Origin: Ulota crispa | Taxonomy: Eukaryota; Streptophyta; Bryopsida; Orthotrichales; Orthotrichaceae | NCBI GenBank assembly: GCA_963920765.1 | Contig: OY987244.1 | Coordinates: 23,912,358 to 23,976,357 of the forward strand | Reading direction: 5' to 3' | DNA: 64,000 nucleotides | Shown here: positions 1-64,000 of the stretch, one piece after another | How positions within the stretch are numbered: position 1 is the stretch's first letter | Layout: every line of letters begins with the position of its first letter | Notes under the pieces: generated by a model | The model's database searches: none | What the model was told of the DNA's origin: nothing | Seen by the model: only the letters and a program-made list of their open reading frames with translations | Position numbers and translations under genes: made by a program

Positions 1-1479
1 AGTTGAATATATTATAATATATGTTATTCTATGAATCTTACGATAACTGTACATATTACATAAACAGTTTCCTCCTTCACTTCAATGGTCTTTAGTTCAT
101 AAATATTGTATTCCATGAGACATGGGCTAGTAATCTCTCCACTGGTACCTGCGGTAGACATTTTTTGCAAGGGTGGTAGATCTTTGACTCCTCACGCTAG
201 GCCCACACTTTAGGCAACCTCTATACCCCTTTGTGACTTGCCCTAATACTAGCCCATAAGCTGGGAAATTGTGGATGCACTACATGAGTACAACTCAAAT
301 TAAGAAGTCTTTGTCTGAACCAACTACGGACATGTCTTTTGCCTCAACGCCCTTCCATAGATCCGCTAGTTCCTCCAGCAATGGTTCCAAATAGACATTA
401 ATGTTGCGAAATGTAACACTTTCCTTCCGTGGGATTATGAGCAACAACATCAAGAACCTCTTTGTAACTAACCATGGGAGCAAGTTATAGTTCAATAATA
501 TGACTGGCCAAGTCGAGTGACTAAGCAACATGTTTGAAAATAGATTCACACCGTCCAACGCCAATCCAAGCTTAATGTTTCTTGGCTCTGTTGCAAACTT
601 TGGCTACATGGTGTCTATGTGCCTCCAAGCTTTTGAATCTGACATGCACTCCACATTGCTATCCTCCTTCGTACAAGTCGCATGCCATGTACACAACTCG
701 GCCAATTTCTTGCACCAATACATGCGTCGCAATCGAGGGATGAGTGGAAAATGACAAAGAACCTTCCTGGGACGTCTGGGCTTGCCTAGAACGTATCTAG
801 GTTCTCCACACGCTGGGCACTCCACTCCATCCTTCAACTCCACTCAAAACAAACAACAACCATTTTTGCAAAAATGGATGGAGACATAGGAGAGTCCTAG
901 TTTGGACAAATACCGCATTGCTTCATAATGCAATTTAGGTAAAGTGCTATTCTCAAGAAGTAGCTCTTTCAACAGTTTCAGCAGTTCATTTGCACATGCA
1001 TTAGAAACTCCAAAGATTGAGAAATAGTTCAAGAGCAAGAGGGTGGTCACTAGACAATTCAACTTTGAACCTGCATATAAAGTAATCCTGGATTGTTCAA
1101 ATAGATCCTTAGCGTCTTTGGCCTCCTCACTTGTACCCATGCTCTCTTGCACTGCCTCATCTTCTAGCTCCATTGCACGTTCTGGATCATCGCAATAGAT
1201 ATCATCCTCGCAATGTGGAAGATTATCAAAGCATTGAAAACACTCTGCGATCATTTGTATTGCGTCCACTTCATCTATGCCATTTGCATCCAAATTGCCA
1301 AGCAGCTCAGTTCCCTCTCTGGTGACACCATTGAAAACATCATCCTCAACGTCTAGACTGGCCTGTTCATCCAAAATTACATTGGTGAGGATTGTTCCAC
1401 ATATCAAAATTGTGAACATTGACAATACGGTGCACTTGCATATTTGTATAGTACATACACATTTATGTACTACCCACAA
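1..1479 (-). pseudogene. TNP2-like CACTA transposase, 3' part cut by window edge
   Basis: This is a transposase of the CACTA superfamily (Transposase_21 family), which would bind the element ends and cut DNA in the nucleus. On the minus strand an acidic stretch (1,479 to about 1,050) is followed by FGVSNACANELL and HYEAMRYLSKLGLSY. Next come a zinc-ribbon-like CPACGEP and FPLIPRLRRMY (843-604), ALDGVNLF and WPVILLNYNLLPWLV (564-295), and FPAYGLVLGQVTKGYRGC (about 275-190). Each block matches in order the corresponding part of the second TNP2 at 11.1-9.4 kb. The blocks lie in different frames with stops between them, so it is decayed or has short introns. The C-terminal half lies off the window. 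Identification is sure; intactness is unlikely. Confidence 0.82.
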
Positions 1480-1930
1480 GTCATAGGCATTTTCCTAACC
1501 AATAGGGCTATGCAAGTTTGCAATGAAATCACAATCATTAAGGAATTTTGGATCTATCATTGCTTAATTCAATAGTCAATGCAAGTCTAATAAACTACAT
1601 AGAGAACAAAAAAAATCATTCTTTCTCTGAGACTCCTCAACAATGTTTTCATTTTAAAGAACTTTGTGAAAATATGCTCATAGTTATGACTAGAGTCAAT
1701 CATGTCATTTGGCAAATATGACTAGTACATGAGTCTATTATCCACTTAATATGACTGAGTGTAGTCACATAAATTTCAAAATGTGACTATGGTGAGTCAC
1801 TTCTTAGTTGAAGCAATGACTGTTTGCAGTCATGTTTTACAAGGGCTTTTGCAAATTATCATGCAAAGAGGGAAGAACTCCAAACACAAATAATTTCCTA
1901 AACCCTTCACATCTAATTAGTTTATCAAGT
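1480..1930. repeat. AT-rich spacer with TGACT-N6-AGTCA dyads
   Basis: There is no coding signal here. It lies between the TNP2 body and the upstream SET-like exon, so it may be an intron or an intergenic spacer. Three full 16-bp dyads lie at 1,752-1,767, 1,784-1,799 and 1,817-1,832, and a shorter variant near 1,687. They match those at the right end of the outer element. Confidence 0.6.
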
Positions 1931-2470
1931 AGTGCGCAAATAGCTCCTCCTTGCTAGCAATGTCCTGAGATGCTACGGTCATTATGTATCCCCATTTGGA
2001 CGTGTTCTAAGGCCTTGGCAATTCTGCGTACTCCCAAATGACATTGCTAACATCCCCACGTCCCATGGAACTATTGATGAATCCAGCTACATTGCCATGT
2101 TCAACATCCCCATGTTGGTACACACTAGCTGTAGGTTGCATGGCATAGTGTACAAATTGTGGATTCAAGGCTTTCATGATCCTATACTTGGACCGAGTCA
2201 ACAATTGCCCCACAAATGGTAACAACTCCTGCCCTGCCTTTGCAGCACCCACGGTATAGAGACCCCACCCCATGAATGGAAATGTAGATACTTTCACTAT
2301 CCACTCCTGGTTCCAATACGTGAAAGGTGTTAGTCTTGGAATGCGAGAGGGGCCCCATTTCCCATCAAGATAGCTAGGTTTCCAATTCACCAATTATAAT
2401 TCTTGACTTGTTAAGTTGCTGCAGTTGATAGAACATTGTCAAATAGTACAATCTTTAAGCACATCATCCA
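1931..2470 (-). pseudogene. SET-domain (lysine methyltransferase-like) exon inside the outer CACTA element
   Basis: Read on the minus strand this exon carries the landmarks of a SET domain in the right order. These are MGWGLYTVGAAKAGQELLPF near 2,265-2,205 (the GxGL start), GNVAGFINSSMG near 2,090-2,055 (equivalent to GNxARFxNHSC), and EELFAHY near 1,945 (equivalent to the ELTYDY end). SET enzymes transfer methyl groups to protein lysines, usually histones. The usual NHSC is NSSM here, so activity is doubtful. A TAG stop at 2,009-2,007 interrupts the frame just before WGYIMTVASQDI, and two more stops lie upstream (about 2,420-2,390). Stretches on both sides of each stop keep the same frame, which indicates decay of a once-continuous exon. 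A plausible acceptor (TTTGTGTACAG) lies at about 2,470. The SET call is fairly confident; its function in the element is unknown. Confidence 0.68.
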
Positions 2471-2614
2471 ATGCTGCCTTAGTTGCTACCTGTACACAAA
2501 TGTCTTTGAAAATGTACAAAATCTAGATTACAATACTCAAAGTTAACATAAAGACTCAAGTAACAAATGCTAATGGAGAAGCATTGAATGCAACGCATGG
2601 AAGTGGCACGTACC

Positions 2615-2811
2615 AAAATGGATTTTTGAAGCAATGGATTGCGTTGATAGTCATGAAGATGCTTGCATATAGTATTTTGCCCTTGGATTATCCCACCCAT
2701 GTACCCCTTGCAAGGACAAGGGTATCTTGGGAAGTTTTTGCGGCCCGCTTGTTCCTCTTCAATTCTCCATAATTCCAAGTCCTCCTCTAGTACATTGGAG
2801 GGATGACCCAT
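2615..2811 (-). pseudogene. Transposase-associated domain exon (CPC zinc motif) of the outer CACTA
   Basis: The minus-strand peptide starts MGHPSNVLEEDLELWRIEEE and contains YPCPCKGYMGG, then ICKHLHDYQRNPLLQKSIL. This resembles the N-terminal transposase-associated domain of TNP2 proteins, with Cys pairs followed by a His-Leu and a small hydrophobic tail. It aligns with MDDLILQTEL...YPCSCSDCHGG...DPFLKKSM at the start of the second TNP2 (11,241 downward). A donor-like TTTTG/GTACGTG ends it at about 2,615. The next open exon downstream encodes the SET-like domain rather than TNP2, so this domain may be joined to SET in one product. Confidence 0.6.
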
Positions 2812-2961
2812 TGATGTTGCCTAGACTTTCTCATACATTTATAAAAAAAAGAACTATTAGTAAGGCACATAATATAGCAAGTAAATTCTAATATGAAGGG
2901 GCTGTATGTCACTTTGTAGTGTGTACAACAAGACACAACGGACAGTGACAATAATAGTTTG

Positions 2962-3078
2962 TGACTACACGTAGTCAATCTTGACCATGTGCAGTCACCT
3001 ATTATTCTATTTTCACCCATTTGACTGTACATAGTCACAAATTAACTATTTACAATTTTGCATGACTAGCTAAAGTCA
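2962..3078. repeat. Cluster of four TGACT-N6-AGTCA dyads
   Basis: Dyads lie at 2,962-2,977, 2,982-2,997 (one mismatch), 3,022-3,037 and 3,063-3,078, directly upstream of the transposase-associated exon. They could serve as transposase-binding or promoter elements of the minus-strand genes. Confidence 0.6.
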
Positions 3079-3089
3079 TATTGCAATAT

Positions 3090-3600
3090 CTTCACACTCT
3101 TTGGGGTTATCACAAACATAGGTCTCAATACATATTCAAGGCATATTGTTGGGCTCATTTCTTTGTTATTTGTATTGAAAGCTCTAGCGTTTCCTTAAAA
3201 TTTATCTTAAACTCTTACAAATAATACATAAATATTGGTTTGATACCCCCCTTTGTGAGACAATTTCAATGCATTGCATTGTTTCAAGGGAAGAGTCACT
3301 CCATGCTAATAAGGTTCATTAGGTTGGACCCCTCTCCTACAACTTTGGTTAAACTCTTAAATGCCCAAAGCCTTCCTTAGCGGTTTTAGGGATTTTCATG
3401 AAACTAATCATACAACCAAGTGTTTCATAAAAAATATCATGTTTTTTCAAATTTTGTTCATGTTATTAAATTTAAGTTTAACATGTTACAGATTCCATGG
3501 AAAAGAAAAGCACACCAATATGACTTGCTGTTTCAAACATGATACTCCCTTCACACAAAATTCTTAGAATTGCTAAGGTTACTTTGCCTATTCCAATCCT
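3090..3600. other. AT-rich spacer, no gene seen
   Basis: There is no conserved coding signal. The short open frames have no recognisable composition or motif. It forms the interior spacer of the outer element, upstream of its minus-strand genes. Confidence 0.4.
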
Positions 3601-3604
3601 CATT

Positions 3605-4950
3605 TCACATGTCAAATCTAGGAAGTTTGTCATTAGCAAAATCATAGGTTCCAGCTTATGACATGTCTAACTTTAATCAATTCATGGTTTTCAAAAGGTA
3701 CTATTATAATTTTTTTTCCCAATTTCTAACATGGATTTCTCTCTAAGGTCTACCGCATTTAAGACTCAATTTCAATTTCATTTAATATTAGGAAACTTAA
3801 AGTTGTCATGCAGACCATGGTCTAAATTTTTTAATAAAAGAATATTTAAGGTTCATTTTCAAACTCAGATTCTAGGCTTTCAAGACACCCTTCAGTGCAA
3901 ACTTCTATTTGAAAATTTAGATTGAAAATTATGCTTTTGTGAGGCTCACTAAACTTCAATTTTTGGAAAACATCCACTTTGGATGACTTTCAGTAGTTAC
4001 GTGTTCAAACTTCTAATTCAAAGGGTTTAGGGTCACATCTTTACACGTGTACATGAAGCACTTAGAATTGTAGGCATGGAATATATGGCATACAATATAA
4101 TCAGTCCAAATTTAGGTTGTACCTAGGGGGGGCCGCATGCAAAAGAAGACAGAGGTAAGGATCATCACTCGCATCAACTAAGCTCCCCAATGTGCCTCCA
4201 TACAGCTTGTAGCAGCCAAATCTCAAAATTCTGTCACCATCAACAGTACAAGTCTGCAATCATGACAAACCTCACTTTAATGATTTTAGGGCTTCTAAAA
4301 GCCAATAGTACATATACTTCAAATATTTTACAATGTTGGTTTCTATCCAAGATCTACTAACTTTAACGCTCAATTTCAAAATCTTCCAACATCAAGAAAT
4401 TGAAATTTCTAGTGTAGATTGTTCTACAAAAATTTTAATAGGCAATTATAACCCATATTTGCTTTAATTGAACCTATAATTTTTGATTCTCAAAATAACC
4501 TTCAATGCTAATTCTTATTAGAAAATAAGAGCTTCACGTTATGATTTGATGAGGTTTAATTCAACTTCAAAATTTTGTGCACATGCACCTTTGGTACCTT
4601 TGGGCATTTGGTGGTTAATAAGGCCTATAATTCAAGGACTTTGAAGTTAGCTTTTCTCGTGTGGACAAGAGGCCCTCAAACTAGATTAAGGCATTGAATG
4701 ATAGCTTCCCAAGTGTAGACAAGACTCACTCAAACTAGATGATGGCATTGAATGACATGAAACACAACCAATGGGAAAAGAGGGGGCACCTAGAAGGGCG
4801 GGCCATGCTAGCAAGTAGTGACTAAGTCCCTAGAACGCCACCTGCACCAACTAAGCTCCCAAGCTTGTTTGACGCCACTTGCTCCAATCGAATCTTAGAA
4901 GTTTGTCATTAGCAACAATATATGACTAGAGTCATGACATGTCTAACTTT
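3605..4950. repeat. ~650-bp tandem repeat, two diverged copies (third copy resumes at 33,291)
   Basis: Copy A (about 3,605-4,240) and copy B (about 4,245-4,890) share landmarks in order: GACATGTCTAACTTTAAT, GGCTTCTAAAA-type text, TATGATTTGATGAGG, CAACTAAGCTCCC and AGTTTGTCATTAGCA. Copy C starts at about 4,890, is broken at 4,950 by the nested CACTA insertion, and continues from 33,291 to about 33,960. The period is about 640-650 bp. No coding function is seen. Confidence 0.72.
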
Positions 4951-4962
4951 CACTATAAGAAA
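4951..4962 (+). repeat. Left terminal inverted repeat of the nested CACTA
   Basis: CACTATAAGAAA is preceded by TTT at 4,948-4,950. It pairs with the right end at 33,279-33,290. Confidence 0.85.
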
Positions 4963-5179
4963 CCCGCAATTTTTGCAATGTTGGGTCTATGACGCGCATG
5001 TTATTTGAAACATGTTGTGTCAAAAATCCAGATTCTGAAATTTCAAAATTCTCCATGCTCAATGTGTGTAACATGTAAAAAACGTCAGCTTATTGAGAAA
5101 AACAGCAACTTCTTATCATGAACATGTACGTCCACTTTAACATTCACATCAACATCACAGAAAACATTATTGCCATGTT

Positions 5180-6070
5180 GGCAGGGAATTTTGGTTATAT
5201 TGCGGGTAACTCTCTAGAAGTTACTATGTAGTTTAGGGATGAAAACTCCATCTACTATGAACAAAATAGTTCCAAAGAGTTTGGGCATCAAATCAAATGT
5301 TGGGTCCAACGTCATTGTCAACACTTCTGACTCATTGACAAGGGAAACGTGGTTTCATTGCAGGTAACTTTTTGCATTTTATTGTGCAGCTTAGGGTAAA
5401 AAACTTGGCCTTAGTAAAACCCATGGTTTAGGGTTCATTTAATGTTTATCAAAACATCATTACTGACGTCAAGAAAAACCCCTCTGACACATTGTTAGAA
5501 GAGAGACTGTATTGACTACGGTTTACCTTTTTGGAGTTACTATGCACGTATGGGTAAAAACTCCTAGACCTGGTAAAAGTCATGATGTGTTGGACTTGGA
5601 TGTTTTTTGAAACATCAAACTTGACGTCCACATACACATCTCTAACACGCTGTCAGTAAGGAGTTTCATTCAATGCTGTGTACTTTTTGGAAGTTACTAT
5701 GCAGTCTTAGGTGAAACTTTTGGCCCTGGTGAAAACCACTATGTGGTGGAGTTGAACATTTGCACAGACATCATTTTTGACGTCCATAAAAACATCTCTA
5801 ACATGTTGTTAGTAAGGGTTTAGGGTTCAATGCGGTTTACCATTTGAGATTTATTGTACAAGGTTGGGTAAAACTTGTGGCCGGGGTAAAAGCCAAGATG
5901 TGGTGGAATTGGACGTTCACAACGACATTGAACATGATGTTAAAAAAACCATGATTTTCCTATTGTCAATGAGGAGGTGGTTTCATTGCGGTTTTACCTT
6001 TTGGCAATTACTATCTAGAGTTAGATAAACTCCTGCCCCTGATGAAGGCCACAGTGTTTTGGGTTTAGGC
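5180..6070. repeat. Subterminal tandem repeat, ~157-bp unit, about six copies
   Basis: The landmark TTACTATG or a variant recurs at 5,221, about 5,380, 5,537, 5,694, 5,851 and 6,008, a spacing of 156-160 bp. Each unit also has a GGTTTACCTTTTGG-like stretch, a GGCC(C)TGGT(G/A)AAA stretch and ACATCA...GACGTC(C). It lies between the left terminus and the 3' end of TNP2, the classic position for CACTA subterminal repeats that bind transposase. About 500 bp between the array and the gene hold nothing I recognise. Confidence 0.78.
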
Positions 6071-6572
6071 CAATGACTAAAACATAATAACCTATGTCCA
6101 CAAAAAGACCTTTGCCACATTCCAATGCTCTTGGTGACATTTTTAAAAACAACTAATACATTGCGGCTGTTGTGCGTGTTGCCGTGAGTAAGATCAAAAT
6201 CACATTTACGCTTTACAAGTGAATGCTCAAAGGGGCATCACATTGGTTACAGAAACAACTATTTTCTTTGTATGCTGTGAAAATTATGTTTGGGTGAACG
6301 TCCCTACTAACATAGAGGATATTGCATGCAACACTCTTTAGAAGACATGGCTTCTGCCACCCACTTCTCTGCTCTACCATCTATTAGTCCTCTTCCTCAA
6401 TCCCCTCTTCCTTTGCTCCATCTTCTGTTGCTATGACATGTATGCCACTAGCAATGTCTAGACTTCATCTAGGTGTTGTTTCCAATGTCTTGGGGTCCAA
6501 ACCATCAAAATTTACATCGTTTCCAACGTCAATGATAACAGGCAGCTGCTGCAATTGATGCAGCATTGTACG

Positions 6573-9500
6573 TCAACCTTGCACATCTGTCCTGCAAACA
6601 ATCTTCCATCCACTTCTTCGTAGATCATCAAAACAAAATACTTGTTGGTAGTGCAACGGGAATGCAAATGAGTTGACATTCACAATGTCGTCCATACGGT
6701 TGAAGTTTGCAAGGCTGAATCCATATCTATCACGCTCAACGGTTGGATAGCAAGCATCACATGTGCCCCTAACCCAATTGCATAGCAATATTGTGGTGCA
6801 GTGATTACAATAATCTAGCTCCAAGATCTCCTCAATGTACCCCACTTACTCTGCCATTTGTTTAAGGGGTCTCCCATTAGAAACCCCCCATTGCTACTGT
6901 TTGGTGAATGATGCTACCACGCATGAATCGCAGGTGACAAGTCCCTCCTCCAAACTACATACTTGTAGATGCATCCCAAATGATTGCATATGCCGATGTT
7001 GCGTTGCATACCTCTCAAGCGGTTGCGTGTACTCAATGACGTTGTCCTCTACATCATCTCCAGCATCTTGTGTAGCCTTCATGCGTACATGCAGCTAGTC
7101 AGCAAACTCAAGTAGGTCGCAATATTTTGGCGGGAATCTACATTGCACAACAGGGCGGCAAAGGTGATATTGGACACAATAATCATTGCGCTGCTGCCAC
7201 CTACTTGCTTTTGCAATGATGTACTCCTTGCAATAAGTTTCTCAGCTTTGTAAGTTGTAAGGTGTGTTGTTGATAATTAGCATGTCCCATCTTTACATGT
7301 ATAATTTTTTCCTTGCAACGTCAAAAATGATGTTTCCATCTCTCATGTACCTTCAAGTCATACATATGATACACTAATCTAATCATTTGATGTTGGGGGG
7401 AACCACTGCACTGGAAGAAATTTGTGTTTTTCAGAATGGATTTTTTAAGATTCCACTTGTTTTTGTGTTACTAGCAACATTATAACTAACATCAAATGTA
7501 ACATAAAAACAAGTGGATGTTACAAAAATCCTATTCTGAAAACACAAGTTTCTTCTAGTGTTTCTAGAAACGTTTGCTACAACATTTTTTACTGCCTACT
7601 TTTGTGAAGTCATTGCGCTATTCTAATTAGTACTTACTGGATTATTTTAAAAAACATGTCAACCACCTGAAGATAGGCATTCACGTTCTAGGTCATGTCC
7701 GCCTGGATGAATCATGATATGTTTTTGCTTTAAAAGCTAACATGCATGCAACACTGGATTAATAGTGGCTGATTGCTTTGTGATCCTAACTAACATCTAC
7801 AGGGACATTGTGTCACTTACTCTCGCTACTGCTCCAAACACAGCATGTTGTCGATCACAAACAAGTGCGCATGTCCACACAAAATGTCTGACATCTTCCT
7901 CTTTGTCTTCTTGTTAGGGTTGAGAACCTCGTCGTTCATACCTGCGTCCTCGTCTGCATCCTACACACAATGAATAGTGGACTTGTGCCGCTTCATGTAC
8001 TCAGTGCAAAATCCAAGTGCATCTTCCATGCGGTACCCCTCGGTTATGCTCCCTTTCGGATGGGCATAGGTTCTAACATAGTCCTTTAGTGTCTTAAGGT
8101 ACCTCTCAATTGGATACATCCACTTGCAGTGGACTGGCCTGCAAATGAAGAGCTGCTTCACTAGGTGTATTGGTAGGTGTGTCATGATATTTAGAAATGT
8201 TGGTGGAAACACCTTCTCCATCATGCAGGATGCCATAATGACATTCTCCATCAGCTCCCCTTTGCCATCCTCACGCAATTCTATTTTGCGCAATCTTTGA
8301 AATACCCAACACATTTTTATGATTGCTTGACGCACATCTTCATCAAAAAGGTTTTGAACCGCTACAGGAAGTATTTGCAACAAACAATTTCAAGCATTGT
8401 GATCCTATGTTGATGACTACACATTGCAAGTCTTAGGGTAAGGATAACATCATGTGAACATAGTGCATGCATTGGTATTTGGACTATATTTAAGGTCTAC
8501 AAAACTTAGAACGCAATATTGTGCCCAAATTGACATGGCTATGTTTAGTTAAACATGCAAAAATGTACTACTGATGTAGTTATGGAACTTGTCATGTAGC
8601 TAGTAATATTCATGAGTAACGTACGCTGTATTATATGCTGTGATAACGTCAAATAAAACATTACAAAAAACATATGGTTACAACATGAATGTATTGAGGA
8701 ATGTCACTGCATCTACCATAACATCATTTGTGATTACTTGTTGCATGAAGACATGGTAGTCATGGATCTTCATGTACTAAAGTTTCCCATCTTTGAGGCG
8801 CTTGTGAATGGCTCCCATGTAGTTTGTTGGTGTGCAAATATTTGTTACTATTTGCACAAACTCTCTCCGCTCGTCTGGCTTCAATATGTATGGGATGTGT
8901 GGCATAATGTATTTCTGGCCGCGTCGTTGTGAAGGCTGCAACCACAGCTCCTGTCGCATTCTTAGGTCTTCTACATCTTGCCGACTTCCAAGACTATTGT
9001 TCAAGCCTAACAGCGTCTTCAAGATGTTCTTGCACAGATTCTTCTTGCAATGCATGACGTCCACGACGTGCCAAACCAGCAGATGCTATCACCACCAAAG
9101 TTTGTGTCCATTAGCATGCAGAGAGCACCAACTAGGTGCTTCTTCAAACATGTGAACATCATACGCAGCGTTCTTTGCAAAGAGTCATGTTTGTATGGCT
9201 TAGTCTAGTAGCAAAGACGTTACATAAAACAATAAGAAGAACATTTTAAGTAATGTGACAATGGATGCAGCAATCTTGATTTACAATAGATTATTCTTTT
9301 TGACGTTTGTTACGACGTTCAATAAAATGGGGTAATACAATTTCTAATGTTGAGCTCCACGGATATTTAGAAGTCAACCATCCACTAAGATGTTTGTAGG
9401 CTTAGTAACATGAGTTCGTAATAACATCAAAAATGACCAATGTGCATTTCAATTGTCATTTTGAACGTTGGATCAATCAATCTATGGCTAGATCCATGGT

Positions 9501-11241
9501 TTAGAACTTCAAATACCTCCCAATATGGGAGTTCAAATAAGGCGCTCAGGCGCTTTACCCGTGTAAAGTGCACAGGGTCCTCCCTTGCATCCTCTCGGCC
9601 TCCCATATCCAAATACTGCTTACGTTGCGTAGCGTACATGATGATATCTTGCTCTAACGTTGTTTGTGGTGGTTCTTGGTCTTCATGTTGGCCATTGAAG
9701 TCTGTGTTGTGGCGATATGGGTGGGTGGGGGGTAAATACTTGCGCATGTTGCCATAAACAATTTTTTTCCCCTTTGTTGTCCTATTGGGCAAGAGATCTC
9801 CAGTCTTTGCCATCCTTGAATCTGTGTTAGGCCCACAACATGGACAACCTTGATACCCTTTGCAACACAAGCCAGAGATGAGGCCGTACGCTGGAAAGTC
9901 AAAGATTGTCCACATCAGCAATCCTTGCATTGTGAAACATTGTGAACCCTCAAGTTGCAAATAATCAAGTGCTGAGATGCCTCACCATAGAACTTGCAAC
10001 TCCTGCAATAATGGTCATATGAAGACGTTAATGTTCTTTGCAGTGGGGGACTGCTTGTTTGATATGAGGATGCTGAGCGAGATCCAAAACTTCTTTGTCA
10101 CGAACCATGGCTCCAAGTTGTAGATCAAGATCAGCACTGGCCAAGTCAACCAATTTGTGTTACTATGTTTGAACGGATTGATGCCGTCCAATGCTAGGGC
10201 AAGACCCATGTTCCTACGCTTAGCGCCAAAGTTGCCAAACGCAGCATTTGTATCAACGTGCTTCCACACTAGATTGTCCACCACAAAACGCATCACGCCA
10301 TCTATGCTGACATGCTTGGTATACCCTTTAAGCATGTCAGCAATCTCTAGAGACCTCCACATTTGCTTTAATCTTGGTATGAGGGAAAAGTGCCGAATAA
10401 CCTTGGCAGGAACATAGTTTAATCCCTCCATCCAACAAGACCTAGAGCACTTTTGGCAGATGTCCAACTCTACGTCCTCACCTTCAAATAGCATACAATC
10501 GTCTGGACAAGCATGAATGCTCTTGTAGTCCAAACCTAGTCTTCAAATGGTCTTCTTAGCCTCATAATGATTGCTTGGTAACTTTTTACATTTCAGCAGT
10601 AGATCCATTGCTAGATATTGCAGCAACTCATCCGCAAATTTGTTACTGACACCAAATACAACGCACATGTTCATGGTGACAATTGTGGCAGACACCACAC
10701 TTGTCTTTGAACTTGCATACATCAGTGTCATGGCCAGTTCATACATCTCATGGAACTTGTCCATCGTGTTGCCTTTGGGGTCATCTGGCTCTGGCATGTT
10801 CAAGTCAGCTAAGGGTTGTTGGTACAATTCATCAACACGGTCAAAGGCCTCCATCACTTGCCTTTGCACATCATGGTACTCGTCTAGCACAATGTCGTCG
10901 CCATCAAGCGGGTCTCCTCTTTCAACATCTGGCATGTTGTCATCAACAAGAGTGTTGTTGGCATTGGCGTCACCACGGACACATGGGTTGTTAACAACAA
11001 CATCGTTGTCATATGCAACTTCCTCCACCCAAATACCACCTTCTGGAAATCCTTGGGGTGGATCACCACCTATCATGGATTTTTTCAAAAAGGGGTCTCT
11101 GCCCACCAATGCATGGTCCCTTCAAATGATCTCGATCCCTTTGTTTCAACCACCATGACAGTCTGAGCACGAACATGGGTAAGATCGGTAGTCCTTCTCG
11201 GTTGCCACACGCAACTCCGTCTGCAGTATCAGGTCATCCAT
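6573..11241 (-). pseudogene. TNP2-like CACTA transposase of the nested element, all domains represented
   Basis: This is a nuclear CACTA transposase that would excise and integrate the element. On minus it starts MDDLILQTEL at 11,241 and carries YPCSCSDCHGG (transposase-associated domain). An acidic linker (11,109-10,543) ends FGVSNKFADELLQ. The Transposase_21 core includes FSLIPRLKQMW, ALDGINPF and WPVLILIYNLEPWFV (10,533-10,015), FDFPAYGLISG and KGYQGCPCCG (9,960-9,427), and MDVMHCKKNLCKNI (9,064-8,777). DUF4218 follows at 8,383-7,961 (LPVAVQNLF, VFPPTFLNIMTHLPIHLV, WMYPIERYLK). Then come LVTCDSCVVASF (7,082-6,894) and DUF4216 at 6,845-6,573 (ILELDY, YGFSLANFNRM, QQVFCFDD). The domain order is that of full-length plant TNP2. 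Intervening stops (for example TGA near 10,545 and two near 11,150) and frame changes show introns plus decay. A 152-bp MITE sits at 7,409-7,560. Confidence 0.85.
7409..7560. mobile_element. 152-bp CACTA-type MITE (hairpin)
   Basis: The ends read CACTGGAAGAAA and, on the other strand, CACTAGAAGAAA. The arms stay complementary for about 60 bases (TTTGTGTTTT, CAGAAT, CACTTGTTTTT on one side; their complements on the other), leaving a short loop. The right end is identical over 12 bases to the right terminus of the nested CACTA element, so it is probably a non-autonomous relative. Flanks are CTG and TTT, so no clean 3-bp target duplication is visible. Confidence 0.7.
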
Positions 11242-11715
11242 GGGGATGTGATGAATTGCTCAACCATCATTCTTGACACACATTCTTGCACCGCGCTTTG
11301 GCATGTTGGACAAAATGGCCCTTTGTTTAGGAACGCTGATACAATTACAACTTCCTGCGTTAGTTCTTGCCATAGATCTAAATAGTTATTGCAATACATA
11401 AACACCTTATCTCTAACCAGCACTTGCATCTAAAACTCAATTGCAATGCACATCACTACGCAGCAAAGTGTTTGCAATAATCTAGGGGAGGAAATAGTGA
11501 CAGATTTTTTCCAAAGTCAAAAATAGCATCCTTTATAACATTATAACGTTTTGATGAACATTGTTTACAATGGATGCATGTCGAAGTGGATGTCATGGTG
11601 TTGTAGGGAAACGTCACAATCAGCATACTTTGCAACGTCTGCGTAATATACTCCTTGGTTGCTGTGGCAATGCAGCACTCCATAATCTATAGTAATGAGT
11701 TTATTCTCTAGTAGT
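11242..11715 (-). other. Upstream region of nested TNP2, no clear gene
   Basis: Short minus-strand open frames of 60-107 codons occur here without recognisable motifs. It could hold 5' exons of TNP2 or untranslated leader. Confidence 0.3.
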
Positions 11716-12195
11716 TTAGTACTCAATGCCTTGAAACATCTGGAGTGAACTATTGAGTTCTTTGTTGGATATTGCTTGGATAACTTCCCCATAGATGTAG
11801 TCATTGTAATCAGCCTCCCAACTATCAAATGGGTAAAACTCATTATAGAAAGAAGACATGATGTAAGTGTTGCTGTGATAAACATCATCTAATGTCTCTG
11901 GGAAGAAATTCTGAGTACTTACAAGACCACAGTCATCTAAATGCATGTGGGTTTTGTGCCTAAACGTTAAGTCCTGCAAGTAGTTTGCATAATCCCTTTC
12001 ATAACTATCAAAGGGGGGCTCAAGGGGCGGGGGGTCGTGGAAATATTTGTCTTCCTCCACGGATCCAATGTCTGAAATGTAATCCATGTCATAGCTATCA
12101 AGGGAGTGCTTAAGAATATGTGATTCATGTGGATACCCATCTTCGTCCATGGATTCAACATCCAAATCACGATCCGCATACAAAACGATTTCCAT
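11716..12195 (-). CDS. Acidic 159-residue hypothetical protein with (F)DSxxxDY repeats
   Basis: A single open frame encodes a strongly acidic, Tyr-rich peptide. It has a repeated pattern about every 30-50 residues: LDSYDMDY, FDSYERDY, FDSWEADY, each followed by an N/D-Y pair. I do not recognise the family. It lies just upstream of TNP2 on the same strand and next to the inverted array block. It could be an upstream exon of TNP2 or a separate accessory gene, and the internal repeats make chance less likely. No signal peptide or membrane segment is seen. Confidence 0.4.
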   Translation of the reverse strand: MEIVLYADRDLDVESMDEDGYPHESHILKHSLDSYDMDYISDIGSVEEDKYFHDPPPLEPPFDSYERDYANYLQDLTFRHKTHMHLDDCGLVSTQNFFPETLDDVYHSNTYIMSSFYNEFYPFDSWEADYNDYIYGEVIQAISNKELNSSLQMFQGIEY

Positions 12196-13009
12196 ATTTC
12201 ACGCGCCCCTACAAGAATCCAAGCCCATGTCTGTCACTTGACATTCACAAAGCCCCTAAGTACATCCTCAAAGTTCCAACATATTTTGTCATCACGAACA
12301 TTGTTTTCAGTGGTTAAATGTTTAAATGAACGCATATAATAACAATGTGGCATTCCAAAAAACACCCAAAACAATATCGTGAGAGACATCCTTGTCAACT
12401 AAATTTGTGACATAAAATTTTAACAGTGATGTGCAATGCAAAAGTACCCTCCAAGGCCTTTTCAAGTGGTTGGTCAATGGAAACATTATCCATACAAGGT
12501 GAACGACCTTCTCTAGCCAATACACAACCTAATTGCACCCAATAGGACTATAGCACAATAGACCATCCTTTACACAATTAGGCCAAATGCTCAAAAAGAA
12601 TATTATATTTGATTTGGCAAACCAAAAAAACCATAGTTATTTGAACCAAGGAAAAATGGTATAACAAAATCACTTGTATCCCTACGCCTACTATATATCC
12701 ACCCTTACCAACACAAAGTAGAGCACACTCTTGATACATTCCAGCATTCCAAAGTTTCATACATATTCCAACAAACATAACAATTGACTGAAGAAAACCC
12801 TAAACCTAAAGCCATGTCTACCTACTACCTTTGCCCATCAAAGATACCAACCAAAGTTGCAAAACATATAGTCATTAATTTTCAATGTTGTCTTCAAATA
12901 TGCAGCTCACATAGCAACCCACTGTTTTAAAGGGGAAAGGATATTGCTCTGCCTACTTGCTATTCACGCCTTCTTAGACTAGAATTACAAATCCTAGGAT
13001 TTGATGCCC
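12196..13009. other. AT-rich spacer before the left array, no gene seen
   Basis: There is no coding signal. Some stretches (for example near 12,610 and 12,690) may be very degenerate repeat units, but I cannot align them with confidence. Confidence 0.35.
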
Positions 13010-16000
13010 GCATTATCATGTGTCAAATCTGAAGTCATGAATACACGTAATAGCATTCATAGAAACCAACTAGAATAGAGCTACTCCTATAATTAGGTAG
13101 TGCCTTGCGCTTTCCAATAATAAAAGAATTCCCAATTAAAAGCTCAAAAAATAACATCTTCCATTGTCCTTGCATCCCTAATTCCATGCACATTCAACAT
13201 AAAACACATAATCCAAAGAACATCAACTCAACCCCTAGCCCTATCTAGTGCTCCACTTTTCTCCACTAAAAATTTACCAAAATAAAACTCAAGGAAGGGT
13301 ATATATTTTATTGACGTGACACCATTATTTTCCTGTACTTGCAATAGTGTACACGGATACCGAGCAAAAAAAAACCATATCTAATCCTAGTCAAAAATTG
13401 CCCCTTCCCACAAAAAAAAACCACAATAGGAACTCAAACAGCAAAAGATATTTCATTGGTGTGACCCCAATAATTCCATACACTTGCCTCAGCGTGCATA
13501 ACAAATCACATGATAAAAAACCAATTCAAAACCTAGGTTAAGTAGTACCCTTTGCCAATAAAAGTTTACCAGTATAAAACTCAATCAAGAGAGTATATTA
13601 TAAGAATGTGACACCACTCATTCCAAAACCTCGCAACAGCATACATAGAACTACTGCAATAAAAACTCAAAAAACAAAAAACAACTGATTGACTTGACAC
13701 CGTTATTCCATGCACATATAGCACTCGTGCATACAAACAAAACAAAAACAACCCAATTCTATTCCTTGCTAGCATTTTGCCATGAACACATTGAGAATTT
13801 ACCGGAAATTAAAATAAAATTGAAAAAAAATCACTGACGGGTCACCATTGTTTCCATACACTTGTGGTGCTCATGCATAGGAACCAAATGAAATAAACCA
13901 ATAAGGGTCCTAGGGGATGCACTGCCCTTCCCCACAAAAACATTACCAATGACAAAACTCAATTAAGATAAATATCCTACTCATGTGATACATACCATTC
14001 ATTCCAACCCATTCCAGCATCGTAGGTAGAAACAAACTGAAAGAAAAACCAATATTAATACTACCTACTGTAGTGCCCTCCTCCGTTAAATATTTACCAA
14101 GATAGAAACTTGTACAAGAGAACATAATTGACTGACTTCACACTATTAATTCCATACTCTCCTGGACCCGTGCAAAGAAACCAAACAAACACGTACCAGC
14201 AAAAAGCCTAGGCAAGGCGCGGTCCTTCCCCACTATAAAATTACCAAAAAAGATAACAAATATTAGAAAAAGAGTACAAGGACGTGACACCATTATTTCC
14301 AAACTCTAGTACCGCCCATACATACAACCCAAACTAAATCAAACCAATTTTAACCCTACCTAATGCATAGCCATTCCTCATTTAATAATACAAAGACATA
14401 AATCCAATGAAAAGATAATATTCTTTTCATGTGACACCATTAATTTGACACACCCTCCTGGACCCATACATAGAAATCAAACAAAAGCTCTACGAGTTGC
14501 TAGCCTACCTAGTGCGGTGCCCATCCCCACTAAAAGTATACCAAAAGAAAACCTCCAAAAAAACATAATATTTTATTGGATTGACGCTATTGATTCCATA
14601 CCTTGTAGCGTCCATACATACAAACCAAACAACCACATATAAAATTGAAGCTTGCCTAGGGCAGTGCCCTTCTACACAAAAAAAAACACCAACATAAAAT
14701 CTCAAACAAGGAGATAAGGTTTTGTTGACTTCACAACGTTAACTGCAAACATTGGTGGTCCCATACATACAAACTAAACAAAAAAAAAACAAACTCTAAT
14801 TGTATACAGCCCTTCCCCACTAAAACATTACCAAAAATAACCACGCAAACAATCAAAAATAAATGATTGACTTCACATTACTATTTCCACCCACTCTTGG
14901 ACCCATACATAAAAATCAAGTTCCAATCCAGGCGCATGTATTGCCATTCTTAGGCTTTAAAAAAATTACCAAAATATATACTCAAACCAATAAAAATAAC
15001 TGATTGTCTTATCACTGTTATTCCATACATGTGTACGCCCATACATAGAGGCAAAACAAAAACAACCCAGTTCCAATCCTAGCTCATGCACTGCCCTTCC
15101 TTGCTTAAAAACCTTACCCAAATAAAAATTCAAAAAAGAGGAAATATCTGATGGACTTGACACTCTTATTTCCATACGCCTGTAGCACCTACACATAGAA
15201 ACAGAACATAAAGAAACCAAATCCAATCCCACTTCATGCACTGCCGTTCTCTACTAAATTTTACCCCACGTAAACATTGCTCATGTCAAAACTCAAAAAG
15301 ACATACATCTTGTTGATGTCATATATACCATTCAATCCAAAACCTTGCAGCAGCATAGTTACTTAGAAGCAAACCAAAAACATGACACATTAAATCCTCT
15401 CTACTTCAGTGCCTCCTCTCCACTAAAAATATACCAAAAAAGAAACTGAAACAAGAGAAAATAATTGATTGACTTGACACCATTAACTCCAATCACCTAT
15501 GCCGCCTACACATAGAAACCAAACAAAAACAAACCAATTCTAATCCTAGCTAGTGTATAAACCTTCCCCACTAAAAATTTAACAAAATAGAAACTCAAAC
15601 AAGAGAAAAAAATTGATTGACTTGACACTATTGATTGCATACACCTGTAGAGCCCACACATAGAAACCAAACAAAAACAAACCAATTCTAATCCTACCTA
15701 GTGCAATGCCCTTGTCCACTAAACAATTACCAAGACAAATACTCAATCATTACAAAAATACTCTATTGACATAACACCATTAATTCCAATCACCTATGCC
15801 GCCCATACATAGAAACCAAACAAAAACAAACCAATTCTAAACCTACCTAGTGCAATGCCCTTCCCCAACATAAATTTATCAAGACAAAAACTAAATCATG
15901 ACAAAATATCCTATTGACATGACACCATTAATTCCCATCACCTATAGCGCCTATACATAGAAACCACACAAAAAAAACATATCTTCTCCTACCTAGTGCA

Positions 16001-19000
16001 TTGACCTTCCCCACAAAATATTTACCTAGACATAAACTCAACCAAGAGAAAATAATTGATTGACTTCCTGCTTTTATTTCCATACTCTCTTGGACCCCTA
16101 CAAAGAAACCAACCAAACACTTAAACTTCAAAGCCTAGGCAAAGTACAACCTCCCTTAACAAAAACCCAAAATGAAATTTGTGAACAACAGATAATTTTC
16201 TATTGACGTGACACCATTACTTCCAAACACTAGTAGCGCCCACACATACAAACCAAACAAAAACAACCCAATTCTACCCCTACTTGATACTTGGCCATTC
16301 CCCATTAAAAAAATACCAAAAAATAAGTATTCAATCACAGCAAAATATTCTATCAATGTGACATCACTAATTCCATACACCCTTTTGAACCCACTCATAG
16401 AAACCAAACAAATATAAACAAGTTCCTAGCTTACCTAGAGCAGTGCTCGTTCCCACTAAAATTTCACAAATGAAGTTACTAAATATAAAAGATAAGATTT
16501 CAATGATGTGACACGTCTATTTCCATCCACTTGTGAGCCCTTACGTGAAAACCAAAACAAAAGAATCACCCGAGTTCCAATCCATGCGCATGCACTGCCA
16601 TTCCAAGGCTTAAAAAAACTACTGAAACAAAAACTTAAACAACAAAATATAACTCATTCACTTGTCACTATTATTCCATACACTTGTAGCGCTCATACAT
16701 ATAAACATAACAAAAACAATCCAATTCTCTTGCTTGCTAGGGCATTGCCTAGAACCCAATAAAAATTTAGGGGAAATTAAATAGAAAGAAAAAGATAAGA
16801 TTTCATACATGTGACACCATTGTTTCCATACACTTGTAGTGCCCATTACTAGGAACCAAACAAAATAAATCAATAAGGGTCCCAAGGGATACCCTCCCTT
16901 TCCCCACAAAAACATTACCAATGTCAGAACTCAATCAAGAGAATTATCATGTTGATGTCATATAAACCATTCATTCCATAACCATTATAGCAACATATGT
17001 AGTAACAAAACAAAACCAAACCAGTTCTACACTTAAGCACGGCAGTGCCCCACCGTCCCACAAAAAAAATACCATATTAAAGACTCAAACTAGAGAAAAT
17101 AAATGATTGACTTGACACAATTAATTTCAAAGGGTCATGGATCCATACATACATACAAACTGAAATCAAACCAATTCCTATCCTAACTAATGCCCTGCCC
17201 CTCCCACTAACAAATTTACCAAAATGAAAACTCTAAAGACAAAAAATTGCTTTGATGCCTTCACATCATTAATTCCAAATACTCACAACAACATTCATAG
17301 TGACCAAATGAAACCAAACCAATTTCAAATCTACCTAGTGCAGTGCCCGTCTCTAGTAACAAAATTACCAGAATGAACACTCACACAGAAAGAAAATACT
17401 TCATTGACTTGACATCATAAATTCCAAACACTCGTGGACCCAAACATAGAAACCAAACAAAAACAACTAAATTCTACTAGTAGCTACTGCACTGCCCTTC
17501 CCTTGCTGAAAATTTACCAAAATAAGATCTTAAGCAACAAAAAATACTCAACCAACGTGACACCATTATTTACATACAATCAAGGACCCATACATAAAAA
17601 CCAAACAAAAACTAACCAGTTCCTACTCTACCTAATGTGGTGCCCTCCTTCCTGCTAAAGAAGGCTCAAAACAAATATTCAAAAAAGAGATAAGAATTCA
17701 TTGACGTCACACCATTTTTTCTATACGCTTGCAGCATACATACAAACCAAACAAAATTAACAAAGTTGGAGCTTAGCTAATGCACTACCCCTCCCCAATA
17801 AAAAAAACTACCAATGTTATCACTCAGAGAAGGAGAAAATATTCCATTGACTTGTTAGTATTACTTCCATACACTTGTACTACCTATTCATTGAACCTAA
17901 ACAAAAACGACCCAATTCAAAGCATAGGAAATGCACTGCTCTTCCCCGCTAAAAAAATTACCAAGATTAAAGATTGAACAAGGGAAAATAATTAAATGAC
18001 TTTACATCATTAATTCCAAACACTTGTGGGCCCATACCTAGAAACCAGAAGACATTAAAGCAGTTCCTAGCTAGCCTACCTAGTGTAGTGCCCTCTCCCC
18101 ACTAAGACATTACCAAAATAAAAACTCAAACAAGAGAAAGTACTTTTTGGACATGACACCATTAGCAGCATAAATAGAAACCAAACAAAAACAAACCAAC
18201 TTAGAGTCTACGCAGGGCACTACCCTTTCCCACCAAAAATTTACCAAAATTGAAAGACCAAAAAGGAGAGTATATTTTATGGGTGCAACCCCACTAATTC
18301 CATACATTTGCAGCAGCATACACCTAAACCACACGAACACAAACCCAAAATTAAGCTGTAGGATGCACTGCCCTTTCCCACAAAAAATTTACCAAAATAA
18401 AATTGAGAAAACACAGAATGATTCTTTGACTTGATACTATTAAATCCAAATACTTGTAGCACCCATACATAAAAACCAAACAGAAACTAAAGAATTCAAA
18501 GTGGACCTAGTGCAGTGCCTTCCCCACTAAGAATTTACCAAAATAATGGCTCAAAAAAGGAGATAATGTTTGAATGCCAAACCCTATTAATTCCATACAC
18601 CTATGGCAGCATACGTAGAAACCAAATGAAAACAAACAAATTCCAACCCAAGCTCTTGCACAGCCCTTCCTCGCAAAAAACTTTACTGAAAAGAAAAATT
18701 CAAAGGGGAAATTTGTTCCCTCGCTTTAAACCATTAATTGCAAACACTTGCAGTGGCATAAATATAGAAACCAAGCAAAACAAATAGAAACATTCAGCAT
18801 ACAAAGTTCTAACCTTAGCTAAAGCTTGTCCTTCCGTACCAAAAAATTACCAAAGTATAGACTCAAGCAAGAGAAAAGGTTTCATGGACATGACACTAGT
18901 ATTTCCAAACACTTGCAGCAAAATACATAGTAACCAAACAAAAAAAACCAGTTATAATTGTACCTAATGCTTGCCCTTCCCTGCTATAAATTTACCAAAG

Positions 19001-19718
19001 TAAAGACACAATCAAGAGATTTCCTTTTATTCACGTGACACCATTAATTCCAATCACTCACAGCGGCACACATAGGAATTAAAAGATTACAAAGCTACCT
19101 AAAGCCTACCTAATGCACTGCCCTCTCCACTACCAAACTTATCAAAGTAAAAGCTTGACAATAGATACTTGATTCATTGACTTGACAATATTAATTCCAT
19201 TCACCTGTAATGCCCACACATAGAAGCAAAACGAAGACAAACCAATTGTAACCCTAGCTTGTGCACAGCCCTCCCTCCACTATAAAAACATCAACATAAA
19301 AACTCAAATAAGAGAAATTCTTCATTGACGTGACACCATCCATTCTAAACACTTGCAGCACCATACATAGTAACCACACAAAAGCAAACCACGTCTAATC
19401 CTAGTTACAGCATTGCCGTGAATCCACTAAAAATTATATCAACATAAAAAGACCCAAAAAAATATATATATTGATGGATCTAACATCAATAATTCCAATA
19501 CACATATAAGCATGCATAAGGACCAAACAAAAACAAAGAAAGTCTAGTCCCAGCTAATGCATTGTCCTTCCCTACTAAAAATTTACTAAAATGAAAACTT
19601 AAGTGAGAGAAAATATTTCATTGATTGGACACAGTTTCTTCCATACACTTGAGACAGCATGAACAAGAACCCAAAAAAAAAAAAACCCAGTTCTAAGCCT
19701 AGCTAGTGCATTGCACAT
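13010..19718 (-). repeat. Left tandem array, ~147-bp unit, about 46 copies
   Basis: Each unit holds, in order, TGAC(T/G)TGACACCATTA, ATTCCA, ACTTGTAGC-type text, CCATACATAGAAACCAAAC, AAAACAAACCAATTC, CTAG(T/C)GCA(G/A)TGCCCTTCC, CCACTAAAAATTTACCAA and ACTCAA(A/T)CAAGAGAAA. Successive GACTTGACAC landmarks at 15,471, 15,619, 15,768, 15,916, 16,062 and 16,205 give a 143-149 bp spacing. The units are diverged, so the array is old. The same unit forms the right array in the opposite orientation. Open frames inside are low-complexity by-products. Confidence 0.88.
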
Positions 19719-19861
19719 GCCGCCACAAACGTTGATGTTGTCATGACGTGCTGTTACTGCTGATGTTAATTGAAATGTTTGCAATAACAGGATCTAGCAC
19801 CTAAACACCCCCATACATTATACAGGTGACTCATATTTTCCCTAGTATTCCACATGCCGCC

Positions 19862-20170
19862 TTATAAGAGCATCTTGGTTACTGTTCCGCACTTACTCCC
19901 AGATGATAAAGGCAAGAAGGGATCCTCAAACTCAAACACCCTAGTCTTGGTAGCAACAATCAGTGATTTTGCCAAATGGACAATATGACCTTGAATGCAA
20001 CAGACTCTAGGGTTTCGAAAGAGAGGGAAAGCGTACCACAGGATTGCAATTTTGACTTGCTGGTCACACCTTCGGTACTTTGAGCGTTTGCAAACTTTGT
20101 TGATCACGTAGCTGGAAGGACCCTTGCGCAAGAATCTGTCGCGAGCTTTGGGGATCGCGTGCAGAACCAT
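19862..20170 (-). pseudogene. Open frame of 102 residues, possible captured gene fragment
   Basis: It begins MVLHAIPKARDRFLRKG and contains RRCDQQVKIAILWYAFPLF and VHLAKSLIVATKTRVFEF. Composition is protein-like (mixed charged and hydrophobic residues, unlike the A/T-driven frames of the arrays), but I do not recognise a family. Nothing links it to the plus-strand exon downstream. It could be a fragment of a host gene carried by the array-bearing element. Confidence 0.3.
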
Positions 20171-20307
20171 CTGGCACTACGATAGAGGCTCCATTGATGC
20201 TACTAGGAGAGGCTGCAAGGCAAGAAGGGATGTCGCGAGGAGCGATTGGAGCATCGAAGGAGATGGTACAAGGAAGGAGGGCGGATCGACAAGTTACCCG
20301 ACTCTAT

Positions 20308-20465
20308 CTCAAAACCCAGGTACCTTTCTCAAAACCCAGGTACCTTTCTCAAAACCCAGGTACCTTTCTCAAAACCCAAGTACCTTTCTCAAAACCCAGG
20401 TACCTTTCTCAAAACCCAGGTACCTTTCTCAAAACCCAGGTACCTTTCTCAAAACCCAGGTACCT
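20308..20465. repeat. 20-bp minisatellite, eight copies
   Basis: The unit CTCAAAACCCAGGTACCTTT starts at 20,308 and repeats every 20 bases to about 20,465 with one visible substitution (CCAAG for CCAGG). Because 20 is not a multiple of 3 and no stop arises, all three plus-strand frames are open and give the same 20-residue peptide period (FLKTQVPFSKPRYLSQNPGT). The near identity shows recent expansion. Confidence 0.93.
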
Positions 20466-21277
20466 ACATGGCCATATGGTGGTGACATGGCAGTAGGTGT
20501 GGCCATGCGCCGCCTTAGGCTTTGACACCATTGTTATCTGGAGTGTCGTCTTTAACGCGGCCTTAGCAATTCTTGAGTTCCTGCTACCTTTGGTTTGTGC
20601 TCTCGCTGGTTTGCGCTCTTGCTCGCTCTTGCTTGTTGTCTTGTTGGATCTTGATTGCTCCCACACTGGATCTGGAGGCCTCAAGCTACCTCTTGCAGCT
20701 GTCCCTGATCAAAATGTCAATGATCCCTCGGTCTCGCTTTTGCCTCTGATCGTAATCGATCTCATTTGCAAAATGTCAATGGTGCCTTCGTCTCTCTCCG
20801 GACTAAATGTAGTTGATCTTGTTTGCTGCATGATGATGGTGGGGGGACACTAGCGGCTTCAAACTGATCAGTGCAGCTTGGTGGAGGAACCTGTAGCGCA
20901 CTCTACAGCAGATTGTTGATCAGCGGGGGAGCAACTTCCAAAGGCAAGGAAGTTAGAGCAGAGAAGGAATTGTTGAGGTCTAGGTTGAAAGTCATTGGAC
21001 ATCTTTTGTTTGGACCCTCTGCTGGCAGTCGAGGTGGAGTGCTCTAGGCAATCAGCAATAGCAGAAGAGAATTGTCGAATTGTTGCCAACAGAGAGGGTA
21101 GAGAAGGTGTCTACAAAGACGTTGCTGGAGGAGAGGTGAGTGGGTTTAGGGTACCTGCTCTTTGATATTACATTTGTATTGTATGGATCCATTCCAGAAA
21201 TTGAAACTTAACGTCTACAATGCAAATATTCTACCGCTTCATGAGAGTTGCTGCTTCATTGGTGTTTGGTGGTTTCA

Positions 21278-21613
21278 GGATACTGTTGACAGGGCTTTCA
21301 AGCGGTTGCCTTCTAGATGCGTGACAATGGGAAAAGTAACCTATACTGCAAAGGGAGGGAGCTCAAAGAAGCGTGCACGATCACCGCCGGCTGGTCGGGT
21401 GGTGATCAACCACATCAACGACAGTGAGTGTGAATTTGTGGAGGAGGAGGGGAGCTTTCAAGATTCCCCACAGCACCGCGCACGCGTCGCCTCCAAGGGA
21501 AAAGGTAAGGCAAAGCTCCCAGTGCAAATAGCGCCCCCTCCCGAGAAATAGCAGAAGAAGGCAGAGGCATGTCCTGTGAAGAAAGGTAGAGTGCTGCTTC
21601 GCAGCCAACCCAG
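21278..21613 (+). pseudogene. Spliced exon with basic Lys/Ser-rich N-terminus (MGKVTYTAKGG...)
   Basis: The exon is bounded by an acceptor GTGGTTTCAG/GATACT and a donor CCAACCCAG/GTGAGT. From ATG at 21,328 it encodes MGKVTYTAKGGSSKKRARSP, an acidic stretch SECEFVEEEGSF, then a basic KGKGKAK segment and PPPEK. A TAG at 21,549-21,551 follows, after which the frame continues QKKAEACPVKKGRVLLR to the donor. A nuclear protein N-terminus fits. I suspect, without proof, the 5' part of a TE-encoded protein whose remainder was deleted. The single TAG suggests loss of function. Confidence 0.45.
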
Positions 21614-21860
21614 GTGAGTATGTCTATTTGAAATTGTTCTACAATTTGTGGATAGTACCCTTGCTTTCAGTCATGATTCTGTCGACCAAAACATCAGCCA
21701 AAATACAAGTATGTTTGTAGCGACATTTCCATGTAGACATCAGGGGGTACCTTCCCAATTCAAAAAAGGGTCCTAGAGGTATACCTAATGGAAAGTGGAA
21801 GTCTCGAAACAAGTGTGTGGCCGGTGTTTCTATGAATGCCACTACATCTTTCAAGAGAAA

Positions 21861-24800
21861 TTGATGTCACGTCAGGGAACAATTTTGGTAAATTTATAAT
21901 GGGGCAGGGCGGTGCCTAGGCTTTGAATTGGTCTGTGTTTGTTTGGTTTCAATGCATGGGTCCAAGATTGTTTGGAACTCATGCTCTAACGTGAATAGGA
22001 ATCTTATGTCTTTTTTGGGGTGTTTATTTCAGTATTCTTATTAGTGGGGCTTTGCAGTGCACGAGCTAGGGTTGGAATGAAGTTGATTTCAATTGGTTTC
22101 CACGTACGCTGTTACAGGTGTAAGGAATTCATGGAGTCAAATCATTAGAACATTATCTAATTTTCTGAGTTTTCATGTTGGTAAAATTTTTAGTGGGAAA
22201 GTGCCGTGCATGAGCTAGGATTAGAATTAGTTTATTTTTGTTTGATTTGTGTATATGGACGCTGCAGGTGTACGGATATAATGATGTCAAGTCAATCAAT
22301 CACTTTCCCTTGTGTGGATGTTCCTTTTGGTAGTTTCTAGTGGAGATGGGCAAGGTAGTAGGTAGGCTTTGAACTGGTTTTCATTTGTTTGGTTTCTTTG
22401 TATGGACCCAGGAGTGTATGGAGTAATTGGCGTCATATCAAGAGAATACTTTCTCTTCTTTGGAGTTTATATTCTGGTATTTATATAGCGGGCAAGGGTA
22501 AGTATTAGGTAGGGTTGGAATTGTTTTTTTAGTTTGGTTTGTATGTATGGGGGTTACAAGAGTTTGGAAATAGAGTGTCTTCTGAATATAATAATTTCTC
22601 CCTTTTTCAGTTTTTCCTTTGGCCCATTTTTTGCGGGGAGGGATTGTGCCGTGCCTCGGGTTTGAATTGGTACGTGTTTGTTTTGTTTCTATGTATGGGC
22701 GCTACAAGTGCTTGGAAGTAATATTGTCAGGTCAATCAATTGGTTTCTCTTGTTTGGGTTTTTATTTTGGTAGTGTAGGGGCTGACAAGGGCAATGCACT
22801 AAGGAGGACCAAAACTGGTTTGTTCACATTTTGTTTCAATGCTTGGATCTAGGAGCGTATGGAAATAATTGTGTCACGTCAGTAGATTATTATATTGGTT
22901 TTGAGCTGTCCCTCTGGCAAATTATTGGTGGGGACAAGCATTGCACTAGGTAGGATTAGAATTGGTCTGCTTTTGTTTTCTTTCTATGTATGGGCCCAGA
23001 AGTGCTTGGAATAAATGATGTTGCATCAACAAAATATGTTGCCTTCCTTGGATTCTTATATTGGTATTTTTAATAGAGAACGGCTGTGCAATAGCTAGGG
23101 TTAGAATTAGTTTGTTTTAGTTTGGGTTGTCTAAATGGGTGCTACAAGTGTTTGGAAATAATGGTGTCCATATACCCTTATCCCCTTCTTGGTTTTTTTA
23201 TTTTTGTACATCTTTATGGGGAGGAGTTGTGCCCTGCACAGGCTTTGGATCGGTTTGTGTTTGTATGGTTTCTTTGTACGGGTCCAAGAGTATATGAGAA
23301 TAATAGCGTGAAGTCAAGGGAAATTTATCTCCTTTTTTGAGTCTTTACTTTGGTAATGTTTTGGGTGGGGAGGGGCGGTGCATGAGCATGGATTGGAAAT
23401 GGTTTGTGTTTTTGGGCTTCTATGTATGAGTCCACGAGTGTAAGGAAATATTAGTGTCAAGTCAATCATTTATTTTCACATCTTTGCTTGTTTATCTTGG
23501 TAAATTTTTGGCATGGGAAGGGGGTACTTGACGTAGGATTACAATTGGTTTGTTTTCCTTTGGTTTGTAAATATGGGTCCATGATTGATTGGAATTAGTG
23601 GTGTCAAGTCATAGAGATATTTATTCTTTATGAATTTGTTGTTTTGGTAGTTCTCTTCAGCGGAGAAGGGCAGTGCTTAAGCTAAGGTTCAAAATGGTTA
23701 CTTCTCATTTGAATTTAGCAACTAAGATGTAGGGATTTATGGAATTAACGATGTCAAGTCAATTAAGTGTTTTCCCATGTCCGAGTTTTATTCTAGGTAA
23801 ATATTTTTAATGGGAACAAGCAGTGCATTATTTAGCTAGGCTTTGCATTGATTTGTTTATGTTTGGGGTCTATGTATGGGCACTACGGTTGTATGGAAAT
23901 GATAGCGACAAGTCAATGGAACATTTTCCCCTCCTTTGAGTTTTTACATTATTAATTTTTATAGTGGAGAGAGTAGTACATTAGCTAAGCTCCAAATCAG
24001 TTTGTTTTGTTTGGTTTGTATGTATGTTGCTGCAAGTGTATAGAAACAATGGTGTCATGTCAATATCTTATCTTGTATTTTAAGTTCTTATTTTGGGTAT
24101 TTTTTAGCAGAGGGCAGGTCATTACAGTAGCCAAGTAGGGTACGGACTAGTTTCTTTTCATTTGCTTTTTATGCATGGGTCCAAGATTGATTGGATTTAA
24201 CGATGTCACGTCAATTGAGTGTTTTCTCTTGTTTCAAGATTTATTTGGGTAATTTTTTTGCAGGAGAAGGGCACTGCTGTAGCTAGGAGTAGGATTGTTT
24301 TGTTTTTGTTTGGTTTAGGTGTATGGGTCTAAGAGTGTTTGGAATTGATGATGTCAAGTCAATGAAGTAATTTCTCTTCTTCTCAATTTCCATCTTGGTG
24401 ATTTTGTTGGTGGGAAGGGGCAACACATGAGCTAGGATTAGAGCTTGGGGCTTTGTTTTTGGTTTTCATTCATACTGTTATGACTTTATGGGACTGAAGA
24501 TGTCAAATCAACAAAGTATTTCCCTGTTTTTGAGTTATGGTTTTGGCCAAAACAATTAGTGGGAAAAGGCGATGCATTCCTTAGGCTTGGGTCTGGTTTG
24601 TTTTTGTTTGGTTTGTAGGTCTTAAATCACAATTGTATGGAAAGAGTAATGTCACGGCAATTGAACATTTTCTCACGCTTGAGTTTTTATTTTGGTACTT
24701 TTTCTGCTAGGAAAGGGCACTGCATTAGGTTGGCATTGATTTAGTTTGTTTTGGTTTGGTTTCCATGTACGCTTTTGCAAGGATTTAGAATTCATGGTGT

Positions 24801-27800
24801 CAAGTCAATAGAGCGTTTTCTTTTTATTAGGTTCTAATCTAAATAACTTTTTAGTGTGGAAGGGAAATTCATTCCCTAGGCTTCAAATTGGTTTGTCTTA
24901 TTCTAGCTTTTATGTATGGGTCCAGAAGTGTATGGAAATAATAGTGACAAGTCAATCAATTATGTTTTTTTGATAGAGTTCTAAATTTGGAAGTTTTGTT
25001 AATGAGGAAGGGTAAGGCATGAGGTAGGATTGGAATAAATTTGTTTTCAATTCAATTTTACGCATGCTGCCACAGGTGTATGGAAATAATAGTGTGAAGT
25101 CAATGGATCATTTTCTCTTTTTTGGATAGTCCATGTTGGTCATTGTTTGGTGGAAAAGGGTTGTGCATTAGGTAGGCCTCACGCTAGATTATTTCTATTT
25201 GGTTTGTATGCATGTATGGGGGCTACGGGTGTTTGGAATTACTGGTGACACATCAATAGAATATCATCTCTTATGAGGAGTTTTTATTTAAGTAAATTTT
25301 TAGCAGGGGAAGGGCAGTGCAGTAGGTAGGCTTGAAACTACCTTATTTTTGTTGGCTTTGCATGTATGGTTGCACGAGTGATTGTAAATGAGGGTGTTTC
25401 TGCAATAAAAAAATTTCCCTTTTTAAATGTTTCTTTTGCTAATTGTTTTAGTGGGGTAGGGCATTGCCCTTGCCCAGGCTTCTCAGTGCTTTGTTTTGGT
25501 TTGGTTTGTATGTGTGGATCCACGAGTGTTTGGAAACAATGGTGCCACATCAATAGAATAAAATCTCTTGTCCAACCCTTTGATTCTGGTAACTTTGTTA
25601 GTGGAGAAGGGCAAGTATAAATTGGGCTTGAATTTAGATTGTTCTTTGATTGGTGTCTATGTAACCATGATGTAGCGAGGATTTGGAATTAATGGTGACA
25701 CGTTAATAGATTCTTTTCCTACGTGGCTGAATAGAAGCGTTGGTAAATTCTTAGTGGAGAAGGGCAAGTATTAGGTAGGCTTTAGTTTACCTTGTTTTTT
25801 GTTTTGTTTGTGTGTACTCCTGCAACTTTATTGAATCAATGGGGACAAGTGAACAAAATGCCTTCCTTTGTTTGAATTTTATTTTGGTAGATATTTAGAG
25901 GGAAAGGGCACTACATGAGGCAGGATTATAGTTGGTTTGTCATTGTTTGGTCCCTATGTATGAGCTCTATGAGTGTTTGGAATTCATGGCATCACGTTTA
26001 GAGTTTATTTTATCTTGTTCAGAGTATGTATTTTGGTATTCTTGTTAAAGGGGAAGGGCAGGTATTAGCTAGGCCTTTAATTTGTATGTTCTTGCTTGGT
26101 TTCTGTGTAATCATGCTGCAGCCACTATTTGCAATTGATGGTGTTAAGTGAATAGAGTTACTTTCTTTGTGTTTGAGTGTTTCCCTTGAGAAATTTTTAG
26201 TGCAAAAAGGCATTGCACTATGGGTTGTTTTTTATTGGTTTCTATGTGTAAGAGTTGTAGGTGTATGGAATTAATGGGATCATGTCAATAGGATATTTTG
26301 TCATGATTGAGTTTTTGTCTTGTTATATTTATGTTGGAGAAGGGCATTATACTAGGTAGGATTAGAATTGGTTTGTTTTTGTTTGGTTTCTATGTGTGGG
26401 CTCTATAGGTGTATGCAATCAATAGTGTCAAGTCAATCAATTATTTTCTCTTGTTTGAGTTTCTATTTTGTTAAATTTTTAGTGGAGAAGGTTTATACAC
26501 TAGCTAGGATTAGAATTGGTTTGTTTTTGTTTGGTTTCTATGTATGGCTCGACAAATGTATGGAAACAATGGTGTCACATTAGTGAAATGTTATCTTTTT
26601 ATTTCTTTCTAAAATCTGTTAAATATTTATTGGATTCAGGGCATTGCGCTAGTAAGCAAGAGAACTCGGTTTTTTTTTTTTTTTGCTTCCATGTATGGGC
26701 ACTATAAGTGTATGGAATAATAGTGGCAAGTCAATCAATTATTTTATGATGCTTGAGTTTTTATTTTAGTTGTTTTTTTTAAGCATGGGAATGGCAGTGC
26801 ATGCGCATGGACTAGATTTGGTTGTTTTTTTGGTTTTGTGTTTTATGTATGGGTCTTAGAGTGGATGGAAATAAAGGCGTCAAGTCTATCATTTATTTTC
26901 ACTTGCTCACGTGATTGTTTTGGTAATTTTTTATTGGGGAAGGGCTATGCATAGTTAGAGTTTGTTTGTTATTGTCTAGTCTATATGTATGGGTGCACAA
27001 GTGTTTGCAATTAATGTTGTCCACTAAACAAAATCTTATTTTCTTGTATGAGTTTATGTTATGGTAATATTTTTAGCCTAAAAGGGCACTGCACTAGCTA
27101 GGCTTGAAACTGGGTTTTGTTTGTTTGCGTTCTATGTATGGATGCTACAGGGTGTATGGAAATAACAATGTGACGTCAATGAATCATGGTATATATTTTT
27201 TTAAGTTAGTAATTTTGTAGTGGGGAAAGGCAATACACAAGCTAGGATTAGAAATGGTTTGGTTTTGTTTTGTTTCTATGTGTGGGCACTACGGGTGCAT
27301 GGAAATAATAGGGTGAAGTGAATTAGTTATTTTCTCCTGTTTGAGTTCATATTCCAACAGTTGTCTATAAGCCTAGGAATGGCAGTGCATGCGCATGGAT
27401 TGGAATTGGGTGTTTTTTTTATTTGGGTTTTTATATATGGGTCCACAAGTGGGTGGAAACATGAATGTCAAGTCAATCATTTATTTTTACTTGCTTGCAT
27501 GGTTATTCTAGTAAATTTTTAGTGGAGAAGGGCCGTGCCTTGCCTACGCTTTTCACTAGTATGTGTTTGTTTGGTTTGTATGGATGGGTCCAGGAGATTA
27601 TAGCAATAATAGCGGGAAGTCAACCAATTATTGTCTCTTGTTTGATTTCCTATCTTGGTAAATATTTAACGGAGAAGGGCACTGTGGGAGGTAGGATGAA
27701 TATTGTTTTTTTTTTCATTTTGTTTCTATGCATGATGCTGCAATGGTTTGGAATGGATGGTATGTATCACATGAACAACATATTTTTGTTGATTGAGTTT

Positions 27801-29160
27801 TGTCGTGGGTAATGTTTTTGTGGTGAAGGGCAATGCATCCCCTGGGACCCTTATTGGTTTATTTTGCTTGGTTCCTATGTATTGGAACTATGAATGTATG
27901 GAAACAATGGTGTCACATCTATGAAATCTTATCTTTTTATTTCTTTTTAATTTCCCCTAAACTTTTACTAGGTTCAGGGCAGTGCGCTAGCAAGTAGGAG
28001 GACTGGGTTGTTTTTGTTTTGCTTTTGTGTATGGACGCTACAGTTGTGTAGAATAATTATGCCAAGTCAATTAGATATTTTCTCTTGTTTGAGTTTTTAT
28101 TTCAATTGTTTATTTAAGCCTTGGAATGGCAGTGCATGCACATGGATTGGAACTTGGGTTGTTTTTTTTGTTTTGGTTTTTATGTATGGGCTTTTGAGTG
28201 GATGGAAATAGTAGTGTCTTGCCATTCAAATCTTATCCTTTTTATTTAGTTATGTTTTTTGAAAAAATTTAGTAGGGACAAGCACTACTCTAGGTAAGCT
28301 AAGAACTCGTTTAATTTTGCTTGGTTTCTATGTATGGGTCCACAAGGGTGTATGGAATTAGTGATGTCACATCAATAGAATATTTTGCTGTGATTGAATA
28401 CTTATTTTTTGGTATTTTTTTAATGAAGAACGGCCAAGCATCAGGTAGGGGTAGAATTGGGTTGTTTTCGTTTGGTTTGTAAGTGTGGGCGCTACTAGTG
28501 TTTGGAAGTAATGGTGTCACGTCAATAGAAAATTATCTGTTGTTCACAAATTTCATTTTGGGTTTTTGTTAAGGGAGGTTGTACTTTGCCTAGGCTTTGA
28601 AGTTTAAGTGTTTGTTTGGTTTCTTTGTAGGGGTCCAGGAGAGTATGGAAATAAAAGCAAGAAGTCAATCAATTATTTTCTCTTAATTGAGTTTATGTCT
28701 GGGTAAATATTTAATGGAGAAGAACACTGCAATACGTATGATTAAAATTGGTTTCCCTTTGTTTAGTTTTTGTTTAGGGATCCATGAGTGTATGGAAATA
28801 ATGGTGTCACGTTTGTAGATTAATTTCTTATTTTCTAGTTTTTCTCTTAGTAAATTTTTAGTGGGGATTGGTAGCGCAAGAGGTAGGCTTGCAACTAGAA
28901 TATTTTTGTTTGATTTATATGGATAGGTCTACAACTGTTTGGAAGAAATGGTGTCACATCAACATGAAATTTTCTCTTGATTGAGTCTGTATTTTGGAAA
29001 AAAATTAATGGGGAGGGTCAGTGGACTAGTTGGGCTGGAATTGGATTGCTTTTGTTTGCCTTGTATGTATGCTGCCACAAGTGCTTGGAATTAAGGGGGT
29101 CACGTCTTTGAACTACTTTCCCTTGTTTGAGCTTTCATTTTGGTATTCTTTGTTGGGATG
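21861..29160 (+). repeat. Right tandem array, ~147-bp unit in inverted orientation, about 50 copies
   Basis: The units are the reverse complement of the left array: GAAGGGCA(G/A)TGCACTAG, AGGATTAGAATTGGTTTG, GTTTGGTTTCTATGTATGGG, GTGTTTGGAAATAATGG, TGTCA(C/A)GTCAAT. GTGTCA landmarks at 26,425 and 26,573 lie 148 bp apart. Together with the left array it forms an imperfect inverted repeat with about 7-kb arms and a 2.1-kb spacer. No gene lies inside. Confidence 0.88.
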
Positions 29161-29200
29161 GGCTGACCAAAACCACCCCTTAAACCCTTGAATTTCCATT

Positions 29201-31119
29201 ATGATGCACGTTGTGACGTTGATTGGATTGTTCATTCTAACTTGCACTTGTTGTTTTGGACGTCTTATGAACCATAGTGCGTCATCTAAGGATGAAGAGG
29301 ATGAGTTTGATGGAAGTGACTCTAGCTCAGATGATGATGGCGGTGAGGAAGAGATGTCTCCAAGCCCTTGCAAGGTCATTAGGGTGAAGAGGGAGGGAAG
29401 GCCTGTGCGTGCGTGCCCTAGGTTCTATAATGAAGATAAGAGACTAGTGATGGTTGATTTGCACGGCAGATTGTTTGGGCCAATGGTGAAATTGCTAGAG
29501 ACCGACATCAAACTCTTGGCGAAGGACTTGGATCCCATCCACAACTAGGACCTTCAACCCAAGCATGGAGTAAACCGTTTCTACAAACGGCTCTATGCAA
29601 GTTAGCATTCAACTTTCTCTTGATTAATTTGCTTTATATTACCATTGAATTGGTAAACCCCTTCTTATGGAATCATTCCTTTTTTTTATTGTACTGGTGC
29701 TTGCAAATTGGGAGATCCTTGGGAAGGTAAACAAGATAGACAAGGCATGGTTGAAGCCAAGGATTACAAAAGCTCTGATCCTTGAGCGATAGAAGCTGAA
29801 CAAGAAGATCAAGAATGGGGACCCTAAACCACCTGAGATCTTAGAGGAGTAGTGGGACACCTTGAGGGCAATGCGTGAAACCGAAAAGGCACAAAAGTAG
29901 TCAGAGCAAATGAGCACCATCTCCTAGGGGAAGGCCTCTTTGAAGGCACAAGTCACAGCAATTGAGAAATTGGCAATCTCAAAGTTAGTGAGAGTTTACC
30001 TGCCTTGTTAGTTGATTTGTTGAACACTACCATGAACATGTACATGCTTTTTTTGACGTTGAAAATGTCTTATGAGATGTCAATGTTTGTGATTGGATGT
30101 ATTCTTGAAACTTCTTGATGTTTTTGTGATGTTTAATTGTTCTTGGTGATGTTTTTGTGAACATCAAGGCTAACATATTTGTGCATGTCAGTCTTTAAGG
30201 CTTGAGAGAGAGCCATATCCCAGAGAGGTAGAAGCAGAAGTTGCACGGGAGACACAAGAGATGAAGGAGAGTGCTCCAAGGCCCAAGGGCGACCTCACTA
30301 TGGAGCTAGAGGCCCTTGGAAACAAGGTGACAGGGTTGGAGGACGTTGTCAAGAAGTTGGTCAGCTCTATGGCATCATCAAATGAGCAATTGGATGCCAA
30401 GCTCAAGCAATACTTTGGTGGTGGGGGTCCACCTTTACCAAAGAAGTGCAAAGAGGAGTGGAGGAGATGGTAGCCAACACTAGGGGAGAAGATGCGCATG
30501 TCAAGGAAGTGTTAGTTGGAGGAGTTGGGGAAGGGCCCATAGAAGTGAACAACTCCATTGGAGAAGAGGTTCAAGGGGCACATAAGGAGGATCCCTTGAT
30601 CCTCCCTAAGATTGTGAACGCACCCACAGTAGAGGTCACTACGAAGGTTGACAGGGTTATCACGCCAATGGAGGTAAATGGTGTATCATTTGCCTGTCAA
30701 TGTAGACATGTATACGTTGTATATAGTGTTTCACAAAACATGATTATGTTCTAATGAATATTCACCTAATCATTGCTATGCACACCCTAAAACACATCAT
30801 TGTGTTTCTTTGGATGTTTTTTACGGCACCAATATGTTGCAATGGATACTGCAAGCAAAAAATTGATACTTTTGTTTCATGAATGAAATAAATGTAGTGT
30901 GCAAGTTCTAGATTGAATACATGTTTGTGTTTGGAACAGGAGTTGGAAGAGAGTGACGCTTATGCATTGCCGGGTACTCGCCGATCTAAGTTGCCAATGA
31001 CTAAGAAGGCAGTGAAGACTATGGGGCTTTCACCACCAACAAAACCAGATACAACCAAGTCAATTGATCCTCCAAAGATCCCAAGTGCAAGTGCAAAGGT
31101 CAAAGTAATTAAGATTTAG
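29201..31119 (+). pseudogene. Transposase_24-like (Ptta/En/Spm) accessory gene of the nested CACTA
   Basis: A plus-strand, multi-exon gene. The first segment (29,201-29,548) has an acidic Ser/Asp tract (KDEEDEFDGSDSSSDDD) then basic VIRVKREGRPVRACPRFYN and DLHGRLFGPMVKLLETDIKL. The second (about 29,690-29,985) reads AWLKPRITKALILER, PPEILEE-W-DTLRAMRETE and SEQMSTIS, matching the Transposase_24 pattern (a Trp, then a Ser, before a basic end). The third (about 30,192-30,540) has EALGNKVTGLEDVVKKLVSS, a likely coiled coil. The last (30,940-31,119) is Lys/Pro-rich and ends KVKVIKI. Segment two keeps one frame through four TAG stops (29,790, 29,850, 29,898, 29,925). Such proteins bind subterminal repeats and assist TNP2. 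Confidence 0.6.
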
Positions 31120-33278
31120 CATTGAATACAGTGATTGTAACTTTCACATGAGCAATTCTCACATGGTCAATGCAAAAATGTAGGTGGGAGCATTAACAAG
31201 AACAGAGGTGGCTAAGAAAAAGTGAGGAATTGGTGGTAATTGGGTGCACTTGTGTTTTGTAGCGTCAATGTGCTGAACTGGACGTTAAGGCCAACATACA
31301 TGTTGTCAATAGAGACGTTTTTTACTACATCATTGTGACATTCAATTTGACAAGGTGGTTGTCTACATAGACATTGTAATCGATGTTATAGAAAGCGATA
31401 GCTATGCAATTGTAGCATCAGTGTCCGTTTGGTATGACGTACTTGGTATATGGAGAGGCAGGGTTGGGACTATAGTGTGTGTCTTAAGACATTAGCTCAG
31501 ACATCCATGTGATCATACCAACATTTCATATTTATATATTGCATCATATTCTATGTTTATGTGACTATCGACGCAACTATCAAGCATGTTATTGGAAACA
31601 TCAAATACTCAATGTTGATGCCCAAATGGTCACATAGAATGTTGCTTTGGATGGCAGTGAAAGCAGCAGTACCTAGACACTATGGAAGGCTTGGTTGTTT
31701 TGTAAGACGTTGAAAAAGTGAGTATGTTATGAACGCAATGTTACTAATGTCATTGCGTTGAACAAATACTTGTTGCAATGCGTGTTGAAATGTAGCCTTA
31801 GCATGCTTTCTAAGACATCAAAGACATAAGTAATTGCAATCATACACGTTCTTTCTATGTCATCAATGTTGCTATAATCAATAACAGATGGCAATATTAC
31901 TACTTAGAACAATACGGTAGTCAGCATGTTCATGTAAGAACTAGCATTTTGCTATACATCTTAGTATGGCCACCATGTTATTCTAAAAGTTCTAGATAAA
32001 ATATAGAACATTTATTGAGAATTTGATGACGTCACAGAAGTTGTAAAACAAAGTACTCCCTGTCAAGGTTGTTGTCCAAAGAGATATTCCCGGTACTAGC
32101 TTCATGTCATGTTTGTTGTCAAAGAATCCATTCCACCAAACAAGCCTATGCTAGGCCATGTATGTCACACAACAACATAGTATATTCTGGGTGTTACCTA
32201 TCATGCCTTGGCTCCAGGCCAAAACATTTGTGTAGACATACGTTGCGTTTGAAAGGTTGTCACATTAAACATCCAGATCAAAAGTGGCGTTGTCAGTGAA
32301 ACCTATATTTATGACAAAACGTTGAAATGTGCATGCCCCTAAAGAACACATTGGAGCCTTTGCGTTGTCTACAACATCATAAAGGACGGTTAAAATGTCC
32401 ACTCAATTCCAAATTGCATTTCAAAGGCTGTCGAGTGGAACACTTGACGACAAATGATTAAATCGGCCATGACACAGATTCAGTAGAGGAAGTGTTCAAT
32501 TTGACTAGTTTTTTATCAGCAATTTGCATATTCAACGTTTTTCTAAATGGCAAGGACATTGGTATATAACGTATATGTCAACAATACATGCTTTCTGAGG
32601 AATGCCCTATGGAACACAATCCATTATAACAAGTGTTATCTCAAACACTCCTGTTGACAAAAAAATGTTGTAGCCCACATGCACCCTAAAACCCACCCTC
32701 AGCCCTAAGGAGTGGTTGATGCCATGAAAGATGGAATTGAGCAACATTGATGTTTGGTATTATGCCTAGTGAAACGCCTAGTAAGAGAGTGGCGCGCTTG
32801 TGGAAACGTCCACGTTTCATATTGATGTCTCTTGCAACATATTTGCAAAGATCCATTTGTCTTATAAAACATGAATTTGAACAAGTTGAATGTTACACTT
32901 GATGTTATGAAAAACATGTAAATGTTCCACTATACATTGATTATAACATGTTTATGAAAGTAAGCTATGAAAGAATCCAAGCTGACTAAACGTGCCACAT
33001 CTACCTTTGGAGACTCAATCTTGTTAGATTTCTTGTCAGAAGTTTATCGGATGAGAAGTAAGTTACTTGGATGAAATTTTGTCAAGCTGGCAATTTTTCT
33101 TACCCCTCTAGACCCATGTTCTTTTGATGTTTTTTAAAATTCTACCCATGTTTTAGAAAATCCGGACACTTTTTTAGCCTGTTTTTTATAACAAATTTTT
33201 TTGCACGTCTGCCCCGGCATGGAGGATGTCAAAAAAATACAAAAAATGTGTTTTCTACAACGTCAAAAAAACACGCTC
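31120..33278. other. Right subterminal region of the nested CACTA, no gene seen
   Basis: This is AT-rich DNA with scattered GACGTT/AACGTC and ACATC/GATGT words like those of the left subterminal repeats, but I see no regular tandem unit. It probably holds transposase-binding sites and the 3' end of the accessory transcript. Confidence 0.45.
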
Positions 33279-33290
33279 TTTCTTCTAGTG
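33279..33290 (-). repeat. Right terminal inverted repeat of the nested CACTA
   Basis: On minus it reads CACTAGAAGAAA. It is followed on plus by the target duplication TTT (33,291-33,293). Confidence 0.85.
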
Positions 33291-33960
33291 TTTAATGAAT
33301 TTAGGGCTTCTAATTAATTAGAATAGCATGGCCATTTTATGGCTGCAAGTTATGACTATTGAGAGTCATGTATACCTCAAAATGACTCATGCTAGTCATA
33401 ATCCAAAGTCATAAAATGCCCATTTTGTTGTTCTTATAAGGACTTTTAAAATATATTGCTTTGGATAATTTCCAATGTAGATTTCTATGAAAGATGTAGT
33501 GCTGCTAGGGCTCAATTTCAATATCATCCATCATCTGGAAAGTCAAGGTTGAAGTGGAGACCATTCTACAAAATGTTGAACAGACACTAATCCATATTCA
33601 TTTTCAACTCAAATTAGTGAATCTCTAATAAACCTTCCTTCCAAAATTGTATTAAAACCTAGGAACTAGTTAACGTTATGATTTGATGATATTTAATCAA
33701 CTTCAAAATTTTTTACAAATTCACCTTTTGCACCTTGGGGCATTTGCGGGTTAATAAGGCCCATAATTGAAAGACTTTGGGGTTAGTTTTTCCCGTACGT
33801 ACAAGACGCACTCATACTAGATGGAGGCATGGAATGACATGGAATGCAACCAATGGGAAAAGAGGAGGCACCTGTGGGGTGGGCCACGCAGGCAAAGAGT
33901 GACTGAGTCCTTGAAACGCCACCCTCAAGAGCCGAGTTCTTGATTTCAACCGTGTTGCAC
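33291..33960. repeat. Outer element resumes: third copy of the ~650-bp repeat with an inserted dyad block
   Basis: Text from AATGAATTTAGGGCTTCTAA continues copy C interrupted at 4,950. The landmarks TATGATTTGATGA, GGGTTAATAAGGCCC and CCAATGGGAAAAGAGG match copy B (4,540-4,800). A stretch at about 33,334-33,450 absent from the other copies carries dyads at 33,353-33,368 and 33,383-33,398. It ends TTGTTCTTATAAGG, similar to the CACTA right end (CCTTATAGTG), so it may be a solo terminus or MITE of the outer family. Confidence 0.65.
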
Positions 33961-34514
33961 CGTGTTGCGCCGTCACATGCTACACAAACTTGCGCACTTG
34001 AAGGAAGCAACCAAGCATGGGGAGGGTTGTGAAAGAGGTGAGGCAGTTGAGAGTCATTGCAAAGATTTCTAGGTTTAGGGATGATTTCACCCTGATTTTT
34101 GCTACCCATTAGGATTGGCCTTTATTTCTTCCTTGATTTGGACAACGTTTTGCATTAGGCTCAGTGCTAGGATTCTGTGTTTGTGTGCAGGGTGGATTGT
34201 GATTGGACGCATGTGGACTTTGAGGCTGAGGGACGCAGGGCCGCCAAGCCGCTGAGCCAGGGAGCCAAGAAGCTAGACTGTGGGTCTTGCAGCCAATACT
34301 AGTACCAGATCAAGTTGGTATCTAGCTCGAGCATATTAGTGGAGCGGGGCACGGTCTTGAAGTTTGGCATAGTGGTGCACAATCTTCAGGCTAGCTAATC
34401 TCGCTGAGCTCAAGGAGACATCCATCTGTAAACAACTCTGCAATGCCAACATTCAATGTAACCAGGAGAAGTTGAAGGAATTAGGGTTGCTCGGATTAGG
34501 AGAGCAACTAGGGA
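33961..34514. other. Spacer of the outer element, no clear gene
   Basis: G+C is slightly higher than in the flanking AT-rich DNA. Broken plus-strand frames have no motif I recognise. Confidence 0.3.
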
Positions 34515-34919
34515 GTGGTGGACGTCAACGCCCAAAGCATCTTGGCCCTCTCAATTGCACAATGTAGGTCCAATCTCTCTCAATCAATGACTTTCTCGTT
34601 TGAATCATTGTTTACAACTATAGCAAATCTAGAGGACAATGATATAGTGCAAATCTTCCAAAGAATTGCTCTCCTTCCACCTATCACTGCAATCATTTTG
34701 CACAAGACTAGAGTGACTTTAGCTAATGATGTAGTTGAAGCTTCTAGGATCGAAAGAGGACCCCCACCACAAAGGAGTTCCAAGATCCAGCTCCAAATAG
34801 AAAACAACGCTCTAGAAAAGCCTCTTGCACCAGGAAGCAAGGTATGCCTACGTCTATCACTTGATTCCATTGGATTTCTTTGTGAAACCTTGAAATGTAG
34901 TCCTCACTGCCGCTTGTGA
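34515..34919 (+). CDS. Hypothetical open frame, 134 residues
   Basis: It begins MVDVNAQSILALSIAQCRSN and contains FTTIANLEDNDIVQIFQRIA and ENNALEKPLAPGSKVCLRL. The composition is protein-like but the family is unknown. It precedes the 111-bp array on the same strand as the Transposase_24-like gene of the outer element, so it could be an upstream exon of that transcript or an unrelated fragment. Confidence 0.28.
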   Translation: MVDVNAQSILALSIAQCRSNLSQSMTFSFESLFTTIANLEDNDIVQIFQRIALLPPITAIILHKTRVTLANDVVEASRIERGPPPQRSSKIQLQIENNALEKPLAPGSKVCLRLSLDSIGFLCETLKCSPHCRL

Positions 34920-34934
34920 GAAGCTCTGAGGTGG

Positions 34935-36826
34935 AGTCTAGTTTATTTTATTTTATTTGGAAGTGCTGTGAAGCAAGGCCATTGAGGCTCTCATTTTCTA
35001 TGTTTTTGAAGTGTTGGTCCATCAATTGGCTCACAAAGGGGCAGATGGTGTTTTTTTAAATTTTGAAGTTGTTATGAGGGCAAGGCCCATTGAGGCTCTC
35101 ATTTTCTGTGTTTTTAGAGTGCTAGTTGATCAAGGGGCTCACAAGCGGCAGATGTTGCTTTTTTGTTTAAAATTTGGAAGTTGCTCTGAGGTTTGGCCCA
35201 TTGAGGCTCTCATTTTTCTTTGTTTTTGGAGTCTAGTCAATCAAGGGGCTCACAAGGGGTAGATGTTGCTTTCTTGTTTAAGATTTGGAAGTTATTGTGA
35301 GGTTTGGCCCTTCGTGGCTCTCATTTTCTGTGTTTTTAGAGTCTAATCGATGAAGGGCTCACAAGGGGTAGCAATTGTTTTTTTTTTTTAAAAAATTTGG
35401 AAGTGCTGTGAGGCAAGGCCCATCAAGGCTCTCATTTTCTGTGCTTTTGGAGTGTTGGTCTATTAAGGGGCTCACAAAGAGGCAGCAGGTGTGTTTAAAA
35501 AAAAAATGGAAGTGCTATGAGACAAGGCCCATTGGGGCTCTCATTTTTTATGTTTTCAGAGTGCTGGTTGATCAAAGGGCTCACAAGGGGGCAGCAAGTG
35601 TTTTTTTTTTTTAAAAAACTTCAAAGTACTGTGAAGCAAGGCCCATTGAGGCTCTCATTTTTCTTTGTTTTTGGAGTGCTAGTCCATCAATTGGCTCACA
35701 AGGAGGCAGATGGTGCTTTTTTTTTTTAATTTTGAAGTTGTTGTGAGGCCAAGGCTATCGAGGCTCTCATTTTCTATGTTTTCCATGTCTAGTCAATGAA
35801 GGGCTCACAAGGGGTAGGTTGTTGCTCTTTTGTTTAATATTTGGAAGTTGTTGTGAGGCATGGCCCATTGAGGCTCTCATTTTTCTTTGTTTTGGGAGAC
35901 TAGTCAATCAAGGGGTTCACAAGGGGGCAGCAGGTGTTTTAAAAAACAAATCAAAAGTGCTGTGAGGTTTGGCCCATTGAGGCTCTCTTTGTGTGTGCTT
36001 TCAAAGTGCTGGTTGGTCAAGGGGCTCACAAGGGGCAAATTGTTGTTTTTTTGTTTAAAATTTGGAAGTTGCTCTAAGGTTTGGCCCATCGAGGCTCTCA
36101 TTTTTCTTTGTTTTTGGAGTCTAGTCGATCAAGGGGTTCACAAGGGGTAGATGTTGCTTTTTTGTAAAAAATTTGCAAGTTGCTGTGAGGCATGGCCCTT
36201 TGTGGCTCTCATTTTTTGTGTTTCTAGAGTCTAATCAATGAAAGGCTCACAAGGGGTAGCGGTTGTTTTTTTTTAAAAAATTTGGAAGTACTATGAGGCA
36301 AGGCCCATTGAGGCTCTCATTTTCTGTGTTTTTGGAGTGTTGGTCTATTAAGGGGCTCACAAGGGGGCAGCAAGTGTTTTAAAAAAAAAAATTGGAAGTG
36401 TTGTGAGGCAAGGCCCATCGAGGCTCTCATTTTTTGTGTTCTCAGAGTCTAGACCATGAATTGGCTCACAAGAGGGCAGCGAGTGTGCTTTAAAATAAAA
36501 AATGGAAGTGCTATGAGGCAAGGCCATTGAGGCTCTCATTTCTATGTTCTCAGAGTCTGGTTGATCAAGGGGATCACAAGGGAGGCAGCGAGTATGTTTT
36601 AAAAAAAAAATTGGAAGTGTTGTGAGGCAAGGCCCATTGAGGCTCTCATTTTTCTTTGTTTTTGGAGTGCTGGTCCATCAATAGGCTCACAAGGGAGCAG
36701 CGGGTGTTTTAAAAAAAATTAGAAATGCTATGAGGTTTGGCCCATTGAGGCTCTCATTTAAGTGTTTTTGGAGTGCTGGTCCATCAATTGGCTCACAAGG
36801 GGGCAAATGGTGTTTTTTTGTAAAAA
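34935..36826. repeat. 111-bp tandem array, about 17 copies (left part)
   Basis: Each unit reads TTTGGAAGTTGCTGTGAGG, then CAAGGCCCATTGAGGCTCTC, ATTTTCTGTGTTTTTGGAGT, GCTGGTC(A/C)ATCAA, GGGGCTCACAAGGGG and a T-run. Landmark GGCTCTC positions 34,985, 35,093, 35,204, 35,315, 35,426, 35,535, 35,649 and 35,760 give a 108-114 bp spacing. The array stops at 36,826 and resumes in phase at 53,589. Confidence 0.9.
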
Positions 36827-37700
36827 GTTCAATGACACTAGCACACAAGCTTCAACTAGTGAGCTTCTGAGCTTCAAGCGTGAAGTCCTTGAGCTTGGAG
36901 CTTAATAACATAGAATGACAAGAATTTTTTTGTTTTTTTGTTTGTACTGATAGAGTTTGCAAAATTTTGAGGAAATAAATGTTGAAGATCATATGAGGGA
37001 CCTATTACCACAGATTGAAGCCTACACCCATGATTGTGTGTTATTATGATTTTTTTTTCAAATGGTTTGTGCGGAGGTTTTAGGGTCTAGGAGATGATGT
37101 GATAAAAATTCGACGAACCGTCCACAAACAAGGAAAGACAATTGGAGTTGACAACATTCCAAGAACTTGATAGAGATTAGGGTTAGAAAATCTGAAATAT
37201 AGCTTAATTAAAAGAGAGGGGGTTTATTAATGCTCAACCATTGCTCAAACAAACTTATATAACGCTAACTTGAAGGAATTCCTTACTAAGGAGGTGTAGC
37301 AAAAAGGAAGTACGTAACGAACAAGTTTGGCATGGGGAAAAAGGGTAGCAGCCTCTTGAGGAATTTGGACGAGGGTGATATGGTTTAGGGTTTGAATAAA
37401 GAGGGTGACAATAAAGTCAGAAATGCATGGTACACGGGTTTAGAGAACTGTCCAATGTGAGAGCAACCTTGTCAAAAACATGTCAGGGAACATTTCATTG
37501 AAGGACCAAGTTATCTAGTATAAAGAGAACAGTGGTAGAAGAGAATTTGTATCATAATCAATCACTTGCAGAAAGAGTCCAAAGGGATTTGCATCAAACA
37601 TTAATTGTGCCTAAATGTGATTTGCATTAACCAAGAACATGGCCAACTCAATAGGTAAAACATACGTACTAGTGCAGAATTTGAAGGTGACATCTACTCC
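36827..37700. other. Left end of the insertion, no gene seen
   Basis: Close to the end lies a cluster of GAGCTT words (36,855-36,905). The rest is AT-rich without coding signal, probably subterminal DNA and the 3' flank of the minus-strand transposase. Confidence 0.35.
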
Positions 37701-37721
37701 ATCACTTTGATTACCATAGTT

Positions 37722-40700
37722 TTAATTAGTAGAGTCTTTCACTTCATTGTAGCAGTAGCTAGGGGCATGAATGAACTTGTCCTTGAGCAAGTCCATCTTG
37801 CAAAAGTAACAGAAAAGGTAATACAAATGCTTGCAATTTACATAGTGCGGGCCATCACCAATTGCAGAAGCAGCCATGTTTGTAAAATCTGGGCAATTGC
37901 ATGTGGGAAAATTCCCAATAGTAATTTGGTAGACATTCTTTAGGTATTTAGTACCCAATTCAAGGGAAACTATTGCACCTAATCCTTGAAATGGAAGTAA
38001 AGTAATACCCAGAACCTTCTCCCTGACGTTAGCTGCACTCTCCCATTTATTTCGATGCTCTGGTGTAGGGACATTATTTAAACGTCAAATTGAGTAGTTG
38101 TTTCTTCTGGTTGGAAATGAGTCTAGATTGGATGGGGCTACTTCATTGTACAAAGTACATACAAAGTCACCTTCTGGGCGGAAAAGCTGGCGCGGAGATA
38201 GTATAGGTCTTTCTTGCAATCAAAATCTAGCATGCTGTAATAGAATTGATTCTTCCCTGATCAGTTTTGTACCACCTAAGATTGGCCATATTTCAGGAAC
38301 CTTCAGCCAATTAATAACCCATTTCTACTTTGAGCCTTTGACACAATATTCAATGTTGTCCAGATAAAACCAAAAATCTTTCATGATTTCACAACGTGAA
38401 CCATATTGCTCTTGTTGTCCACAATAAGTCAAGGCAAAAGTGCCCTTTGAACCTTTGGCTGTTTTAGCTGTACATTTCAAGTTGGTATTATGCTGCTGAG
38501 CGTGACATTTAGCGTGAGACTTGTAACTAATTCATGCAATATGCCACTTAGAGGTGTCACAATCGCTTTTGAGAGGTGCAGCGACATGATCAAGGCAATT
38601 GATCTGAGGTAATGAAATTTGCCCACCATGAACATCTGCATCAGGTAAAGTTGACCTTGTCTTTACGCGGGGCTATGAGAAATTAACCTTGTCTGGATGG
38701 TGAGAATCACCTTCATCACCAATTGGAATATTTGCTTTTCTTTTGCAGTTTCCAAATACTTCTTCCCCCTCTAGATGCGGAATGCGGGTCCCAAGGTTTG
38801 TTGCTCCTGGCATTGTGTTCAAAGCCTCTGCCAATTTTGTTGGGTCACCGCTTCTGTTTGCAGCTCATAGTCTCAATTCAATTTTGTCAGAGCCTTTGCC
38901 CAAGGCATGACCTTCAAGGTAAGCCTTGTAATTGGTCATGTGCATCCACGCTTGTATATTGTCATCGCAGATGGCATCAAAGAGATTGTTCCCAAGGTTA
39001 CCTAACATTTGAAGTCATTTATTATGGACTATCTTTGATAAGTTGCAGAGAGGAATATCAGGCAATTCCTCTAACGTCATTTTCTGCACAAGACAAAATT
39101 GAGTTATAATTAATAATACACATTAAACGATTAAAACAAAATGACAGCACAACATTTGCTGTCACCAAAACTTGAGAACCCAACCTCATGCAAGCAAATA
39201 AGTACATATCATAAAGTGAGCTAGTTGCAATAAGACAGAATCACATGACAATCATACATTCCAAAGTTTCCACATTTTCCATCGAGTAACGGGATCTCTC
39301 CTTAAACTACTAGCAGTTTTCACAAATACGGTGGGGCCCAAAATACATTCTTAGACGAGTGGTATTTCCAAGGTCTACCAACCCATCTCAATTCCAGAGA
39401 ATAACGTGCATAGGGAAATCCAAATCCACCCTATTAACCAAGAAAATGGTCCTACGACAATATAGCAACAAACATGCCATCCCAATTCCATCTCGACTGA
39501 ACTCTTCATACTCAAAAAACATCTCATATATGGGGAAGCCTAGTAATCATTCTTTGACAACAATGGTTTTAGACGTCCTCAAAACCAAACTGAAAACCAG
39601 TCCAATGTATGTAACACTGACCAATTCATAAATCCGGAAGGTATAACAAAAATAAAACATCTTATGGAAACTGAAGCAATAAATTAGTTTAACTTATCAA
39701 TAGGTAGCAACACCTACCTTCTGATATTGAATTATTAACAATGAGCAAAAAATGGCAATTTGCAAGGAGTCCAATGCATGAAAAAAAAAGCAAGGACAAC
39801 ACATACTATATGCATAAAGCCGCCCTATTGGCTATAGCAAAAGTGCCAAAATGCCAACCAATGATTGAAATGACATAGGGAATCTTCATTTGCTGCACCC
39901 AAAGACAACCACCTTGAATGTATGGCGAGGTAACGTGTTTTGGCGATCTCCATTCTCTTAGAATCTTTATACCCTTTGCATAGTTTTATACATTGTTGCT
40001 GCAATGCCTCCTTGATGTACTTTTGAGTGTGTTTAATCAATGAAGTGCTCCAGTAAAGGAGGCAGGTACTTTCTTGATCTTTCATGGGAATAGCTGAATT
40101 ACCAAACCCAAACACAATTTGGACAGCCTTCCAATTAGCCATTGCAGAGTCTGCCATGAATCCCTTGAAGTTAGAACTATCCACATTGTGACGAGCTAGA
40201 ACAACAATCATGAATCTCCAGAATTGAACCTAAATTTCCGTATCCTCTGATTGCATGTCACATGTAGCAATAGTCATAACGTTCTTGTAGCTTGCATCAT
40301 ACACATGATAGCCCACAGTTATTCAATCCTCCACTCGCTTCACATGGTCAAACATCATCTGTGATTGTTGTAAATCTCCACCAACTTGCATTCTCTTAAA
40401 TAAATCAACCCCACTACCAAGTCCAGTTGTTAACATTTTGAAGAGATACACTTTTTCCTTTCCTTGACCAGGGCATACACTGTCGTGGATGAGTTCAAAA
40501 GATGACAATTGCTTCATTAGCATTATGTTGTCAATAACCCCTCCACGATTATTAAAGCACAATGTCAACATTTTGTTGCGTATATTAGGGCTGCTGAGAT
40601 GCTAGAATCAATCTATGATCTTGTTCATCTCAATAATATCTAACACATTCTTCTTGCCGTCTCCAAAATGGTATAAACGACTTGACAAAAACTATTTTCC

Positions 40701-42250
40701 TGCTGCCAAAGTAATGGCAAAATTCATTGCTTTTGGAGTCTTCTCTACTCTGACAGCATTGAGGTTGTGTATCTCTTTAGCCAAATCCCTGTACATCCCT
40801 TTAGCAACGGGATGACTATGATTTCCTAAATAGATGGCAGCTCTGGTCATCCTCATGTTGTTACCGTAAACATAGTAAATATGGGCATCACATAAGGTCA
40901 GACAATTTGGAGGTGTTTTACAAACTTTATACAATATAGTTGAGTCCTTGGGCGAGACTTCTCCAACAACAAAGGCAAAAGTTGTGCACCCAGACTACTG
41001 TGTTTCATTTTTATGTCCCGCTCTAATTAAATAGTTCCAGGCTGGATTAGAGCATGCCAAATAGACACACAGACTACCTTGCGGAATTTCAAATCATTCA
41101 CATTGTGAATATTTGAAGTCACTAGCTTACAGCATAGGTGTTTGTCATAGCGCTTATCCATCCCATCCAACTTACGTGCAGCAAAAGCAGACGTGCCAAA
41201 ATAACACGAAGGTAATTCAAAGATTACATTCCCATTATATGATGGTGGCAAATAACTCACGTGGTAATTTTTAATAGTAGAATAATCTAGCAAGGGCAAT
41301 TCGCTCCTCGATTGCTACAAAACAGACAATTTTTTCAGGCACTCTAGAATACTTACATGCTTACTTGAATTTGGATGCCAAGGAGGGCGGGAGCCTTCTG
41401 ACTTACTGTTGTTCATTGACAACGTCATTTGCTCAGGGGTTCCACTATTGGAAGTCCACTTCAAGTTTGAAGAAGGGGTGATGCTACCTTGAATGATAAT
41501 GTTAGGGGTCTCTCCATTGAATTCACTAGAGAATTGTACAATGGGTACCAAATTCTCTACTTTCACTGCTTTCAGTGAATGTCTGATTGATTCCTTGAAT
41601 TCCATTTGGACATCAAGTGTTGGGGCCGATGCAAATGCCAAATACGGCATGTCAACATTGGACCCTTTAGGAATTCCAACTAGGCTTCTGAGCCGCTGCT
41701 GTAGCACTAATCAAGGGAAGACCATATACTTTGAAACTGCCAACATATAAGATCCACATGTCACCAGTGTCCACCAAATGTTTCATCAGTGGTAAACACT
41801 CAAGAAGTTTGCCAATAGAGGATCTTTTCTCTTCCTCTACATAAACAGATGTTTCTACAAATCAAAAGTGTACATGAAGAAGATGATTTGACACTGTTGC
41901 TTTACTGTGACTATTGAGCGGAAGAACTAACAGAATTTCATAATTGTCGGCACAAAGGAAAGCCATCTGACAAAATAGAGTAGCAAGTCCGATAGAACTC
42001 AATCCACTCTGGCAGAGTTCAAAGAGGATTGATTACGTAAGAACAAACCATGAGAGAAATGATTTGTAGTTGACAGCAACTGCATAACTTTCTGAGGGCA
42101 CAACTCTACTATACCAAGAGTAACGAGACTCATTGCAATCATGTCAAACTTAGAAGTACCCAAGGTTCCTCTATCAGGAGGAAACCGTTGAAGGAACTCA
42201 TCATATTAAATGCAAAGCCGCGTAGCCAACGTCATTGAATATTATCATAT
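37722..42250 (-). pseudogene. Mutator-like transposase with C-terminal SWIM zinc finger
   Basis: Read on minus, recognisable blocks run in order. They are YNGNVIFELPSCYFG, KLDGMDKRYDKHLCCKLVTS (41,299-41,027), MTRAAIYLGNHSHPVAKGMYRDLAKEI (40,934-40,692), and VYDASYKNVMTIATCDMQSE then FMADSAMANWKAVQI, ESTCLLYWSTSLIKHT (about 40,320-39,825). Last is a SWIM finger at 37,958-37,722 with CxC and CxH (residues 20/22 and 42/44 of that segment). Core-then-SWIM is the order in MULE transposases. Candidate catalytic acids lie in ATCDMQ and FMADSAM. Weakly open DNA continues to about 42,250. The blocks lie in several frames with stops, so it is degraded. It points away from the plus-strand gene, so the two are divergent. 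Confidence 0.68.
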
Positions 42251-43007
42251 ATTTATTGATTTTAGCGTAGATCAAATCTAGGCTATAAGTGCTTCATAAA
42301 AAATGCAAGTATAGGCTCTACAAAATAACTTGAATGTACCAGGGTAAATCAAAATGTCACGGACGACATGATTCACAAAATGAGAAAGGGCTGATGCGAA
42401 ACCATAGTTATGATATGAGAATATAATGTTTATAAGACCCATCAGTTTAACAAAAAACATGTTGGGCAGTGATATGGGATGATTTACAAAATCAAGAACA
42501 TCTCAAAGATGTCCCTACATGTATGGACTGACAGATTCAATAGGATTCCCTAACAATCAGCACTACGTCATACCAGAACAACCGTTGCAATTTTGGATTC
42601 CTTAAATGAGCTAATCACTTCTTGGGAAATAGGTAAGATTTGAACTTGTGGTTGTTTTGAGGTAGGGAGCAATGACAAACCTGATATTTGGATTTCATCC
42701 CATTCTTGTATCATATGCTAGAATTATAATCCATATTATTTGGACTAAAATCCACATTCAATGGAAAGTGATCATTTTGAAGAATTTCTTCATTGTATTT
42801 GTGATGTAATATGTACAATTTGAATTGATAGGGTAAATCTGAACCACCTTTATTGGTGATTGAGAACGACTCCAACGGCCTGATCCAACATTAGAGTGTA
42901 AGTATCAAATACTAGGATTGGCAAGGGAGCTTATGCTATCCACAGAGATGGCAAGGTAGTACCGTGTCACATGCTGTTGATAGCAATTCAAAGTACATTT
43001 TACCAAA
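42251..43007. promoter_or_regulatory. Divergent intergenic region between the transposase and the plus-strand gene
   Basis: About 0.75 kb of AT-rich, non-coding DNA separates the 5' side of the minus-strand transposase from the first plausible plus-strand exon. By position it should hold both promoters. I cannot name specific elements. Confidence 0.3.
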
Positions 43008-45740
43008 TTGCATAATGTCAGTCATATAAGAAAGACAACTTCGAGAAGTATGAAGACACAAATGCGAGAGTTATCAAAGATTCTTGAGAACTATGATAGC
43101 GCTCAGGACACTTTGTCTATTGGAGGTACTTTCAGTATTAGTGAGGGCGAGATTGAAGGTGTGAGATCATATGTTACTGCAACATCAAATATTAGGAATT
43201 GCCCACATCCTATTTCTGGCATTTTGCAATTGGCAAAGCAGGTCTATTTACTTTACAACTTCTTAGTTCAAGTGTCTTGTATTCATTGTTGCAAGCATTG
43301 ATTGGTAAACAATGTAGAGTTAGAGATATAGTTAAGGTTTTCAATATATAGTAACGAACCAAACTGTTCTTTGGTAGACAGTGGTATCCAAGCAATAAAA
43401 GCATAGCAATACAAAAAGTGACATCTCGATTATTGTGGATCTTTGCAAAATTAATAGAAAATTGTAGAAGTAGCTAATTCCATTAGTATTGTTGATCCTA
43501 ACAAGCACAAACCATAGATGTAAGGAAGAAGACACTAAATGGATACTTATATTAGAAAATATGTTATTGGAGATTAACAACATCCAAAAAATGCAAACCA
43601 TGACAAATTCAGCTGCACGTATGTATTTTGCAAACTTTGCTCTTGTCATTCCCCAAAACTATAAAGACGCAAGGCTTTTACAATAGCAAAAAGTTTCTTA
43701 GAATGAGACCTCCAAAGATTAAGCTGGTCAATTTTTGGGTGATCCCTATAAAGAGCTTTAATTTGAATTAACAAAGAGGGAAGGGAGCAGTAGCCACTTT
43801 TAGGGTGTAGCAAACGCCTTCTTTTCTTTCAACCTAAATTGCCGCCTTCTAGTGCGAGTTTTAGAGAGGAATGCCGCGGCATCGACGCTGCCTCTCGTGC
43901 AGTTCGTTGTACATGGTTCCTTTGTCAATTTCAGGAAACTCATGCAGCCAATACATCTGCTCTCTAGTATTTGTTTAGAGGTCGTGCATACAAAAATTGG
44001 CAAGGTTGCGTAGGTTTTGTAATTTGAATCCTTTGCCTAATGTTGGAGCACCGAACAGTCAATTTTTCTTATGAGGTTGGACGCACACACTGTATGCTTC
44101 CGTTAATTTCTCTTGGTTTGATTGTCGCAGTGTTAGCGCAGCATTTGAATGCATTAGTCAAAGTACTTGTCACCTTCCACTTGCAGATTAATTGCAAAAA
44201 CCCTACTCCTTGGATACACGTCTTTTTTGTTTAGGGTTTTTGGGCGGCATTCCTAAATAGCAATGGGTCCAAACTTTAGTGTCGTAGCTAATATTTGCAA
44301 TTGTGCTCTATTGTGCAAGTGAATTCGAGTAAATTGACAATGTCTCAACGACGGCGCCTGCGTATCAAAGAGAACATGGAGTCAAAGTTGTTTGAGGATT
44401 GCTTGACCCATGGCAAACAAAAACTAGCAAGAAACAAGGAATGAATTAAATGAACACTTGTGATTGCAATAAGAATTTTGCAATGGGTCAAGAGAACAAT
44501 GATTGAGGATTTTCACTTGAAGATTATTGCAGCAGAACTTTGTCCAATCATCTTAACAAATGAACTATTGGAGTTGCAACATAAGACCAGAACAACTTTG
44601 CAATATGCATGTTCATGTCAATATTTGCAATCACATATTGTAAATTGGGTAGAGTGAAACGGTATTGAGAAGCCTCCAGTCTCATGTAAATCTTAATAGT
44701 TCATAATCCATTATGTAGTGAAGACACATTTAGGAGATTCCATGATTTTTGGATTCACCAAAAGGTCTCAAAGTTTTATCTTAAATGTTTAGGTCATTGC
44801 CTTTAACCAGTGATGAGGATTTCTTCTCCACAAAAAGATCCATTGCCGGCAAAGGCAGATGGAAGGGCGTTAACGGCATGGTGTGATATTTGACATAAAC
44901 CTTGGTTGAAAGATTAGTGCTTAACTGATGCACAAAGGAGCTGTATCAATGGCAATGGCCTGATCAGCGTAGGATTTGCTATTGTGATGGTCAGTAATTT
45001 TTGGAGTTTGTTTGCTCAAGCAAAAATGACAATAGTCTGAGCTTTACCTAAATGTCATTCATCGGCAAGAAAGATGGCGTGAAGCAATCACACTTGTTTC
45101 CATTGCAAGCCCATGCAATTTTTTTGGTTGACCAAGTTATTGAAGTATTTTAATTTGTCGTTGCAACCTTTAGGGGCCACCACAATAGAGTCTTTGTGGA
45201 CTTAGTTATTTGGTAGCTCTATTTGTAGAAATTTAGCTTTAGTTTAAAATGACATTAGTACCAAATTTCAGATTTTAGCAAATACAATTAAATCATGATC
45301 AGTGTGATGCTATCTTAACTCCATGAATCAATTCAAAAAAGCAAGCCTATTCCACCTTCTGTGGGACCTGGAGGGAGCGCTATTTTGAACACTCCTGAAG
45401 CTCATAACCCCTGTAGAGTGGACTCTTTATTGGGAAGTAGTAGTCAAAGAAATCATGCAAGTGATGACAACATCGAATACTTGGCGGCCCCAAAAGAGGT
45501 AAAGAATTGATGTAGCTGCTAACGTGAGGATCGTTGATAAAACATTAAAGTGAAGAGAATTTTCAATTGAGCAGCGGTTATAGTGTTTGTAATTGATTGG
45601 CAGAAATAGGCTGCTATGGTGAGCTAAGGACATAGCTGCAGGTCTTGTGACAAGAGACAAGCCAGGAGGACTTGGGTGTGCATGATGTTTGCAGAGATGG
45701 TAGCCCTTAGCTAGAGATTTGTGCAGATGGTGACGATGGG
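43008..45740 (+). pseudogene. 5' region of the plus-strand ParB/methyltransferase-like gene; poorly defined exons
   Basis: The segment 43,008-43,250 encodes a peptide with RSMKTQMRELSKILENYD and GEIEGVRSYVTAT and reads like an exon. At 44,460-44,657 there is RILQWVKRTMIEDFHLKIIA. Between them I see only short frames. Placement in the downstream gene rests on strand and proximity only. Confidence 0.3.
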
Positions 45741-46562
45741 ATGTTGACATTAGCAGCCGCTATTGACGAGGAAGCATTGTTGATGGAGAATGATCTTTGG
45801 CGGCGACAAAAAGTGAATACTGTTGCTACTATCACCAGCTTAAGGATGAAACCAAAATCCCTATTTCAACTCCGGGTTCTTCTCATCAGACTTGTGCCTA
45901 TGCCGATTGTCAGGCCAACGTTAGCTTCTGACCTCACTAATTTGGAGCACAAGTTTGTTCATGGTTATTAAAAGGGAGCATCCGTGTTTTATCTAAGCAC
46001 AACAAATGAGGTAGGAGAGACTTCTGAGTTTACGCTAGCCAAAATGGCATCATGGGGATTGCTTTGGCAGGCCGAGAATGAAAGAATCAAGGAACTCATT
46101 GGTGGGATTAAAGAACCAAAGTTCATGTTAAATTTGAAATTCTATGTGTGCAATGGTAACCACTGCAAAATTGCGTGTATGAACGACATTCAGAGACTCT
46201 TGACCAATCCTGGCATATATCTATTGACTAGATTATTCTAGAGACAAAGGGGCGCAACAAAAATGTCATGCACGTCATGCATGACATCAACAAGTAAATT
46301 ATGTACTAACCTAATGCGCTGTTTGATTTGAAGATTTCGATGCTCAGTCTCTTTCAAAGCTTAAGCTATCTTGTAGTTTGATGACACTTTGCACAATGAC
46401 TCAATGAACAGGCAAACAGAGGAGTCCCATGTGAAGACAAATTTGGTGCATACCCTTTACCGCATTCAAAAATATAGATCGCTTCCAATTGAGAAGTTTG
46501 TGGAGCTATTGCACCCTAGAGAGTATGAGCGGTGTAAACTTTCCACCGTATGCAAGACCTAG
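45741..46562 (+). pseudogene. ParB-like domain segment of the plus-strand gene
   Basis: The peptide from 45,850 reads LVPMPIVRPTLASDL, NLEHKFVHGY, a stop (TAA), then KGASVFYLSTTNEVG. After NLKFYVCNGNHCKIACMND (46,139-46,190) a one-frame shift leads to ILETKGRNKNVMHVMHDINK. A further exon (46,431-46,562) reads NLVHTLYRIQKYRSLPIEKF and VELLHPREYERC before a TAG. The VCxGNHxxxA core resembles the (D)GxxR motif of ParB/sulfiredoxin-fold domains. In bacteria and phages such a domain is often fused to DNA methylases, which fits the methyltransferase-like exons downstream. Conserved Arg is replaced by Cys and the frame is broken, so this copy should be inactive. Confidence 0.42.
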
Positions 46563-46712
46563 TACACTACGCCAACAGAAGTACTCATGTCATTCATATT
46601 ACGGGTATGTGAATAAATAAACTTCATTGTTTTCATTGACTTTTGTTGAGCTTTGGTTATTGGTCTACAATGAAGTGTATGGTGAAATTAGTGCAATTTT
46701 TGTGTCAATCAC

Positions 46713-47066
46713 ATGAATGCGCTATCAGTGTCGCAGGTGCCGTGGATGATGCCTCCATTTGGCCATCATTTGCTAGCAATGGTTAATAGTAGGCTACTTT
46801 CATTCTCGGCACCTGCCGTTTGTTGTCAGGAGCTAGCTTCTATTTTGAAATTCATTAGGAATTTTTTAGACGGTTCAGTAAAATCCATAAACCAAACCGG
46901 TGACTTGTCTTCTACTCATATGACTCTTGATGTAAAAAACCATTTGGAATCATTGGTTAGAAATCAACAAGTAGGTACTCCACCTAACACGGACGTGGGC
47001 AGCACCCAATCCCCCCTCGTCAGCAAGGGTGTTCCTACATGTACCATGATCCGTGCCGGATGCTGA
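46713..47066 (+). CDS. Open segment of the plus-strand gene, 117 residues, function unknown
   Basis: It contains QVPWMMPPFGHHLLAMVNSR and LASILKFIRNFLDGSV, then a Thr/Ser/Pro-rich tail. A TTGCAG-like acceptor context (GTGTCGCAG/GTGCCG) lies at its start. Probably an exon linking the ParB-like part to the hairpin-bearing intron; no family recognised. Confidence 0.35.
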   Translation: MNALSVSQVPWMMPPFGHHLLAMVNSRLLSFSAPAVCCQELASILKFIRNFLDGSVKSINQTGDLSSTHMTLDVKNHLESLVRNQQVGTPPNTDVGSTQSPLVSKGVPTCTMIRAGC

Positions 47067-47470
47067 GTAATGGAATCCCTTTGAGTTGCGCTAATGGGTT
47101 GAGGAGATTATGAGAGGAAACATCAAAGCGCAAGATACACATTGTAAAGTTCTAGAGGTCAACCAAGCATACCTTGGGCACCCACACTTGTTAGAGGAGA
47201 GGTCACATTTGCAAGTGTCTGAATGTACATGGAGCGCGTGATGCGGGAGATGGCGGCAGGAATCCAGATTTTGGCACTGGTACTTTAAATTCCACCTGCA
47301 TCCACCTCAACTGTGTTTACTCCATTTACTCAAATCAACTTTTCAAGGCAATGTTGTAAAGAATGATGATTACTTGATGTAACATAAAAGCCAAGGGAAA
47401 GCATATGAGAGTCCTCAACAAATGAGAGTACAAGCCATTACGTCTGTGTTGCACTGCTCATGTGGGGCGG

Positions 47471-47818
47471 GTGAGGGCACCATGACAAGTGCCCTTGCCG
47501 ACAAGGGCACTCGTCATGGTGCCCTCACCTGCGCCACGCATGCTTGAGATGTGTTTGTGTGGCGCAAGTGAGGGCACCTTAATGAGTGCCCTTGCCGGCA
47601 AGGGCACTTGTCATGGTGCCCTCACCAGCGCCCTTCAGCGCTTCACGGGGGCGTGTGGCACGGAGGAGGGCACTATGGCAAGTGCCCTTGCCGGGGAGGG
47701 CACTTGTCATGATGCCCTCACTCGTGCTACACATTTATACATCAAGCGCAGGTTGCTCGTGTGAGGGCGCCATGATGGTTGCCCCCAAATGCAAGGGCAG
47801 CCATCATGGTGCCCTCAC
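47471..47818. repeat. Four successive ~58-bp palindromes
   Basis: Palindromes lie at 47,471-47,528, 47,561-47,632, about 47,655-47,729 and 47,761-47,818. Their common arm is GTGAGGGCACCATGACAAGT followed by GCCCTTGCC, centred on GCCGGC or a variant. Arms pair almost perfectly, giving G+C-rich hairpins far more stable than anything nearby. They differ by a few, often paired, changes. They lie within the presumed intron region of the plus-strand gene. Confidence 0.9.
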
Positions 47819-48176
47819 TTGCGCCTCTTGCACAATAATTTGTACAATCAAAGCTGGATTATTTCTAGGTTCCAATAGCAGGCATGCTGACCTTGCAAAG
47901 TTATTTGTAAGCTTCTATTAACGCGCACTTGGCTTTGCAAGTGGCCTCGGTATGGGTGCTGGCATAAGTGCTCTCCCTTGAGAGGACAACTACGGTGATA
48001 TCATCTATTACGCCAATGTCATATTCATAGGTGACTCAATGCTTCATACGGCTTGTTCTCTTAATTCATGACCTAGTTATTAAAAACACAATGATTGCAG
48101 GTGCCGTTGATAGTCCTCTTCACTGTCTTTGCAAGTTCTCAAATAATAGACTCTATAATGGTTATTTGAATGTATT

Positions 48177-49142
48177 GCAGATGGTGTCCCTTGGGGCATG
48201 GATGGGGGCACCATCTCGAATGCCCTTGTTGGCGAGGATGCTGGAGGGAAACCTACTCCCGCATGGCCTGCTCTTGATGCCATTGTTAAGTTCACAACTT
48301 CTGGGACTTCTCGCGGTTTTCAGCAGCTTGTAGAGGCCACTTGCTAGCAACGACAATGAGGAAGGTCCTAGCAACCATGAGAATCTCCATCACTTTTGTT
48401 AAATGTTTCTATTCCATTGGACTGTATGTCATGCCGGTAGTGCGGATGACGGCACCACCATAAGCGCTCTTGCTAGCAAGGGTGCTTGTGGTGGTGCCGT
48501 CATCCGCACTAGAGTTGTCTTGTTGAACATGTTTTGGGGTTTGGTTGTCGTGTTGTCTATCTGACGTCTGATGTTGCACATGACAAGTGTCAAGTATGAG
48601 TGACAATTTTGTCAAAAAACGCCCTTTTTAACAGTTGAGATAATTATTTCAATCTACTTTAAATATGATTCAAATTGTAGATTTTAATAAATGTATATAA
48701 AATTGAGATACTTTAATAAAATGAAACATTAATATGCCAAGATTAGAAATAGAAAATGCTTTATTTAAAATTCAACCTTAAAGTTGGGCTTTATTAGATA
48801 GACGGAGGGTCTCTTGTCCGTCTATGACGTCAAGTTTGTCAAGTTGTTGTCATGTTGGGTAAAACAACCATGATCCGCACCATCGGCATGACGTACAGTT
48901 GGTGGGAACAGAAACATTTAACAAAAGTGATTGAGATTCTCACGGTTGCTAGGACCTCCCTCATTGTTGTTGCTAGCAAGTGGCCTCTACAAGTTGCTAA
49001 AAATTGCAGGAAGTCCCAAAAGTCGTGAACATAACAATGGCATCAAGAGCAAGCCACGCGGGAGTAGGCTTTCCCCAGCATTGTTGCCGACAAGGGCGTT
49101 TGAGATGGTGCCTTTGTCCGTGCCCTAAGGGCCACCATCTGC
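48177..49142. mobile_element. Foldback element, ~275-bp inverted arms, 417-bp loop
   Basis: The left arm (48,177-48,450) and right arm (48,868-49,142) are reverse complements with scattered mismatches. Landmarks are GATGGTGTCCCTTGGGGCA versus its complement near 49,125, GTAGAGGCCACTTGCTAGCA versus 48,974, and GTTAAATGTTTCTATTCC versus 48,915. The arms start with CAGATGGTG. No target duplication is clear. The arm tip carries the same GGGCACCAT...GCCCTTG words as the palindromes 400 bp upstream, so the two features are related. Confidence 0.82.
48438..48511. repeat. 74-bp near-perfect palindrome
   Basis: The arm TAGTGCGGATGACGGCACCA is followed by CCATAAGCGCTCTTGCTAGC, and the complement returns to CCGCACTA, centred near 48,474. 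It straddles the inner end of the left foldback arm. Confidence 0.88.
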
Positions 49143-49564
49143 ACCAATTTTGTGTTGCTGACTATTAATTCTAGAGAGTTTCTTGTAATGGATTTCTTGA
49201 AGCTGAGCTTCATTGGACTCTAAACTGGTTGAATATGTCCCTTTCCTGAAAAGGAAATATAGATTGTGTAAGTGAGGTTGCAGAATCTTGAAGGTTGTGC
49301 TCAGTCATCAAACCCCTAAGTTGCTTTGATGTTGTCTAGGTTCTTTGTTTCACCTGTTGTATCACACAAATCTTGGGAATTCAGGCATTTTTTTTGGATT
49401 TTGTATTTGCTGGAAGGGACATTGTTGTGGGCTTGTGTCACCGGGCTTTGGCATTCTGTCTTGTCGTCTCTTGCTGGCAGTGCTGGTTTGTTTAGCAACT
49501 TTTCTGGGTGTCTTCTAGAGATTGTAGTGAGTTTATAAATTATGTCTGACATTTACGAATTTAC

Positions 49565-51768
49565 TTGATTCTTATGTTCGTACAACAAGAATTATCTGCT
49601 GCATCAAACCTGGCTCTTCGGAAATACATTAAGACAAGTGCAATGGAAGATCGGACAAACGTTGGTAGTGTAGATGCCATGCATGAGGGTTTGAAAGAAA
49701 AACACACAAACCTATCTCAAAAGATGACAAAACTAGTGGCTGTCGCTAATCTAGCAAACAGCATTGAATTTCTAGAGGAGGTGATTTTCACTTCACTAAA
49801 GTATGAATGAAGTTTTTTTAATGTTGTGCTATTATTATGGCACTAACCCTGTCCTGTTTCTTTAAAGCGTTATAGTTGCAACGATGTGCTGGAGATGACA
49901 TTTGACAAACTTCAGATTGTTGCTACCTGCAACTCCTCAGCCATTCATAGAACAAAATTTCTGATGTGGTGGAATTCATCAATTCCATCTCAAGAATCCA
50001 ATCATTTTCCGCCAAAACTTGGGGTTGACGACCCACTTAAACTTTTTCTGAACAAATGTGTGTGGTATACAAGGGTAAGTATGCTCATCATTTGGAGAAC
50101 TTACACACACTGTTGTTATAATAGAGTGGTATGGATTGGTGGATTAATGGCCTTTTCAATTTCACTAAATTCTAAGGACTTGGGTATTCTGTCAATAGAT
50201 TGAAGATGTTGCTGTTGAGTACTTTGACAATGTTATTAAGAAGGATAGTCTTGAAATGAACATGAATGTACCTCTTGAACTAGAAACTCTCCTTGAGTAT
50301 ATCAAGGGCTGGCATTGAAAGATCTGGGATCATGGCTTTAATGGTTATCTGAAAGGGGCCGGGAATTTTAAAAGGGGCGATTCCTTCAAAGCATTTGACT
50401 GCTCAAAGCAAGCTGTGCAGCTTGTCCTCTTTCAGTAAGACTGTCTGTGATAAAGGTCTCCATTCAAATTTTAGTCATGTTTCAGTGCTGGCCATTGTGT
50501 GCTGGCCATTGTTTTTTTGTAAGTTTGTTCGCATTCTTATCATTCTATTCTTGTTGCAAATGTCAACAACAACTTACTAGTACATGTCATTTGATTTGAA
50601 TGCAATTTGCTATATCTTAATTGGTAATACAATTTGCTCATATGACATCACCATCTCTCAAATCCTCCGTGCTTGACAGTCAAGTTTAATTGATTGGTTA
50701 TTGTTTAATTGAAATGACCAAAGTAATTGCTGACTGAACTAAATATTGATACAATGGTCCATGAGAACCGAGGTTTGTTTACATGAAGTTTGTCCTAGTG
50801 TCTTTGGTTACTACTCGGTTCTTTTTATAAAAAAAAATTGAACTGATGTTGTGGAGCCATAATGTCGCATACTTTAACGGCTTCTAGTATCCATTGTAAT
50901 ATTGCCTGTTGAATACTTGATAATGCAATTTGTGTGATTAGTTCTCAATGAGCTGCCGAATCTGTTATCCATTTCCTGTCATTAATATCTATGCTCTCTA
51001 TACATCCTCTTTTTTAGGTACTTCAAGCATGTACTCTTAGCAAAGAGGGCGATCTCTCAAGAGCAACTTCCTCCATTTCTGTCTACTTGGCTAGATTCCA
51101 GCTCTTCGGACAGCATGTTCACTCCTACTCAGTAATGAAACTACACCACCGCCCAACTTGCTAATGGTGGCTGGTATTTGGACTGCAGCTTAGAGTTCAC
51201 TCATCCTTTTGAAGTGTCATTGCGCAAATCTCTAGAGGGATTAGGTGAAGTTGATCTTCAGGGGAAAGATTTTGCTGAAATGGACGACAATGCAAAAGCT
51301 AAGGCAATTGCTAGAAGGGTTGCTGCTGACAAGAAAAAAGAGGACAAAGAGGTCGCTGTTTGGGCTCAAAAAGCTTCCAAGAAATCTGAGAAGCTAGCTA
51401 AGGCAACAAAGAAAGCTGCAGAGAAGGACTTTACAGGGAAACACAGAGGTAAAGGGCGGCAGGTTCTTGACGTTTGTAGAGGTTCTCCAGTATTTGCTCC
51501 AGCAGCAAGCCCGGCGCCGCGGGGACCAAAACTAAAGTTTGTGGTCAATGACTTGAGCAACAAAGATGAGGCCGCTCTCCAAAGCACAAACATTATTTCC
51601 TTGGGCGACGACGACAATACTCAAATTCAAGAAGCAATCTTCAATTTGTCAATCAACATTGTTGTGGAAGACATGGAGACTAAAGCCCTGAACTCATATA
51701 CCACAGTGAAGAATTTTTTGAAGAAGGTGGTCTTTCATCCACCTTATTTGTTGACTTTCTTGATTTGA
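49565..51768 (+). pseudogene. Central exons of the plus-strand gene (charged linker before the methyltransferase-like part)
   Basis: The segments read QQELSAASNLALRKYIKTSA (49,586-49,780); ATCNSSAIHRTKFLMWWNSS and GVDDPLKLFLNKCVWYTR (49,886-50,075); EDVAVEYFDNVIKKDSLEM with GYLKGAGNFKRGDSFKAFD (50,202-50,430, one TGA); and 51,178-51,768. The last begins after broken text near 51,130 and has an Ala/Lys-rich helical stretch (KAKAIARRVAADKKKEDKEV), then FAPAASPAPRGPKLKFVVND. Several ends look like splice sites. No known domain is seen. The Lys/Ala stretch may be a coiled or DNA-contacting linker. Confidence 0.45.
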
Positions 51769-51885
51769 TGTTCATTTAAATCTCATTGTTTGGTTATTCA
51801 TGTTTTATTCAAGTTTTGAAACGTGCAATACGCTAATCTTTTCCATGTTTTGCTGATTTTGCAGGTTTCTGGTGGAAAAGATTAA

Positions 51886-52985
51886 ATGTACATGGGGGAG
51901 CATACTAATGATATTGTTGTGGATTTGGTCAAAGTGGATTGCCCAAAGAACCTTCCAATCTCTGGTGTCTTTGTGACAGCCACAGATGTTCTAGATTGGA
52001 ACAAAGACAAGGAATACAAATTGCTCAATGCAGCTTTTGCCTTTTCAGAGAAGGAATTGCACAATGACAGTGCTCTTTTTGTTGTTCACTCATTCTGCAA
52101 AGACTCTAGAGACAATATAGCAGGTCTTTGCAAAACCTATGGCATGGTGATAAAGAAGGTGTGGAATGGGATTAATAGGTTGCATCTTACCTCAGCAATT
52201 GACCCTACAACCACGGTGAGACTTTGTCATCTGTAGTTCTCGAATTATGCTCAAATTGATTTTGTTTTTTTGTTTTTTTTCTTACTCTTGTCTCTTCTTG
52301 TTTGATTTCATAGACACAAAAGTTCGAGGTCACTTTGCTCGTAAAAGATTTTGGCGACGATGAGCAGTCTAAGTTTATGATTTGCACTTCAGCAACTATG
52401 GAGAAGATTGGCTTAGAAGTTGGAACGGATGAGTGTTTACTCAACCTTGTCGAAAGGGATGTTATCTCAATGAATGGAACAAAACCTTGGAGGGGACCAC
52501 GGCAGAAGGGTCTGAGATTTTTCCAGTACCTAATTGAAGCAGCCACTATTGCAGGCAATGTCATTGTAGATTGCATGGCTGCAGTTGGTTAGTACCGTCT
52601 TCTCCTTCTCTTCACCCCCATTTCAACTTCTTTGCACTAGCACCATATATTTACTGAAACTCCTGCAATCTTTATCAGGTTTGGCTATCACTACTTGTCA
52701 CGGGATTGGCCGGCACATTCTTGCATTAGAGGCTAACAATGACATCTACGCTAGTATTTTGAAACCTGTGATTTGATCCATCCCTGCATCGGAGCGCAAA
52801 GATGTAGCACCAGTACCCGCTACTTAGGACCCACCCGCTACTTCGGTTGTAACGAGGAAGTTTGTGCGTAAAACAAAGCAGAGTAAGTAAGTTTCCCATT
52901 CTCTTTGTCCTTCTGCAGCTTTCTATGTTGCAAGATTGTCTTACTTTATTCACTGTTTCTTGGTTTGCAGTTGTTCACAAATGAG
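51886..52985 (+). pseudogene. Beta-class DNA methyltransferase-like (N4/N6 type) exons
   Basis: Exon a (51,886-52,215) has DIVVDLVKVDCPKNLP at about 51,910-51,955, where prokaryotic N4-cytosine/N6-adenine methylases have motif IV (DLxxxDPPY). Exon b (52,312-52,587) has PWRGPRQKGLRFFQYLIEAA then GNVIVDCMAAVG. A GT/AG intron (52,588-52,679) joins it to LAITTCHGIGRHILALEANN. That string parallels motifs X and I and the acidic strand of beta-class enzymes (GDxVLDPFxGSG, then GRxxxGIExD). Motif IV before motif I is the beta-class order. DPPY is DCPK and DPFAGSG is DCMAAVG, so catalysis is unlikely in this copy. Later text (52,700-52,985) is Pro/Thr/Lys-rich with TGA and TAG stops. A fold-level match would settle it. 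Confidence 0.48.
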
Positions 52986-53588
52986 GAAGAGGAGAGAATC
53001 CTCTCTTGCTAGAAGTGCAGACATCTAGGTTAGCCCAGACAAGTGCTATTTCATGCCGTCTTATGCAATGAATTTGGCCGATGCCTATGTCGCTTCTAGT
53101 CCCACCATGTCAGCCACTTGTGTCCCTCATTACTCTTGTGGTGTTTTTCAATATTTGGATGTTGCAGCTACTGTTGGAGATGAAATTGATGGGGCGCCTA
53201 GTTCAACCGATTCGTCTAGAGAGACTACTATGTCCTAGACTCACCACCCTTTTGAGATTTTGTATGGTTGCCTTTTTTGTAATGGATTGCTATTATTCCT
53301 CTACCGTTTATACTACATAGATGGTCCCGTCTTGCGCAACATGCTCTTTTGCATTCCCCCATTTTCATATACAATGACTGTCCTTTCAGTAGTTGTATGT
53401 CTTGATCTTATTTTCTTTATAATTTTGTTTACTAATCCCTAAACCCTAAACCATTTCTCCTTATAGTATGAACATATTCAGCCACAATTATAGGTGCCCA
53501 TGTGACTATTTTTGGTATAAGGGTTTATGGCTCACATGCTCACATGCTCACAAGCGCCCGCTCACACTCTTGCCCCCTAGCAACCCTA
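52986..53588. other. 3' region of the plus-strand gene and right end of the insertion
   Basis: Degenerate coding-like text (PMSLLVPPCQPLVSLITLVV near 53,085-53,150) gives way to AT-rich DNA. CCCTAAACCCTAAACC, a telomere-like doublet, lies at 53,437-53,452. Three CTCACATG/CTCACA words (53,525-53,560) mark the terminal 70 bp. Confidence 0.4.
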
Positions 53589-53885
53589 TAAAAAATTTGC
53601 AAGTTGCTGTGAAGCATGGCCCTTCGTGGCTCTCATTTTCTGTGTTTTCAAAGTCTAATTGATGAAGGGCTCACAAGGGATAGCGATTGTTTTAAAAATA
53701 AAATTGGAAGTGCTGTGAGACAAGGCCCATTGAGGCTCTCATTTTCTGTGTTTTCAGAGTGCTAGTCAATAAAAGGGGCTCACAAGGGGCAACAAGTGTT
53801 TTTTTTTTTAAATTTGGAAGTTGCTATGGAGGCCAAGGCTCATGGATGCCCCTTTTTTCAATTTTTGGTGTTGCTAGTCAATCCT
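53589..53885. repeat. 111-bp tandem array resumes (right part, about 2.5 copies)
   Basis: Same unit and orientation as 34,935-36,826: TTTGCAAGTTGCTGTGAAGC, GGCTCTCATTTTCTGTGTTT, GGGCTCACAAGGG. The first base after the insertion continues the unit where the left part stopped. The last copy is strongly diverged. Confidence 0.88.
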
Positions 53886-54368
53886 AGGGGCTTAGAGGTG
53901 GGATGGATTCTTTGTTCTTCAAGTTGGCATTGATATCATAGAGAATTGACTGCTGCGAGGCCATGTTCATTGTTGACAATGGGATTTCCATGAATGGTAT
54001 TACTTGGTGCAAGAGCGCTGTTGTCTTGAGTAGGTGAAGTCATTGATTCATTTTGGCTAGTCATTGATTCATTTAGGATAGTCATATGACTGGCCGTAGT
54101 CATTGATTCACTTCAAAGGGCAGTCATATGACTTGGTGTAGTCATTGCTTCATTTTGGCCACCAACTTTTGAATTGTGGTTAGTCACATCTGTAGGTTGC
54201 TTAAACATTTGCTGACCTCCTATAGTAAGTATTTAGGCAAGCTACAGTGACTTTGTTGGATTGCTTTGTCTAAAGCCTATACCATTTGATATCTTGTCAC
54301 ATTAAGGGAATTGTATTTAAAAGGCTTGTGTACAAAGGTCATCCAAGTTTCTAAGTGGGACGTTGCAG
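53886..54368. promoter_or_regulatory. Upstream region of the outer Transposase_24-like gene with dyads
   Basis: There is no coding signal. Dyads TGACTGGCCGTAGTCA (54,087-54,102) and TGACTTGGTGTAGTCA (54,129-54,144), plus half-sites AGTCATTGATTC repeated at about 54,035-54,110, sit a few hundred bases upstream of the gene. An acceptor-like GACGTTGCAG ends the region. By position this is the promoter and/or first intron. Confidence 0.45.
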
Positions 54369-56925
54369 GGGACGCCAAAGAAGATGGGTGACAAGGAGGC
54401 AGACGAGGAGTTTGACTACGTTTAGGAGGGCATGGGATATGCGCAGCCGGCAATTGCTCATTGGGTGTTTCAGGACAAGCACTTCCCAGAGGAGGAGCCT
54501 GTGGAGGTGGAGCTGCAGGACCTAGATTCCCTGGACCTTGACATGCAATTGCTGTAGAAGCAATTGGAGATTTTGCAGAAGCAAAAATTGCTACAGCAAT
54601 GTGGAGCGCAGTAGAGGGCTCTGTTGCTTGGGAGAGGAAGCATGCGGCCTCTTGGAGGAGATCAACGAGGGAAGAGGCGTAGGGCCTTGAAGGCCCAGAT
54701 GGACCAAGCCGCGCAGTGAGAGACTGCCATTGACCTTTGCAATATAGTGGAGGTCGACAAGGATGGGGTACCCAAGGGTGACAACCATTATCGATTGCTT
54801 CAATGTCTTAGGGGTCATACCAAGGATATTGATTTCAGTGTGGATAAGTATGACCGTCAAGGCAAGGGCATGTTGTTGGCGGTGAAAGATCGCGTGGATA
54901 GCACCTTTGACTACGTGGGTGGATTAGGCCGCGTCTTAGACAATGCTTTCAACTTTGAGTTGAAGGAGCAACTCCAGACCAAGAGGTACCAGATGAAGAG
55001 GCACATGCTAGCGAGTTACGAGATGCCCAAGTTGGTGCGAGCAGACCATTGGGCCAACCTTTGCACCCTTGTTGAGAGCGAGAGGAAGATTAAGGAAGCC
55101 AACAGGCTGAAAGCTTTCCACTCCATAGTATAAACTCCTTCAACTAGAGGACGCACAAAAGAGGATGTGCAGAACACCTTCGTAAGTACCTTGTTCACTT
55201 CATTGTCTTGGTCTTGAAAATGTTTGTGGAGCTTGCCTAGTATGGCTTGTAGGTCTGAAAATTGTATGAATGTTGTGCATGAACTCTTTCTACCAAGTTC
55301 CTTAATTCATTACATGGTTTTTATCATCGTAGGCCAAAGATTTGGAGAGGCCTCCCACACCCTTTGAAGTGGAATTTCAAATGGCCCAACGGAAGGGCAA
55401 GGGCAAGGGTAAGGCGAGACGTGAGGCTAGCCTGAAGCTTTTTGAGGTATTGTTTGGCGCTAGCATGCAGGCTGAAATGTCACCGCTGAGCCTCATGTCT
55501 AGTTACCCACCTAACAAAGATGTGGATGCGCAATTGACTGGGGTGGAGACATCCATGAATGAAATCAAGGACATGTTGAAAGAGATGAACTCATCTCGTC
55601 GGAAGGACCCCAAACCTGCAAAGTTTGCAGTCGGGAGTTCAGGCAAGAGCAACAAAGAGGAGGAGCCAGAGAAACCACCTTCTACCATGAACCTTAACTC
55701 TAGTGACGAACCTATCTCCAAGGTGAGATTGGGTTTTGGGAGAACCAATTTTATTCTTGTTTGCATTCAACATTGAATTGCCTCAAGGTTTAGGAATTTG
55801 CACCTATTACAATAAATGTAGATGCCAATGGCAATAAGGTTCTATGTGCATATGTCCCCTCTCAGTCACATTGGAGTGCGTATGATTAAGAATTGTCATC
55901 TGATTGATGTGTATGACTATTGATAGTCCATGAAAGATGACTACAGATAGTGATTGCAATTGTAGTCACATCTGTAACTACTATGTCTATTTGTAGTCAC
56001 TGGTTTAGGTACATGACTAGAGGTAGTCAAAGGCAGGAGTCCTGGTTGAGTACTTGTAGTCATTTTTATGTTTCTATAACATGACTATTGGACTTTAGGT
56101 GGGGCTAGATGATGACTCGGCATAGTCATATCTTGTTATTGTGTGACTAAGTCAAGTCATTTCAATAAGACAAATGTGAATTCCAACCACGTGCACACTT
56201 GTTTGGTATGTACTGTTGATCTTTGCTTCATGTAACCCTTCATTGAATGGTTTCAAATAGAGAGCTGAAGCTATGATTGAACCAACCGGGGTTCTCGCTT
56301 TGGAGGCAATAGAGGAGGAGCAGAGGTATGTGCAAAAGATTCATCTCAGCGGAAAAGGTAACAAGGGTGGTTCCCCAAGGAGGAAGCAAGTGGACACGGA
56401 TGGTGGCAACAATGGAGCACCGTTGCAAAAGAAGCCTTGCATCACAGAGATCAAGAAACTCTGCCAGGACAGCGGTAGCGCACCAAAGGTTACAGTGCAG
56501 AAGACTGGCGCAGCAAAGGGTAGAAGCCAAAAGGGTGCAGGCCAAAAGGACGGACAGGGCGGCACTCCTAGCAAGAAGAAAAGGAAGGAGCCTTTGCCTG
56601 TCCAGACCGTAGCCAAGAAGGTGGTGCCCAAGTACACACCTAGTGGCCATGAGATTTGGCATATCCCACTAGATTCGCTATTTGTTCTAGGGAAGGCTAA
56701 GTTTGTCCACATACTTGTTTCCATAGTGAAACTTATGTATGAAATCTTTAGTTACAAGGTGGGCAAGGAGGGCAAGGTGGTTGCTATGGTGACAATGCAC
56801 AAGGACAAAGAGGAGCTCTTGCACGGTAAGAAGGTACCCCTTCAACAAGGGGGATTGGCCATAACTCAAAGCTTTGACGATAGCTTTGAGTTGTATGAGC
56901 ATGTCACCTTAGATGACCTCCGATA
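54369..56925 (+). pseudogene. Transposase_24-like (Ptta/En/Spm) accessory gene of the outer CACTA
   Basis: A plus-strand gene of at least three exons. Exon 1 (54,369-55,179; ATG at 54,384) is acidic, then Gln/Leu-rich (LEILQKQKLLQQ), then HYRLLQCLRGHTKDIDFSVD, ELKEQLQTKRYQMKRHMLAS and ADHWANLCTLVESERKIKEA. The Trp...Ser...Asn-Arg pattern fits Transposase_24. A donor CTTC/GTAAGT ends it. Exon 2 (55,334-55,722) has QRKGKGKGKARREASLKLF and VETSMNEIKDMLKEMNSSRR, ending at a GTGAG donor. Exon 3 (56,261-56,925) has a long basic Gly/Lys/Ala tract and a folded end (SGHEIWHIPLDSLFVLGKAK to YEHVTLDDLR). In-frame stops in exon 1 are TAG at 54,423, 54,555 and 54,612, TGA at 54,717 and TAA at 55,134. Family role: binds subterminal repeats with TNP2. 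Confidence 0.62.
55900..56160. repeat. Dyad cluster inside the intron before exon 3
   Basis: TGACT-N6-AGTCA occurs at 56,014-56,029, 56,113-56,128 and 56,144-56,159, with a one-mismatch copy at 55,914-55,929. The position, within an intron of the accessory gene, mirrors the dyads in the TNP2-side spacers. Confidence 0.6.
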
Positions 56926-57109
56926 GAGACCATAGATGCTGCTATTGGGCAATTTGTGATTTGGCCTGTCCGCTTCATATACCTTGCCCTCACGCCTAAG
57001 GAAGTAGCTTAGGGTTTAGGCCTTGTTTGTATGTGGAGGCCTCTCACTTTGTGTTACTTCATTATTAAAATGAATTAACCACCCTTTCTCCTTGAGTACA
57101 AATTTCTAA

Positions 57110-58070
57110 CTAGTGTTAGTCACTTCAATGCATGCAAGTAGTGTTGTATAACTAGCAATAGTTACTATAGTGTAAAGATATGGCTACATATAATCAATAC
57201 TACAAACCTGCCTTGCCATGTTTTTCATATGTGACTACCTAAAGCAATACCCATGCAAGTGTCTAAACGCTTTTAAAAAGTTCTTATGACTGCACGTAGT
57301 CATCTATGGATCTAAATTTCACTATCTCTAATCATAACCTAAATCCCAAACCAACAAAATGCACTCCCAAATACTACCAAAAAATAATTAAATAACTATT
57401 GGTAGTCATAACATGACTCAACTATGACTATATGTATTCATAGTTGTTGAGACTAAACCGCCTCAACCCATGCATAATTTGGCCAAGAATGACTAAGCTT
57501 AGTCTTAATTAGAACCTCATAATGACTGTCCATGGTCACATGGCCCTAAACCACATCTCTACCCAAATGTAGTTATAAATTTTGCCCTCATGATTAGTAT
57601 TAGTCACAATCAACACAAATTTGACTAGTGTAAGTCACCCTAAACCATACAATTAACTAAACCCCTAGACTCTCCTAAACTTGACTAGAACAAGTCATCA
57701 TGTAATCCAAAATGACTTACCATAGTCATTGCTCCATTCTAAAAAACATTGAAATTGATGACAAAAGAGAGTGAAACTATCACCTAAACTACTAGATATG
57801 ACTATGTGTAGTTGTAGGTTATGACTGTAGATAGTCATATCAGTCAGAGAACATGACTACGCAGAGTCACAAGATTGAAAACCCCATGCCAAGTCTCCAT
57901 TAAGGTCCCTAAACTCCATTGGAAACATCCCATTGGGAATAATTAACCCATCCAAATGACTCCCAATCATCTATGCATATGACTTGACCAAGATGACTAC
58001 AGCATGACTGTAAAGAGTTTAGTCAACTCTTGGTTTTTATGACTATTTGGAGTCAAAAGCCTAGTCATAA
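57110..58070. repeat. Right subterminal region of the outer CACTA: dense TGACT-N6-AGTCA dyads
   Basis: Full dyads lie at 57,287-57,302, 57,622-57,637, 57,682-57,697, 57,713-57,728, 57,822-57,837, 57,854-57,869 and 58,040-58,055. Variants with one or two changes lie at 57,490, 57,523 and 57,799, and there are many half-sites. This is noncoding DNA between the accessory gene and the terminus, as expected for CACTA transposase-binding repeats. Confidence 0.82.
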
Positions 58071-58074
58071 AAAG

Positions 58075-58091
58075 GCCCTTTCCTTATAGTG
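58075..58091 (-). repeat. Right terminus of the outer CACTA element
   Basis: On minus it reads CACTATAAGGAAAGGGC. It shares CACTATAAG with the left end of the nested element. The next three bases on plus, TAT, are the predicted target duplication. Confidence 0.78.
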
Positions 58092-60041
58092 TATTATTGG
58101 ACATGCGAGCAATGGAGGTGAGGCCTCTCGTCTACATGACCAAGACTACATTCACAATGGTAAAAAGCTATTAAATCCGCTAGACAGTAATGTTAGAACT
58201 CTTTGACTAGGCGTTGATATGGCCCTCCATCAACAAATATATTAAGTGTACAATTGTTTTACTATAGACAAGCATGGGTTATTGCAAGAGGATTACGAGA
58301 GGAGGGATAGATAGAATTGGGCAAGTGCTCAAAGGTTATGTTCAAGTAAGGTCCAAAAGTGTCTCAAGAAGTTTCAAGAATCTACTGATTTGCATCGCGA
58401 GAGAACTCTAGGGATAGAAATGTACCTAGAGATTTGTGCCGAGTATATCGACATTTTCCTCTCTTCATGTCATGACCTGCACTCTAGGATTGTGAAGGCT
58501 AGTAAAGTTTCATTTTTTTCCGTTTGTGAAAACTATGGTTGAGCCATGGGAATCATAGTGTCATGGAGAATACTGAGTCTGTAAACCCTAAACCGTATTT
58601 TATTAGCTAGTAGTGTTTCTTAGACATTCAACTATCTTGTCACTTTGTTGTGTTGCTCATATGCCATTTTTGTGATAAGTACCCTCACTTAGAAGTACCT
58701 TTACACCTTACTGGAAGTGACTCCTATGAGGTGTTTTTTTCCAAAATAGGGGGGATGGTGGAAATGGAAAGGGCTTATGATTTTCAAGAATTGCTTAGTG
58801 CTGCCAACACAGTTAACCACCTTACATATAGAATATGGGGGAATGGTCTGAAATTTGCTAGGGCCCGTAATAAAATGAACAACATATGAGCAAAACTGCA
58901 CAAACTACAAAAAGTTGAGGTTCACCCAAATCTAGGAGACTATAGTGCAATTTCTACTAACGAGGTTATTGTAGAAGCTTTGAAGGAGGGTTTGCAGGAG
59001 GCTCAAAAGATGATTAATGCCTTAAACATAGCCCCAAATCCTCAAGCTCTTGCAAAAACTAAAATTTGGTTTCATAAGCCCTGGATGGCAGAGATGTTGG
59101 AGAGGCATTCTTTTGCTTATGTTGTAGGTTTGAGACTAGTTTCAAGTGAAGATGGCAATATGGAGGTATTACGTGCCAATTTGGACTAGATTGAACAAGA
59201 CCGCCAAAGAGGTGCGGAATTATGAGATATAGAAACCTCTACAGCCTTGAGCATGGAAGAGGAACCATTTGATGATGGCGTTCTTGCCATAACGGTCCTA
59301 GACAGCAAAACGAGCAACCTAATCTTGGACATGTTGGACCAGCACGAGGATCACATGCATGCAGTACCTGTCCCAACAAAAGTTGAGGCTTTTGTAGAAT
59401 TTGATAGAAATAGAATATTCAAGTCTAATTTGGCTGGACAATTGAACGGTAACCCTTTTCTATCAAAAGATAAAGTAACTTGCGTCAAGAAATCCCTCTA
59501 CTTTATTAATAGTGAGGATTACTTGAACGCCACTGGAAGTTCTAATACTTGTCTTGTAGGGATTGGCTCGGATGTTGGAGTTTACTTTGTGCAAAGGTCT
59601 ATTGTTAGCAGAGCCTCCATGGTGAATGCTGCTAAGAAAAGGGGACAATGTCGAGCTTCACGAGCAGGCAAGGCCACATCTACAAATTCCAATGTGGATG
59701 AGGGCACCTGGTGGATTGGCCAAATCTAGAAAATGCATAGACGTGCAGATGGAAATTCTTGAGGTTCCTTAAAGCAGCCCATTGATCTCACCAAACATGA
59801 TGTAAGTGGAGGTAAAAAAGCGGTCTAAGTGTCCAATGTTGAAGTTGTATTGTACTACTACACTTGTGTAGGAGGGCAGTATAGATTCAAATATGATTTG
59901 ACTGATTCTACATGGATTAGTCTAGAGGCAGTTATCACAAATATGAGTTTGTCCTATAATTGTGATTTTGCAATTTACACTATGGACCTCAAGGACGCTG
60001 TGAATTTGAATGAACCTGTTGCTAACAACAATGCGGAATAG
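58092..60041 (+). pseudogene. Decayed transposon-type gene, superfamily unassigned
   Basis: Outside the outer CACTA, a plus-strand reading frame broken by stops encodes LEICAEYIDIFLSSCHDLHS and RIVKASKVSFFSV (58,420-58,530). Then come VPLHLTGSDSYEVFFSKIGG and MVEMERAYDFQELLSAANTV (58,690-58,810), EALKEGLQEAQKMINAL (58,970-59,030) and KIWFHKPWMAEML. An acidic segment (59,250-59,340) is followed by IFKSNLAGQLNGNPFLSKDK and a basic tail. The SDSYExFFS core recalls the late S/T-x-D-x-x-E-x-F-F motif of some DNA transposases, but I cannot name the superfamily. Stops include TGA 58,887, TAG 59,187, TAG 59,727 and TAA near 59,826. The frame continues in the same register across several of them. Confidence 0.45.
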
Positions 60042-61830
60042 CTGTAGTATGACATGGAATCATGGGCTCTTGGGAATGGAGATACATATTGCCATGTTTC
60101 AAAAAATGCCATTTTGAAAAACTGAACATTCTTATAAGGTACGCATCACATTCTATCTTCATTACAGTCAAGTTTGCTTGCTTTGTAGTCATGAAGGTGT
60201 TGTGATATTCACTTCCCTTCTCTCTATAGTTATCCTTATACCCAATACATAGTACTTGTTGTTGCCGTAAGCAATGCTCTCATTTGTGGTAAGTACTTCT
60301 AGTTGATTTATTTCTCTGTTTTACTCTAACTTTAGTCATAGAAAAAATTTTGGATTGACATAAGGTGCAAGGGCGTGTTAGAAATTACTTATGCTTGACA
60401 AAATGTTACATTTTTTACACTTGCAAAGCAATTTGTGTTTGGAAGAGGAGGTGCTTACCCTATACCCGAGTGCCTACTATGTGTTGGTGTGATTCTTGTA
60501 AAGCATTGGAGCTATCAGAGGGAAGCTTCAATAAATATTTACTGGTCAATGAGTGGCATAAGACGTGTTGGAGATGTTGACAACCGCCATTCTAACTAGC
60601 TACAAAAGTAACTCCAAACAACAACATTCTCCTCATTCGAGCGGCCCTTTTATGCAAATAAATATTTTTAGTTCTTGTTCTAGAAATATCCAAATTGGAA
60701 TGTGAAACAAGAATTCCTTGGTGTTTTAAGTTTGCTGAATTCATGTTCATAGTTTGTATAGCACTAAACTCATACTCATTCAGAAATAATGCAGAACAAT
60801 TTCCTTTAGCAAATCATAACAAACTGAAATTAATGAGGGTGGATTTCATTCATTGAATCAGGGTTGTAAAGTACAACGTGTATGGATTACTTTGTTAGTC
60901 AATGTTATGGTTACTTTTGAAGTATTTAAATTTCCATCCTATAAACCTGTAAGCCTTGAATTCCCTAACATGATGGTTGTAATGACTTCACTGCAAACTT
61001 GAATTATAAAAGAGTGATGCAAATTATTTGTTATCTTACACCTGGATTTGCATGATTTCATAGGCCTGTCAATTGTAGCTATGCAACCATGACTAAATGT
61101 GGGTGCTGGCTACTTACCCTCATTCTATGTCAGTTCAAAGAGCAAATTTCACATCATGGGAGATCTCGCACAGATTACCAGACATTTCTCAGCACACAAG
61201 ATATTCTCTTATGATGACGTTCCTTTCAAGTTACCCATCACCTCCATACCAATATCCTTATCTTTAACCCAGTATGGAAGTTAGACTTCTGTGTACATTG
61301 TCATTGTAATTTTGTTTATAATTCTCTAAACTTGCTTGGAATTAATGTAATGCACTTTTTAGTTGAGGTCAAATTTTTGAGGATCTTCACTACACGAGGT
61401 TGCTTTGTATGATCGTTGTCTCCCCTTCAACACTTAACATAAACCCTCATTACACGCAGCACTTGGTGATTGTGGAAGAAGGAGAGGATTTGGATATCGG
61501 CATACGCTCTTCCTCATTTTCAGTGCCCGCTCAGCCGCAAGTACCCTGACATCTTTGCCTTTTTTGAATGAATTCACACTACTTCTAACCCTATGCACAT
61601 AATATTGTAATTCCATTGTGAAGGTTGCTAATTTCAAGTTTTATTTCATGTTACATCTTCTAATTCACTCCATCTGCTGCTTTGTTATTAGAGGTTCATG
61701 TTGCAATGGGCTCTACTGCAGAATATGCGGAGAATATAGCAAACAATGTCTTCCTTACTTTTGAGTCCAAAATATCCTCAAAGATTCTAAAAAGATTCTT
61801 AAATATTCTTGAAGATTCCAAAAAGATTCT
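60042..61830. other. AT-rich DNA; one Cys-rich short open frame
   Basis: Mostly nothing recognisable. The frame at 60,365-60,580 (plus) has CLTKCYIFYTCKAICVWKRR and CWCDSCKALELSEG, with Cys spacing that could be a zinc-binding remnant and a possible link to the broken gene just upstream. The remaining short frames look random. Confidence 0.3.
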
Positions 61831-61833
61831 CTA

Positions 61834-61864
61834 AGATCCTCAAAGATTCCAAGAGAATCTCAAA
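61834..61864 (+). repeat. 31-bp direct repeat, first copy, in an AAGATTC-rich tract
   Basis: The 31 bases from AGATCCTCAAAGATTCCAAG onward are identical to 63,910-63,940. Both sit in ~100-bp tracts of short repeats of the type (T/C)(C/T)AAAGATTC (61,765-61,885 and 63,885-63,985). They could be direct terminal repeats of a small element or a dispersed simple repeat. Confidence 0.6.
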
Positions 61865-61889
61865 GATTCTCAAATATTCATGATGTTGT

Positions 61890-62940
61890 AGCACAAGAAA
61901 GTACTTATCCTCTTATTAACATTCAAAAGTGTTAAAATGCCAATAAGGTGACTCATTTTTGTTCCCACAGAGATTTGCTTTGTAGTTCTTGAAAGATGAC
62001 TAGAACAGGATGTAGAGATCCTATTTATAACACACATATACATACATACACACATACAAGAGAAATAACCGGAAGTTGTACTGTCACATACGGTCTAACT
62101 CCTAATTAGATCTTCTTGTACTCACAAACTATTCGGACGTCCGGAAGGAGTGTCCAAATCCTGTACCTCTTTCAAATCCAACCGCAACACACAAGACACG
62201 TTACAGAAGTTTAGCCTCTATATCAAAGGGTTCTGCAATTTGATTAAGGAAGGTTGCGTGAAATCCTACCCTTTGAGAGTTTAGAGTGAGTGAAGTATCA
62301 CTAAACAAAACAACAACAAAGAACACAAAAACAACATGGTGTAATTACTTCTTCATAGCCAATCCGGAATTGATTCCAGACAGACAGGTTGCATAGGAAA
62401 CTCCTACAACCTCAACATACTACAATGACAAACCCTTTTTGACATAATTCCTAGTGCTAAGATGGTAACCAGATAATTAAAGGATCCCTACTCCTTTGCT
62501 CACAATCACTCTTGGTGGTAGTGGAACCTCTCAACCATCAGCTAGCATGCGTTGGGATTGCTATCCGGACGCACACAACCTAAGACTGGCTATCCCTCAC
62601 AAGAGTACCCGGATCGTAAACCCAAACAAGAACTGCCCCCTAGTACACAAAATTTTCCAACCACCTCTCTACTGGCTCCAGGAACCGGATCAAATAGGAT
62701 TCGAGGATTATCTTCTCTTTCCAATGCTCAACGTCCGGATACCTGCAATAAAGAATGGTTCTACTCAGCATACTAACAGCAAACCAAGTGATCAATTCAA
62801 AATCTTGAAGTAAATGCTCGGAACTTTGTTTTGCATTAAGAGAATTGAAAGTAAGAGAACACCTAGGGCAACAATCTTAGTTTTGCCGTTAATAGCTAAT
62901 CCTTGAGGAACCCCTAAAGGTTCCCTACCAAAACGCTACT
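61890..62940. other. No gene seen
   Basis: AT-rich DNA with CA/TA-rich simple sequence near 62,035-62,060 and several TCCGGA words. The open frames at 62,496-62,813 are short and overlap in two registers without recognisable motif. Confidence 0.35.
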
Positions 62941-62946
62941 GACCAA

Positions 62947-63225
62947 GAATGATACATGTCATTCCCTATTCTAAAAAGTTGTGGACCTACAGACTCCATG
63001 TTGCAAAGTTCCACCAAAAGTAGATCTCAGATCCGGACATTCCGGGTTTGAGATTCCTAGCTTGCTAGGGAATGACACGTGTCATTTCCTAATCCATAAA
63101 GCTGTGGACCCCCCTTTATGTGGCCAAGTCTACCAAAAGTAGATCTCAAATCCATAAATTCCGAATCTGAGAACCTGGATTGTTAGGAAATGACATGTGT
63201 CATTTTCTAATCCAGATAGCAACCC
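62947..63225. repeat. ~120-bp tandem repeat, three copies, each with a G-box-like palindrome
   Basis: Units start near 62,947, 63,069 and 63,187. They share GAATGACA(C/T)GTGTCATT, CCTAATCCA, GTGGACC and CACCAAAAGTAGATCTCA. The middle copy contains ATGACACGTGTCAT, a perfect palindrome around CACGTG. The others carry one or two changes. Confidence 0.7.
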
Positions 63226-63252
63226 TGGATCTACTCAAAGATCCTCCCACCA

Positions 63253-63660
63253 AAACTGACTTCCGGTCTAGGATCCGGTTCTTGATTCACCAAAAATCCC
63301 TATATCACCCCAAATAGACTCTTCCGGATCTGGTTCCTTCTTGCTGGTTGACGTCTTGGTAGCGCGGGTTTGACTTGCTTTGGTGCGGCCCGTGTGTCTA
63401 CTTCTTCCCCTTCCGCGCAAGTGCCAAAGCCTACGGATTTGAGTCTCCCAATTTGTCTTGCAAATCACCTGAGATGTCTTCATTCTCCAAGGATACTGAG
63501 GATAAGTCATCATCAAGGTCAATTCTGAAAAGTGAGGTTGTCTTCTGCTTCACCAAATTTGGAGTCCCTGATTCTTTGTTGTCGTCCAAAACTGACTTCT
63601 AGTCCAGGATCCGGTTCTTGATTTATCCAAATCCTTGTATTGCCTCGGATAGACTATTCT
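63253..63660. repeat. Direct repeat of ~75 bp, copies about 335 bp apart
   Basis: AAAACTGACTTCCGGTCTAG followed by GATCCGGTTCTTGATTCA (63,253 onward) recurs, diverged, from about 63,588 (AAAACTGACTTCTAGTCCAG). The text between has broken frames with no motif. Confidence 0.6.
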
Positions 63661-63909
63661 AGATAATAGTTTCAACTTAGAGAGGAAATTATTTCTGGTT
63701 TGAAAGGAAACTCTTATTTCCTTGTTAATTGTTTTAAGTACTTAAAGAACTGTCAAATTTTTTAACCAATAATTTCAATAAATTTTCTCCTTTACTATGT
63801 AAAAGCAAAAATTTGCTCAAGGATACATTACATATCCTTATTTATTATTAAAAACACTAAAGTTCAGTTTCCAAGTTGCGACACTTGAAGATTCCAAAGA
63901 GATTTTCAA

Positions 63910-63940
63910 AGATCCTCAAAGATTCCAAGAGAATCTCAAA
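63910..63940 (+). repeat. 31-bp direct repeat, second copy
   Basis: Identical to 61,834-61,864. Followed 44 bp later by two telomere-like CCCTAAA units (63,984-63,997) at the window edge. Confidence 0.6.
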
Positions 63941-64000
63941 TTTTCTCAAAGATTCTAAAAATATTCTCAAATATTCTTAAAGACCCTAAACCCTAAACCT

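Follow-up and report, generated by a model that had tools for sequence, protein, structure and literature searches.

The locus described here lies in a window of 64,000 nucleotides (the whole stretch of DNA that was analysed) and raises the question of why a plus-strand gene with methyltransferase-like motifs stands divergent to the transposase gene of a plant transposon, and of what its product might do there. A reading of the sequence alone had proposed that the transposon acquired a ParB-methylase module of prokaryotic type, perhaps to mark or protect its own DNA. The best explanation overall is a two-gene family of Mutator-type elements (MULEs), whose second gene is kept by selection and whose product would shield element DNA in the manner of VANC, which, taken as a whole, is a tentative reading that comes close to probable without reaching it.

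The window copy was delimited as a MULE by copy-to-copy similarity, the target-site duplication (TSD) and the interruption of a ~110-bp tandem array, within which the element sits (Table 1). The sequence-only reading had confined its features to 43008..52985, where the motifs are indeed placed correctly, but this interval is too narrow, as the element extends over 36,830-53,588, and in-silico excision of the latter rebuilds the tandem array. All four copies possessing both end anchors, among 11 scanned, are flanked by 9-bp duplications matching at 9/9, 9/9, 8/9 and 8/9 bases, which lies within the length of 8-11, typically 9, bp given for MULEs in the table of PMC6446971. An extra right-end anchor inside the window element displayed no duplication (2/9 bases). 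Only short and imperfect inverted similarity was found between the left and right termini, and no long terminal inverted repeat was detected at the window element. In addition, the window contains neither an Rfam match at the gathering threshold nor a tRNA.

Table 1. Positions in the window of the transposon, its two genes and its insertion site
Feature	Position	Strand	Remark
Tandem array (~110 bp), left part, insertion target	34955..36829	.	
Left TSD TAAAAAGTT	36821..36829	.	8/9 match with right duplication
Whole MULE element	36830..53588	.	16,759 bp; 9-bp TSD, copy similarity ending at or near borders, in-silico excision
Left terminus CAATGACACTAGC...	36830..36900	.	GAGC-containing subterminal repeats
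Transposase exon with SWIM-like finger (CNC...VNCKH)	37725..38084	-	exon aligned in 4/10 fetched copies
Transposase exon T3 (GFMADSAMANW)	39828..40229	-	
Transposase exon T2	40326..40601	-	
Transposase exon, presumed zinc-finger-like segment	40695..40994	-	
Transposase upstream coding pieces T0a, T0b, T0c	41030..41861	-	
Exon A, GNHR-motif (ParB-like?) domain	45711..46238	+	one in-frame stop
Exon B	46377..46559	+	
Inverted repeats in exon B-C intron	47459..49143	.	47,459-47,830; 48,176-48,452 against 48,868-49,143
Exon C	49583..49780	+	
Exon D	49868..50074	+	
Exon E	50199..50434	+	one in-frame stop
Exon F/G, middle region	51018..51726	+	two adjacent in-frame stops
Exon H, methyltransferase motif IV region (DCPKN)	51865..52215	+	
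Exon I, motif X and first half of motif I (VDCMAAVG)	52314..52587	+	
Exon J, motif I/II (GRHILALEAN) and tail	52679..52882	+	
Right terminus ...CTAGCAACCCTA	53510..53588	.	GCTC-containing subterminal repeats
Right TSD TAAAAAATT	53589..53597	.	9-bp duplications at the same ends in three other copies
Tandem array (~110 bp), continued right of element	53598..53997	.	

The transposase gene is recognized by the SWIM finger pattern (CxC...CxH) expected of a MULE, which was read in the window and two further copies, although the Pfam SWIM profile PF04434 matched weakly and below the cut-off (E 0.074). Exon T3 may be DDE-like, and a segment of the exon upstream of T2 may be zinc-finger-like. The joined exon pieces, which represent an incomplete gene model, matched no MULE transposase profile at E<=10, and their best other profile match was Vsr (E 0.066).

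The accessory gene on the opposite strand comprises multiple exons, which encode an N-terminal domain with a GNHR motif and a C-terminal methyltransferase-like domain. The motifs singled out from the sequence alone, namely VCNGNHCKIA (~46.15 kb), DLVKVDCPK (~51.93 kb), GNVIVDCMAAVG (~52.57 kb) and GRHILALEAN (~52.72 kb), were all recovered at their positions in plausible exons, with an intron (52,588-52,678) between the last two. These motifs are more than chance, because many copies in the genome repeat these exons with their order unchanged. The window copy itself is degenerate, as had been noted, and contains several in-frame stops. Stretches related to the inverted repeats of the exon B-C intron are present in other copies as well.

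By profile comparison, the C-terminal domain is homologous to the beta-class N4/N6 DNA methyltransferases. Alignment A1 comprised 17 of 24 prepared methyltransferase rows (seven were dropped for X stretches or missing pieces). The hhalign comparison gave an E-value of 1.6e-7 over 192 columns; its score was 54.5, whereas 60 column shuffles scored no higher than 18.7. The four best PDB matches were all DNA methyltransferases of the beta class, including 5hfj (1.7e-6), 5hek (2e-6), CcrM (8.1e-6) and MboIIA (0.031), and PF01555 was matched at E<=1 by 9 of the 17 rows (best 2.1e-5). Moreover, motif IV precedes motif I, which is the beta-class order, so that the relation proposed earlier stands at the level of the fold. 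The DPPY/NPPY residues, for which a check of other copies had been proposed, were looked for and proved absent: (D/N/S)PP(Y/F/W) was found at motif IV in none of 44 copies, these being the ones read among 47 copies with methyltransferase DNA (L047 and L048 were unreadable and L089 was left out). Motif IV is mostly D-x-P-E/K; in 42 copies, P never occupies its second position, and the fourth is taken by E or K in 36 copies and by an aromatic residue in one; two further copies read DCSE and DVPK.

On this evidence, the idea that the protein is an active DNA N4/N6 methyltransferase, able to bind the DNA of its own element and to mark it, is rather unlikely, the replaced tetrapeptide weighing against the beta-class homology and motif order, the motif I region and the acidic residue of motif II, both largely conserved in the aligned rows, and the appearance of the same idea in print for the Sola1 element of Ectocarpus (in the part of PMC12477816 concerned with it). 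A change at motif IV is nevertheless compatible with activity. Since the usual catalytic motif is replaced, the protein may therefore act on DNA otherwise than by ordinary methylation. METTL14 is a comparable case, being an inactive partner subunit, and a methyltransferase-like subunit that needs a partner, or that acts on RNA or protein, would explain why the domain is conserved and selected although it lacks the catalytic tetrapeptide; in the scans made, however, no second methyltransferase gene was noticed in the element, and this reading is regarded as distinctly unlikely.

The assignment of the N-terminal domain to ParB fared less well. No ParB match was obtained in PDB, Pfam or NCBIfam profile searches of the GNHR domain, a ParB-like PHROG was matched by one of 14 GNHR rows (E 0.23), and the hhalign score against ParB (14.5) did not stand out from the shuffles (mean 11.7, max 19.7). 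Alignment A2 holds 14 of 29 GNHR rows, the first of them shortened (L057, L064 and L066 were dropped as frameshifted or truncated, and others to thin the set). The G-x-x-R...A box has NH in 26 of the 29 rows, G in 22 and R in 16, and was aligned, in a weak alignment, against GHTR of a phage ParB. A single-sequence AlphaFold model of exon A had a mean pLDDT of 36.6, too low for the model to be of use, and the profile tests disclosed no statistical tie of the domain to any DNA-binding fold. The agreement with ParB is thus limited to the GNHR motif and the N-terminal position, and the notion that the motif alone makes a ParB identity clear was dropped after the profile tests.

The two genes belong together far beyond the window. 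Within the window element, the transposase (minus strand) and the accessory gene (plus strand) are divergent, and the same pair was found in 7 of 10 fetched copies, which bears out the earlier view of an accessory gene inside a SWIM/Mutator-like transposon and extends it to the family. In the 275-Mb genome, a GNHR exon lies divergent within 40 kb at 73 of 83 listed transposase places (0.9 by chance), and a GNHR exon lies upstream at 47 of 65 listed methyltransferase places (0.7 under random placement). The transposase places were derived from those listed of 292 matches, 80 via exon T3 and three via another piece, the methyltransferase places from those listed of 172 matches, and the 129 GNHR places from 141 matches, 12 of which were treated as fragments of copies already counted. 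Among the matches listed, 10 of the transposase places and 18 of the methyltransferase places have no partner; 55 of the GNHR places have no divergent transposase among the transposase matches listed, which are part of the whole and imply no absence. Leaving out six weaker methyltransferase and 14 weak GNHR places, the linkage among those listed becomes 47/59 and 71/83, respectively. From the borders, the divergent layout and the linkage in most listed places, a two-gene MULE architecture is almost certain.

Both genes are under purifying selection. The pN/pS of the accessory gene amounts to 0.27-0.48 in all three of its parts (five pairs, four independent; p at most 2.7e-5), compared with 0.59-1.95 in off-frame controls, and that of the transposase to 0.23-0.40 (four pairs). 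Between the most closely related copies omega rises, reaching up to 0.63 in the methyltransferase exons. Rather than chance cargo, the second gene is an accessory gene resident in the element, because it travelled with the transposase and selection retained it as the family diversified. A functionless fragment of host or bacterial origin, carried passively as in Pack-MULEs, would fit the stops in many copies read, the window copy included, and the frequent carriage of gene fragments by MULEs (excerpted text of PMC6446971); such cargo is rejected as very improbable by a linkage that persists over saturated synonymous divergence and by pN/pS well below 1 in the four independent pairs, a level similar to that of the transposase. 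The idea that a host gene and a transposon are neighbours by chance, for which nothing beyond a single window could speak, is refuted by the linkage counts and by the shared TSD-flanked ends of both genes, and its probability is negligible.

For this resident gene, a product can be envisaged that binds the element's own DNA through the GNHR domain at its N terminus, with the GAGC-type subterminal repeats as candidate binding sites. The methyltransferase-like domain, with its catalytic tetrapeptide replaced, would perhaps still bind S-adenosylmethionine or DNA and might bind or shield element DNA, which could favour transcription or movement of the element despite host silencing, as VANC does for the VANDAL elements of Arabidopsis. 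VANC is not known to have a methyltransferase-like domain, and the present protein differs from it in this respect; anti-silencing would be ascribed to the present protein by analogy. Such a VANC-like binding or shielding mechanism is a fair possibility that falls short of probable. A narrower form, in which a beta-class methyltransferase has turned into a protein of altered catalysis that binds DNA or senses S-adenosylmethionine, recognises the DNA of the element and prevents its silencing by the host, so that a transposon-borne pseudo-methyltransferase has been selected through deep divergence, is somewhat unlikely. The selection signal is silent on which activity is conserved; the replacement of the catalytic motif suggests that what is conserved may be a role in binding and not in methylation.

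An accessory protein with an anti-silencing function is known from MULEs, as described in parts of PMC6446971 and PMC5735166, and the same parts describe VANDAL/Hiun elements (vanB/vanC) that resemble the present family in that their terminal inverted repeats are short, degenerate or absent and in that they have accessory genes, one of which affects the DNA methylation state. In dinoflagellates and charophytes, retrotransposons carry a DNMT kept by purifying selection (PMC5890265, in part), which likens them to the present transposon-borne, methyltransferase-like gene; unlike it, their DNMTs are C5-cytosine enzymes of another methyltransferase class, able to methylate CG de novo according to the same text. 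The closest parallel in print is that of the algal DNA transposons, whose ParB-methyltransferase accessory proteins are already published: Sola1-1_Ec32 of Ectocarpus encodes one of 1104 aa, and red and green algal cases are cited too (PMC12477816, passages on these elements). As printed there, the algal case is likewise one long protein, with ParB-like and N4/N6 methyltransferase domains, encoded on the strand opposite the transposase of a large DNA transposon, whereas the carrier here is a MULE-type element with 9-bp TSD and a SWIM-like transposase, and its host is in all likelihood a land plant, presumably a moss in view, among other things, of two TTTAGGG-type matches. The present family also has a non-canonical motif IV, the algal proteins being compared by their printed description. 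As far as the literature was searched, the MULE carrier, the probable land plant host and the altered motif IV are new. The family thus links a MULE-type transposon, from what is probably a land plant, to the ParB-methyltransferase type of accessory protein published for algae, with evidence of linkage and selection spanning many copies of one genome, and owing to the replaced catalytic motif the self-methylation guessed at in print can be tested directly.

Searches for relatives outside the genome returned none from the protein collection (7996, 2 and 650 candidates scored), the viral contigs (one sequence, two alignments) or the prokaryote genome contigs, none of which is made up of plant genomes, so that nothing is implied for other plants. 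The phage and bacterial fusions of ParB_N with N6_N4_Mtase, such as that of Streptococcus phage Javan128 (QBX23397), share the domain order and the homology of the methyltransferase domain, and Bce_0392 of B. cereus is likewise a ParB-methylase (PMC5512222, in part). These fusions measure 388-470 aa and are devoid of the long middle region of the plant gene, and their ParB domain gives no significant alignment with the plant GNHR domain. The plant profile scores overall higher with six stand-alone phage methyltransferases than with nine fusions, a comparison biased by the choice of the stand-alones for similarity to the plant query. DPPY is present in 9/9 complete phage fusions checked, whereas it is replaced in the 44 plant copies read.

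The element is a MULE-type transposon with a ParB-like/methyltransferase-like accessory gene, and the window harboring it (G000:C3:23912358-23976357) is part of a 274.8-Mb assembly. The motifs quoted in the sequence-only reading were recovered in frames with introns. Similarity between copies extends through the region between the two genes, so the 5' limit given for the accessory gene is provisional. The long intron B-C of this gene contains palindromic repeats, and related stretches occur in other copies.

Features of the window and their positions
Feature	Position	Strand	Remark
Accessory gene	~45.7-52.9 kb	+	readable frames with introns
Transposase	37.7-41.9 kb	-	coding pieces
Right element end	53,585-53,587		common to six copies (copy-to-copy similarity)
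Start of left-side similarity	36,835-36,858		three of the six copies sharing the right end
Palindromic repeats	47459-47830, 48176-49143		intron B-C
ORFs	7961-12198	-	
Distant direct repeats	198-1099, 9828-10741		
Degenerate ~148-bp satellite arrays	13262-19656, 21888-29150		opposite orientations
20-bp minisatellite	20307-20465		near-perfect (98% matches)
Short repeat	61763-61879, 63884-63990		outside the element

The pairing of the accessory gene with a divergent transposase, which had been proposed from the window, was upheld in most of the listed places of the genome. Linkage was counted over places among the matches listed, with a distance limit of 40 kb and 200 random placements as the control. 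A divergent GNHR exon accompanied 73 of the 83 listed transposase places (random mean 0.94, maximum 4). For 47 of the 65 listed places of the methyltransferase motif-IV exon, a same-strand GNHR exon lay upstream (mean 0.73, maximum 4). The median distance to the GNHR exon in a narrower set of listed places was 3.9 kb for the methyltransferase and 5.0 kb for the transposase. Among 15 chosen methyltransferase places from one diverged query, the GNHR exon lay 2.4-7.4 kb upstream in 11, and none was present among the matches listed in 4. Ten copies were examined as 20-kb stretches, all of which contained accessory-gene exons; the transposase had the same divergent layout in seven and was absent from the stretch in three, two of which (on contig C9) have it farther away, and the third (copy c6_19791) had no divergent transposase among the matches listed.

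In the window, the element interrupts a ~110-bp tandem array, its termini being CAATGACACTAGC... on the left and ...CTAGCAACCCTA on the right, flanked by the target-site duplications TAAAAAGTT and TAAAAAATT. After in-silico excision of the element and one duplication, bases 2-499 of 500 matched uninterrupted array units across the junction at 78.8% identity. Four of 11 scanned copies had both end anchors, and their 9-bp duplications were identical at 9, 9, 8, and 8 of 9 bases, with element lengths of 14.5-16.8 kb. Inverted similarity of the termini is limited to short, imperfect stretches, and GAGC-type repeats lie close to both ends.

Selection was measured by Nei-Gojobori counts in five copy pairs (four independent) for each part of the accessory gene and in four for the transposase, for which one pair was unavailable. 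The pN/pS was 0.27-0.48 in the GNHR exons, 0.32-0.42 in the middle region, 0.34-0.44 in the methyltransferase exons, and 0.23-0.40 in the transposase, versus 0.59-1.95 for the wrong-frame control on the same stretches (Fisher p <=2.7e-5). Synonymous distances of the accessory gene and the transposase agreed within about two-fold in the same pairs; together with the pN/pS values, this indicates that the accessory gene was selected during the spread of the family. Omega reached 0.37-0.59 (accessory gene) and 0.47 (transposase) in the close pair c2_16702/c3_4172, and 0.63 in the methyltransferase exons of c4_8916/c9_16154. Decay of inserted copies would produce such higher values in close pairs, and weaker constraint would give the same picture. 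Selection on the accessory gene supports function rather than any particular activity, and the mechanism of its protein is one that we infer.

The methyltransferase likeness of the C-terminal domain was borne out by profile comparison. The window copy alone gave weak matches; in most, the part of the DNA methyltransferase that aligned was the motif X-I segment (PF01555, E 0.076; PHROG 18293, 2.5e-4; CcrM, 0.048; two DpnA-type PDB chains, about 0.2). The four top PDB matches of a 17-copy alignment were 5hfj (1.7e-6), 5hek (2e-6), CcrM (8.1e-6), and MboIIA (0.031), and the remaining two were a reductase at 0.79 and, at 2.8, a putative modification methylase. PF01555 was matched by 9/17 rows at E<=1 (best 2.1e-5), and the DNA methyltransferase PHROG 6952 by 13/17 at E<=0.1. 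Against nine phage ParB-methyltransferases, profile-profile alignment returned a probability of 93.9 (E 1.6e-7, score 54.5, 192 columns), whereas 60 column shuffles reached at most 18.7 and the reversed alignment 19.3. This alignment placed DCPKN opposite the DPPYN of the phage fusions. Motif I is partially retained (VVDCTA-like, then GR..LALE.D). The DPPY/NPPY residues sought in other copies were absent: over 42 copies, motif IV carries D (35) or N (7) at position 1, never P at position 2, P at position 3 in 27, and E or K at position 4 in 36 (aromatic in one), and two additional copies read DCSE and DVPK. In contrast, DPPY is present in all nine complete phage fusions.

The ParB identity was not supported by sequence statistics. 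The conserved box D/N-G-N-H-R-x-x-A-W (NH in 26/29 rows, G in 22/29, R in 16/29) is similar to the GxxR boxes of ParB, and the GNHR domain precedes the methyltransferase domain as in the phage fusions, but profile libraries gave no noteworthy ParB match. Comparison by hhalign with 12 phage ParB domains gave a score of 14.5, a value that shuffled controls also reach (mean 11.7, maximum 19.7). Judged by motif and domain order alone, the chances that the GNHR domain is a ParB seem evenly balanced. The methyltransferase profile scored 21-34 bits against six stand-alone phage enzymes and from 25 bits to below zero against nine fused ones, in a biased sample; since the stand-alone enzymes score higher on the whole, acquisition of an already fused prokaryotic module stays a proposal.

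Titles and abstracts of the openly licensed literature that were searched report this accessory gene neither for MULEs nor for bryophytes. Accessory proteins of the ParB-methyltransferase kind have been published for algal DNA transposons, among them a Sola1 element of Ectocarpus (PMC12477816). Passages of a MULE survey (PMC6446971) list accessory ORFs including SET in an oomycete group, and 'ParB' and 'methyltransferase' are absent from them and from a review (PMC13317346). Related cases, as described in excerpts, are DNMT-carrying retrotransposons (PMC5890265) and VANC (PMC5735166); a bacterial ParB-methylase possesses nicking activity (PMC5512222, excerpt). The strongest novelties are the many-copy linkage and selection within one genome, and a catalytic motif altered in every copy read.

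Several side observations were made. GNHR-exon places lie <=300 kb from contig ends in 13 of 129 listed cases versus 3.1 expected by length (e.g., C7:52342, C10:37762, and C6:113544), and the two contig-end places read (L067, L068) have the form VWDGNHR. The short repeat outside the element forms longer arrays in three 20-kb copy stretches (c9_2757, c5_15960, and c9_16154). The minus-strand ORFs at 7961-12198 resemble a CACTA/En-Spm tnp2-type transposase. Between the two satellite arrays lies the minisatellite, together with a GC-richer segment (20-22 kb), and GC skew switches strongly.
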